Virus record (IMG/VR): IMGVR_UViG_3300032294_000141
Location: 1-43,891 of that record
DNA from: a virus
DNA length: 43,891 nt
Reading direction: 5' to 3' (one strand)
Of this stretch, positions 1-43,891 are shown piece by piece. Both the position numbers and the translations under genes were made by a program. The notes beneath the pieces are model-generated. The model was not told the origin of the DNA and did not search any database. It was given only the letters and a program-made list of their open reading frames with translations. Each line of letters starts with the position of its first letter. The first letter of the stretch is position 1.

Positions 1-2
1 CA

Positions 3-647
3 GAAGAGGCAATCGAGGACAACTTGTATGACAGCTTATCGGCTCGTTATACCAAGGCTTTGGCTCGTGCTATGGCGTACACCAAGCAGGTTAAAGCTGC
101 TGCTGTGTTAAACAACGGCTTCACTAACTCTGCCGCTTATTACGGTGGTGACGGTGTACCTTTGTTTGCGACAAACCATCCTTTGGTTTCTGGTGGCACA
201 AACAGCAACACTCAATCTACTCCTGCGGATTTGAACGAGACTTCTTTGGAAGCCGCCGTTATTCAAATCGCTGCTTGGACTGATGAGCGTAGTTTGTTAA
301 TCGCTGCTAAACCTAAGAAATTGATTGTTCCACCTGCACTACAGTTCGTTGCAACTCGTTTGCTCGAAACTCAACTGCGTGTTGGCACAACCGATAACGA
401 CATCAACGCTATCGTAAACAATGGTTCGATCCCAGATGGTTATTCAGTTAATAACTACCTGACCGATCCAAATGCTTACTTCCTCTGCACTGACGTTCCA
501 AACGGTATGAAGCATTTCGTTCGTACTCCTTTGAGCAACAGCATGGACGGAGACTTCGATACTGGTAACGTTCGTTACAAGTCTCGTGAGCGTTATAGCT
601 TCGGTTGGTCTGATCCTCTCGGTATGTGGGGTTCACAAGGCGCTTAA
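3..647 (+). CDS. Major capsid protein, C-terminal part (Mu gpT-like, HK97 fold)
   Basis: This gene is cut by the window edge. The frame is open from base 3 (codons for EEAIEDN) into a recognisable C-terminal region, so the TTG at 24 is internal and not a start. About 214 residues are visible. The sequence around 'GDGVPLFATNHPL', 'AKPKKLIVPPAL' and the C-terminal 'SFGWSDPLGMWGSQGA' matches what I know of the Mu-like gpT major head protein family, which forms the icosahedral shell with an HK97-type fold. A strong intrinsic terminator follows directly, as expected for a very highly expressed capsid gene. The portal, terminase and scaffold or protease genes are presumably upstream, outside the window. 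Confidence 0.88.
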   Translation, partial: EEAIEDNLYDSLSARYTKALARAMAYTKQVKAAAVLNNGFTNSAAYYGGDGVPLFATNHPLVSGGTNSNTQSTPADLNETSLEAAVIQIAAWTDERSLLIAAKPKKLIVPPALQFVATRLLETQLRVGTTDNDINAIVNNGSIPDGYSVNNYLTDPNAYFLCTDVPNGMKHFVRTPLSNSMDGDFDTGNVRYKSRERYSFGWSDPLGMWGSQGA

Positions 648-654
648 TTGTGCT

Positions 655-686
655 AAAAAAGGGGAGCCAAAAACTCCCCTTTTTTA
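655..686 (+). terminator. Intrinsic terminator after the capsid gene
   Basis: An A-rich arm plus GGGGAG (656-666) pairs with CTCCCC plus T-rich arm (674-684) across a short loop, and a T-run follows. This is a classical rho-independent terminator 8 bases after the capsid stop codon. It should separate the abundant capsid transcript from the downstream genes. Confidence 0.9.
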
Positions 687-711
687 TTTGTTTGTAGTAA
701 GATTATTAAAA

Positions 712-741
712 CTGGGAAACCAGCTTATTAAACTGTCCCAG
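712..741 (+). other. Short hairpin(s) in the leader before the next gene
   Basis: CTGG-GAAA-CCAG (712-723) is a small hairpin with a GNRA-type tetraloop. The first arm can instead extend to CTGGGA (712-717) and pair with TCCCAG (736-741), so two mutually exclusive folds are possible. It lies in the 140-base gap between the capsid terminator and the next gene. A promoter should also be in this gap, because transcription from upstream is stopped, but I could not pick out a clear sigma70 box. Function is unknown. Confidence 0.35.
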
Positions 742-787
742 CAGACGCATACACGATTAATAGGCTTACTTTGTATGGAGAATTACT

Positions 788-1252
788 ATGGGTTTTGCTA
801 CTCACTTAGGTCCTTGGCTACTTGGAACCGTTAAAAACACCACTGGCACTACTGCTGGTACTATTCGTAACACAGGCTGCACAGTTGTATCTCAATCTGC
901 TCCTGTAGCATTTGGCACTTTGACTGGTAATCTAATTACCGTCCCTGCTGGCTCACAGATTGTTGATATTAAGGTTGTTACTACAACTGTATTTAGCGCG
1001 GCAACTACTGCAAAATTAAGCATTGGTGGTACTGACTTTACAACTACTGGCACTGTTACCAGCGTTGGTAGCGTGGCATTAGGCGCTAATGCAACTACTC
1101 CTGGTGGCTGGTTAAATGTTGGCTCTACTGACGCTACTATTACCTACACATTGGCTGGTGCTGGTTTGACTACTGGGGCAGCAACAATCATCGTTACCTA
1201 TGCAGTTCGTAACTCTGATGGCGGTCAGTTCCAAACTACGTTTAATAATTAA
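788..1252 (+). CDS. Probable capsid decoration / small virion protein
   Basis: This encodes 154 residues, starting at ATG 788 behind the Shine-Dalgarno-like TATGGAGAA. It is rich in Thr, Gly, Val and Ala with alternating beta-type patterning ('VPAGSQIVDIKVVTTTVF', 'ATIIVTYAVR') and has no membrane segment. The family is not one I can name. Its position directly after the capsid gene and its isolation between two intrinsic terminators suggest an abundant virion protein such as a decoration or head-fibre protein. That role is inferred from position and composition only. Confidence 0.6.
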   Translation: MGFATHLGPWLLGTVKNTTGTTAGTIRNTGCTVVSQSAPVAFGTLTGNLITVPAGSQIVDIKVVTTTVFSAATTAKLSIGGTDFTTTGTVTSVGSVALGANATTPGGWLNVGSTDATITYTLAGAGLTTGAATIIVTYAVRNSDGGQFQTTFNN

Positions 1253-1258
1253 TCTAGC

Positions 1259-1293
1259 GGGTTAGGGAAAACCCTAACCCCCTTTAACTTTTG
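1259..1293 (+). terminator. Intrinsic terminator
   Basis: A perfect 9-bp stem GGGTTAGGG / CCCTAACCC (1259-1267 and 1272-1280) with an AAAA loop is followed by a short pyrimidine tract ending CTTTAACTTTT. Together with the terminator at 655-686 it brackets the gene at 788-1252 as its own unit, possibly with partial read-through. Confidence 0.75.
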
Positions 1294-1303
1294 GAGATTA
1301 ATT

Positions 1304-1789
1304 ATGACGATGCAATCAGATGTAAGCTCAGTTCATGCAACTAGCTCTGGGGTTGTTGTCAATTACAGAACTCGTCTAAAAGGCGCTGTAATTTCGGCTA
1401 ATACAACCGCAGCAACTAGACACGCTATTTTTGCAAATAATGTAGCCCAAACTGGGACCTATAACATTCCAGGGTCAACCACTTGTACTGTAACCATTAC
1501 TAATCATGGTTTAACGACTGGCGACCGTGTTTGGCTAGACTTTACGACTGGCACTGGCCCAGATAACATTTACTCTGTAACTGTGACTGGAGATGATACA
1601 TTTACTGTAACTACAACGTCTTTAACGACAAGTGGAAACGTTTCTTTGTATGCCCAAGTTTTAATGGAAGCTGATGCCTATAACCCAACAGCCTTTACTA
1701 TTAATGTTCCAGGACAAGGAATTATTGCTAAAAATGGAATCTTTATTGGTTTAGTGGCTAACGTAACTGCAACAGTATTCTACGGATAA
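1304..1789 (+). CDS. Virion-associated protein with an FCCH-like beta segment
   Basis: This encodes 161 residues, starting at ATG 1304 after TTGGAGATTA. The middle ('HGLTTGDRVWLDFTTG' followed by 'YSVTVTGDDTFTVTTT') resembles the small 'GLxxGDxVxl...Y.Vt.v..dtFtvt' beta repeat found in many phage structural proteins and sometimes annotated as an E1 FCCH-like domain. The same segment type appears in the tail-hub-like protein at 18037-20085 ('[13 protein letters not shown]', '[11 protein letters not shown]'). The rest is Thr/Val-rich beta sequence. A minor head or neck protein is likely, but the precise role is unknown. Confidence 0.6.
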   Translation: MTMQSDVSSVHATSSGVVVNYRTRLKGAVISANTTAATRHAIFANNVAQTGTYNIPGSTTCTVTITNHGLTTGDRVWLDFTTGTGPDNIYSVTVTGDDTFTVTTTSLTTSGNVSLYAQVLMEADAYNPTAFTINVPGQGIIAKNGIFIGLVANVTATVFYG

Positions 1790-1792
1790 AAA

Positions 1793-2563
1793 ATGTCAGA
1801 AGAACTAAGAGCTGAGGCTTCATTTAGTTTAGCGGGTAGGAAGATCATGATTGGTCTTCCTGCTTATGACTTTAAAGTTTCGGTAAAACTAGCCATATCT
1901 TTGGCTCAGTTTGCCGTAGAAGCGCCTAAACACGGGGTCGATATTCAGATCTGCAATATTTCTGGATGCTCCGTTGTTTCCCGTGTACGCAACCTGATCG
2001 CTAAGGACTTCCTTGCTTCAGACTGCACGGACTTGATGTTTATTGATTCCGACATTACGTTTGACCCGCAAGACATCTTCCGCCTAATGGCATGGAATAC
2101 AAACCCCAAAATAGGTATTGTTGGTGGCGTTCCAGTAGCCCGTAAAAAGGGAAGTGTCTATATTTCTACGTTAGATCAAGATACTGACGGTGGAATCTAC
2201 ATGAATTCGTATGGTTTAGTTAAGGCTAAGCGTATTGCTACAGCCTTTATGCTGATCCGTAAAGACGTATTTGAGACCCTTAGGGACAACCATCCTGAGT
2301 GGCGTTACCACGATGACCGTGTAGTAGACGGACATCCAGACAAGTTTTGCTACTCATTCTTTGACTTTAAATCTACTCCAGAAGGTTATGTAGGCGAGGA
2401 CTATACGTTCTGTGACCGTGCTGGTGAGCATGGCTATGAAGTATGGATTGATCCTACGATTAAGCTAGGCCATTTAGGAATGACTGAGTTTGAGGGTTCA
2501 TTTGGTGAAGAGTTTCTTTATCCACTTATTCGTTCAGTAGACTCTAAAAAGGATGCTGCGTAA
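1793..2563 (+). CDS. GT-A fold glycosyltransferase
   Basis: This encodes 256 residues. An N-terminal Rossmann-like strand 'KIMIGLPAYDFKV' is followed at residues 82-90 by 'MFIDSDITF', whose D85-x-D87 is the metal/nucleotide-sugar binding DxD motif of GT-A transferases. 'GEDYTFCDRAGEHGYEVWID' supplies the acidic pair typical of the catalytic base region, and 'GHLG' follows. Length and motif order fit GT2/Anp1-like phage transferases. It sits inside the virion gene block and its stop overlaps the next start (TAATG at 2563), so glycosylation of a capsid or fibre protein is a reasonable guess. The substrate cannot be read from the sequence. Confidence 0.78.
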   Translation: MSEELRAEASFSLAGRKIMIGLPAYDFKVSVKLAISLAQFAVEAPKHGVDIQICNISGCSVVSRVRNLIAKDFLASDCTDLMFIDSDITFDPQDIFRLMAWNTNPKIGIVGGVPVARKKGSVYISTLDQDTDGGIYMNSYGLVKAKRIATAFMLIRKDVFETLRDNHPEWRYHDDRVVDGHPDKFCYSFFDFKSTPEGYVGEDYTFCDRAGEHGYEVWIDPTIKLGHLGMTEFEGSFGEEFLYPLIRSVDSKKDAA

Positions 2564-2823
2564 TGGCTACCAAGAAAAAAGGGGTGTCTCTTGCGATTGG
2601 TCGTGGTGAAAAGCTGCCTGTATCTAAGGGTGCTGGGCTTACCGCCAAAGGTCGTGCTAAATATAATGCAGCTACTGGCTCGAATCTAAAGGCTCCACAG
2701 CCACAAGGTGGCGCTCGTAAGAAGTCATTTTGCGCTCGTATGTCTGGTATGCCAGGCCCAATGAAGGACGAAAATGGCAAGCCTACTAGAAAGGCTGCCT
2801 CTCTAAAGAGGTGGAAATGCTAA
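2563..2823 (+). CDS. Small basic phage protein (conserved, unknown function)
   Basis: This encodes 86 residues, very rich in Lys, Arg and Gly. The pattern 'GLTAKGRAKYNAATGSNLKA' and the C-terminal 'GMPGPMKDENGKPTRKAA...RWKC' match a small protein family I recall from many aquatic phages and which carries a DUF designation (possibly DUF6321; number not verified). No function is established to my knowledge. It overlaps the glycosyltransferase stop by one base and is followed by an overlapping membrane-protein gene. Strong positive charge would allow DNA or capsid-interior binding, which is inference. Confidence 0.75.
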   Translation: MATKKKGVSLAIGRGEKLPVSKGAGLTAKGRAKYNAATGSNLKAPQPQGGARKKSFCARMSGMPGPMKDENGKPTRKAASLKRWKC

Positions 2824-3053
2824 ATATGATGGAACTCTGGACTGGTGGGCTGACCATATTTATGGCATTAATTGGCTATATCATGCACGAAAAGTTCAAT
2901 GAACTTGGTCGTATTAGCATTTTATTAAACAAAACAAGAGAAGAGGTGGCTCGTGATAACGTTACTAAAGCAGAAGTTGACCGCATTATGGAACACATTG
3001 ATTCAAGGTTTAACAAACTTGAAGTCAAAATTGACCAGCTTATTCAAAGGTAA
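2817..3053 (+). CDS. Small protein with one membrane segment and a coiled coil
   Basis: I chose ATG 2817, preceded by AGAGG at 2807-2811, over the GTG at 2811; it overlaps the upstream stop (ATGCTAA). The protein is 78 residues. A single hydrophobic segment near the N-terminus ('MELWTGGLTIFMALIGYIM') is followed by a charged helical region with heptad-like spacing ('VDRIMEHIDSRFNKLEVKIDQLIQ'). This layout resembles small phage inner-membrane accessory proteins. It is placed among tiny basic virion genes rather than with the lysis genes, so its role is open. Confidence 0.65.
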   Translation: MLNMMELWTGGLTIFMALIGYIMHEKFNELGRISILLNKTREEVARDNVTKAEVDRIMEHIDSRFNKLEVKIDQLIQR

Positions 3054-3056
3054 GTA

Positions 3057-3470
3057 ATGCCAAGCGTATCAAAAAAGCAACACAATTTCATGGCGGCTGT
3101 GGCTAATAACCCAAAGTTTGCCAAAAAAGCAGGTGTGTCTTCCTCCGTAGGGAAGGAATTTTTAACTGCCGACAAAGGCAAAACATTTAAAGAAGGCGGA
3201 ACCATGAAAAAGTCAAACCCATTTATGGAAATGATTGCAAAGAAAAAAGAAGCTGCAGCTAAGAAAGACGCCCCAGCTAAAAAAATGGCTGCAGGCGGTA
3301 AAGCTCACTCAGACATGGCTAAAGACAAGCCAATGATGAAAAAAGTAGCAGCCAAAGCTGTTAAAGGTCATGAGAAGAAAATGCACGGCATGGCTCGTGG
3401 CGGTGGTGTTGAGATCAAAGGTAAGACCAAAGGCACAATGATTAAGATGACTAAAGGCGGAAGCTGCTAA
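3057..3470 (+). CDS. Lys/Ala-rich small protein with N-terminal DUF3008-like segment
   Basis: This encodes 137 residues. The N-terminus 'MPSVSKKQHNFMAAVANNPK' resembles the 'S.kqq.fMg.va' start of small stress or phage proteins assigned to DUF3008-type families (similarity from memory). The remainder is low-complexity Lys/Ala/Met/Gly. The C-terminus 'GGGVEIKGKTKG' is a degenerate version of the GKTR tag found at the ends of the next three proteins. It starts 3 bases after the previous stop. Very basic; a virion-interior or DNA-contacting protein is possible. Confidence 0.65.
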   Translation: MPSVSKKQHNFMAAVANNPKFAKKAGVSSSVGKEFLTADKGKTFKEGGTMKKSNPFMEMIAKKKEAAAKKDAPAKKMAAGGKAHSDMAKDKPMMKKVAAKAVKGHEKKMHGMARGGGVEIKGKTKGTMIKMTKGGSC

Positions 3471-3472
3471 CC

Positions 3473-3709
3473 ATGGAAAAGTCACCAGACCAAATCGTAG
3501 CGGACATTGACCGCAAACAAAACGAAGAAGACCGGGATTTGATTCCTCGTGCTGGGCGTATGCTAAAAGAAAAGTTTATGGAGCTTATGACTAGTAAGCC
3601 AAAAGGCGAAAAGGAAAAAAAGCCAGTTAGCAAAGCTAAAGGTGGTTCAGTATCTTCCGCTTCTAAACGTGCTGATGGCTGCGCTATTCGTGGAAAGACA
3701 AGAGCCTAA
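3473..3709 (+). CDS. Small charged protein ending in the shared 19-residue tag (copy 1)
   Basis: This encodes 78 residues. The first 55 or so are charged and helical ('SPDQIVADIDRKQNEEDRDL', 'MLKEKFMELMTSK') and unlike the neighbours. The last 19 residues, VSSASKRADGCAIRGKTRA, are identical to the ends of the next two proteins. The body is otherwise unrecognised. It starts 2 bases after the previous stop and ends 2 bases before the next ATG, so it is a member of a co-translated cluster. A structural or packaging role for the tag is inferred, not shown. Confidence 0.7.
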   Translation: MEKSPDQIVADIDRKQNEEDRDLIPRAGRMLKEKFMELMTSKPKGEKEKKPVSKAKGGSVSSASKRADGCAIRGKTRA

Positions 3710-4349
3710 TCATGGTTAAGCCTGTACAACCTTCTAATCCAAGTAGCGGCGATGGGAGTGAGAAATACACTCCTAAAGAGAAGCGTGGGCCAAGTGAATT
3801 TGATAAAGCACTTGAGAAAGAGAAGGCTGAGCGGGCTAGGGAAGAAATTAGGAAGATGTCCGAAGAAACACGGGCAAAAAAAGATGCTGAGCGTTCGCGA
3901 ACCTACACTGAAAGACTGCAGGATATGGGCAGATTGCCTAAGCCTAGCGGCGGTGCTGGTGGTGATCTTAGTGGTATGAAAGGTTTAGACAAACCGTTTA
4001 AAGCTGGTGGCAAGGTGTCTAGTGCCTCTAAACGGGCCGATGGCTGTGCTATTAGAGGAAAGACACGAGCATGAACTATATTAAAAATCTTGGCAATGTA
4101 GCTAAGACACTAGCTGGTGTTTCAATTATCCCCGGCGTATCTGATTCAGTTAATAAGTTTGTAGATAATGTTACTGGCAGCGGGGATAAAGAACGAGACG
4201 AAAAGATCAAAGCTTTAGAAGCTGAAGTAGCTGCTGGTCGTAAGACTAAAGCTCAAGCTCAGACTGAAGCAGGGATGAAAAAGGGCGGTAAGGTGTCGTC
4301 AGCATCTAAACGGGCCGATGGTTGTGCTATTAGAGGGAAGACAAGAGCA
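3650..4349 (+). repeat. Three copies of a 19-codon C-terminal tag
   Basis: The codons for VSSASKRADGCAIRGKTRA lie at 3650-3706, 4015-4071 and 4293-4349, always immediately before a stop. All three are identical in protein. Copy 1 and copy 2 differ synonymously at 9 of 19 codons, and copy 2 and copy 3 at 6 of 19 codons. The identity is therefore maintained at protein level and is not a recent DNA duplication. Confidence 0.92.
3712..4074 (+). CDS. Small charged protein ending in the shared 19-residue tag (copy 2)
   Basis: This encodes 120 residues. A Pro/Ser-rich start is followed by a long charged helix with alternating Lys/Glu/Arg ('FDKALEKEKAERAREEIRKM'), a Gly-rich linker ('SGGAGGDLSGMKGL') and the tag VSSASKRADGCAIRGKTRA. 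The central part would form a coiled coil or single alpha helix. The last codon and stop (GCATGA) overlap the ATG of the next gene by 4 bases. Apart from the tag, it shows no similarity I can see to the neighbouring tagged proteins. Confidence 0.7.
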   Translation: MVKPVQPSNPSSGDGSEKYTPKEKRGPSEFDKALEKEKAERAREEIRKMSEETRAKKDAERSRTYTERLQDMGRLPKPSGGAGGDLSGMKGLDKPFKAGGKVSSASKRADGCAIRGKTRA

Positions 4350-4352
4350 TGA
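4071..4352 (+). CDS. Small protein ending in the shared 19-residue tag (copy 3)
   Basis: This encodes 93 residues. The N-terminal half ('NLGNVAKTLAGVSIIPGVSD') is amphipathic and partly hydrophobic, followed by a charged helix ('DEKIKALEAEVAAGRKTKAQ') and the tag VSSASKRADGCAIRGKTRA. It starts inside the previous stop (ATGA at 4071) and ends the same way at 4349. The body differs from copies 1 and 2, so the tag has been kept on three unrelated bodies. Function unknown. Confidence 0.7.
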   Translation: MNYIKNLGNVAKTLAGVSIIPGVSDSVNKFVDNVTGSGDKERDEKIKALEAEVAAGRKTKAQAQTEAGMKKGGKVSSASKRADGCAIRGKTRA

Positions 4353-4621
4353 GACCAAGCAGAGGCATGGGCGCCATAATGCCCACCAAAATGGGCAAAG
4401 GGGTTAAAAAAGCCCGTAGGGATGATACCGATTTTACCCAGTATAAAGAGGGTGGTAAGGTTAACGCCGCGGGTAACTATACTAAGCCTAGCCTTCGTAA
4501 GCGGATTGTGTCACAAGTTAAAGCAGCTGCAACACATGGCACTGGCGCAGGTCAGTGGTCGGCTCGTAAAGCCCAATTGGTAGCTAAAAAATATAAGGCG
4601 GCTGGCGGTGGTTATAAATGA
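4349..4621 (+). CDS. Small basic phage protein ending AAGGGYK
   Basis: This encodes 90 residues, strongly basic. The C-terminal half ('TKPSLRKRIVSQVKAAATHG', then 'GQWSARKAQLVAKKYKAAGG') matches a small conserved protein I have seen repeatedly in aquatic podovirus-like genomes. It has no established function. An internal 'YKEGGKV' echoes the GG-V/M motif found in neighbouring virion proteins. It is coupled to both neighbours by ATGA overlaps (4349 and 4618). Likely a virion or head-maturation accessory protein; uncertain. Confidence 0.72.
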   Translation: MRPSRGMGAIMPTKMGKGVKKARRDDTDFTQYKEGGKVNAAGNYTKPSLRKRIVSQVKAAATHGTGAGQWSARKAQLVAKKYKAAGGGYK

Positions 4622-4869
4622 CTGGATTAGCAAAATCACAACGTTCTTTAAAGGCTTGGGGCGACCAAAAGTGGACAACCAAGTCAGGAAAGAAGTCGTC
4701 CGAAACAGGCGAGCGGTACCTGCCAAAAAAAGCAATCGAGTCGTTAAGCCCGCAGGAGTACGCAGCAACAACACGAGCAAAACGAGCGGGCAAAGCACAA
4801 GGAAAGCAGTTCGTGCCCCAGCCAGCAAAAGTAAAAGCAAAAGTAAAGCCGTACCGAAAGGTTAAGTAA
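4618..4869 (+). CDS. Small basic phage protein (DUF5872-like)
   Basis: This encodes 83 residues. 'GLAKSQRSLKAWGDQKW', 'SSETGERYLPKKAIESLSP' and 'AATTRAKRAGKAQGKQFVPQ' follow a well-conserved small phage and bacterial protein pattern ('SLKkWtkQkWrT..GK.S...eRYLP..a...LsP.E.AAt.rAKr.Gt..GKQFV.QP') that I associate, unverified, with DUF5872. An 85-residue reading frame from GTG 4608 overlaps almost completely in another frame but is low-complexity and is rejected as a shadow. The stop overlaps the next ATG (TAATG at 4869). Confidence 0.8.
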   Translation: MTGLAKSQRSLKAWGDQKWTTKSGKKSSETGERYLPKKAIESLSPQEYAATTRAKRAGKAQGKQFVPQPAKVKAKVKPYRKVK

Positions 4870-5807
4870 TGAGCACAACTGGCACAACCGCGTTTAATTT
4901 AGAAATGAATGACCTCATTGAGGAGGCGTTTGAACGCTGTGGGCAAGAGCTACGTACTGGATATGACTTCCGTACTGCACGGCGGTCCCTTAACCTATTA
5001 ACTATTGAGTGGGCAAACCGAGGCATTAACCTGTGGACAGTTGAGCAGGGGCAGATTGTGATGAACACCCAGCAAGCTATTTATGCCTTACCTGTTGATA
5101 CTATTGATATTTTAGATGCTGTTACTCGTACTAATAACGGTGTGCAGTCAAATCAAACGGACATTAACTTAAGCCGTATTGCAGAGCCAACTTATATTAC
5201 GATCCCAAACAAAAATGCCAACGGCAGGCCCATTCAAATGTGGGTTAACCGTCAAAGTGGTGGCGTTGCAGCAATACCGCAAACAACAGTTGCGGCGGGC
5301 AATCCAATTAGTTCTGCAGATCAAACAACTATTACTTTAACTAGTGTAGCTAATTTACCTACTCAGGGCTTTGTAAACATTGATAACGAGACAATTGGGT
5401 ACCAGAACATTGTAGGAAACCAGATTATTAACGCATGGCGTGGGCAGAACGGTACTATTGCTACAACTCATGCCGCTGGCGCTAACGTGTTTAACAACCA
5501 GCTTCCATGTATTAATGTCTGGCCTACACCTAACCCACCTGGAAATCAGTACACATTGGTGTATTACCGCATGCGCCGTATTCAAGATGGCGGTAGTGGT
5601 GTGCGTACACAGGATATTCCATTCCGTTTTATACCGTGCATGGTAGCCGGGTTAGCAAGCCATTTAAGTATGAAACTTGCTGGGGTTGATCCTAATCGAG
5701 TTATAGCTTTAAAAGCAGATTATGAACAACAGTTCCAATTAGCTGCAGACGAAGATAGGGAGAAAGCCTCTGTTCGTTTTGTGCCCCGCAACATGTTTTA
5801 TTCATAA
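4869..5807 (+). CDS. Tail accessory factor / head-tail connector (P22 gp4-like)
   Basis: This encodes 312 residues. The N-terminal helical segment 'MNDLIEEAFERCGQELRTGY' followed by 'SLNLLTIEWANRGINLWTVE' is characteristic of the P22 tail accessory factor (gp4-like) connector family, which forms the ring beneath the portal. A central beta insertion (about residues 135-215: 'TTITLTSVANLPTQGFVNID') resembles small FCCH/IgG-like inserts. The C-terminus ('IPFRFIPCMVAGLASHLSMK') matches the terminal helices of the family. It lies between the basic small genes and another connector gene, as expected for neck assembly. Confidence 0.75.
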   Translation: MSTTGTTAFNLEMNDLIEEAFERCGQELRTGYDFRTARRSLNLLTIEWANRGINLWTVEQGQIVMNTQQAIYALPVDTIDILDAVTRTNNGVQSNQTDINLSRIAEPTYITIPNKNANGRPIQMWVNRQSGGVAAIPQTTVAAGNPISSADQTTITLTSVANLPTQGFVNIDNETIGYQNIVGNQIINAWRGQNGTIATTHAAGANVFNNQLPCINVWPTPNPPGNQYTLVYYRMRRIQDGGSGVRTQDIPFRFIPCMVAGLASHLSMKLAGVDPNRVIALKADYEQQFQLAADEDREKASVRFVPRNMFYS

Positions 5808-6229
5808 TGCCGAATAAGTTTTCTTCTGGTAAGTATGCAATTGCCGAATGTGATCGGTGTGGGCAGCGCTACAAGCTAAAAGAACTTAAAAAGCTAGTAA
5901 TTAAAACTAAGCAGGTTAGTATTAAAGTATGTAAAGAGTGTTGGGAACCAGACCAGCCGCAGTTGCAGTTAGGTATGTACCCAGTTAATGACCCACAAGC
6001 AGTACGGGAGCCAAGACCAGATATAAGTTATCAAGTGTCAGGGCAAAGTGGGTTACAAATAGTAGATAACAACAGTAATTCTGTTGATGCATTTGGGTAC
6101 CCGGAAGGTGGTAGTAGGATTTTTCAGTGGGGATGGAACCCCGTTGGCGGGGCTAGAGATGATGGGTTAACCCCTAACGATCTAGCACCAGAATGTCAGG
6201 TAGGCAGCGTAACTGTAACAATAACTTAG
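5807..6229 (+). CDS. Zinc-ribbon-containing virion-module protein
   Basis: This encodes 140 residues. The N-terminal zinc ribbon has two CxxC knuckles: 'CDRCGQRYKLKELKK' and, about 25 residues later, 'VCKECW'. The middle is proline-rich and the C-terminus ends in a short beta segment 'QVGSVTVTIT'. Small zinc-ribbon proteins of this kind occur next to podovirus connector genes; their role is not established. It shares one base with the upstream stop (TAATG), so it is translationally linked to the connector. Confidence 0.72.
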   Translation: MPNKFSSGKYAIAECDRCGQRYKLKELKKLVIKTKQVSIKVCKECWEPDQPQLQLGMYPVNDPQAVREPRPDISYQVSGQSGLQIVDNNSNSVDAFGYPEGGSRIFQWGWNPVGGARDDGLTPNDLAPECQVGSVTVTIT

Positions 6230-6238
6230 GAGTAGAAC

Positions 6239-6442
6239 ATGTTTAAAAAAGACGCAGATGGTATAGCTAAAAAAGGCAAAACCGAAGGTAAAAACCTGGG
6301 AGATAGCGGTCCATCAGTATTGGGCATGAAATCAAAGCCAAAGATGGGCGGCAAAGACCAAAACGTAATGAAAAAAATTGGGCGCAATCTTGCCAAGGTT
6401 CAAAATCAAGGCATGCGTAAATCCGCTGGACGAGGCCGATAA
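6239..6442 (+). CDS. Small basic protein with an N-terminal DADGIAKKGKT motif
   Basis: This encodes 67 residues, starting at ATG 6239 behind a clear AGGAG at 6228-6232. The N-terminus 'KKDADGIAKKGKTEGK' is a variant of the RADGCAIRGKTRA tag, here at the opposite end of the protein. The remainder is Lys/Gly/Met-rich and ends 'KSAGRGR'. The stop overlaps the next start (TAATG at 6442). Unknown function; probably part of the same group of small basic virion-associated proteins as 2563-4869. Confidence 0.68.
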   Translation: MFKKDADGIAKKGKTEGKNLGDSGPSVLGMKSKPKMGGKDQNVMKKIGRNLAKVQNQGMRKSAGRGR

Positions 6443-6723
6443 TGGCTAAATTTTCAAAAAAGGTTATGGGCAAAGAGGTTGGCGATGCTAAACTTTATGC
6501 TGAGCCTCATGATATGAAGGGGAAAGTTGTGGACCATAAAGAACCAAGCACTATTAAACGTGACCCAAATTCGCTGTCAGCTAAAGAAGTAACACCTAAA
6601 ACAGGAGCTGCACGTGTTAGCGCAGGTGATCCAAACCGCGATGATGCCAAAACTACTGGCATTAAGATTCGTGGTACAGGCGCAGCAACTAAGGGTGTTA
6701 TGGCTAGAGGACCGATGGCGTAA
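6442..6723 (+). CDS. Small basic protein ending RGTGAATKGVMARGPMA
   Basis: This encodes 93 residues, basic and disordered-looking. The C-terminal 'IKIRGTGAATKGVMARGPMA' resembles an ending I have seen on other small phage proteins ('RGTGAATKG...RGPM'), which suggests a conserved peptide with a shared partner. The upstream body ('DMKGKVVDHKEPSTIKRDPN') is not recognised. It is coupled by one-base TAATG overlaps on both sides, placing it firmly between two neck genes. A head-completion or interior role is possible but not demonstrated. Confidence 0.68.
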   Translation: MAKFSKKVMGKEVGDAKLYAEPHDMKGKVVDHKEPSTIKRDPNSLSAKEVTPKTGAARVSAGDPNRDDAKTTGIKIRGTGAATKGVMARGPMA

Positions 6724-7382
6724 TGAATTACACGCAATTAACCGCCGCAATTAAAGGTTTTGCTGAGAACGACTTCCCAGCGACTGTAGGCGCTTTTACG
6801 TCTCCAGAGCAGATTGCTCGTTTTGTACAGCTTGCTGAGCAAAGTATCTTTAATACGGTGCAGATGCCTGCATTCCGTAAAAATGTAACGGGTAATGTAA
6901 CTAGCGGGAATAAGTACCTAGCTACTCCTCCAGATTGGTTGGCTACTTTTAGCCTTGCGGTGATTAATGCGGCGAATGAGTATCACTACCTTTTGAACAA
7001 AGACGTGAACTATATCCGTGAAGCTTACCCCGATACGGATGCTGCGTTCTACGGTGAGCCTCGTTATTACGCTGTATTTGACGATAATACCTTTATCATG
7101 GGGCCAACCCCAGATGCTAGCTATGCGATGGAGCTGCATTATTTCTATTATCCAGAGTCTATTGTGACTGCTGGAACGTCTTGGCTAGGCAATAACTTTG
7201 ATTCTGTACTTTTATATGGTGCGCTTTTAGAAGCAGCTAATTTTATGAAGTCAGACGGAGATACAGTAAATCTGTACAAAGCTCGTTACGATAGGGCAAT
7301 GGCAGAACTCAAACAATTAGGTGATGCTAAAGAGCGTCAAGATGCTTACCGTAGTGGACAAGTGAGGTATCCAGTAAGATGA
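6723..7382 (+). CDS. Phage adaptor protein (SU10 adaptor / gp6-like)
   Basis: This encodes 219 residues. 'IARFVQLAEQSIFNTVQMPA' and 'TPPDWLATFSLAVI', with the C-terminal 'SVLLYGALLEAANFMKSDGD' and a following long helix, fit the SU10 adaptor family of head-tail connectors, which dock under the portal and bind the nozzle. The order of connector genes (gp4-like at 4869, adaptor here) is consistent with a podovirus neck. The stop overlaps the following start by 4 bases (ATGA at 7379). Confidence 0.75.
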   Translation: MNYTQLTAAIKGFAENDFPATVGAFTSPEQIARFVQLAEQSIFNTVQMPAFRKNVTGNVTSGNKYLATPPDWLATFSLAVINAANEYHYLLNKDVNYIREAYPDTDAAFYGEPRYYAVFDDNTFIMGPTPDASYAMELHYFYYPESIVTAGTSWLGNNFDSVLLYGALLEAANFMKSDGDTVNLYKARYDRAMAELKQLGDAKERQDAYRSGQVRYPVR

Positions 7383-7666
7383 TTAGCGTACAAGGTTTAG
7401 GCGAATCCAGCGGGATTCAAGTATTTACAAAAGACCATGGCGGTTTTACCCCAGAGGAAATCGCTGAACGGGCATTAGACAAAATTATTCAGGTAGGGGA
7501 TCAGTCTCATCCCTTGGTTCGAGAGCAGGCAATTGCTTTTCGTAACCATATTCGGGAAGTGCTGGTCTTTTATATGAATGAAGCGGTAAAATTTGATCGT
7601 GTAACACTAGCTTATAAGCTACGGGAAGCTGGTCATCCTGAATTAATTAAACTTTTAGAGGAGTAA
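7379..7666 (+). CDS. Conserved small helical phage protein
   Basis: This encodes 95 residues. The pattern 'DHGGFTPEEIAERALDKII', 'HPLVREQAIAFRNHIREVL', 'LREAGHPELIKLLEE' is recurrent in phage genomes near connector genes, but I know of no assigned function. It is predicted all-helical, acidic at the C-terminus, with no membrane segment. It is translationally coupled to the adaptor gene by ATGA. A role as assembly chaperone or minor neck component is plausible by position only. Confidence 0.7.
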   Translation: MISVQGLGESSGIQVFTKDHGGFTPEEIAERALDKIIQVGDQSHPLVREQAIAFRNHIREVLVFYMNEAVKFDRVTLAYKLREAGHPELIKLLEE

Positions 7667-7669
7667 ATC

Positions 7670-8122
7670 ATGGCATTTACAGGCAACTTTATGTGTACCA
7701 GCTTCAAGCAACAGATCTTGCAAGCTGCTCACGATTTCACAGCATCAACTGGCGATACCTTCAAACTAGCCATGTATGACAACTCGGCATCTTTTACGGC
7801 TGCTACAACTGCGTACACAGCTACTAACGAAGTTGCTAACTCAGGTACGTATTCTGCTGGTGGCGGTACTTTAACCAATGTAACCCCTACTTCTTCAGGT
7901 ACAACTGCGTTTACTGACTTTGCTGATTTGTCGTTTACATCTGCAACGATTACTGCGTTTGGTGCATTGATTTATAACACCACCCCAACATCAGGATCAG
8001 GTCTTACAAATCCAACCGTTTGCGTACTAGACTTTGGCGGTGCTAAGACATCGACCAGCGGTACATTTACGATTGTTTTTCCAACAGCAGACGCAAGCAA
8101 CGCAATTATCCGTATAGCCTAG
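7670..8122 (+). CDS. Probable tail/virion structural protein
   Basis: This encodes 150 residues, starting at ATG 7670 with AGAGGAG just upstream. The start 'FTGNFMCTSFKQQILQAAHD' and 'GDTFKLAMYDNSASFTAATT', followed by Ser/Thr/Gly-rich beta sequence, match a phage structural protein type I have seen in many environmental genomes. No enzymatic motif is visible. It stands at the head of the fibre-like block, so a base or attachment role in the tail is likely. Confidence 0.62.
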   Translation: MAFTGNFMCTSFKQQILQAAHDFTASTGDTFKLAMYDNSASFTAATTAYTATNEVANSGTYSAGGGTLTNVTPTSSGTTAFTDFADLSFTSATITAFGALIYNTTPTSGSGLTNPTVCVLDFGGAKTSTSGTFTIVFPTADASNAIIRIA

Positions 8123-8132
8123 GAATGGTTAG

Positions 8133-9101
8133 GTGCCAACTTATTCGGGCTGGGGAAGCGGTGCGTGGAGTGGCGGACCGTGGGGCGAAGACTACTCTGA
8201 CATAGAAGTCCCGCTTGGTGGCTGGAGTTATGGCGGCTGGGGTGAAAGCCCTTGGGGTGAAGGTAGTGCAGGAGTAACAGCAACAGGGCAAATAGGCTCA
8301 GTAACTGTACAAACTACCGTTACCGTTAATGTCCTAGTAACAGGAGTATCTGGAACAGGGCAATTAGGTAATTCGGCAATTACAGGTTCAGCAGTTGTAG
8401 ACTTAATTGGGGTAAGCGGTACAGGGCAAATAGAAGGTGTAGCTGTTGATGCTGGCTCTCAAATTGGCGTTACATCAGTAAGTGCCACAGGTATTGTTGG
8501 TAGCGTAACAGTTGAAGAAGGTGTAGAGGTTTCTGTAACAGGGGTTTCTGGCACTGGAAATGTAGGCGCAGCCACTGCTATACCAGGTGTATCAGTAGCC
8601 TTAACAGGTGTACAGGGTACTACGGCTATAGGGGATGTAATTGTTGATGGTTCGCTTTTAGTTCCTTTAACTGGGGTAGACGGTACAGGACAAGTAGGTG
8701 TAGTAGTAGCTTCAATCAGTAAAGATGTTCCAGTTACGGGATTATCTGCTGCAGGTAGCGTTGGTTCAGTAACGGTTGAAGAAGGTATTGGCGTTTCAGT
8801 TGTAGGAGTTGCGGGGACTATACAGCAAGGAAGTGCTTCTGTAACAGGTTCAGCGGTTGTAGACGTTATAGGTGTAGCGGGCACGGTAGCTGTAGGGACA
8901 GTAGTAGTTACCCCTAGTATTCCAGTCCCAGTAACGGGTGTACAAGCTACAGGAAACGTTGGAAGTGTAATAGCTAGGACTTCTACTAGTGTTAGCGTAA
9001 CAGGAGTACAGGGTACAGGACAGGTTGGGTCGGTTCTTATTTGGGAAGTAATTAATGATAACCAAAATCCAAACTGGACAATTATTAGGACGGCAGCATG
9101 A
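8133..9101 (+). CDS. 22-residue-repeat beta protein (12 repeats), fibre-like
   Basis: The start is GTG 8133, with AGGA upstream; the protein is 322 residues. A Trp/Gly-rich head ('YSGWGSGAWSGGPWGE', 'GWSYGGWGESPWGEG') is followed by about twelve consecutive repeats of about 22 residues with consensus G-V-x-G-T-G-x-V-G-S-V-x-V...V-x-V-T. It closes with 'WEVINDNQNPNWTIIRTA', which is also the cap of the next protein. Such regular Val/Gly repeats suggest a beta-solenoid or beta-helix shaft. No known enzyme domain is seen. A tail-fibre shaft or head-fibre function is inferred. The stop overlaps the next ATG (ATGA at 9098). Confidence 0.7.
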   Translation: MPTYSGWGSGAWSGGPWGEDYSDIEVPLGGWSYGGWGESPWGEGSAGVTATGQIGSVTVQTTVTVNVLVTGVSGTGQLGNSAITGSAVVDLIGVSGTGQIEGVAVDAGSQIGVTSVSATGIVGSVTVEEGVEVSVTGVSGTGNVGAATAIPGVSVALTGVQGTTAIGDVIVDGSLLVPLTGVDGTGQVGVVVASISKDVPVTGLSAAGSVGSVTVEEGIGVSVVGVAGTIQQGSASVTGSAVVDVIGVAGTVAVGTVVVTPSIPVPVTGVQATGNVGSVIARTSTSVSVTGVQGTGQVGSVLIWEVINDNQNPNWTIIRTAA

Positions 9102-9510
9102 GTGATGTCGTTGTACCTTTAGAGGGGTTTGGTAGTCAGGGCTGGGGTGACTCAGCTTGGGGCATAGGAAATGTATCATTTGTAGCTACAGCATCGGTAG
9201 GGACAGTTACTGTTGCAATTTCTATAGATGTCTTAGTTACAGGGGTAAGTGCTACTGGAGAATTAGAAGGTCCAGCCGTTGATGCTGGGTCTGAAATTGG
9301 GGTAACTTCCGTAAGTGCGGTGGGTAGTGTAGGGTCAGTTATTGCAAGAGGAGGGGCTAGTACCCCCGTTACAGGGTTGCAAGCAGTTGGCAGTGTGGGT
9401 AGCGTAACTGTAGTTCCCTCAACTGAAGCTTTTGTAGTTGGAGTTAGCTGTACGGCAAGCGTGACTTCTGTTACGGTTTGGATTACGATTAACGATAATC
9501 AGACCCCAAA
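8260..9510 (+). repeat. About 66-bp coding repeats across two adjacent genes
   Basis: Roughly 66-base units encode the G-V-x-G-T-G-x-V-G-S-V-x-V repeat, about twelve in the gene at 8133 and five in the gene at 9098. The units have diverged in DNA, and the spacing is coding-periodic and in frame. They are not a CRISPR or a DNA satellite. Confidence 0.8.
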
Positions 9511-9532
9511 CTGGGTTGAAATACCTGCATAA
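9098..9532 (+). CDS. Shorter paralogue of the 22-residue-repeat protein (5 repeats)
   Basis: This encodes 144 residues. It has the same architecture as the preceding gene: a Trp/Gly head ('VPLEGFGSQGWGDSAWG'), about five G-V-x-x-x-G repeats and the cap 'WITINDNQTPNWVEIPA'. It therefore arose by tandem duplication with repeat loss, or the upstream gene gained repeats. The head 'VVVPLEGF..QGWG' parallels 'IEVPLGGW..GGWG' in the longer paralogue. Coupled by ATGA. Likely forms or caps the same fibre; unproven. Confidence 0.7.
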   Translation: MSDVVVPLEGFGSQGWGDSAWGIGNVSFVATASVGTVTVAISIDVLVTGVSATGELEGPAVDAGSEIGVTSVSAVGSVGSVIARGGASTPVTGLQAVGSVGSVTVVPSTEAFVVGVSCTASVTSVTVWITINDNQTPNWVEIPA

Positions 9533-9568
9533 ACTGATATTATTAATGCAATATCGTAAGGATAAATT

Positions 9569-10291
9569 ATGGCATCGACATATAGTGACCTAAAAATAGA
9601 ACTGATTGGTACAGGCGACCAAACAGGTACTTGGGGTAGTACGACTAATAACAACTTTTCTGTTGCAATTAGTGAGGCTATTACAGGTTCGGCAGACGTT
9701 CCTTTTTCAAGTTCAGACGTTACAGTCACCCTAACAGATACAAACGCTGCTCAAACAGCTCGTAATCTGCGTTTAAACCTAACAGGTACTTCTGGCGGTG
9801 CAAGAAACTTAATTCTTGGCTCAGGCTGTCAAATTGAGAAATTGTACTTAATAAACAACGGGTTAGCAGATGCTGTTACTGTAAAAAATACGTCAGGCAC
9901 AGGAATTGCTGTACCCGCTGGAAAGACAATGTTTGTTTACAACAATGGGACAAACGTAGTTGATGCAACTACATATCTAAGTTCATTGACTTTAGGTACA
10001 GCATTGCCAATAGCTTCAGGCGGCACAGGCTCTACGTCTAGCACTTACGTTAACTTAGCGTCTAACGTTACGGGGACATTACCAGTAGGAAATGGCGGTA
10101 CTGGACTAACTACGCTTACTGCTAATAATGTATTGCTTGGAAATGGTGCGTCAAACCCAACATTTGTAGCACCAAGCACAACAGGTAATGTTTTAACTTC
10201 TAACGGTACAACTTGGACTTCTGCAGCACCAGCGCCAGGCGGTATTACAACAGGTAAAGCCATCGCCATGGCGATGATTTTCGGATTCTAA
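9569..10291 (+). CDS. Tail-fibre-like protein with GGTG repeats
   Basis: This encodes 240 residues, starting at ATG 9569 after TAAGGATAAATT. The N-terminal 'YSDLKIELIGTGDQTGTWGS' is a recurrent start of phage fibre proteins. 'ASGGTGSTS' and 'VGNGGTGLTTLTANNVLLGN' are the GGTG fibre-repeat motifs common in phage tail fibres. The terminal 'GKAIAMAMIFGF' is hydrophobic and may be a trimerisation or docking tail. It opens the receptor-interaction block. Confidence 0.7.
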   Translation: MASTYSDLKIELIGTGDQTGTWGSTTNNNFSVAISEAITGSADVPFSSSDVTVTLTDTNAAQTARNLRLNLTGTSGGARNLILGSGCQIEKLYLINNGLADAVTVKNTSGTGIAVPAGKTMFVYNNGTNVVDATTYLSSLTLGTALPIASGGTGSTSSTYVNLASNVTGTLPVGNGGTGLTTLTANNVLLGNGASNPTFVAPSTTGNVLTSNGTTWTSAAPAPGGITTGKAIAMAMIFGF

Positions 10292-10301
10292 GGAGCAATA
10301 A

Positions 10302-10703
10302 ATGGCAAATCCAAACATAGTAAACGTAACGTCTATATTCGGTAACGTAGCGTATGTTACTCCATCTACAACTGGTGTAACAACTAGCTGGACATATGAC
10401 GGTACAACAGCAGATACTGGACTTACTCCAGCAGTAAATTCAGTACATAGGGTAACAAGTATTGTTGTAGCAAATACAACGGCGAGTGCAGTTAATGCAA
10501 CTGTTGCAATCTCAAACAACGCTACTTTTGGTAGTGGTACGGCGTTTCCGATTGCTAGTGCTATCTCTGTTCCAGCGGGCGCTACTTTAATTGTTACCGA
10601 CAAGACAACTAGTTTTTATCTTACCGAAAACCAATCACTTGGTGTAACGTCTTCAACGGGTAGTGCGCTAACATTTACAGCAACGTTTGAAATCATAACC
10701 TAG
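10302..10703 (+). CDS. Small beta-rich virion protein
   Basis: This encodes 133 residues, starting at ATG 10302 behind AAGGAG. It is rich in Thr, Val, Ala and Ser with strong strand alternation ('HRVTSIVVANTTASAVNATV', 'ISVPAGATLIVTDKTTSFYL'), which is the pattern of a small jelly-roll or Ig-like structural protein. Similar proteins accompany fibre genes in environmental phages. There are no catalytic motifs. Function inferred from context. Confidence 0.58.
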   Translation: MANPNIVNVTSIFGNVAYVTPSTTGVTTSWTYDGTTADTGLTPAVNSVHRVTSIVVANTTASAVNATVAISNNATFGSGTAFPIASAISVPAGATLIVTDKTTSFYLTENQSLGVTSSTGSALTFTATFEIIT

Positions 10704-10713
10704 GAACAACGCC

Positions 10714-11517
10714 ATGTCTAAGCGTTATCCAGGCGGACTAATTACGTATTCTTACAATCCACTTTTGTTATATGTGGATTATCTTGTCATTGCTGGTGGC
10801 GGTGGCGGTGGTTGGTATGGAGGCGGAGGCGGAGCAGGTGGTTATTTAACTGGTAGCACTGGGATTACAACAGGTATCCCTTACACTATAACTATTGGTG
10901 GCGGTGGTACTGGTGCGCTTAATACTGCGTTTAACTTAAATTTTGGAACCAACGGCGCAGATTCTTTTATAACTGCAGCGGCAAATGGATTTACTATAGA
11001 TGCTGTTGGTGGCGGTTTTGGTATGAGCCAATGCTCAACTGCTGCAGCTGGTGGTACTGGAGGATCTGGAGGCGGTGCTGGTTTCCAAGCTACACTTGGT
11101 CGTGGAATTGCTGGTCAAGGTTTTGATGGCGGTGCTTGGAGTTCAGGCGCTGGTAGCGGTGGTGGCGGTGGCGCTGGTGCAGTTGGAGTAAGTGGTGTTG
11201 GCACAACACCAGGTGCTGGCGGAAATGGTTTAGCTTCTTCAATTACAGGCTCATCAGTTACCCGTGGTGGTGGCGGTGGCGCTAATGGAGCTGCTGGTGG
11301 TTCTGGCGGTGGCGGAGGTAGCAGCGGTGCTGGCGGAGCAAATACAGGTGGTGGCGGTGGTGGTAGTGTTAGCGGTAATGGCGCTGCTGGAGGCTCTGGT
11401 GTAATTATTATTAGTTCACCTGTAGCAGCTGCGTCTACTACGGGGTCGCCTACAGTTACTTCATCTGGCGGGCGCACAATTTATACATTCAACTCTTCGG
11501 GGTCTATTACCTTCTAA
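10714..11517 (+). CDS. Glycine-rich adhesin-like protein
   Basis: This encodes 267 residues. The N-terminal 'VDYLVIAGGGGGGWYGGGGG' is followed by a long run of poly-Gly segments and the C-terminal 'GGSGVIIISS...TIYTFNSSGSITF'. This is the glycine-rich domain layout found in many phage fibre and adhesin proteins. By analogy with polyglycine-II adhesins such as phage S16 gp38, the Gly runs could pack as a PGII bundle displaying variable loops for receptor contact; that analogy is inference. It ends 2 bases before the first LamG fibre. Confidence 0.72.
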   Translation: MSKRYPGGLITYSYNPLLLYVDYLVIAGGGGGGWYGGGGGAGGYLTGSTGITTGIPYTITIGGGGTGALNTAFNLNFGTNGADSFITAAANGFTIDAVGGGFGMSQCSTAAAGGTGGSGGGAGFQATLGRGIAGQGFDGGAWSSGAGSGGGGGAGAVGVSGVGTTPGAGGNGLASSITGSSVTRGGGGGANGAAGGSGGGGGSSGAGGANTGGGGGGSVSGNGAAGGSGVIIISSPVAAASTTGSPTVTSSGGRTIYTFNSSGSITF

Positions 11518-11519
11518 TT

Positions 11520-13511
11520 ATGACTCAATACTCAGGCTCTTGGACTCTACAACAACAGATGCAAGCTAAGGCTGCAGGCAACTGGCCCGATGCTACTGAT
11601 CCTAACTTTAAGTACGTAACAATGCTACTTAATGGTGATGGGACTAATGGCGCACAGAACAACACCTTCCTAGACAGCTCTACCAATAACTTTACGATTA
11701 CTCGTAACGGCAATACCACACAGGGTAGCTTTAGTCCTTATGGGAACTTGTGGAGTAACTTCTTTAATGGCTCTAGCAATCTATCGTGTAATGTATCTGG
11801 AATAAGTGCTGGAACAAATACATTTACTTTGGAATTTTGGGTATTTCTAAACGCATATCCTGATTCTGACGCTCCTTTTGTAGACACAAGAAGTTCTAAC
11901 GGCGCAACTACAACTGCATTTCAGTTTGGAGTGTATTCAACTGGCGCACTAAAATTATATGAGGGTTCTGAAACCAATTTAGGCGGCACAGTTCCTAGAA
12001 ACCAATGGACACATATTGCATTAGTTCGCAACGGCTCTAATGTTGTAACAGCATACATCAACGGAACAGCAACAGGCACAACAACTACAAGCACACGAAA
12101 TTTTAGTGATAACTTTTTTTGGATTGGATGCGTACCAGGACCTTCGTCCCCATACATTAACGCATATCTTTCAAATTTAAGATGGGTTGTCGGCAGCGCT
12201 TTATATACAACAACATTTACACCATCAGCAACTCCTTTGACAGCAGTAACAAACACTCAGTTGCTTACTTGCCAATCAAATCGGTTTGTTGACAATAGCT
12301 CTAATAATCGAACCATTACAGTAGCTGGCACACCATCAGTCCAACGCTTCTCACCATTTGAACCAACAGCACCATACTCTACTAGCGTAATAGGTGGAAG
12401 TGGGTACTTTGATGGTAGTGGAGATTATTTGACTTTGGCTGCAAGTTCAAGTTGGGAACTTCCTGCTAACTTTACTTGGGAATGTTGGGCTTATCCAACT
12501 AATCTTTCAGCAACACCCCAACGAATTTTGCACCAAGGAAGTACTGGAACGCAAAAAATGATTTTTTATATTGATAATTCTAGTGGTGCTTTTAATTTTT
12601 ACTATGATGGCGGTTCTAACTTTATAGTATCCTCAATTAATTTAAGGGCAAACGCTTGGAATCATATTGCTGGAGTTAGAAATGGCTCAACCATTACTCT
12701 TTATATAAATGGTGTTAGTGCTGGCACAGCAACATCAAGTGCAACCCTTGGAGATAGTAGTTTAGGCTTTGCGATTGGCTCTAATGGGGGAGCTACAGAC
12801 CAATTCCCTGGTTATATTTCCGATGCTCGTATAGTTAAAGGCACAGCAGTTTACACATCAAACTTTACACCACCAACTGCGCCACTAACCGCAATTACCA
12901 ATACGTCTCTGCTTACTAGCATGACCAACGCTGGCATCCCTGACCTTGCTATGATGAACAACCTAGAAACAGTAGGTAACGCACAAGTAAGCACAAGTGT
13001 CGTTAAGTACGGAACAGGAAGTTTAGCGTTTGATGGGAGTGGGGATTATTTAATTGCTTCTAACAATCCAGCCTATGCTTTTAGTACTGGCGATTTTACA
13101 ATGGAGTGCTGGTATTACTCAGGAACAACAACACAACAAACTGTATTAGATACAAGAAACACATCTAATGGTCCAGGTGTTTTAATGTACACATTAAGTA
13201 ACGCATTGCGTGTTTACTCTAATGGTGGAGATGCTGGTGGATCAATAAATATACCAAATAACACTTGGACACATCTTGTAGTAGAAAGAATTTCAGGTGC
13301 TTTATATACTTATGTTAATGGTGTTAGAGATATAAATGGTTCTTCCTACACCACAAATTTAACAGATAATAGCTTTGTTGCTGGATTAGATACAAAGGCT
13401 AGTGGCTTTGGTCTTAATGGTTATCTTGATGATATCCGCATAACCAAAGGTTTAGCAAGATACTCTGGTCCATCATTTACACCACCTGTTGCTGCGTTAC
13501 CGACTTTTTAA
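11520..13511 (+). CDS. Tail fibre with three LamG/concanavalin A-like domains (copy A)
   Basis: This encodes 663 residues. After an N-terminal anchor region (about residues 1-85, 'NNTFLDSSTNNFTITRNGNT'), three LamG/ConA-like jelly rolls can be seen. Each has the 'F.(L/M/W)E.W.' strand, 'W.H(I/L)..VR', 'YINGV' and 'DDIRI/..RWV.G.A.YT..FTP' signature, ending at 'FTPPVAALPTF'. LamG domains bind glycans, so host polysaccharide recognition is the likely role. The gene at 13922-15967 is a clear paralogue. The next gene, 13521, may be its accessory partner. Confidence 0.82.
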   Translation: MTQYSGSWTLQQQMQAKAAGNWPDATDPNFKYVTMLLNGDGTNGAQNNTFLDSSTNNFTITRNGNTTQGSFSPYGNLWSNFFNGSSNLSCNVSGISAGTNTFTLEFWVFLNAYPDSDAPFVDTRSSNGATTTAFQFGVYSTGALKLYEGSETNLGGTVPRNQWTHIALVRNGSNVVTAYINGTATGTTTTSTRNFSDNFFWIGCVPGPSSPYINAYLSNLRWVVGSALYTTTFTPSATPLTAVTNTQLLTCQSNRFVDNSSNNRTITVAGTPSVQRFSPFEPTAPYSTSVIGGSGYFDGSGDYLTLAASSSWELPANFTWECWAYPTNLSATPQRILHQGSTGTQKMIFYIDNSSGAFNFYYDGGSNFIVSSINLRANAWNHIAGVRNGSTITLYINGVSAGTATSSATLGDSSLGFAIGSNGGATDQFPGYISDARIVKGTAVYTSNFTPPTAPLTAITNTSLLTSMTNAGIPDLAMMNNLETVGNAQVSTSVVKYGTGSLAFDGSGDYLIASNNPAYAFSTGDFTMECWYYSGTTTQQTVLDTRNTSNGPGVLMYTLSNALRVYSNGGDAGGSINIPNNTWTHLVVERISGALYTYVNGVRDINGSSYTTNLTDNSFVAGLDTKASGFGLNGYLDDIRITKGLARYSGPSFTPPVAALPTF

Positions 13512-13520
13512 GGCATAAAC

Positions 13521-13925
13521 ATGAGTTATTTTGCACAAGTTGTAGACGGATCTGTTGTAAACGTAATCCGTATTGAGCAAGAAGTTCTTAACTCTGGCGC
13601 ATGGGGTGACCCCGCTAGTTTTGTGCAGACCTCTTACAATACGCATGGCGGAATACACTACGAGCCAAATACTAACCCGCCTGTACCAAGCCCAGATCAG
13701 TCTAAAGCCCTACGTGCTAACTATGCTGGGGTTGGGTACATTTACGATTCAGTTAATGATGTTTTTTACACAAAACAGCCATACCCATCTTGGACTATTA
13801 GTGCACCTACGTGGATTTGGGAAGCACCTGTTCCGTACCCAAGTGAAGGCGGACCCTATATGTGGGATGAGGCAACACAATCTTGGGTTCCAGTCCCGAC
13901 AATTTCAATCGGAGTAAATGAATGA
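13521..13925 (+). CDS. Small Trp/Pro-rich protein following fibre A
   Basis: This encodes 134 residues. 'SYFAQVVDGSVVNVIRIEQE' is a start I recognise from small phage proteins of T4-like and other aquatic phages, and the C-terminal 'PTWIWEAPVPYP...YMWDEATQSWVP' is aromatic and proline rich. Such proteins often follow fibre genes and are suspected to be fibre tips or assembly helpers. No established function is known to me. The stop overlaps the start of fibre B by 4 bases (ATGA at 13922). Confidence 0.65.
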   Translation: MSYFAQVVDGSVVNVIRIEQEVLNSGAWGDPASFVQTSYNTHGGIHYEPNTNPPVPSPDQSKALRANYAGVGYIYDSVNDVFYTKQPYPSWTISAPTWIWEAPVPYPSEGGPYMWDEATQSWVPVPTISIGVNE

Positions 13926-15967
13926 GCTTATCTTATCCAGGCGGAATAATTTCTAGTACAGGTGCTGTTTCTAACGGTGGAAACATAAACGACACTGCGC
14001 CAGGAGTTTGGAAACTCTCTGATATTGGGTATCTTACTTTTACCAATTCCTGGCCCGGAACCGCACTTAGAGACCCTGACTTTAATAACGTATCTTTGTT
14101 GCTGAATGGTAACAACACTAACGGTTCGCAGAACAATACTTTTTTAGATTCTTCTGTTAATAACTTTAGCATTACCCGTAATGGAAACACTACTCAAGGT
14201 AGCTTTAGTCCATACCAAAACCATTGGAGCAACTATTTTAACGGTAGCAGCTCTATCTTTACTTCAGGCTCTCAAATTATCCCAGCAACAGGTGCTTTTA
14301 CTGTTGAAGCTTGGGTAAATCTTTCTTGGTTCGACAATCCTGTAAATATATTTTCTCAAGGTACGCCAGGCAGCTCTGATTATATAAATGTTTTTATTAC
14401 TGGCTACGGAGACAACATAGCCATAGCAACAACAATAGGTACTACAGTATATTTCCCAACTGGACCTGTTCTTGTAGGTCGTTGGAATCATATTGCTATT
14501 CAAAGGACAGGCAGCTCAGTTACTGGATACCTCAATGGTTACGCCTATTTAACTGCTACCAATAGCGCCTCTATTGCAAACGCTCCTTTATATATTGGTA
14601 GTACTAGCACTCCAGGCAACTACTTTATTGGTAACGTGTCAAACGCTAGAGTAAGTAACATTGTTCGTTATTCTGCTCCATTTACACCTCCAGCCGCACC
14701 GTTTGTAAGTGACGCTAATACTGTTTTGCTAACGTGTCAGGCTAATCGTTTCCTAGATAGCGGTCCTAATGCATACACAATCAATTTAAACGGCGCTCCT
14801 GCTGTATCAAGATTTTCTGGAACTCAGTTGCCACAGCAATACAACACTGGTAACTATGGCGGTAGCGGTTATTTTGATGGTACAGGCGATTACTTATTAA
14901 CTCCGTCTTCCGCTTCTATTTCTAACTTTAGTGGTAACTTTACTATTGAAGGCTGGGTTTATTTAACCGCAACCTCAACTAATGCCGTACTAATTGGTGG
15001 TGATGGCTCAAACGGGTGGTATGTTGAGTACAGCGGCAACCGTGGATTTGGCGCTTATGATGGTAGTACATTTATAAGTGGAAGCTCATCCGCCGTAACA
15101 AATCAATGGGTTCATTACGCCATAACAAGAGCTAGTGGTACTTTGCGATTTTTTATTAATGGCGTAAATACAGCAACAACTACATCAAGTGGGTTTAACT
15201 ATACGCAAGCATTAGGCATTAGTGCGTATTCGGGTGGTTCTTCATTTATCAACGGTTACCAATGTGATATACGAATTAACAACACTACTGCTTTATACAC
15301 AAGCGCATTTACACCACCCACTGCACCATTAACTGCCGTATCAGGAACTCAGCTTCTTACCAACTTCACCAACGCAGGCATTATAGATTCCTCAACTATA
15401 AGTGATTTTGAAACAGTGGGTAATGCACAAGTCAGCACAAGCGTTAAGAAATTTGGAACGGGTAGTTTAGCGTTTGACGGAAGCGGAGACAGGCTTTTTG
15501 TTGCCAATTCATCACCGATATTTTCATTAAGAAGCGTAAATTACACAGTAGAAATGTGGGTTTACGCAAATAGTTTTTCAGGGAATCCATATTTAGTAAG
15601 CTCTGGATCAACAGGGGGCACATTCTGGGCGATGTACCTTACTACTGGCGGAGCATTAGGCTGGGGCGGAAACACAGGAGCAAATCAATTTACTGGCGGG
15701 ACTGTGTCTTTAGGAGTCTGGACGCACGTTGCAATTTCTCAGGCTAATCAAAACGTATATTGGTTCATAAATGGTAATTTAGTATTAACCAAAGACCCAG
15801 CAACTATTAATTTTTCAAACTGGGTAACATCCAGTCAATTGTCAGTAGGTAGCAATTTTGGTTCTAATGACTTTAATGGCTACATAGATGACCTACGCAT
15901 TACCAAGGGCATTCCAAGATATTTACAGAACTTTGCCGTTCCTGTTGCTCCATTCCCAACTTATTAA
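13922..15967 (+). CDS. Tail fibre with three LamG/concanavalin A-like domains (copy B)
   Basis: This encodes 681 residues. It is paralogous to copy A: the N-terminal 'NNTFLDSSVNNFSITRNGNT' and 'QGSFSPYQNHWSNYFNGSS' nearly match copy A, as does the inter-domain 'FETVGNAQVSTSV' with 'FGTGSLAFDGSGDRL'. Three LamG-like units again show 'FT(V/I)E.WV', 'W.H.AI', 'FINGV' and the end motif 'IDDLRITKG'. The extreme N-terminus ('LSYPGGIISSTGAV') differs from A and recalls the glycine-rich protein's start ('RYPGGLITYS'). Two fibres with conserved scaffold and diverged strands suggest different glycan targets. Confidence 0.82.
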   Translation: MSLSYPGGIISSTGAVSNGGNINDTAPGVWKLSDIGYLTFTNSWPGTALRDPDFNNVSLLLNGNNTNGSQNNTFLDSSVNNFSITRNGNTTQGSFSPYQNHWSNYFNGSSSIFTSGSQIIPATGAFTVEAWVNLSWFDNPVNIFSQGTPGSSDYINVFITGYGDNIAIATTIGTTVYFPTGPVLVGRWNHIAIQRTGSSVTGYLNGYAYLTATNSASIANAPLYIGSTSTPGNYFIGNVSNARVSNIVRYSAPFTPPAAPFVSDANTVLLTCQANRFLDSGPNAYTINLNGAPAVSRFSGTQLPQQYNTGNYGGSGYFDGTGDYLLTPSSASISNFSGNFTIEGWVYLTATSTNAVLIGGDGSNGWYVEYSGNRGFGAYDGSTFISGSSSAVTNQWVHYAITRASGTLRFFINGVNTATTTSSGFNYTQALGISAYSGGSSFINGYQCDIRINNTTALYTSAFTPPTAPLTAVSGTQLLTNFTNAGIIDSSTISDFETVGNAQVSTSVKKFGTGSLAFDGSGDRLFVANSSPIFSLRSVNYTVEMWVYANSFSGNPYLVSSGSTGGTFWAMYLTTGGALGWGGNTGANQFTGGTVSLGVWTHVAISQANQNVYWFINGNLVLTKDPATINFSNWVTSSQLSVGSNFGSNDFNGYIDDLRITKGIPRYLQNFAVPVAPFPTY

Positions 15968-15976
15968 GGATTAGAC

Positions 15977-16306
15977 ATGACACTATATTCAAAGCTTGGG
16001 TCTATACCCTATCCATACACTGACGGTACAGATGGTTGGATTGAAGTGCCAGATAAGCCAATCCCGCCAGAGGGAAAAGAAGTAGTTTGGTGGTATCCAC
16101 CAGGTTGGGTTATTCGTGATCCGCAGCCACCTGCACAGCCAGGATATGTATGGTCTTGGTCTGAGTCGGAAGAACAGTGGGTCGAGTACCCAGTAGTGCA
16201 ACCTGATCCACCCATTCCACCAGATCCACCAACACCTACAGCTGGGTCAACAGTTATTTTTAATTTAAACGGTGGCACTGGCGCAGATACCATTACCCTT
16301 TCTTAA
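15977..16306 (+). CDS. Small Trp/Pro-rich protein following fibre B
   Basis: This encodes 109 residues, starting at ATG 15977 after AAGGATTAGAC. Aromatic and proline-rich: 'VVWWYPPGWVIRDPQPPAQP', 'YVWSWSESEEQWVEYP', 'PPIPPDPPTP'. Placement directly behind a LamG fibre, as for 13521-13925 behind fibre A, suggests an equivalent accessory, although sequence similarity between the two is limited to composition. It ends in a short polar beta segment 'NGGTGADTITLS'. Function unknown. Confidence 0.62.
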   Translation: MTLYSKLGSIPYPYTDGTDGWIEVPDKPIPPEGKEVVWWYPPGWVIRDPQPPAQPGYVWSWSESEEQWVEYPVVQPDPPIPPDPPTPTAGSTVIFNLNGGTGADTITLS

Positions 16307-16321
16307 TAAAACAGGTCTAAC

Positions 16322-16534
16322 ATGAAACAAACCATAGAGGCTAGAACATTAGAAGGTGGACTGATTGAGCCGCACCACGAAATAGAAGTGGTGTGCGCTG
16401 CTTGCGGGTACGACCTTAGTGCTGAAGAATTAGAAGCCGATACTTGCTCAGACTGCAGTGCGCCATTAAACCTTAAACAGCATATTTCCATCCATGCGAC
16501 TTCTGTCCCTGCCGCTGGTGGCGGAGTAATGTAA
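16322..16534 (+). CDS. Small zinc-ribbon protein
   Basis: This encodes 70 residues. A two-knuckle zinc ribbon is visible: 'VCAACGYDLSAEELEADTCS' supplies the first CxxC and the second begins 'CSDCSAPL'. It is rich in acidic residues between the knuckles. It stands between the fibre block and the lysis block. Zinc-ribbon micro-proteins are frequent in phages but rarely characterised. No further inference on function. Confidence 0.65.
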   Translation: MKQTIEARTLEGGLIEPHHEIEVVCAACGYDLSAEELEADTCSDCSAPLNLKQHISIHATSVPAAGGGVM

Positions 16535-16551
16535 GGTGAAAAAATTGAGTC

Positions 16552-17007
16552 ATGTCAGATCCGTTATGGCTTTCCGAGGGGGCAAAGGGGCTTAGTTCAG
16601 GCTTTGATTCTGCTCGTGAAGCGGGTAAGTCTGTAACCAAAAGCATTGAGGGAATACAAAAAGACGGTCTGGAAGTAGCCCAGCAGAAAGCGCAAGAGCG
16701 AATACGGGCAAGACGAGAAGCAGAATTTAAGAAGGAAAGAGCGCTGATTAAAGCGCTTGACGAATGGAAACGAAAGAAGCAAATCTCCGATGAGGAGGCT
16801 GATTTAAAGATTAAGTTTGTAAAGCAGTACGGTGCTAAAGAATGGGACGCATTGCTTAAGATTAAGCTAGACATAGAAAACATGGAACGCAAGAACAATG
16901 AAGAGTTTCAGCACGATCTAAAGGCGGTAAGGCGGGTTCAGTTTTATTGTTTTCTTGCTGCGTTGATTGTTACTCTGTGGCTTAAGTTTATTTTGGGAGC
17001 GTTTTGA
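16552..17007 (+). CDS. Charged helical protein with C-terminal membrane anchor
   Basis: This encodes 151 residues. A long Lys/Glu/Arg-rich helical region (about residues 30-125, e.g. 'ERIRARREAEFKKERALIKA') leads to one hydrophobic C-terminal segment 'FYCFLAALIVTLWLKFILGA'. This tail-anchored topology directly before the holin and endolysin genes suggests a lysis accessory, for example a regulator or membrane-anchored partner. It is not an obvious spanin: there is no N-terminal anchor and no lipobox. The stop TGA overlaps the holin ATG. Confidence 0.65.
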   Translation: MSDPLWLSEGAKGLSSGFDSAREAGKSVTKSIEGIQKDGLEVAQQKAQERIRARREAEFKKERALIKALDEWKRKKQISDEEADLKIKFVKQYGAKEWDALLKIKLDIENMERKNNEEFQHDLKAVRRVQFYCFLAALIVTLWLKFILGAF

Positions 17008-17513
17008 TGATGGATACACTAATTGGAATACTTAAAGGCGTTGCTCCTGTCCTGGCTACTGCTGTTGCTGGTCCTGCTGGCGGAGCTGCTGTGGGCTGGC
17101 TGGCTTCTAAACTTGGTATCCCTGACGACACTATTGAGGGTGTAACTGCTGCACTGCAAGGTAATCCTGAGCTAACAATGAAGCTTAAAGAGCTGGATCT
17201 TGAGTACGCTAAATTAGAAGTTGCTGATCGGGACTCAGCCCGCAAATCCCATGCCGAGATTGCTACAAGTGAACATGCTACCAAGCTAGATAAGGCAGTT
17301 GTCCCTATGCTTGCATTAGGTACGGTAACTTTAGCCTTTGGCTTTATTGGTATTCTTATGTTCAAAGATGTGCCAGTAGACCAACAGCAAATGGTGATCT
17401 TTGCTCTAGGCTTTATTACAAGCTCGGCTGGTCAAGTGCTGTCGTTCTACTTTGGTAGCTCACAGGGTTCAAAAGACAAGACTAAAGAAATAGAAGGGTT
17501 AATGAAGAAATGA
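17007..17513 (+). CDS. Holin (three membrane segments)
   Basis: I chose ATG 17007, which overlaps the upstream stop (TGATG); TTG at 17004 is less likely and ATG 17010 is an alternative. The protein is about 168 residues. It has hydrophobic segments near residues 8-32 ('GVAPVLATAVAGPAGGAAVG'), about 95-115 ('MLALGTVTLAFGFIGILMF') and about 125-146 ('MVIFALGFITSSAGQVLSFY'), separated by a charged helical loop, with a charged C-terminus. This matches the three-TM phage holin family layout, with the endolysin immediately downstream and overlapping (ATGA at 17510). It would time lysis by permeabilising the inner membrane. Confidence 0.78.
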   Translation: MMDTLIGILKGVAPVLATAVAGPAGGAAVGWLASKLGIPDDTIEGVTAALQGNPELTMKLKELDLEYAKLEVADRDSARKSHAEIATSEHATKLDKAVVPMLALGTVTLAFGFIGILMFKDVPVDQQQMVIFALGFITSSAGQVLSFYFGSSQGSKDKTKEIEGLMKK

Positions 17514-18031
17514 GCCAAAGTAATTTTGACGAGTGTGTAGAGTTAATGCTTGCCCATGAAGGCGGCTTTGTAAATCACCCCCAAGATCCAGGCGGCATGA
17601 CTAACCTTGGTGTTACTAAGCGGGTTTGGGAAGAGTGGCTGGGGCGTCCTGTAACCGAAAAAGAGATGCGGGCACTTACCCCCTTAATGGTAAAACCTTT
17701 ATACAAAAGGAAATACTGGGATGCTGTCCGAGCTGATGATCTTGTGGCTGGTGTTGATTATGTTGTTTTCGATGTCGCTGTTAACTCAGGTCCAGGTCGT
17801 GCCATTAAGTTTTTGCAGTCGGCTGTTGGCGTTACTGCTGATGGCGGTTTTGGTCCTAATACTATGGCTGCCGTAAAAAAAGCGGAAGAAGATCCAACCA
17901 GACTAATAGAACTGTATTGCGCTAAACGGCTAGAGTTCTTACAATCACTTAAGACCTTCGAAACGTTTGGTAAAGGATGGTCTAGGCGTGTTGCAGAAGT
18001 AAAAGACAAAGCACTTAAAATGTTAGGGTAA
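17510..18031 (+). CDS. Endolysin, GH108 N-acetylmuramidase with PG-binding domain
   Basis: This encodes 173 residues. The N-terminal '[20 protein letters not shown]' carries the EGG motif, whose Glu17 is the expected catalytic acid of glycoside hydrolase family 108. '[12 protein letters not shown]' and '[20 protein letters not shown]' are family signatures, and the C-terminal half is a type-3 peptidoglycan-binding region ('[12 protein letters not shown]'). It cleaves the MurNAc-GlcNAc backbone. No signal peptide is visible, so release depends on the holin encoded just upstream. Confidence 0.92.
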
Positions 18032-18036
18032 ACCCT

Positions 18037-20085
18037 GTGCCATTACAGAAACTACAATTCCGTCCAGGCTTAAATAGAGATCAAACTAACTACTCCAATG
18101 AGGGCGGTTGGTATGAGTGCGATAAGGTACGGTTTCGTTCTGGCTACCCACAAAAACTAGGTGGTTGGTTACGGTATGGTGCGTTTACAGTCGTTGGCGT
18201 TTGCCGCCAAATGTTTAACTGGATTACTACGGCTTCAGATAACTACTTAGCTTTGGGAACAAGTAAAAAGCTTTATATTGAGGCGGGACAGACTTTATAC
18301 GACATCACCCCAATTCGCCAAACTTTTGCAACTACGGCAACAGACAATTGCTTTACCACAGTAAATGGCTCTAAAACCGTTACCGTAACAATTGTGTCTC
18401 ATGGTGGCATTGATGGGGATTATGTAACTTTTACTGGAGTAGTTGGGCCAATTGGCGGAATACCTCAATCTGAATTTAATGCTGAATTTGTAGTCGATCA
18501 AGTAACAGCAAATACCTTTACTATTACAACTACTACAGCAGCCACATCCTCAACCTCTGGCGGTGGAACAGCTATTACCGCAAGATTCCAAATTAATGTA
18601 GGAAACGATATTGCCGCCGCAGGATACGGATGGGGAGCGGGAGCATGGAGCCGTGGCGCTTGGGGTTCTGGTGCAGATGCCCCGGTATTTGACGCCCAGC
18701 AAGATTGGTTTTTACAGAACTTTGATGATGATCTTGTAGCTAATATTCGTAACGGACCTATTTATTACTGGAAATATTCTGGCGGCGTTGCTACTAGAGC
18801 CACTCCTTTAGCTACTACAACTATTAGCGGCGTAGCTCCTGCGGACGTACCAACTGAAGCGATGCAAATTTTAGTATCCCAGAACGACAAGCATTTGCTT
18901 TGTTTTGGCGCTACTCCGTTTGGCGGCGGCGCATTTGACCCATTATTAATCCGCTGGGCTACTCAAGATCAGCCTAATGTCTGGACTCCTCTTGTTACCA
19001 ATTCAGCAGGTTTCTTACGGGTTTCCCGTGGTTCTGCTATTGTCTGCGCTATAGCAACACGCCAAGAGATCCTTGTATTTACTGAGGGTACGCTTAATTC
19101 TTTGCAGTATCTTGGCACTACGGACGTATTTGGACTGCAAGAGCTGGCAGACAATATTTCTATTCTTAGCCCTCGTTCAGTAGTTACGGTTAACAATACG
19201 GCGTATTGGTTTGGGCATGACAAGTTTTATGCCTATGGCGGACGAGTAGAAACCCTACCTTGCAGTATACGAAACCACGTTTTCCAGAACTTAAACTACA
19301 ACCAAGCCGACCAGATTATTGCTGGAACAAATGAGGGTTGGAACGAGATTTGGTGGTTTTACCCAACAGCAGACAGCAATGTTAACAATGCGTACGTAAT
19401 CTACAACCACTTAGAAAGAATCTGGTACTACGGCACAATTGACCGTACAGCATGGTCAGACTCATCACTAAGGGAATACCCGCAAGCCCTGACTGCAACT
19501 TATGTAACAGGATCTATTTCTGGAACAACCTTAACAGTATCAGCTATTTCTACGGGTATTTTAGAAGTAGGTAGCGTTCTTGAAGGTACAGGCGTAGCCG
19601 TAGGCACCAAAATTACTGCTTTAGGTACAGGCGTAGGTGGGGTGGGCACGTACACTGTTAATATTTCCCAGCTTGTGGTGCAGACATCAATGACAGCCAA
19701 CAGCGTTATTTATAACCACGAGCAGGGTGTAAACGATAATGTTCTACCTATGACTTCCTATATTGCATCTTCAGATTCTGATCTTGCAGATGGAGATCAG
19801 TTTATTTTGACCAAACGTATCATTCCTGATATTAACTTTGCTGGGTCAACTGCTGACTTACCTGCGGTCACAATGTACATTAAACCTCGTAATTTTCCTG
19901 GCAGCGCTTATTCCAACGTAGATTCCCAACCAGTTATTGAGACCTCGGTAGACATCTATACCGATCAAATCTTTATGCGGGCAAGAGCCCGTCAAATGGC
20001 ATTAGAAATTGAATCTACCGAATTAGGAGTCCAGTGGCAATTAGGTAGCCCTAGGTTAGATGGCAGACCCGATGGGCAAAGATAA
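18037..20085 (+). CDS. Large tail protein, probably tail hub (P22 gp10-like, tentative)
   Basis: This encodes 682 residues, starting at GTG 18037 shortly after the endolysin. The opening '[20 protein letters not shown]' and '[20 protein letters not shown]' are typical of a large podovirus structural protein of environmental phages. Recurrent blade-like 'W...', '[14 protein letters not shown]', '[16 protein letters not shown]' segments suggest a beta-propeller, as in the P22 gp10 hub. Two FCCH-like inserts occur (around '[13 protein letters not shown]' and '[20 protein letters not shown]'). The hub assignment is inference from length, order and motif style. Confidence 0.62.
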
Positions 20086-20765
20086 TGGCAGAGACGCTTC
20101 AACAATACAATGTAAGGGCGCCAGCGTTACCTTTACCCCCAGTCGAATACGATCAATTTCAACAAGATCAGTTTCAAAATGCCCTGCGTCTGTACTTTAA
20201 TCGTCTTGATGGCTTTTTAGCTGGGTTATCTAAATTTGCAGGGGGAGGGGGTATTAGTTTCCCCCATATAGCAGCTTCTGATTCTACCGACCAATACGCT
20301 ACAGCAAATGATACTCCTACGGTTGTTAAGTTTAATACGCTTGATTCTGGGGTAGGTTTTACACTAAACGCTCCTGGATCGGCTACTTGCAACGTTTCCG
20401 GCATATACAAAATAACGTACAGTGCCCAGTTAGCAAATACAGCAAATGCAGCCCATGATGCTGTTTTTTGGCTTAGAGAAAATACAGTAGATATACCAAA
20501 CTCAGCAACCATATTTACCTTGCCAGCGCGTAAAAGCGCAGGTGTTCCATCTTACGTTGCGGGTTACTCAGAAGTTGTTTTTACGGCAGCAGCAGGGGAT
20601 GTAATTGAACTATGGTGGGCAACGGAATTAGCCTATAGCCCAACTGGTCCAGTAAACGGTGTTTATATTTATAATGAACCTGCTTGGACTACCCCAACAA
20701 ACCCATACCCTAGACCTGCAGTGCCGTCTGTAATTGGCTCTATAACCTTTGTATCTGCGGTATAG
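20085..20765 (+). CDS. Virion protein with C1q/TNF-like jelly roll
   Basis: This encodes 226 residues, overlapping the upstream stop by one base (TAATG). Residues 20-45 ('FQQDQFQNALRLYFNRLDGF') form an amphipathic attachment helix, and residues 70-175 have the beta pattern 'VSGIYKITYSAQLAN...HDAVFWLREN...VPSYVAGYSEVVFTAAAGDVIELWW'. This is characteristic of TNF/C1q-like jelly-roll fibre heads seen in many phages. The C-terminus 'PSVIGSITFVSAV' is a recurrent ending of such proteins. Likely a trimeric fibre or appendage; receptor unknown. Confidence 0.68.
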   Translation: MAETLQQYNVRAPALPLPPVEYDQFQQDQFQNALRLYFNRLDGFLAGLSKFAGGGGISFPHIAASDSTDQYATANDTPTVVKFNTLDSGVGFTLNAPGSATCNVSGIYKITYSAQLANTANAAHDAVFWLRENTVDIPNSATIFTLPARKSAGVPSYVAGYSEVVFTAAAGDVIELWWATELAYSPTGPVNGVYIYNEPAWTTPTNPYPRPAVPSVIGSITFVSAV

Positions 20766-20767
20766 AC

Positions 20768-20809
20768 ATGATAAACTTCAATCAATTCAACCCCGTGAGG
20801 CCTTTATGA
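20768..20809 (+). other. 13-codon mini-ORF overlapping the next start
   Basis: ATG 20768 opens a 13-codon frame (MINFNQFNPVRPL) whose stop TGA at 20807-20809 overlaps the ATG of the large gene at 20806. No good ribosome-binding site precedes it. It could be a leader that couples translation, or chance. Confidence 0.25.
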
Positions 20810-23800
20810 GTCGTGCAGCTGCCAAACATTTAGCTTCCTATGGTCGTGGCAACGATACTGAACTCGTCCACATGACTCCTGGCGAGATTAAAGGACTTCA
20901 AGCCCTTGCTCTAGCCCATGGTGGTTCTCTAACAATTAACCCAGATACGGGTTTGCCTGAGGCGGGTTTTTTAGAACGCATTCTTCCTATGGTTGTTGGA
21001 GCAGGACTTACTATAGCTTCGGGTGGTGCTTTGACTCCCTTAATGGCTGCTGGTATTACTGGTGCAGGTTACGGTTTGGCTACAGGAAGCGTAGAAAAAG
21101 GCTTAATGGCTGGTATAGGCGCTTATGGTGGCGCTGGGCTAGGCGCTGGTTTAGCTAGTGCTGGAACATCCGCAGCAGTAGAAGCAGGTGGGACCGCTGC
21201 TGTTGAACAAGCTGTTGCTACTACTGGACAAGAAGCTGCTAAACAGGCGGCTGGGCAAACAATTGCCGGAGAAGCTGCTAAAACAGCTGCGCTAGAAGGA
21301 ATAACGCTCCCCGCTAACTATGCCGAATTAGCTGCGCAATCAGCAACTCCACAACAGATAGCTGGAATTCAAGCTCAAAACGCTTTAAGTGGTAATGCAG
21401 CACTACAACAAGCCGCTTCACAAGCTGCAAATCCATTGGATGTGGTACGTGCTTCTGGTATGGGTAATGTAGCTAATAGCGCTCAGGTTGTTGACCCAAC
21501 CGTTGGGCAAAGTGTGGCTAATGTGGGGAGAGGTCTAGGCGAACTTGGTACTAGCGCAGGGAGAAGCGCAGTTTATGGTTCTTTGCCTTCAGGAACATTG
21601 CCAGCAATAGCAATGACTGCGTTATCCCCAGATCAGCAAGCTGCAAGCCCAGCGGGGTACCAAGAAGACGAGTATGATCGCCGCTTAAAAGGTTACAAAT
21701 TAAGTCCTGACTATCAAGCCTATGTAGCCCCAAGACCTAACCCATACTACAGACCTACTTATGCCGCAGGGGGTGGCGTAATGGAGTCGTTTGACGATGA
21801 AGCTGGTTCAGATACTGTTGGCATGGCTTCTGGTGGCATTGCACGGTATCGTAATAAGGGTAAAGTTAATGTGTTACAAGACTACCTAGACAGGCAAGAA
21901 GAACCTGTACAAAAACACCTGTCAACAAATGTTTCTTCCTACATGCCAGATGTAGGCATATTTAGAGATCCTGACATAGATACAGCCAGAAAAGATGCTT
22001 TAACAGCCTCAATGATTCGTTTGGGTAAAGCTGGCAAAGGTGCTGGCATTAAAGCCGTAGCACTTCCTAAGACTTCAATTAAGGGGCTTGGGGATGTTAG
22101 AGGCGCTACCCCTGAAATAGAAGAAGCTGCTGATGGCGGTGTCATGCGTTACAACCTAGGAGGGTATTCCGATGGTGGAAGAATGCTTAAAGGACCTGGG
22201 GATGGTATGTCTGATTCTATCCCTGCTTCTATTGCTGGAAAACAACCAGCACGGCTGGCTGATGGAGAGTTTGTTGTCCCGGCTGATGTTGTTTCACATT
22301 TAGGTAATGGCTCTACCGATGCTGGTGCTAAGAAGTTATACGGCATGATGGACAAGATTCGTAAAGCACGAACAGGCAAAAAGAAACAAGCCCCAGCAGT
22401 AAACGCCGATAAATACTTACCCATTAAGAAAAAAGCATCGGGTGGTATAGCTGAATACGCTGAAGGCGGAGTGGTTGGGTATGCTAGTGGGGGTATAGCT
22501 AGGTTTGCTGATGGTGGTGAGATTGCAAGCGTATATGAGATGTATTTAGGTCGTACTCCAAGCGCTGCCGAGATTAAGTCATGGCAAGATACTAATGCCT
22601 CATATAACACTATTTCTCAGGGCATTCGTAATTCCCCAGAAGCAAAAACATTTGCAGCAGATAAGTCTAATGCAAAAAAATTAGTTACTTCTCTTTATCA
22701 AGATCAATTAGGTCGTGCGCCAGATGAAGGGGGTTTAGAGTATTGGTCTAGTGAGTTGGCTAAAGGTACGCCATTAGAGCAAATATCACAAGGCATTAAC
22801 CAATCCCTTGAAGGACAGAACTTTGATACGCAATACATTACCAGCCTGTACCGTCAAAACTTAGCTCGTAACCCAGAGCAAGGTGGCTTTCAATATTGGT
22901 TATCAGAGGCGCAGGCATTAGGTTATACACCAAAAGAAATCGAAGCTATTTTAAAACAAGCAGCAACCCCAGAACAAGCGGTAAGGAAAATAACTCCAGG
23001 CGAAAAAGCTACAGAAATGGAGTTAGCTGCATTAGAAGCCGATCCTTATGGTGGGCGGTATAAAACCCAAAGCATTTATGATTTATTGCCAGACGCAGTA
23101 AATGTATCCGATATTGGCGGCAGAAAAGCTCAGTTTGTAGCCCCTGTTACACAGCGGCCTTATGTTACAAATTACGGAAAAGACGGAAGCCAATGGTCGC
23201 AAGCCGTGGGCCAAGAAATATTAAATGAACCCCAAGTACAAGCGGCTATTGCTGTTGCTCGCAATAACGGGACACTAAGCCTAGCAGGTTATGACGCATT
23301 AATGGTGGATTTAAAAGCTGCTAAAACAGCAGAACAAACCAGAGCTGCACTTGCAAAACCTCAAGCTCAAGTTGTCGTAGATGCGTTATATGGTCAACAA
23401 ATTGGTGAAAATGTAAATCTTGCTGCAGCAAAAACGGAAGCAGAGGGGCGTCAAGGAGTATTAACGGCGCAAGATCCTGGGTACTACCAATCTAACCCAG
23501 TATTAAGTGCCGCATATCAACAGGCTGGTTTAACTGTTCCAATGGACTATGGTCTTTATAAAAACGTCGATACTCGCACGGGGCAGGCGAATCTATTTAC
23601 CCCTGCGAATTTCCAAGACAAACAAAGAAATTTAGTAAATACGTTAAATAGAAACGACCCATATAGAACGTCATATCAGCCTATTAATCGTGGTATTGCT
23701 AATATGCCAGCTTCTGTGCAAGATCCTTATTCTGATGCAGGGTTACAGTTCTTGTATGGTCAAATGATGAATCAGTACGCCCCAGCACCTCCAGGACAAG

Positions 23801-24024
23801 TTAATCCAGCTACTTTTGGATTTGATAGACCTTATACATATATACCACCGCCACAAAATAATTTAGCGTTAAACACACCTATTGCTGATGCGTCAAAGCC
23901 TGGCACCCCTGTTGCTGAGGCGGCCCCAGCCGCTGTTGTTACTGAACGAGCAGGTGGTTTAATGGCTGTAGATCGTAAAAAACGGGCTAAAGATAAGATC
24001 AGAAAGGGTTTAAAAGCTGCATGA
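20806..24024 (+). CDS. Large internal virion protein with three DUF4214 repeats
   Basis: The start is ATG 20806, with GTGAGG 5 bases upstream; the TTG at 20749 lies inside the previous gene and is unlikely. The protein is 1072 residues. A Gly/Ala-rich hydrophobic stretch (about 55-115, 'MVVGAGLTIASGGALTPLMA') could insert into membrane during ejection. Several GG motifs follow ('ASGGIARYRNKGKV', 'ADGGVMRYNLGG', 'YASGGIARFADGGE'). Residues about 571-725 hold three DUF4214-like units ('YEMYLGRTPSAAEI', 'LYQDQLGRAPDEGGLEYW', 'LYRQNLARNPEQGGFQYW'). The C-terminus is basic ('KKRAKDKIRKGLKAA'). Position suggests an ejection protein; the stop overlaps the next start (ATGA). Confidence 0.68.
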   Translation: MSRAAAKHLASYGRGNDTELVHMTPGEIKGLQALALAHGGSLTINPDTGLPEAGFLERILPMVVGAGLTIASGGALTPLMAAGITGAGYGLATGSVEKGLMAGIGAYGGAGLGAGLASAGTSAAVEAGGTAAVEQAVATTGQEAAKQAAGQTIAGEAAKTAALEGITLPANYAELAAQSATPQQIAGIQAQNALSGNAALQQAASQAANPLDVVRASGMGNVANSAQVVDPTVGQSVANVGRGLGELGTSAGRSAVYGSLPSGTLPAIAMTALSPDQQAASPAGYQEDEYDRRLKGYKLSPDYQAYVAPRPNPYYRPTYAAGGGVMESFDDEAGSDTVGMASGGIARYRNKGKVNVLQDYLDRQEEPVQKHLSTNVSSYMPDVGIFRDPDIDTARKDALTASMIRLGKAGKGAGIKAVALPKTSIKGLGDVRGATPEIEEAADGGVMRYNLGGYSDGGRMLKGPGDGMSDSIPASIAGKQPARLADGEFVVPADVVSHLGNGSTDAGAKKLYGMMDKIRKARTGKKKQAPAVNADKYLPIKKKASGGIAEYAEGGVVGYASGGIARFADGGEIASVYEMYLGRTPSAAEIKSWQDTNASYNTISQGIRNSPEAKTFAADKSNAKKLVTSLYQDQLGRAPDEGGLEYWSSELAKGTPLEQISQGINQSLEGQNFDTQYITSLYRQNLARNPEQGGFQYWLSEAQALGYTPKEIEAILKQAATPEQAVRKITPGEKATEMELAALEADPYGGRYKTQSIYDLLPDAVNVSDIGGRKAQFVAPVTQRPYVTNYGKDGSQWSQAVGQEILNEPQVQAAIAVARNNGTLSLAGYDALMVDLKAAKTAEQTRAALAKPQAQVVVDALYGQQIGENVNLAAAKTEAEGRQGVLTAQDPGYYQSNPVLSAAYQQAGLTVPMDYGLYKNVDTRTGQANLFTPANFQDKQRNLVNTLNRNDPYRTSYQPINRGIANMPASVQDPYSDAGLQFLYGQMMNQYAPAPPGQVNPATFGFDRPYTYIPPPQNNLALNTPIADASKPGTPVAEAAPAAVVTERAGGLMAVDRKKRAKDKIRKGLKAA

Positions 24025-24434
24025 TTGAGGTTTCCTTAGTTCCAACACAGTTTATTGATACGTGCTGGGAGCAAATAAAACCCTTTATGGAAAAAGCAGC
24101 AAAGTATACTTATGGTAGATATACAAGCGATGATATTTATGATTCAGTAGTAGAACACGATTACCAATTATGGGTTGCTTTTGACGAAACAGGCATAAAA
24201 GGTGCGGTAGTAACGAACATAGTTATTTACCCAAAACGTAAACTGCTATGTATGGCGTTTTGTGGTGGGCATGATTTAAAAGAATGGAAAGACCCGATGT
24301 TAAGTTTGTTGCAAAGATTTGCAAAAGACATGGGGTGTGATGGAATTGAAGCTACAGCCAGAGCTGGCTGGGCTAAAATATTTATTAATGATGGGTATAA
24401 ACAACATTGGGTAACTTTCGAGTTGCCAGTATAA
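24021..24434 (+). CDS. GNAT-like internal virion protein (T7 gp13-like)
   Basis: This encodes 137 residues. 'YQLWVAFDETGIKGAVVTNI', then 'RKLLCMAFCGGHDLKEWKDP' and 'GCDGIEATARAGWAKIFIND' with 'GYKQHWVTFELPV' follow the strand and helix order of an N-acetyltransferase (GNAT) fold. The A-loop 'GRxGW..f....Gy' is degenerate. T7 gp13, required for internal-core assembly, has a comparable GNAT-like fold and position. An enzymatic role on a host or phage protein cannot be excluded. Coupled to the preceding gene by ATGA. Confidence 0.7.
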   Translation: MIEVSLVPTQFIDTCWEQIKPFMEKAAKYTYGRYTSDDIYDSVVEHDYQLWVAFDETGIKGAVVTNIVIYPKRKLLCMAFCGGHDLKEWKDPMLSLLQRFAKDMGCDGIEATARAGWAKIFINDGYKQHWVTFELPV

Positions 24435-24443
24435 GGAGCAGAT

Positions 24444-26660
24444 ATGGGTAAAGGCGGCGGTAGTCCAGGTCCAAGCCAAAATACTACGGTAACTTCAAAT
24501 ATTCCTGAGTATGCGAAGCCGTATGTAACGAACATGTTCGAGGCTACCCAGCAGCAGTTATTTACTGGGAATAAGACTCCAGAAGGTGGTTTTGATATTA
24601 CTGGGTTTCGTCCATATCAGCCATACAGCGGCAACGTTAGCGACTACTATGCTGGGTTTTCTCCGCTTCAACAGCAAGCTCAATTTGATGCTGGTGCGAT
24701 GCAACAGCCAGGACAGTTTGCTTTGGGTAGTGGTTTAGCAGGTAGTGCTGGTATTCGGTCTTTAGGGGCGGCTGGGCAGTTTGCTAAAGACGTAACTAAT
24801 CCTGCCACTATGCAGTCTTATATGTCGCCATACCAACAAGGCGTTACCGATGTTGCTAAACAAGCAGCCGTTCGTGAAGCGCAAATGGCTCAGAACTCTC
24901 AAAACTTAATGTCTCCAAGACAGGGCACTTATGGCGGGGCTAGGCAAACTCTTGCAAATATGGAGCGTGAGCGTAATCTGCTGTCTAATTTGTCTAATAT
25001 CCAAACCCAAGGGTCGCAAGCTGCGTACGACAGAGCAATGCAAACCCAACAGTTTGGCGCTAATTTAGGTATGCAGGGTTATGGGCAGGCTTTGGGTGCT
25101 GGTTCGGCACTAGGTCAACTGGGTGCTACCCAACAAGGTACTGATATTGCTCGTCAAAACCAAATGGCAACAATGGGCCAGCAACAACAAGGTCTTGAGC
25201 AATCTAAGATTAACCAAGCTATCCAGGACTACGCTACGCAGCAACAGTATCCGCTTATGCAGCTCGGCTTTATGTCCAACATGTTGCGTGGCTTACCGAT
25301 GCAAGCAGCAACCACTCAATCCTATCAAGCAGCTCCATCACCGATTACGCAAGGTCTGGGTCTTTTAGCTGGTGCGGCTGGTGCTAAGCAAGCTGGTTTG
25401 TTTAAGGAGGGGGGAACTATCAAGGGTCTAGCCTCTGGTGGTGTTACAGGCTACGCTAATAGGGGTATGGTTCAGTCCAATCCTAATAGCGGAGTAGTCC
25501 AAGGCATCCGTCAAAAACTACAAATGATGCCACCTGAGCAGCTACAGCAAGTTGCGCAAACCAGTTCCAGTGAAGAAGTCCGTGCCATGGCAATAGAAAT
25601 ATTGCGTGAGAAACAGTTACGGGATCAAGCCGAGATGCAAGCCCAGCAATCTATTATGCAAGACCAGCGTAGTATGCCTACTCCTGTGTCTGAGAACGCG
25701 GGGTTATCTGCAGCTCCTGCTGGGTCTATGGATATGCTAAGTGCAGCTAGTGGTGGCATTGTGGCTTTTGCTGGTCCTGACGGTAGTGCGGTTGAGTTAG
25801 ATCCTGAAGAAGCGCAGCGCCAGCAAGAGTTCCTTGCCCGTCAGCAATATGTTGACTTTGCTAGAAAGCAGCGTGAATCCTCTGGTGTAAGTGCGCCCAA
25901 AGCAGCGCTAGCTGAGTTCTATGCTAAACAACAGGCTGAACTAGGTGACGAAAGAAAACGTGCTAGAGGTTACGATTTAATGCAGTTTGGTGTTGACCTA
26001 GCTAGCCAAGCAGGGGACTTACCTTTTGCAGTTGCTAAAGCAGGGCAAAGAACATTACCCGGAATCATATCCCGTCAAGAAACTATTAAAGGACGTGAAA
26101 GTGATATTGCCAAGGGTTTAGCCGAAGTTGCTGAAGGTGAACGCCTAATGAAACAGGGTGATATTACCGCTGCTAATGCAATGTTTGAGAAGGGTCAAGA
26201 GCGCCTTAGTAAAGAAAAGATTGCAGCGGCTAGAGGGCCTACAGATTTGATGGGCTATGCTCAAACGTATTTAGCAGAGAAAGTGGCTGAAGGGGATACA
26301 CGAGATCGGAATGTCATACTTAGAGAAGGTATGGACATTAAGAAGAGATTAGATGCCGAAGCAACAAATAGGCGTACAGATGTTGCGGCTACTACAGCTG
26401 GAGTAAATACTCTTGACAGAGCTCGTGATAACGTAGATAGCTCTTTATCTAAAAACTTTAACTCTCCAGAAAATAAACAGCTTCGTAAGCTGCAAAAAGA
26501 AGACAAGAAAAACGGCACTAATACTGCTGGGGAATACAAAAATAGCCTGTATCGCCAAGAAGAAAAACGACTGCAAGGTGGTTCTGGTGGTGGCGGTGGT
26601 GGTGGCGGTAGTAGAACTCCTTCGCTTCCGTCAGGTTTTGTACCAGATAAAAAAAGTTAA
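24444..26660 (+). CDS. Internal virion / ejection protein
   Basis: This encodes 738 residues, starting at ATG 24444 behind AAGGAG. The start 'MGKGGGSPGPSQNTTVTSNI' with 'PEYAKPYVTNMFEATQQQLF' is recurrent in podovirus-like environmental phages. The first half is Gln/Ala/Gly-rich and helical; around residues 320-350 and 435-445 are the GG motifs ('LASGGVTGYANRGMV', 'AASGGIVAFAGPDG') shared with the upstream ejection protein. The second half is charged helix ('ISRQETIKGRESDIAKGLAE'). It ends in a poly-Gly/Ser tail. Placement between the GNAT-like and giant proteins supports a core or ejection role. Confidence 0.68.
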   Translation: MGKGGGSPGPSQNTTVTSNIPEYAKPYVTNMFEATQQQLFTGNKTPEGGFDITGFRPYQPYSGNVSDYYAGFSPLQQQAQFDAGAMQQPGQFALGSGLAGSAGIRSLGAAGQFAKDVTNPATMQSYMSPYQQGVTDVAKQAAVREAQMAQNSQNLMSPRQGTYGGARQTLANMERERNLLSNLSNIQTQGSQAAYDRAMQTQQFGANLGMQGYGQALGAGSALGQLGATQQGTDIARQNQMATMGQQQQGLEQSKINQAIQDYATQQQYPLMQLGFMSNMLRGLPMQAATTQSYQAAPSPITQGLGLLAGAAGAKQAGLFKEGGTIKGLASGGVTGYANRGMVQSNPNSGVVQGIRQKLQMMPPEQLQQVAQTSSSEEVRAMAIEILREKQLRDQAEMQAQQSIMQDQRSMPTPVSENAGLSAAPAGSMDMLSAASGGIVAFAGPDGSAVELDPEEAQRQQEFLARQQYVDFARKQRESSGVSAPKAALAEFYAKQQAELGDERKRARGYDLMQFGVDLASQAGDLPFAVAKAGQRTLPGIISRQETIKGRESDIAKGLAEVAEGERLMKQGDITAANAMFEKGQERLSKEKIAAARGPTDLMGYAQTYLAEKVAEGDTRDRNVILREGMDIKKRLDAEATNRRTDVAATTAGVNTLDRARDNVDSSLSKNFNSPENKQLRKLQKEDKKNGTNTAGEYKNSLYRQEEKRLQGGSGGGGGGGGSRTPSLPSGFVPDKKS

Positions 26661-26669
26661 AATATAACC

Positions 26670-29600
26670 ATGGCTTATGAAAGCGCTACTAACCCCAAAA
26701 CAGGGGAAAAGTTGTTTCTTGTTGGCGGTGCATGGGTGCCACCCAGCGAAACAGCAACCAACCCTAAAACAGGACAACGTGCGTTCTTAGTTAATGACGA
26801 GTGGCAAGTTCTTGATACACCTAAAGCAGCCGTAGCTCCAACCCCAGTAGCAGAAGCTGCTCCCATAATTAGCCCAGAAGAGCAAGTAGCGTCTCAAGTT
26901 GGTGCTGTTTCATCACAGCCAAGCACAGGATTAACTGAGCAACAAAAGCAAAAGTTAAAAGCGGACACAGAAAAGTACGAAGCGGAAGTGCCGTTTTTGC
27001 AAAGACAACTTGATCCCCTTAAAAGGGGTGTTGCTAATTTAAAGGGTATTCTTCCAAACCTTGAAGTAACCAGTATTCAAAAAGAAATTAATGCAATACG
27101 AGAAGGCAAGACTGGTCCTCGTGATCCTGTAACGGGGGAAAGACTGCTTTTCCAACCAGAAGAAGCGGAAGCCGCAATTAAATCATTGCAAGCACGGCAA
27201 GCAGAAGCACAGAAAAAAGTAATCTCCTCGCAAACTGAAGCTAGCAAATACAGAGCTAGACCTGGAGTTGAGTTATTAAACGAAGTAACCACAGCAAAGC
27301 AAGCGTTCCAAGCGTTCCAAGCTGACCCTCTAGGCGTTATGGCTAGTGTGTCTATAGAGAGCCTACCCCAGATAGCCCCTGCCCTCGTACTAGGTGCTGT
27401 AACACGTAATCCTACTGTGGGTGCGTTGGCTATGGGTAGTACTAGCTTTGCTAGTGAGTTGTCCTCTGGGGTTATGGAGTATTTCCAAGACAACGGAATT
27501 AATACTAGAGACCCTATAGCGGTTAACAAAGCATTAAACGACCCAGCATTATTTGCTAAAGCATATGAGCATGCATTAGCACGGGGTTCTATTATTGCTG
27601 CTGCTGATACTGCCGCCGCTGGGCTAGCTAGTAAGATGCTCGTACCTAAAGGGGTAATAAAAAACCAATTTGCAAAAGAAGCGGTCAATATTGGGGTAGC
27701 CCAGCCTGTTGCGCAAATGGTTAGTGGTGCTGGTGGTGAAGCTGCTGCACAGATTGTTACCGAGGGTGAAGTTACCAAGCCAGGAAGAGTCTTATTAGAG
27801 GCTGCTGGTGAAGGCCCAACTAGCGTATTAGAAACAGCTGTATTTGGTGGGCAGCAAGCATACGAGCGCCTACCCTCTACTGTTGAGAAAAGAGAAACAG
27901 AAGCCAAGGCAGCTGAGGATCAGAAAAAGATTCTTGATAAGCTTAACGAGCCAGGTGCTATGGAGAACTTGGGTCAGCAGTTTAACGACACGGTTGAGAA
28001 GTTAAAAGCCTCAATCAATCCAGATACACAAAAACCATATACAGAGCAAGAGGCTTATGACGCCGCAGGCGATGCTATTTTGCAAGGGGGGCTATTAGAT
28101 GGAACTGAGTCAACTGTCGGTGGAACAGATCAATCAGGCGTTTCTGTGTCTGGCAAACCAAGCGAGACCGACACAGGAGTTGTTGACACTGCCGGAGGCA
28201 ACTTGGGAGCAGCTGGCGCAACTACTACTGCTATTGGAGGCGGAGAAGGAACTGAACTTGATACATTAACTGCCGAGCTAAAAACTAAGTATCCGCAGAT
28301 GACAGACGAGCAAGTAACTGCTCTTGCTACAGAAAGCTTACGTCAAAAACAAGTTGCGGATGATATGGGTACTCCCACCCCACCCCAAGATACAGTACCG
28401 CCTGAAGTTACAGATACTGCAGAAGTTACAACACCCCCAGCTCCACCAGTTACTATAGGTAAGCCAAAAGGTAGACCCAAGGCGGTCAAGACCCCTGAGC
28501 AACAAGCTGCAGCTGCTGAGTTCCGTAAACAACGCCAAGACATTGGGCGTAATGCTAGTAACGACATTAAGCGGGCTGAAAAAGTTTTAACTCAGGAAGT
28601 AGACGTAGAACAGATTATTAATAATGCTGCTAATGAAGAAGACGCAATCTCCCAGCTATCCCAATTAAAGTTGCAGCGCATAGGCGCCCTTGAGACGGCA
28701 TACCGTTTATCTATTGATTCTGACCAAAAGAATAAAACTGCGGGTAAAAAAGCTAATACGTTGCTAGCAGCAGCCGATCCCAAAGAGCTCCAAACTGCTA
28801 AGCAAATATACGAAGACAAGAAAAAAGTAGGTAAACCTAGCCGTGCAGAGATCAGCGAGTCTACTAACGGGCAAGACAACGAAGCGTTTGAGCAGTTTGA
28901 TTTTGCTAAAGGTGCGGTTAACTACATAGCTAAAAACGGTAATGCATTTGAACAGCAGTTAGCCAAGCGTATTGCACCGTTCCTTAATGGGGTTAAGTTT
29001 GTCGTAGTAGACAGCGCTGCGGATATGCCTACTCAATTCCTACAAAACAGGATGGAAGGCGCAGCGGGTTTATACGTACCCAATAGAAAGACTATTTATG
29101 TAATGCGTGAAGGTGGTATTAATAACACCGTTGTGTTACACGAAGCTTTACATGCTGCAACCGTATCTCGTATTGATGCCTACCTGCAATTAAAGCAAGA
29201 AGGCAAACCTATCCCTGCCTCCCTACGAGTTCCTGTTGTTGAGCTTATGGAGACAATGGCTGATGCTAAAGCATTGTATGACCAGCTTAAATCCGATGCT
29301 TTGTTGTTGGAAGACCTAGGACAACTTACTCCTGAGATGCTGGACATACCCGAGGATGCGTTTACTGATATTAAAGAATTCGTAGCTTATGGGCTGTCGT
29401 TACCTGCAATGCAAGAGTTTCTCCTACTTGCTCCTGGCGAGTACGCTGGCGAGGCACCTGGGTTTATTAGCAAACTATTTAATCGGTTTGTACAAAGCTT
29501 GCGTCAGCTGTTCAATATGGACGAGAAACACAAGTCTGCCCTTCAAGACTTAATTATTGTTACAAACAAATTGCTAGCTGCACCCCTACCAGAAATGGCA

Positions 29601-32600
29601 ATTGAGCCTAGTGAAGCTGTTGCTGCTAAGGCAAAAGCACCAAAACCACCTAAGGCGCCTAAGCCCCCTAAACAGCTAAAGTTAATAGAGACTTTACTTA
29701 GGAAGATCCGGCTATCTAATAGAAGCTCTGAGCTAAACGGTTCTATCGGTGAATTAATCATGCAGGTTAGGGATGCTGATGATGCTATCCGTTTGATGAA
29801 GGCTGTATATAGCTCTTTGAATGTAACTAAGTTACGTGCTGTTTTACCTACGTTTACAACAGAAGACATTACTCGTATTGCTGGGGACAAACTTAATAAC
29901 TTAAAAGTTATTAATGGCGCTGTGGATGACATGGCTGGTATGCGCACCCGCATGATCCGTGAGCTTGCTGAAAAAACACCTATCTGGGTTAACTTTAATA
30001 AAGAGCACGAAGAAGGTGGCAAGATTTTAGGTGACTTAATAAATGCTTCTACGCTGCTAGAAGTAGATCCTACTAAGTATCCTGATTCTGCTACTGCAAT
30101 GAAGAAAGATCCAAAGTTACAGCGGATTGAGAATGCTATTCTTAACCCGTCTACAGACCCTAAGACGCTACCCAATCTCAAAAAACAAAGAACTGAACGC
30201 ACTGCAGCAATTAGATTAGTGTACGAAGGCGGTGCTTTTAGCAACCCAATTACAGGTGAAAAGTACACCATGGGTGGCTGGAACCAATTAGGTAAGTTTG
30301 GAAAAGGCGAAGGACACACCATATACAAAATGGCAAAGGACAGCTACCAAAAGACCTTTGACATGCATGAAAAGTTGCTGAAAGAAAAGATTGCAGCTTC
30401 TAACGTACCTGGGGATGTTAATGATGCGTCTACTCCAAAGGGCAAACTGATTGCTGCTATTACTAAGACGTTCCAAGAAGCTAAGCAGTTAGAGGTTTAT
30501 TTCCCATTGATGCGTTTTGGTAACTTTTGGTTTAGCTTAGGCAAGGGCAAGAGTGGTGAGTTCTACATGTTTGAAAGCACTGTAGCCCGAAACAACGCAA
30601 TTGAAGCCCGTGTTGCTGAGCTAAATAAAGCTGGGGATATGCGCACCAAAGAGCAAATGATTGCTGATGGTGACTTAGACGTTGGGGACGACATTCGCAA
30701 ACTAAGAGAAAAGCACGTTGAATCTAGCGACATGCTTAAAGAAATCTTTGCAATGCTAGACCAGAACAAGATGACGGATATTGATGCTGTTAAAGACAAT
30801 ATCTACCAGATGTACTTGATGACCTTGCCAGATAAAGACATCCGTCGTAGGTTTGTACACCGTCAAGGCAAGACTGGTTTCAGTGCCGACGCACTCCGCA
30901 ACTTTATTGTCAGCCAGCACACGGCTGCTAACCAACTTGCACGTTTAAATTATGCTGACAAGATTCGTAATGGCATAGCTGCTGCGTATGCAGAAATACA
31001 ACAAAACCCAGACAAGTTAAAGCTAGCTGCAATTATTAGAGAAATAAGCACTAGGGCGTTAGAAGAAATTACTCCTAGCATCCCGGGTCAAGATATTGAC
31101 TGGAACCAAGTTGCCACAATAGGTAATAAATTTGTGTTCTATTGGTTGTTAACCTCCCCTAAATCTGCGCTAATACAGATGACGCAACTGCCGATTGTTG
31201 GCTTACCTACCCTAGGGGCTGAGTTTGGTATGGCTAAGACGTTAGCAACCGCTGCTAGATATAGTGCTTTGTGGAATAAATTTGGCACATCTAAAACAGA
31301 TGACAACGGCAACATAATTACTGAATGGGGTCAGCCTTCAATCAATGACTCTAGCTACGTCAATAAGCACCCTGATTCAGCGTACAGAAAAGTGTTAAAA
31401 GATGCTTGGAACTTTGCCAATGACAAAGATATTTTTATGTCTACGTATGCAGGTGACATGACAGCAATGTCTGAAGTCCCAAGTGGCAGGTATCAAGGTA
31501 TTGTCAGCAGAAGTACTAGAGCGGTGTTCGATGCAATGGGCGGTGCGTTCCACCATGCTGAGCGTATCTCTCGTGAAATTATGTTTATGTCTAGCTTTGA
31601 GTTAGCCTACGCTGATAGCAAACAAAAGGGTATGGATAACGAAGCTGCATTTGCTGCCGCTACTGAGAAAGCTCTAAAGCTAACATACGATTCGCTATTT
31701 AACTACACCCAGTACAACAAGCCTCGTGTGCTAAAGACCGCTGGCGGACGCTTGGCATTCCAATTCTTAACTTATCCCCTACAGATGACATCGTACTTAG
31801 TGCGTAACTTCTACGGTATGCTGCCATTCTTAAATAAAGCAGATAAAAAAGAAGCTGCTACTAAGTTCTTTGGCACATTAGGTATGACTGGTTTGTTTGC
31901 TGGTGTTACAGGCTTCCCCTTGTATAGCTTCATTATGGGTATGGCAGAGGGCATGCGTGAACTGCTACGTGACGAAGAAGACGAGGATTACGACGAGGAT
32001 GACGAGGGTAATCCCCTTGGCAAACGCAGCCTAGACTTATGGTTCAGAAACTGGTTTATTCCTACGTATTTCGGCCCTGGTAGTAACTTAGCAGACGCTT
32101 TAGGATTAGATGAAGAGCAGGCGCAAACCTTGGCTCGTGGTGTTGAGATGGGTCCAGTATCTGCATTTACCGATTTAAACATTGGCACCTCTACCTCATT
32201 GGATGGTTTGTGGTTTAGAAACGACGCTCCTGCAGAAACATCTCGTCAAGCGTTCCAAAACTTTGTGTTTAGCTTTACTGGTCCTATTGGCAGCGTAGGT
32301 GCGAACATGGCGGGTGCTTTCGATGACTTTAATAGGGGAGACCTTAATAGAGGATTTGAAAAACTTTCTCCTGCATGGCTAAAGGGCGGATTGACTGCAA
32401 TTCGTTTAGAGCGTGAGGGTGCTACTACCACCAAGGGTGATGAGCTTATGAACCCAGAGTTTTACACAACTGGTAAGTTACTTGCACAGACTTTAGGTTT
32501 TGGCAGTACAGAAGTAGCTCAAGTACAAAAAGCTAACTTCATGGCTAAGAAGATAGTCACAGAGATAAACAGAGAGAAACAAAAATTACTGAACCTCTTG

Positions 32601-32837
32601 GATGTAGCAGTGCGCCAAGATGACGACGATAAGATTGAAGGCTTATTAGACAAGATTGAAAAGTTCAATACCAAGAACGCTATGCTAGCAATTGAGGGCG
32701 AGACTATTAGTAAGTCGTTGCAGTCTCGTAGCGAACGCCGTGGCAAGTCGTATCAAGGCTTATCGGTCACTGATAAGGAAGCTCCTTTTGTCTACCCATT
32801 AGTAGAAGGCACTCGTTCTCCGCAGTACAAAGAATAA
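26670..32837 (+). CDS. Giant (2055-residue) ejection protein with HEALH zincin-like motif
   Basis: The N-terminus has a tandem motif, 'ATNPKTGEKLFLVGGAW' (residues 6-22) and 'ATNPKTGQRAFLVNDEW' (29-45). A helical Lys/Glu/Ala-rich region follows. At residues 824-828 lies HEALH in 'VVLHEALHAATVSRI', a HExxH zinc-peptidase motif, with 'IKEFVAYGLS' (Glu903) a possible third ligand. Later parts resemble 'large polyvalent protein' regions of phage ejection proteins. Near the C-terminus are hydrophobic helices ('GMTGLFAGVTGFPLYSFIMG') and an acidic cluster ('RDEEDEDYDEDDEG'). Length and last position in the late arm parallel T7 gp16, but no transglycosylase motif was recognised. Proteolytic activity is inference. 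Confidence 0.75.
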   Translation: MAYESATNPKTGEKLFLVGGAWVPPSETATNPKTGQRAFLVNDEWQVLDTPKAAVAPTPVAEAAPIISPEEQVASQVGAVSSQPSTGLTEQQKQKLKADTEKYEAEVPFLQRQLDPLKRGVANLKGILPNLEVTSIQKEINAIREGKTGPRDPVTGERLLFQPEEAEAAIKSLQARQAEAQKKVISSQTEASKYRARPGVELLNEVTTAKQAFQAFQADPLGVMASVSIESLPQIAPALVLGAVTRNPTVGALAMGSTSFASELSSGVMEYFQDNGINTRDPIAVNKALNDPALFAKAYEHALARGSIIAAADTAAAGLASKMLVPKGVIKNQFAKEAVNIGVAQPVAQMVSGAGGEAAAQIVTEGEVTKPGRVLLEAAGEGPTSVLETAVFGGQQAYERLPSTVEKRETEAKAAEDQKKILDKLNEPGAMENLGQQFNDTVEKLKASINPDTQKPYTEQEAYDAAGDAILQGGLLDGTESTVGGTDQSGVSVSGKPSETDTGVVDTAGGNLGAAGATTTAIGGGEGTELDTLTAELKTKYPQMTDEQVTALATESLRQKQVADDMGTPTPPQDTVPPEVTDTAEVTTPPAPPVTIGKPKGRPKAVKTPEQQAAAAEFRKQRQDIGRNASNDIKRAEKVLTQEVDVEQIINNAANEEDAISQLSQLKLQRIGALETAYRLSIDSDQKNKTAGKKANTLLAAADPKELQTAKQIYEDKKKVGKPSRAEISESTNGQDNEAFEQFDFAKGAVNYIAKNGNAFEQQLAKRIAPFLNGVKFVVVDSAADMPTQFLQNRMEGAAGLYVPNRKTIYVMREGGINNTVVLHEALHAATVSRIDAYLQLKQEGKPIPASLRVPVVELMETMADAKALYDQLKSDALLLEDLGQLTPEMLDIPEDAFTDIKEFVAYGLSLPAMQEFLLLAPGEYAGEAPGFISKLFNRFVQSLRQLFNMDEKHKSALQDLIIVTNKLLAAPLPEMAIEPSEAVAAKAKAPKPPKAPKPPKQLKLIETLLRKIRLSNRSSELNGSIGELIMQVRDADDAIRLMKAVYSSLNVTKLRAVLPTFTTEDITRIAGDKLNNLKVINGAVDDMAGMRTRMIRELAEKTPIWVNFNKEHEEGGKILGDLINASTLLEVDPTKYPDSATAMKKDPKLQRIENAILNPSTDPKTLPNLKKQRTERTAAIRLVYEGGAFSNPITGEKYTMGGWNQLGKFGKGEGHTIYKMAKDSYQKTFDMHEKLLKEKIAASNVPGDVNDASTPKGKLIAAITKTFQEAKQLEVYFPLMRFGNFWFSLGKGKSGEFYMFESTVARNNAIEARVAELNKAGDMRTKEQMIADGDLDVGDDIRKLREKHVESSDMLKEIFAMLDQNKMTDIDAVKDNIYQMYLMTLPDKDIRRRFVHRQGKTGFSADALRNFIVSQHTAANQLARLNYADKIRNGIAAAYAEIQQNPDKLKLAAIIREISTRALEEITPSIPGQDIDWNQVATIGNKFVFYWLLTSPKSALIQMTQLPIVGLPTLGAEFGMAKTLATAARYSALWNKFGTSKTDDNGNIITEWGQPSINDSSYVNKHPDSAYRKVLKDAWNFANDKDIFMSTYAGDMTAMSEVPSGRYQGIVSRSTRAVFDAMGGAFHHAERISREIMFMSSFELAYADSKQKGMDNEAAFAAATEKALKLTYDSLFNYTQYNKPRVLKTAGGRLAFQFLTYPLQMTSYLVRNFYGMLPFLNKADKKEAATKFFGTLGMTGLFAGVTGFPLYSFIMGMAEGMRELLRDEEDEDYDEDDEGNPLGKRSLDLWFRNWFIPTYFGPGSNLADALGLDEEQAQTLARGVEMGPVSAFTDLNIGTSTSLDGLWFRNDAPAETSRQAFQNFVFSFTGPIGSVGANMAGAFDDFNRGDLNRGFEKLSPAWLKGGLTAIRLEREGATTTKGDELMNPEFYTTGKLLAQTLGFGSTEVAQVQKANFMAKKIVTEINREKQKLLNLLDVAVRQDDDDKIEGLLDKIEKFNTKNAMLAIEGETISKSLQSRSERRGKSYQGLSVTDKEAPFVYPLVEGTRSPQYKE

Positions 32838-32863
32838 AAAAGACCCCGCACTAGGCGGGGTTC
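32835..32863 (-). terminator. Intrinsic terminator between the converging arms
   Basis: ACCCCGC (32843-32849) pairs with GCGGGGT (32855-32861) across a 5-base loop. Read on the minus strand, the stem is followed by a run of six T, a classical terminator for the early arm. Read on the plus strand the downstream sequence is TTCAAG, so termination there would be weaker. It begins at the very end of the giant ejection gene. Confidence 0.82.
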
Positions 32864-32872
32864 AAGAGGATT

Positions 32873-32939
32873 GGAAGGAGCTAACTTCCGAGGAGAAACA
32901 GACGAGCTGTTCTGTGCTCGAGTATAGGTCAAGTTCTCC
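32873..32939. other. Additional stem-loops in the convergent gap
   Basis: GGAAG/CTTCC (32873-32877 and 32885-32889), CGAGC/GCTCG (32903-32907 and 32916-32920) and the enclosing GGAGAA/TTCTCC (32892-32897 and 32934-32939) can form a hairpin plus a bulged two-part stem. This lies at the 3' end of the minus-strand transcript, partly in the last codons of the small gene at 32929. It may be a 3' stabiliser, processing site or small RNA; no family is recognised. Confidence 0.4.
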
Positions 32940-33123
32940 ATATACGTAAACCCCTTACGCCTTCTTCTACAACAACTTTAAACACAACATCCATCTTTAA
33001 TCTTTTTGTAACACGTAGCACATCTTTCTTAGCAACGTTAGGATTAAGGCAAGGTATAAATATCGAGTACCCCACCTTAAAGTTTTTCCAATTAACGTTG
33101 TAACTAATCTGCTCTACTAGCAT
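32929..33123 (-). CDS. Small conserved phage protein, last gene of the early arm
   Basis: This encodes 64 residues. The pattern 'VNWKNFKVGYSIFIPCLNP', 'VLRVTKRLKMDVVFKVVVEE' and 'GVRGLRIWR' resembles short phage proteins that I have seen near replication genes, without a known role. It is basic with a predicted alpha/beta fold. The start overlaps the end of the primase-helicase gene by 20 bases, so it is co-transcribed and probably co-translated with it. Structured terminator sequences follow immediately. Confidence 0.65.
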   Translation of the reverse strand: MLVEQISYNVNWKNFKVGYSIFIPCLNPNVAKKDVLRVTKRLKMDVVFKVVVEEGVRGLRIWRT

Positions 33124-35944
33124 TTTCTACAATCGGCGCAACGACCGCATCCATGTCAATAAAGTCAGGCACGGAGCAATCAAAGAACAACGCATGAACC
33201 CCAGGAGATGTAACACGCATGCCCTTAGACATTTGTTTGGTATCGGCTTTCACGTAAATACCACGGGCTTTTAGCTCGTTTAGTGTCTCTTTGTATGGGG
33301 CTTGTGACTCCACACAATCTTTTTTAAAGTCCTTGGCTACGATATACATCATCTTAGTATCGGGTTCATAGCGTATCTTTAGATCAGCCCGTGGCTCTTG
33401 TATCGGCACTGAATGCATATTGGTACGCTTATCCACCTCGTTGTTTACAACCAGCATACTTTGGATATTACGGTTGAGGTAATCACCAATAACAGACGCA
33501 GCGTTATTAGCTGGAGGTGCGATGTCTTGCCGTACTGTGGTTAGCATCTGCATAGACCAAGCGTATACAGCCTTCATGTCATAGTTGTGCAGACCCAGCA
33601 TACGGGCAATCAAACCGCCTGTAATGTTACATGCAATAACGGCAGACCAGAACCGCTCCTTGCTAGTTAGGCGCATCTCTTTATCAATCTTCTGCTGGAT
33701 AGCAAGCAAGTTGCTGACCGTGTCTTCTAGGTTATTGAGCAGATAGCTACAATATATCTCCCCAGCATGCCCGTAATTTAATTTAAGCTGGTGGTCGAAC
33801 ATCTCTTTAGCTACAGCCACAGGGATAATATTGCTTGGATGTATCTGATACTCTAGTAGGCGCATGCTCTCACCATCCGGACTGTTCTTGTGCACCCCAA
33901 GTTTCTCGTAAAAGCTAGCGTTAGAACTGGCTAAAGATATGGTCTGCCAAGTGGTGTTGTTAATACGCAGCTCATTCTTATCCGCCCTAGACCGATTAGC
34001 CCCACGTCCTTGTGACATGCTGTAAGCCAAGGTAGAAAACTCTGCAGGGCTAATGTTGGTAATCTCGTCAATCGTGAACGGTAGGTTGTTCATAATCCCT
34101 AAATGCAACATTTTGGCGGCTAAGGTGTCTTTCCAAATTGCAGCCAGTCTATCGGGGTGTCCGTACACGCTGTTGCACATATACAACGCAGTAGATTTAC
34201 CCGTGCCTGACTCTTTGTGGATGACGTTTATGATTGCTCCGCTATGACCAGTAAACTTAAGTAAAGGAGCCCCAAACGCGGTAAGCGCAGCGAACGCATG
34301 TGGTTCTAGTCCTGGCGCACCGTATAGGTTAAACACTTCCTTCCACTTTTCTAATGTACCCATAGGGCGCATTATTTCGGCAAATGATTTGGTGTTTGAA
34401 GAAGGTGGGCTATGGAACACACCGTCTCTGCTAATCTCTTTGTCGCCAATAATAAATTTGCTGTCTTTATCTGTCCAGCCAAATTGAGTCCTCATTAATT
34501 CTGCCCTTCCTTTGTATTGCAATTCTTTTATAAACAACATTAAAAACGACATCAACTGATCCATCTGCTTGGGCATTCCAGCCACACCTTTTGTTGACAA
34601 CGCCTCACGTAATCTTTCTTTTACAGCTACGGTAGATAATGGGAGCGTAAATTCCCGTACATCGTCTTTAGGTAAATGCAGTCGTAGTAATACCAGTTCT
34701 CCAACTTCAGGGTCTGGGTCATGCATGCGCTTCACAATATACAAATCGTGTTCGTATACACAGACTGGCTCTGACTCTTCCTCATCCTTTATGGTTATGT
34801 AGATGCCACCGTTCTTGCCACGGAAATACGGATACGGGAAAGAAGGCACTTTGTATGACGCTGCATCATCTAACTCTTGTGTTTCGTGCACTTCAGTTTC
34901 TTCTGCTTTTACTATCTCTCTACCTAATGCAATCGGTGAACCAATGCGACCCTTCCATTGGCAACCATCACAACCCCCTGGGTTATTCTTTTCAAAGGTA
35001 CTGCAACGCTGGGCAAACGCTGTATGGCTTGCCTTTTCCTCTGTAACTTGTGGTGAATACTCGGGGTGATTCTCGGAAATCTTGTGGATTGCCTTTTCTC
35101 TATCTATGCAACGGTGCGCAATAGACAAGGCGTTGAACCACATAGGTTCAGATACAGACTCTTGGTTTTGATATTGGTACAGTAACTGTGCACAACCCTC
35201 ATTGTTTGCACTACGAATCATGATCTTGCTAAACCGAGATACGGTATTAGCAGCCATGGCTTTTTGTAACTCACTCAACTCTTTAGGAGCAGTGGGTTTC
35301 CTCGGTGCTTCTTTTACACCTAAGATGTTCTTAAATGTTTCGTACTCCACGTCAGGTGCGTCAGATATTAGTTCTACTGGCTTAGGTGGATTATCTTTAA
35401 AGTTCAATGTGCCAGGAACCCTAAGCACCCTAGCTATCTCAAATACACTTGCATCGACATAAAGGTTATGCAATACGCATAGTTCGTTCAAACGATTAGC
35501 AACTGGTTCCCACTCTTCTCTACTAATAGGTGCGGTCAAAGGCCAGTATGCATGGATGCCTCTACCTGAGTTAACAAGTAAAGGTCTAGGTAATCCGATT
35601 AATTTGCAGAATTGTTGTAACGCTACAAGACCTGCTTCTTGGTCAATGTACCCATCAGGGCGGTTTGTCTTAGGGTTTACTTCGGCTTTTATCTCGCCAC
35701 AATCTAAGTCAAGCCAAAATGCTTTAAGGTCTTTTACGTTTTCTTTCTTGCGGTTTAAGTTAGTCTCAAACTTAGCAACACCGAAATAGACGTCCCTGCC
35801 CTTAGCTAGAAACTCTTCTACGTACTTATCAAATTCTTCTCGTGTTTGAACAAGCTCTTGTATAGCAGATTTACCCTTTAAGCCGAGCACGGTAAGCCAA
35901 CCCTCGGGGCTTTGCACTCTGGTTAATAGGTCTATATTTGCCAT
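33104..35944 (-). CDS. Primase-helicase (AEP-type primase plus DUF927-like helicase)
   Basis: This encodes 946 residues. N-terminal archaeo-eukaryotic-type primase signatures are present: 'FWLDLDCG' with D79-x-D81 as metal ligands and 'SGRGIHAYW' (126-134) with the catalytic His. A cysteine-rich region ('CAQLLY', 'RCSTFEKNNPGGCDGCQW') may bind zinc or Fe-S. A helicase domain follows with Walker A 'HKESGTGKST' (576-585) and Walker B 'FTIDEITNI' (about 626). This would synthesise primers and unwind the fork for the PolA-family polymerase. It begins only about 21 bases after an intrinsic terminator, which is unusual. The downstream gene overlaps its end. Confidence 0.88.
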   Translation of the reverse strand: MANIDLLTRVQSPEGWLTVLGLKGKSAIQELVQTREEFDKYVEEFLAKGRDVYFGVAKFETNLNRKKENVKDLKAFWLDLDCGEIKAEVNPKTNRPDGYIDQEAGLVALQQFCKLIGLPRPLLVNSGRGIHAYWPLTAPISREEWEPVANRLNELCVLHNLYVDASVFEIARVLRVPGTLNFKDNPPKPVELISDAPDVEYETFKNILGVKEAPRKPTAPKELSELQKAMAANTVSRFSKIMIRSANNEGCAQLLYQYQNQESVSEPMWFNALSIAHRCIDREKAIHKISENHPEYSPQVTEEKASHTAFAQRCSTFEKNNPGGCDGCQWKGRIGSPIALGREIVKAEETEVHETQELDDAASYKVPSFPYPYFRGKNGGIYITIKDEEESEPVCVYEHDLYIVKRMHDPDPEVGELVLLRLHLPKDDVREFTLPLSTVAVKERLREALSTKGVAGMPKQMDQLMSFLMLFIKELQYKGRAELMRTQFGWTDKDSKFIIGDKEISRDGVFHSPPSSNTKSFAEIMRPMGTLEKWKEVFNLYGAPGLEPHAFAALTAFGAPLLKFTGHSGAIINVIHKESGTGKSTALYMCNSVYGHPDRLAAIWKDTLAAKMLHLGIMNNLPFTIDEITNISPAEFSTLAYSMSQGRGANRSRADKNELRINNTTWQTISLASSNASFYEKLGVHKNSPDGESMRLLEYQIHPSNIIPVAVAKEMFDHQLKLNYGHAGEIYCSYLLNNLEDTVSNLLAIQQKIDKEMRLTSKERFWSAVIACNITGGLIARMLGLHNYDMKAVYAWSMQMLTTVRQDIAPPANNAASVIGDYLNRNIQSMLVVNNEVDKRTNMHSVPIQEPRADLKIRYEPDTKMMYIVAKDFKKDCVESQAPYKETLNELKARGIYVKADTKQMSKGMRVTSPGVHALFFDCSVPDFIDMDAVVAPIVENASRAD

Positions 35945-35964
35945 TCTTATCTCATTGTTAGGGG

Positions 35965-35990
35965 GAAAAAAGGGGGGACTACTCCCCCCT
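35965..35990 (-). terminator. Intrinsic terminator just upstream of the primase-helicase
   Basis: AGGGGGGA (35971-35978) pairs with TCCCCCCT (35983-35990) over a 4-base loop, giving an 8-bp, mostly G-C stem. On the minus strand it is followed by six T (35970-35965). It lies between the HTH gene stop (36009) and the primase start (35944). Because no promoter fits in the remaining 20 bases, it probably acts as an attenuator. Confidence 0.88.
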
Positions 35991-36008
35991 CCCTGTACTA
36001 CCAGGTTA

Positions 36009-36266
36009 TTACTTAAGGTTTGATTCTTTTATGTGTTTTACAAAACCATCCAGCAGCTTCGTTACGGCTTTGGTATACATCGGCTTAGGGTCGTGTGTCC
36101 CTACAAACCAGTTATAAACAGTTTGCCGACTAACACCTATAGTGCCAGCTATATCAGCAACTGATATGCCCAGTTTGATAGCCGCTCTACCAAGAGCAAT
36201 ACCGAGGCGGGTTTTGTCCGCCTCTTTATTTAGCTGAATAGTTTTAACACTATAGCCGTAAGTCAT
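36009..36266 (-). CDS. HTH (XRE/Cro-like) transcription regulator
   Basis: This encodes 85 residues. A helix-turn-helix is seen around residues 30-55: 'LGISVADIAGTIGVSRQTVY' followed by 'NWFVGTHDPKP', the normal XRE-type pattern with the recognition helix at 'SRQTVYNWF'. It starts 2 bases after the SSB-like gene stop. A small DNA-binding protein in the early operon could repress its own promoter (palindrome at 37616-37628) or switch early to late expression; both are inference. The gene is followed by a strong terminator. Confidence 0.85.
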   Translation of the reverse strand: MTYGYSVKTIQLNKEADKTRLGIALGRAAIKLGISVADIAGTIGVSRQTVYNWFVGTHDPKPMYTKAVTKLLDGFVKHIKESNLK

Positions 36267-36268
36267 AT

Positions 36269-37156
36269 TTAGTTATCCGACCAAGCGTTAACAACATCAG
36301 ACAACTTTGCCTTAGGCGCAGCAGGTGGCACTTCAGCTTTCTTAGCTCGCTTAACAACAGGCTCGTCAACTTCCTCCGCTTCTACTTCAACAGATACTTT
36401 AGCTACAGCAGCTGCCGCTGGGGGTAACTTAACAACACCATCTTGCTGAGCAACAGTAAGCTGAATAACCCGCTTAGACTCTTGAGAGTTTTGTGCTGTT
36501 TCAACAACATCAATCTCTTCGTCAGTCAAATGACGCACGGGGGTGAACTTCAGCACATCAGCAGTTTCGTTCTCGTCAAATGCAATCTGAGTAACGATAC
36601 GATCAATACTTTCTCCGTTAGCAGGTAAGAATTTAGTGTAGCTCTCGAATGGGTGCGTGTTACCTACACCCTTGCCGAACAATGACTTAGCAGGGATGTT
36701 GAACTGGTAGATGTCCCCACTCATATCGTTCTCGAGTAGCACCGCTATACGGCGATTGAATCGGCATGCACGACCTTTACCGTTAGTGCCTGAACCATCA
36801 ATGTTCTGTGGGCAAGTAGTACAGTTTGCTGCTTGTGGGTTGGCAGCTTTAGGGTCGGGTACATCACCCAAGTTAGACCAGCAATCAGGCAGGGTTGGGG
36901 TTGCATCAGGATCGAACGCAGTCGCATAGAACTGACGGGATACCTTTGGCAGTGCGTTGATAACGATAACGTTTAAGTGACCGTCTTTAACTTTGCCCGC
37001 TTCCTTACCGTTTACGATACGGCGGAATACACCTTTGGACATGGTAATACGACGGGTAGTACCGCCACCACTGTCGGCTAAGGCTTTAGATAATTCACTA
37101 ACCTCACGATTAGTTGCTACTGAGTTTTGCTGCTGAAAAATAGAAATGTTGCTCAT
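36269..37156 (-). CDS. Probable single-stranded DNA-binding protein
   Basis: This encodes 295 residues, starting at ATG 37156 behind GAAGGAGC and overlapping the upstream stop (ATGA). The body has an OB-like beta pattern ('HLNVIVINALPKVSRQFYAT', 'GDIYQFNIPAKSLFGKG') and a four-cysteine cluster ('CWSN...NCTTCPQN...ACRFN') that may bind zinc. The C-terminus is Lys/Ala/Pro-rich and ends in an acidic/aromatic 'SDVVNAWSDN'. This resembles phage proteins commonly suspected to be ssDNA-binding, and the position beside the primase-helicase agrees. Without an alignment the assignment stays tentative. Confidence 0.6.
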   Translation of the reverse strand: MSNISIFQQQNSVATNREVSELSKALADSGGGTTRRITMSKGVFRRIVNGKEAGKVKDGHLNVIVINALPKVSRQFYATAFDPDATPTLPDCWSNLGDVPDPKAANPQAANCTTCPQNIDGSGTNGKGRACRFNRRIAVLLENDMSGDIYQFNIPAKSLFGKGVGNTHPFESYTKFLPANGESIDRIVTQIAFDENETADVLKFTPVRHLTDEEIDVVETAQNSQESKRVIQLTVAQQDGVVKLPPAAAAVAKVSVEVEAEEVDEPVVKRAKKAEVPPAAPKAKLSDVVNAWSDN

Positions 37157-37572
37157 GCTTTGCTCCTTCTAACGACCACGGTGTATTTTCTGTCTGCTTG
37201 TAAACCAGCAGGTAACAGTTCTGGATTCTCTTCGAGAAATTGCTTGAGGTTAGTTTGATGTATCCTCTTCTCGAGCAGGGGGTATGCGTCATGTTCTTGT
37301 ATGAACTGATACATAGAATCCCAATCAGTCGTCCAGTACCGTGTATCCACTTTACGGATGATTGTCCCTGCTGGTGTTTTAATGCTGTCCGCGTTATTTT
37401 CGTAGCAAACTTCTAGCATCTCTTCCGCTAGTAAATCTTGTTGCTCCTTCAATGACGCATCCTCTGCTTCAAACTTCTCTTTAAGCTCAGCTCTCTTGTC
37501 TCTGATCTTGATATAGATCTCGGCAAGTTTATCTGCTGGTACTTCATGCAAATTATCTATTGCATTCTCCAT
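37153..37572 (-). CDS. Conserved phage replication-arm protein, unknown function
   Basis: I chose ATG 37572, with AAGGAG at 37584-37579 and a 6-base spacer; ATG 37575 is the alternative. The longer frame from 37614 would begin inside the promoter region. The protein is about 139 residues. An N-terminal helix ('LAEIYIKIRDKRAELKEKFE') that may form a coiled coil is followed by 'IKTPAGTIIRKVDTRYWTTDW' (split by a turn) and 'LLEKRIHQTNLKQFLEE', ending 'YTVVVRRSKA'. The pattern is widespread near phage recombination and SSB genes but has no firm function. First gene after the promoter at 37601-37628. Confidence 0.7.
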   Translation of the reverse strand: MENAIDNLHEVPADKLAEIYIKIRDKRAELKEKFEAEDASLKEQQDLLAEEMLEVCYENNADSIKTPAGTIIRKVDTRYWTTDWDSMYQFIQEHDAYPLLEKRIHQTNLKQFLEENPELLPAGLQADRKYTVVVRRSKA

Positions 37573-37600
37573 CATTAGCTCCTTCTTGTTGCGAACTGCT

Positions 37601-37628
37601 AGTATACCAACCACTTTGACATTGTCAA
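37601..37628 (-). promoter_or_regulatory. Sigma70-type promoter with overlapping palindrome
   Basis: On the minus strand TTGACA (37628-37623, a perfect -35) is separated by 16 bases from TATACT (37606-37601, a good -10). The predicted start near 37594 leaves a short leader of about 22 bases with AAGGAG before ATG 37572. The -35 is part of the palindrome TTGACA-A-TGTCAA (37616-37628), a possible operator. The promoter also overlaps the stop codon of the SNF2 helicase gene. Confidence 0.8.
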
Positions 37629-39019
37629 GCTATATCTTCGATTTCTTGTCGATATAGATCAATTATTTTTGTATGGTTATCTATGTTGCTACTTAACATC
37701 TTGTACAGCTTTGCTTCTACTTCACTACCTCTGATATGCACAATAGTCATGGGGTTCTTTTGCCCCGGGCGGTTAATACGTGCATTGGCTTGCAAGTATG
37801 TTTCCACGCTAGTCACAGGAGCATACCAAATGATTACGTTCGCAGCAGTTAGTGTTAACCCATGAGACGCCGCTTGCGGTTGAATTATTAATACCCTAGT
37901 GTTTTCAGTATCTTGGAAGTCTTGGATTATTTCGTGTCTTTTATTGATAGGCACTTTGCCGTTGATGACTTCACAAGTAATATTGGCGGCAGTCAAAGAA
38001 GTCTTTAGTAATTCTATAGTATGTGTAAAGGGTACAAACACCAGTACTTTGTGTGACGCTTCTTCGATAACTTCTTTAATGACTTGTAGTCGATTGGATA
38101 CATCGAATTCAATTACTTCCCTAGTATCGGTATACACCGCACCGCCAGATATTTGCAGGAGTTTATTAATATTAGTGGCTGCGTTTACGGAAGTGACTTG
38201 CTCTCCGTCTGCATGGATCAGCATTTGTTTCTTGAGCAATTTGTAATACTTCATTTGCTGTGCAGTAAGAGGGGCATCTCGTTCTACAAACGTCACGTCA
38301 GGTAAGTCTAGGCATTGGTCTTTCTCAAACCGAATAGCAGGTTGTAACACTTTATGTACAACTTGTTGTGCTTGTGGCTTTGGTATCCAGCGATATGTAC
38401 CTACTTTGTACATTACTTGGTCACGGAACTGACCGTAGAACTTGGGTGTGTTATCAGGATTAATAAGCTTGGCTAGGCCAAATGCGTCTACGGGTGATTG
38501 TGCTGCTGGAGTACCAGTAAGCATCCACATGCCTTTGACTTGATTAGCTATGTCCCTAAGCGTTTTCCAACGGGTTGTCTGTGCATTCTTGTACGCACTT
38601 GCTTCGTCTATTACGAGCAGGTCAAACCCACCGTTAAGGATTTCTTGCTTGACGATGTCTACCCCATCAAAATTAATGATGACAAACTCAGCATTGTTGG
38701 CAATTACTTTTTTGCGTTGGGTTGGGTTGCCATGGGCTATATCGCAAGTACGATGGATTGCAAACTTAAACAAGTCCTGTTGCCATGCCGACCGCATAAT
38801 AGATAGGGGGCATACCACCAGTATGCGACGCACAACGCCTAGGTTCAGCAAATAGTCCGCTGCCCATATTACGCTGGCTGTTTTACCAGTACCCTGCTCG
38901 TTAAAGCAAAAGGCTTTGCGATGTAGCGTTAAGAACTCAGAGGTCTGCTTTTGATGCGCAAACGGTTTGTATTTTCCAGGCCAGTTGTAGTCCGTTAGGA
39001 TGCTATTTTTTGCTGACAT
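37625..39019 (-). CDS. SNF2-type DEAD/H helicase
   Basis: I chose ATG 39019 (464 residues), because the frame from 39148 would overlap the HNH gene heavily and its extra 43 residues look non-coding. Motifs: Walker A 'NEQGTGKT' (40-47), 'VIDEAS' (136-141), 'LTGTP' (167-171), C-terminal lobe 'KVLVFVPFT' and motif VI 'QANARINRPGQKN'. This is a superfamily 2 SNF2-like ATPase that translocates on duplex DNA, common in phage replication or recombination modules. It overlaps the HNH gene's end by 17 bases. A role in replication-fork remodelling or recombination is inferred. Confidence 0.9.
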   Translation of the reverse strand: MSAKNSILTDYNWPGKYKPFAHQKQTSEFLTLHRKAFCFNEQGTGKTASVIWAADYLLNLGVVRRILVVCPLSIMRSAWQQDLFKFAIHRTCDIAHGNPTQRKKVIANNAEFVIINFDGVDIVKQEILNGGFDLLVIDEASAYKNAQTTRWKTLRDIANQVKGMWMLTGTPAAQSPVDAFGLAKLINPDNTPKFYGQFRDQVMYKVGTYRWIPKPQAQQVVHKVLQPAIRFEKDQCLDLPDVTFVERDAPLTAQQMKYYKLLKKQMLIHADGEQVTSVNAATNINKLLQISGGAVYTDTREVIEFDVSNRLQVIKEVIEEASHKVLVFVPFTHTIELLKTSLTAANITCEVINGKVPINKRHEIIQDFQDTENTRVLIIQPQAASHGLTLTAANVIIWYAPVTSVETYLQANARINRPGQKNPMTIVHIRGSEVEAKLYKMLSSNIDNHTKIIDLYRQEIEDIA

Positions 39020-39287
39020 TCCGCTTGACGGTATGGTCTGAGTTCCTGCTGAACGACCTGTTGTTGCTAGCGGATTTAACCTTGAGATTGCCCCTAGCAC
39101 TTGTTCCCCCCTTGCTGAGAGGCTTTGCATGATCGACGTCTTTTCCATCCCCTTTTGATACCTTTCCTTCTTTCATTAGCTCCGCACGGGCTGTGTTACG
39201 CTTAGCCCTGTTTTTTATTTGTTCGGGTTTACCCTGATACTGTTCGTATTCTTTTTTGTATGGTCTAGGTTTGTTCACATATGGCAT
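39003..39287 (-). CDS. HNH endonuclease-like protein
   Basis: This encodes 94 residues, basic. The C-terminal half has 'DVDHAKPLSKGGTSARGNLK' with 'SASNNRSFSR', the His-x-x-Pro-Leu-x-x-Gly-Gly ... Asn-Leu ... Asn-x-x-x pattern of small HNH nucleases (beta-beta-alpha metal fold). The N-terminus is a Lys/Arg-rich DNA-binding tail. Preceded by AAGGAG at the 39287 start. The next gene, the SNF2 helicase, begins inside its end. Could be a nicking enzyme in replication or packaging, or a free-standing homing type. Confidence 0.8.
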   Translation of the reverse strand: MPYVNKPRPYKKEYEQYQGKPEQIKNRAKRNTARAELMKEGKVSKGDGKDVDHAKPLSKGGTSARGNLKVKSASNNRSFSRNSDHTVKRNVSKK

Positions 39288-39308
39288 TTAGGTTCTCCTT
39301 GTGTACCA

Positions 39309-39980
39309 TTATTTTCTTCTTTCCCTGTAGTTATGGCAAGTCTTAACGGGGCACCAACCGCATAACGGACCCGCTACTGCGTTCCATACACCCGTCTCCA
39401 TAGCCTTTTCTAACCGTTCCAAATCAAACCGCACATGCTCAAAGTAAGCTAGCTTGTGCATTGAGCTGTGTTCTTTGTTAACAAATTCGTTACTGACTAC
39501 AAATATCAAAGCAGATTTAAGGCTGGTAAGTTCGGGGAAATGAATAAACACCGCCGCCGCCAGTAAGTCTAGTTGCTTTAAGTCTGCGTACTTTGCATTC
39601 TTACTGCTCTTGTAGTCAACCAAATACCCCGTATTGCCGTTGACAATTAACAAGTCCGCAATCCCTCGATACCACGCATTCTTATCAAAAAACCCACAGG
39701 CACTTAGCTTGCCGCCACGGTTTGTTACACCTAACTCAATCTCAGTATGCTTCTCACCTGGGATATTCTTAAGCGCATCTACCGTATCTTGGATAAATGC
39801 AAACTGGGGTGGTATAGGTGTGCCATCTTTAATGTAATCTTCAGCCGCTTTATGCAGTTCTTTGCCATACACAGTAGCTTCGCTACCGTCGTCTTTTACA
39901 TCCTTAGCAACCTTAAGGTGGTAATACTTTTTAGGGCATTGCTGGAATGTTTTTAAACTACTGTATGACCATGCTGGCAT
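39309..39980 (-). CDS. PD-(D/E)XK nuclease with four cysteines (Cas4/RecB-like)
   Basis: I chose ATG 39980 (223 residues), since 'MPAWSYSSLKTFQQCPKKYY' is the usual start of this family; the longer frame from 40040 overlaps the upstream gene. Motifs: His43 in 'GKELHKAAE', Glu80, Asp109 ('GIADLL'), Asp122-Tyr-Lys124 ('LVDYKSS') and Gln136. Cys15 and a C-terminal cluster C207-x2-C210-x4-C215 could bind a 4Fe-4S cluster as in Cas4/AddB nucleases. Likely an exonuclease for recombination or end processing. No cas genes are nearby, so a CRISPR role is not suggested. Confidence 0.85.
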   Translation of the reverse strand: MPAWSYSSLKTFQQCPKKYYHLKVAKDVKDDGSEATVYGKELHKAAEDYIKDGTPIPPQFAFIQDTVDALKNIPGEKHTEIELGVTNRGGKLSACGFFDKNAWYRGIADLLIVNGNTGYLVDYKSSKNAKYADLKQLDLLAAAVFIHFPELTSLKSALIFVVSNEFVNKEHSSMHKLAYFEHVRFDLERLEKAMETGVWNAVAGPLCGWCPVKTCHNYRERRK

Positions 39981-39981
39981 T

Positions 39982-40197
39982 TTATTTCTTCTTTCTACTT
40001 TCGTATTTGCGGATAGAAGCTCTAGCTTTGCATGTTGCACAACGCCATCTACTTCTTGTTGTTACTACAATTTCACCACCAACTTCAGGTTTCATAAGGG
40101 CACAGTTAGTACAAAACTTCTTACCACTAGCGGGGAGTGCTTCTAGGGTACTTACGTCTAGGTTTAACGGCTGCGATTCCAAGCTCTTCTTCGTCAT
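39982..40197 (-). CDS. Small zinc-binding-like protein
   Basis: This encodes 71 residues. 'KKFCTNCALMKPEVGGEIV' and 'WRCATCKARASIRKYE' give two CxxC knuckles, suggesting a zinc ribbon, with a basic C-terminal tail. The stop lies 1 base before the nuclease start. The first 24 codons overlap the end of the upstream gene (40127-40345) in a different frame. An HNH-less nuclease accessory or DNA-binding ribbon are possibilities; no function is known. Confidence 0.6.
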   Translation of the reverse strand: MTKKSLESQPLNLDVSTLEALPASGKKFCTNCALMKPEVGGEIVVTTRSRWRCATCKARASIRKYESRKKK

Positions 40198-40345
40198 CTT
40201 TATTCCTTGTTTCCATCATTGCATCTGCCATACGATAAGCTGCTTCAGCCATATCTTGTGGTGTACCTATACTTTTTGTTATTAGCCCGCATAAAGCCAA
40301 GCCCGCAAATACGTCACGTAGCATTCCTTTATCTTCATCGGTCAT
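40127..40345 (-). CDS. Small conserved early phage protein
   Basis: This encodes 72 residues. 'MLRDVFAGLALCGLITKSIG' and 'MAEAAYRMADAMMETRNK' are a pattern I recall from many small phage early proteins (D.FAgLaL.gl ... aAY..ADaMl..R). It is helical; no catalytic motif or membrane segment is certain, though the 'FAGLALCGLI' stretch is hydrophobic. The C-terminal basic tail overlaps the next gene in another frame. The start is inside the upstream stop (ATGA). Confidence 0.68.
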   Translation of the reverse strand: MTDEDKGMLRDVFAGLALCGLITKSIGTPQDMAEAAYRMADAMMETRNKDDEEELGIAAVKPRRKYPRSTPR

Positions 40346-40659
40346 ATCTGTGTGCCTTTTTTTCGTTTAATTAGTGTAAAGTTTTCTGCTGGGTAACGCA
40401 TCTTACTATTAGCTGACCCGTCATTCCAAATAATTACGACAGTCTCATCTTCGACCATAAAGCAGCCTTCAGTTGTATAGCCTTGCACACCGTAGTTATA
40501 CGCTCGGTTTAACCCGTTGTATTTCTTACCCTGATGAACGCATTCCTCATCGGTCAATACGATCTTGCCCCCAGCTTGATTAGGCATAGTTGCAATTGCT
40601 CCGGCAAAGGCCAAGGTCGGTAACATAAATGTTACTAATGCTAGGTGCTTAAGTTTCAT
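40342..40659 (-). CDS. Secreted/periplasmic small protein with signal peptide
   Basis: I chose ATG 40659, which follows the repeated junction element. The protein is 105 residues. Residues 1-19 form a Sec signal peptide (KLKH n-region, hydrophobic core 'LALVTFMLPTLAFA', predicted cleavage after AFA). The mature part 'TDEECVHQGKKYNGLNRAYN' and 'GYTTEGCFMVEDETVVIIWN' has two cysteines that could form a disulfide, and beta-type patterning. Export of an early phage protein suggests an envelope function such as superinfection exclusion or interference with a periplasmic factor; this is inference. Confidence 0.75.
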   Translation of the reverse strand: MKLKHLALVTFMLPTLAFAGAIATMPNQAGGKIVLTDEECVHQGKKYNGLNRAYNYGVQGYTTEGCFMVEDETVVIIWNDGSANSKMRYPAENFTLIKRKKGTQI

Positions 40660-40675
40660 TTCTCTTGTGCCTTTC

Positions 40676-40873
40676 TTAGTATTGCTCTTGGGATTCATGG
40701 AAACCAAACTTATCCACCCACATTAAATTTCTTTCATTACAAGTTACTCGCACTTCATCTTTTGTATAAACCCAAATAGTCTTTGGTTCTAACAATTCAC
40801 GCAGATGTCTTGTTTGCTCTTTGCGATACAATTCTGTTTTCCTAAGTTCTGCGAGTGTGATAGTGTCATTCAT
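40676..40873 (-). CDS. Small early phage protein, unknown
   Basis: This encodes 65 residues, starting at ATG 40873, overlapping the previous stop (ATGA) behind the junction element. 'DTITLAELRKTELYRKEQTR' is helical and charged; 'IWVYTKDEVRVTCNERNLMW' is a beta hairpin-like stretch. No family is recognised. The stop (TAA at 40678-40676) falls inside a copy of the junction element, which here is in non-coding frame before the secreted protein gene. Confidence 0.55.
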   Translation of the reverse strand: MNDTITLAELRKTELYRKEQTRHLRELLEPKTIWVYTKDEVRVTCNERNLMWVDKFGFHESQEQY

Positions 40874-41238
40874 TTCTCTTGCGCCTTTCTTAGTAAATCA
40901 ACAGGTGTATCAGGCAATTCTTCATAGTAATCTTTAAAGTACAGTTCTTTTTTCAACGCATCTATTTCATCTTGTTGCTTTACCAACTGTTCATTAGCCA
41001 TTTTTATTTGCAAGTGAAATCCGCTAACAAAAAAGTTTTGCTTGAATCCGTCAAGATCATAATTCAGTCGGTCTATTTCAGTTTGCTTACCTTCAACTAC
41101 TTTCCAAACATTCTTTAAGCCTGTTTCAAGTTCTTCTATTTGAGCATCTTGCTTTTGTAAAATTTCGGCTAATTGTCTAGTAACGCTATCGCCCCTGTTT
41201 TTAGCTATTGCTACTAGTTCAAGTTCGTATGGTGTCAT
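40870..41238 (-). CDS. Coiled-coil early protein ending in LLRKAQEK
   Basis: This encodes 122 residues, starting at ATG 41238, overlapping the upstream stop (ATGA). Long helix with coiled-coil character ('LAEILQKQDAQIEELETGLK', 'NEQLVKQQDEIDALKKELYF'). The 'LVKQQ.EID.LK' segment also occurs in neighbouring small genes (41444, 41926). The C-terminus 'PVDLLRKAQEK' is the shared cassette ending. Function unknown; small coiled-coil early proteins often interact with host factors. Confidence 0.62.
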   Translation of the reverse strand: MTPYELELVAIAKNRGDSVTRQLAEILQKQDAQIEELETGLKNVWKVVEGKQTEIDRLNYDLDGFKQNFFVSGFHLQIKMANEQLVKQQDEIDALKKELYFKDYYEELPDTPVDLLRKAQEK

Positions 41239-41447
41239 TTGCTTAGGTGCTTTCTTATTTCAGCATGGCAACCTCCTAAAACCCCTGTTGCCATATGTGT
41301 TTGTCCTTCTACCAACCATTGCGATGCTTTGTCAATTTCATCCATTAAAAACACGATTAACGCTCTATCCGTCATTGTGTTTAATGAATTTACACAACAG
41401 CATTGGTTAGGAATTCTGTGGCAGTTCTTACAAAAAGTATTATTCAT
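41235..41447 (-). CDS. Small early protein with cysteine-rich N-terminus
   Basis: I chose ATG 41447 (70 residues), since it sits right behind the junction element and the longer frame from 41492 overlaps the upstream gene. 'TFCKNCHRIPNQCCCVN' holds five cysteines, possibly a zinc knuckle; the rest is a helix ('ALIVFLMDEIDKASQWLVEG'). The C-terminus 'EIRKHLSK' is a diverged form of the RKAQEK ending. Unknown function. Confidence 0.6.
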   Translation of the reverse strand: MNNTFCKNCHRIPNQCCCVNSLNTMTDRALIVFLMDEIDKASQWLVEGQTHMATGVLGGCHAEIRKHLSK

Positions 41448-41713
41448 TTCTCTTGTGCCTTTACTAATATTCCTAAGACTTGAGCGCAACATACTTTGAC
41501 TGCGTTGTATGCCTCTGGCATATTTTCATCAGCGCACCAATATGCTGCCCCCATAATTGCTACACGCACTTGCTCTATTTCCTCATCTGTTAGTGTCTTT
41601 GCTTTCAATGTATCTATTTCAGCCTGTTGCTTTTCAATGATGGTTACTAAATCCCATTTATCAACAATCAAGCCGTCTTTTAATTTTTTGCGTAACAGTT
41701 TGGCTTCAACCAT
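41444..41713 (-). CDS. Modular early protein with LTDEEI and KAQEK motifs
   Basis: This encodes 89 residues, starting at ATG 41713. 'LVTIIEKQQAEIDTLKA' (coiled coil) is followed by 'KTLTDEEIEQVRVAIMGAAY' and the C-terminal 'ILVKAQEK'. The same pieces occur in other orders in neighbouring genes (41706, 41926, 40870), which suggests assembly from interchangeable parts. These motifs are widespread in small phage early proteins without known function. Confidence 0.65.
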   Translation of the reverse strand: MVEAKLLRKKLKDGLIVDKWDLVTIIEKQQAEIDTLKAKTLTDEEIEQVRVAIMGAAYWCADENMPEAYNAVKVCCAQVLGILVKAQEK

Positions 41714-41936
41714 TTTGTGCCTTTCTTAGTATTGCTTTACCAAACAACAAAATTACCTTTTTCCAAGCATCAACGCTTGTTACGGGTATGCCTTTAAACT
41801 CATCGCTTACAAGCATTATTTCCTCATCTGTTAGTTCTTTTACTGGATGGGTATAGAGTGGGATGGGGAACAGCCAAGTTTCTTTTTTATTAAACTGTCC
41901 ATGTATGTTCATCCACGCTACTGGTTCATTGTTCAT
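41706..41936 (-). CDS. Modular early protein with VAWM, LYTHP and LTDEEI motifs
   Basis: This encodes 76 residues, starting at ATG 41936. 'NEPVAWMNIHGQF' and 'IPLYTHPVKELTDEEIMLVS' are the recurrent small phage module 'EPVAWM...PLYTHP...LTDEEI', and the C-terminus 'AILRKAQNG' is the shared ending with altered last residues. Overlaps the next gene by 8 bases. It has a short N-terminal beta part and a C-terminal helix. No known function. Confidence 0.65.
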   Translation of the reverse strand: MNNEPVAWMNIHGQFNKKETWLFPIPLYTHPVKELTDEEIMLVSDEFKGIPVTSVDAWKKVILLFGKAILRKAQNG

Positions 41937-42336
41937 TGTTACGCTCCACTTGTGCCTTGTTTAAGTTAATTGACGAGTCCAAGCCTTTTTCTAGGTCGGA
42001 GATGTACTCCCTTAGCACACCAATCATATGCCCAGCTTCGGTTAGTTCGGCTTGTTGTTTTACAAGCATTTCAGCAGCATCTAATAAAAGTTTCCAGTCA
42101 TCTACAACGTAGCCATATTCCATTTGACTTGATTCTAATTTTAACTGTCCTGCTAGTTCGTATGCGGTTGGTTTATCCATAACACTGGCTCCGCTATCCA
42201 CAATATGTGGAGGGGCTGTGTTTACCCATCCAGCAAACGGAATCGGCACGGCATCCTCATACCCAGGCTGGTAAGGCGCTTTCTCCACTATCTTTTTGTA
42301 CTCTTCTTCCCTGTCATCTGATGTAAAAGTTGTCAT
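41926..42336 (-). CDS. Early phage protein, unknown
   Basis: This encodes 136 residues, starting at ATG 42336 behind GGGAG. The N-terminal part 'YQPGYEDAVPIPFAGWVNTA' is proline rich; the C-terminal part is helical ('AAEMLVKQQAELTEAGHMIG') with the 'LVKQQAE' segment shared with neighbours. Near the end 'NLNKAQVERNNEQ' contains a KAQ derived from the same junction type, but translation continues 7 codons further before the stop. Function unknown. Confidence 0.62.
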   Translation of the reverse strand: MTTFTSDDREEEYKKIVEKAPYQPGYEDAVPIPFAGWVNTAPPHIVDSGASVMDKPTAYELAGQLKLESSQMEYGYVVDDWKLLLDAAEMLVKQQAELTEAGHMIGVLREYISDLEKGLDSSINLNKAQVERNNEQ

Positions 42337-42351
42337 TTTTCTCCCGCTTTC

Positions 42352-43302
42352 CTAATGATGTACATGTTTCTGTTCTTCGTATTTACCTACGGCATAGTCT
42401 TTAACAATCTTGCCGTTCTTTTCATCTCCTACCAGCATTGGGTCTATCCATACTTTCTTACCCGTCTTTGTGTTTCGCCAATGCCCACGTCTCCAATGAA
42501 GTCTAGGTGATGCATGAGTACCATGAGGTGTTGAAGGTAAGTCAGGTTTCCTACCATCAATCGTTATCATGCGGAACTCAAGTAAAGGTTTTTTACCTTT
42601 ACGCATACGTTTTGCGTTCATGGTGCCATCTTTAGGAGAAGGCTTGCACATGTAAAACTCCCCACCCGATATGGTCATCATGTAAACAACTCTTGTTATC
42701 ACGTGCATATAAAAATGAGCAAAGTACTCTACTTTGTCTTGACCACCTAAACGTTTTACTTGTTCTGGTGTTGCAATTATTTCGGTGAGCATCTTGTTTC
42801 TCTCACCATCTATTATTACTTCTTGCATGTAGAAACGAAAAGCTAATACGTCAACCTTACCTTTTCTGTTGGTAACAAAATAAGCTAATACCGAATTATG
42901 ATCTTGTGTTATATAAATAGGTACTAAAGCAACTACTTTGCCGTTAAATCCTTCTATTGGTGGGCAAGTAATAATTGTCATTTTGGGGAACGGCAACCGC
43001 ACTTCGCCCACTTCATTAAATGCGCTAGCAATAACCCCACGATCTACGTCAAATGAGGGTTCGAAAATAACTTTTGGATAGTTGTAAATTGCATCGGGCA
43101 CATCTTCTTGTGCCAAATCTAAACCAACAAAGTCTTCGCTATTAAGCCCTTCAATCTGCGTTTGAAACGTTACCATCAACATTTCCCGCATCAATGGGTT
43201 ATCGTAAGCATCTTTGACCTTATCAAAAGATAAGTTATTTTCTTTTAATATATTAAAGAAAGTTATTTTGCCATCATCTATTTCTTTATTAACACTCGCC
43301 AT
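42352..43302 (-). CDS. Conserved phage protein with C-terminal RRGHWR motif
   Basis: This encodes 316 residues, starting at ATG 43302 inside the end of the polymerase gene. The N-terminal 200 residues are alpha/beta ('MTIITCPPIEGFNGKVVALV', 'LAYFVTNRKGKVDVLAFRFY'). The C-terminus has 'TPHGTHASPRLHWRRGHWRN', then 'KKVWIDPMLVGD' and 'KDYAV', a His/Arg/Trp-rich motif I have seen on otherwise unannotated phage proteins. The clustered His and Arg might bind metal or nucleic acid. Function unknown; its coupling to the polymerase suggests a link to DNA metabolism. Confidence 0.68.
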   Translation of the reverse strand: MASVNKEIDDGKITFFNILKENNLSFDKVKDAYDNPLMREMLMVTFQTQIEGLNSEDFVGLDLAQEDVPDAIYNYPKVIFEPSFDVDRGVIASAFNEVGEVRLPFPKMTIITCPPIEGFNGKVVALVPIYITQDHNSVLAYFVTNRKGKVDVLAFRFYMQEVIIDGERNKMLTEIIATPEQVKRLGGQDKVEYFAHFYMHVITRVVYMMTISGGEFYMCKPSPKDGTMNAKRMRKGKKPLLEFRMITIDGRKPDLPSTPHGTHASPRLHWRRGHWRNTKTGKKVWIDPMLVGDEKNGKIVKDYAVGKYEEQKHVHH

Positions 43303-43891
43303 AGCTTTTCCCCATTCCTGATTCGCAACTCAACGGTAGATCTAATGCCCACTTTGGTCGCATCTTCATGCACATCTCAACGTACTCTTGCCCTGCTCCC
43401 GCCTCTTGCTCAGGGACTATACAAGCAATCGCATCATGCACGGTCATTACTACTTTGTACTTCTTCGCTACCTGTAGCATCTGTTCACCGATGATGATTC
43501 GGGCTAGGGCTTGGCAGACGTTCTCAATAACTTTCCCGCCGTATATCCTGTTAGGTATAACTGCTTTGCCCTTCTTGGTATCGTAAACATACTCGTCTTT
43601 ACCCTGCTCGTTCCGCATCTTGCGTAGGTTTGGGTACTTTACATACAACCCGTTTGGTAAACGGATACCTTTAGCACCCTCCACAACTAATACGCCACCT
43701 CGACCTAAAGACATAGTCTGATTGTTAATGATTGCATCTAGGGCTAGTCCAGCTTTTCTCCACAATGCTGGTATCCAGTCATATGTTTCACGATAGACTT
43801 TGATAATGTGTGCAGTCTCTTCGTCAGATACCTCAACATTAAAGGTTTTGAGTTGAGCCTTAAACTTCTGCGCTCCCATCCCATACCCCGC
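43289..43891 (-). CDS. DNA polymerase family A, C-terminal part
   Basis: The gene runs off the window edge; the frame stays open past the ATG at 43879 to 43891 with codons giving '...AGYGMGAQKF', the O-helix 'YG' region of family A polymerases, so that ATG is internal. Downstream are 'NVCQALARIIIGEQMLQVAK' and motif C 'VMTVHDAIACIVPE', with the His-Asp catalytic pair. About 200 residues are visible, i.e. the palm/fingers end. It is the first replication gene visible on the minus strand; the start and any exonuclease domain lie outside. Confidence 0.9.
   Translation of the reverse strand, partial: AGYGMGAQKFKAQLKTFNVEVSDEETAHIIKVYRETYDWIPALWRKAGLALDAIINNQTMSLGRGGVLVVEGAKGIRLPNGLYVKYPNLRKMRNEQGKDEYVYDTKKGKAVIPNRIYGGKVIENVCQALARIIIGEQMLQVAKKYKVVMTVHDAIACIVPEQEAGAGQEYVEMCMKMRPKWALDLPLSCESGMGKSYGEC

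What the first reader, a model, noticed from the sequence alone, without database searches (positions are those of the whole stretch)
3650..4349. Identical 19-residue C-terminal tag on three unrelated neighbouring proteins, kept by protein-level selection
Three consecutive small genes (3473, 3712, 4071) end in exactly VSSASKRADGCAIRGKTRA, while their bodies are unrelated. Copies 1 and 2 differ at 9 of 19 codons and copies 2 and 3 at 6 of 19, all synonymous. So the tag is old and the peptide itself is under selection, perhaps as a targeting, packaging or processing signal for small virion proteins, comparable in logic to a capsid-targeting sequence. The invariant Cys and basic ending are notable.
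Basis: partly seen in the sequence, partly recalled or inferred. Interest (0 to 1): 0.72.

Follow-up and report, generated by a model that had tools for sequence, protein, structure and literature searches.

The report
Shared C-terminal tag on phage proteins
A group of short-tailed aquatic phages puts nearly the same ~20-amino-acid tail on many otherwise unrelated small basic proteins made beside their capsid and portal genes, most likely as an address label that gets them built into the virus particle.

Summary
Observation confirmed: genes 3473-3709, 3712-4074 and 4071-4352 end in identical VSSASKRADGCAIRGKTRA, with 9, 6 and 11 of 19 codons differing (all synonymous; about 12.5 expected at saturation). 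It is not a local oddity. One degenerate DNA pattern found the motif in at least 120 IMG/VR contigs (scan truncated), usually as ...[FYM]KKGG.V(SS)ASKRADG[IC]A.[RK]GKT[RK]G[KR]M[VC]-stop, on 87 unrelated body clusters. All 120 contigs belong to one short-tailed lineage (HTVC023P / DSL-LC04 / CRP-901 / Pag-Yong1 type). In 20 large contigs every copy lies in one block beside the MCP, adaptor and neck genes. A sister tag (RG.GAA.[RK]G..F.G[VI]x-stop) occurs in the same lineage, 123 of 123 matches at the C-terminus, mostly beside portal or adaptor. The same bodies occur with either tag, a hybrid tag exists, and the window carries the sister form too (gene 6442-6723). Best explanation: a virion-docking signal bound by a lineage-specific capsid/portal component, working like encapsulin cargo-loading peptides or the T4 capsid-targeting sequence but belonging to neither. 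Packaging is inferred; no virion proteomics exists here.

The parts
3473..3709 (+). Tagged protein 1 (78 aa); 19-aa tag at 3650-3706
   Evidence: body relative in L097
3712..4074 (+). Tagged protein 2 (120 aa); tag at 4015-4071. Orthologs in L006 (tag ends QRGKTKGRMV) and L098 (ends RGKTRA)
   Evidence: AlphaFold2 mean pLDDT 63, one helix 29-60, tag region about 52
4071..4352 (+). Tagged protein 3 (93 aa), start codon overlaps the stop of protein 2; tag at 4293-4349
6239..6442 (+). 67-aa protein with the motif ADGIAKKGKT near its N-terminus (6254-6283); conserved family just after the adaptor genes
6442..6723 (+). 93-aa protein ending IRGTGAATKGVMARGPMA (6667-6720), a sister-class (RG.GAA.[RK]G) tag; the gene in the same place, just before the neck gene, ends IRGTGAATKGTMFQGDQ in other contigs
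   Evidence: E=1.1e-4 to the sister-tag profile
3057..3470 (+). 137-aa protein of the SKKQHNFMAAVA family; here a degenerate tail (IKGKTKGTMIKMTKGGSC); relatives carry an extended ADG..GKT tag or the sister tag
2563..2823 (+). DUF6321 protein, untagged here; orthologs elsewhere carry the tag directly after the conserved end
4349..4869 (+). Two conserved small basic proteins (phrog_17747, phrog_14910) that close the variable tag block
4869..5807 (+). Portal/tail adaptor protein, downstream boundary of the tag block
24..647 (+). C-terminal part of the major capsid protein, upstream boundary of the block
788..1252 (+). Probable cement protein
   Evidence: tblastn, shares places with the annotated DSL-LC04 cement protein; no PHROG hit

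Best explanation
The tag is a short linear virion-docking signal at the C-terminus. In this short-tailed phage lineage, unrelated small basic proteins made from hypervariable gene slots beside portal, MCP and adaptor genes share a tail that a conserved lineage-specific virion component (capsid interior, portal/adaptor or assembly core) recognises, so that they are incorporated into the particle, probably as internal or ejected cargo. A new gene captured in the slot becomes a virion passenger by acquiring the tail. Shown: the tag, its protein-level conservation, unrelated bodies, lineage restriction, confinement to the neck/head block, tag swapping on the same bodies, and 150 of 150 tagged proteins net basic. 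Inferred: incorporation, identity of the partner, ejection and any anti-host role.
For: 87 body clusters carry one tag and within-contig tagged pairs are almost always unrelated (1 of 121 in the same cluster). All 120 tag contigs carry this lineage's virion genes (117; the other three loci, L023, L086 and L106, were cut short, and their full records do), against 0 of 83 control contigs. Profile search of 20 large contigs (about 1 Mb) finds every copy in one block of under 5 kb, beside the MCP, adaptor and neck genes. The sister tag is C-terminal in 123 of 123 matches, 116 of 119 contigs carry the same markers, and its nearest marker is portal 66, adaptor 21, GroES 18, neck gene 8, MCP 3. Tag exchange on the same bodies and hybrid tails GG[ST]VRGGGCEIRGKTKGKMV on DUF6321 proteins indicate equivalence. 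A DUF6321 body exists with and without the tag, and a post-portal body of DSL-LC04 has a different tail. pN/pS over 76 ortholog pairs: tag 0.25, body 0.37. Precedents: T-even internal proteins, highly diverse with only a conserved targeting sequence (PMC3012670); encapsulin cargo, a C-terminal, sometimes N-terminal, peptide shared by different cargos encoded next to an HK97-fold shell gene (PMC7355545).
Against: No virion proteomics, structure or binding data. Adjacency to virion genes does not prove incorporation. No scaffold or prohead protease is recognised in the module (genes h1-h3 are PHROGs of unknown function). The motif's own ADG and GKT letters were demanded by the search pattern, so their invariance is partly by construction; profile hits show RGDG, KANG, GRT and GHT variants. 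Some relatives (HTVC027P, CRP-902, DSL-LC04, 023Pt_psg01) show neither tag, so the signal is not universal in the lineage.
Confidence: 0.58

Rival explanations
1. The tag is a lineage-specific protein-protein docking motif that organises these small basic proteins with each other or with assembly or host machinery (for example a neck- or portal-assembly chaperone role) without their being packaged.
For: Same genomic block, small basic partly disordered proteins, and a phage GroES in the module.
Against: The strict C-terminal register on dozens of unrelated bodies and the hypervariable body content resemble cargo rather than a fixed assembly machine.
Confidence: 0.2
2. The tag is mainly a basic Gly-rich DNA- or RNA-binding tail.
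For: Net positive charge in all 150 proteins checked.
Against: A charge tail does not need a near-invariant Asp-Gly, a fixed distance to the stop codon or restriction to one lineage; the sister tag replaces basic positions by Ala, Phe and Val.
Confidence: 0.1
3. The shared 3' ends are recombination footprints or nucleotide elements (gene-capture homology, ribosome-binding site of the next gene) and the peptide is incidental.
For: Unrelated bodies joined to one 3' end imply past 3'-end exchange. The last residues overlap a Shine-Dalgarno-like bias: 46% of tags against 25% after synonymous redraw, and the last Gly prefers GGA/GGG. Codon identity at shared residues is somewhat higher within contigs (0.53) than between (0.41).
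Against: Third positions in the core are near saturation and core Gly codons are mainly GGT/GGC, so the peptide, not the DNA, is kept.
Confidence: 0.07
4. A C-terminal degron or processing signal (ClpX-type, or cleavage after GG).
For: C-terminal position, GG just upstream, mostly nonpolar ends.
Against: The terminal residue varies widely (V, C, I, A, Y, R, L, F), the most conserved part is internal, and N-terminal and extended versions exist.
Confidence: 0.05

Closest known systems
Encapsulin cargo-loading (targeting) peptides
   Same: Short, mainly C-terminal peptide shared by different cargo proteins encoded beside an HK97-fold shell gene; N-terminal versions also occur (PMC7355545)
   Different: Here in a phage virion module, on unrelated and mostly nameless basic proteins; different sequence; no shell-binding data
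Phage T4 capsid-targeting sequence of internal proteins and Alt
   Same: One short conserved signal on hypervariable, otherwise unrelated phage proteins (PMC3012670)
   Different: The T4 signal is an N-terminal propeptide removed by gp21 (PMC5694885); this one is C-terminal, with no cleavage evidence
Phage P1 DarB N-terminal capsid signal
   Same: A short terminal signal (first 30 aa suffice) sends a reporter to the capsid (PMC9024508)
   Different: N-terminal; the P1 Dar proteins show no common signal by BLAST (PMC9024508)

Membership tests
T4-type capsid-targeting sequence | Common short signal on otherwise unrelated phage proteins | tested here: met
   87 body clusters; 1 of 121 within-contig pairs in the same cluster
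T4-type capsid-targeting sequence | N-terminal position | tested here: not met
   216 of 233 tagged ORFs end within 30 aa of the motif, 157 of them within 6 aa; only 14 are N-terminal, the type of window gene 6239
T4-type capsid-targeting sequence | Removal by a prohead protease | not testable with these tools
   No protease recognised among genes h1-h3 (PHROGs of unknown function); no mass spectrometry
T4-type capsid-targeting sequence | Proteins packaged and ejected | not testable with these tools
   No virion proteomics available
Encapsulin cargo-loading peptide | C-terminal (or N-terminal) peptide on different cargos encoded next to the shell gene | tested here: met
Encapsulin cargo-loading peptide | Belongs to an encapsulin shell operon | tested here: not met
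   Shell gene is a phage MCP (phrog_371) with portal, adaptor and GroES neighbours
Encapsulin cargo-loading peptide | Peptide binds the luminal face of the HK97-fold shell | not testable with these tools
Walker A P-loop (GxxxxGK[ST]) | Invariant GK[ST] in a strand-loop-helix context | tested here: not met
   GRT and GHT variants, sister tag lacks GK[ST], tag predicted unstructured and at the chain end

The most novel reading that the evidence does not exclude
A phage lineage has evolved a general, exchangeable C-terminal virion-address code (at least two interconvertible dialects), giving a plug-in slot through which arbitrary new genes become particle passengers delivered to the host; possibly with a functional single cysteine whose position shifts within the tag.
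Probability: 0.4. Interest if true: 0.85.

Novelty: new variant of a known kind. Interest (0 to 1): 0.72.

Why it matters
It would give a sequence-based handle on which nameless genes of a widespread marine and freshwater phage lineage (including a cultured pelagiphage) are virion cargo, and a candidate C-terminal packaging tag for loading proteins into short-tailed phage particles. No occurrence of either tag string was found in 5.39 million open papers, and none of the three tagged window proteins matches a PHROG or, above its cut-off, a Pfam family; of 87 representative tagged proteins only a handful match any family.

Tried and rejected
tblastn with the bare tag finds nothing in GenBank phages; the query is too short for that test. 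Tag on a 559-aa acyltransferase in a Patulibacter MAG (L182) lies at a contig end with no phage markers: taken as a chimeric join and ignored. P-loop reading rejected (Lys not conserved, no fold context). Recent gene conversion among the copies is not supported (codons diverged). The ribosome-binding-site explanation is kept only as a secondary overlay at the last residues. No solved structure matches MCP or portal by sequence, and adaptor searches gave nothing or one weak flagellar brake protein hit. The whole-record match in Caulobacter phage RW has a stop inside and was dropped. Papers on HTVC023P-type and CRP-901 phages do not mention a C-terminal motif in the passages searched.

Full report
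Observation. The three genes and their identical 19-residue ends are as described, and the identity continues upstream as GG[SK]V. Codon comparison gives 9, 6 and 11 differing codons of 19, all synonymous, against about 12.5 expected if codons were drawn independently. The copies are therefore old and held at protein level.

Generality. Of 233 tagged open frames, 157 end within 6 residues of the motif and 59 more within 30. The common form is [FYM]KKGG.V.SAS[KS]RADG[IC]A.[RK]GKT[RK]G[KR]M[VCI] followed by the stop; the window's RGKTRA ending is a shorter subtype that nearly always has Ile before the Arg. In bacterial and archaeal genomes the same pattern gives scattered chance matches, with five true tags: four on phage pieces, one on a chimeric contig end.

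Unrelated bodies. BLAST of 208 bodies gives 87 clusters, 65 of them singletons; 121 within-contig pairs include one pair in the same cluster. Only a few representatives match any Pfam or PHROG family. All 150 complete tagged proteins are net basic. AlphaFold2 on gene 3712, with only three sequences, gives one long helix and a low-confidence tail without regular structure.

Where. The window belongs to the HTVC023P / DSL-LC04 / CRP-901 / Pag-Yong1 lineage by its adaptor protein. All 120 tag contigs carry this lineage's virion genes: 117, and the full records of the other three. A profile search of 20 large contigs found every copy inside one block of under 5 kb, beside the MCP, DUF6321, SKKQHNF-family, adaptor and neck genes. 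Planktothrix phage Pag-Yong1, a named GenBank phage, has one tagged protein between MCP and adaptor, ending RDGCAKRGRTKGRFI.

Sister tag. HTVC023P lacks this tag but has two proteins ending RGGGAAVRGMGFKGVF and RGVGAAIRGHKFIGVK. A pattern for that form gives 123 matches, all exactly C-terminal, in contigs of the same lineage (116 of 119), nearest to portal or adaptor. Bodies of the SKKQHNF family, and of a family around the stretch PDLTGDGK[IV]T..D[VI]L.GRGV, occur with either tag, and DUF6321 proteins with a hybrid tail RGGGCEIRGKTKGKMV exist. The window's own gene 6442 ends in a sister-type tail. The two look like one superfamily.

Selection and rivals. Over 76 ortholog pairs pN/pS is 0.25 in the tag and 0.37 in the body; the tag value is conditioned on the search pattern. 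Synonymous choice in the last residues is biased to a ribosome-binding-like sequence, a secondary overlay, since core Gly codons are mostly GGT/GGC. Cys is almost absent from bodies (34 in 18,457 residues) but present in most tags, at either of two positions that rarely co-occur (the sequences are related, so the p-value is optimistic); the sister tag shows this weakly.

Interpretation. A common short signal, at a chain end, on unrelated hypervariable proteins encoded beside the shell and portal genes, is the pattern of encapsulin cargo-loading peptides and of T4 internal-protein targeting. It is a member of neither: the T4 signal is N-terminal and cleaved, and there is no encapsulin operon. 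A virion-docking signal is the best-supported reading; packaging itself was not testable here.

Noticed in passing
window 26670-32837: 2055-aa protein with an HEALHAATV metallopeptidase-like motif, resembling large polyvalent or internal virion proteins (from sequence only).
   Followed up: no
window 11520-13511 and 13922-15967: Two long similar repeat proteins with alike ends (DD[IL]RITKG..RY), probably tail or fibre proteins.
   Followed up: no
window 20749-24024 and 24444-26660: Large virion-module proteins contain several aromatic/Met-x-x-GG-hydrophobic motifs (MASGGIA, FKEGGTI) like the GG.V part of the tag.
   Followed up: partly
L182:165-1841: Patulibacter MAG contig whose end is joined to a phage tag fragment: probable chimeric assembly.
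   Followed up: yes
L125 141-878 and 10966-11349: Pelagiphage HTVC023P gp32 and gp51 share a C-terminal RG.GAA.RG..F.GV-like motif, one near the portal-side genes and one before the adaptor gene.
   Followed up: yes
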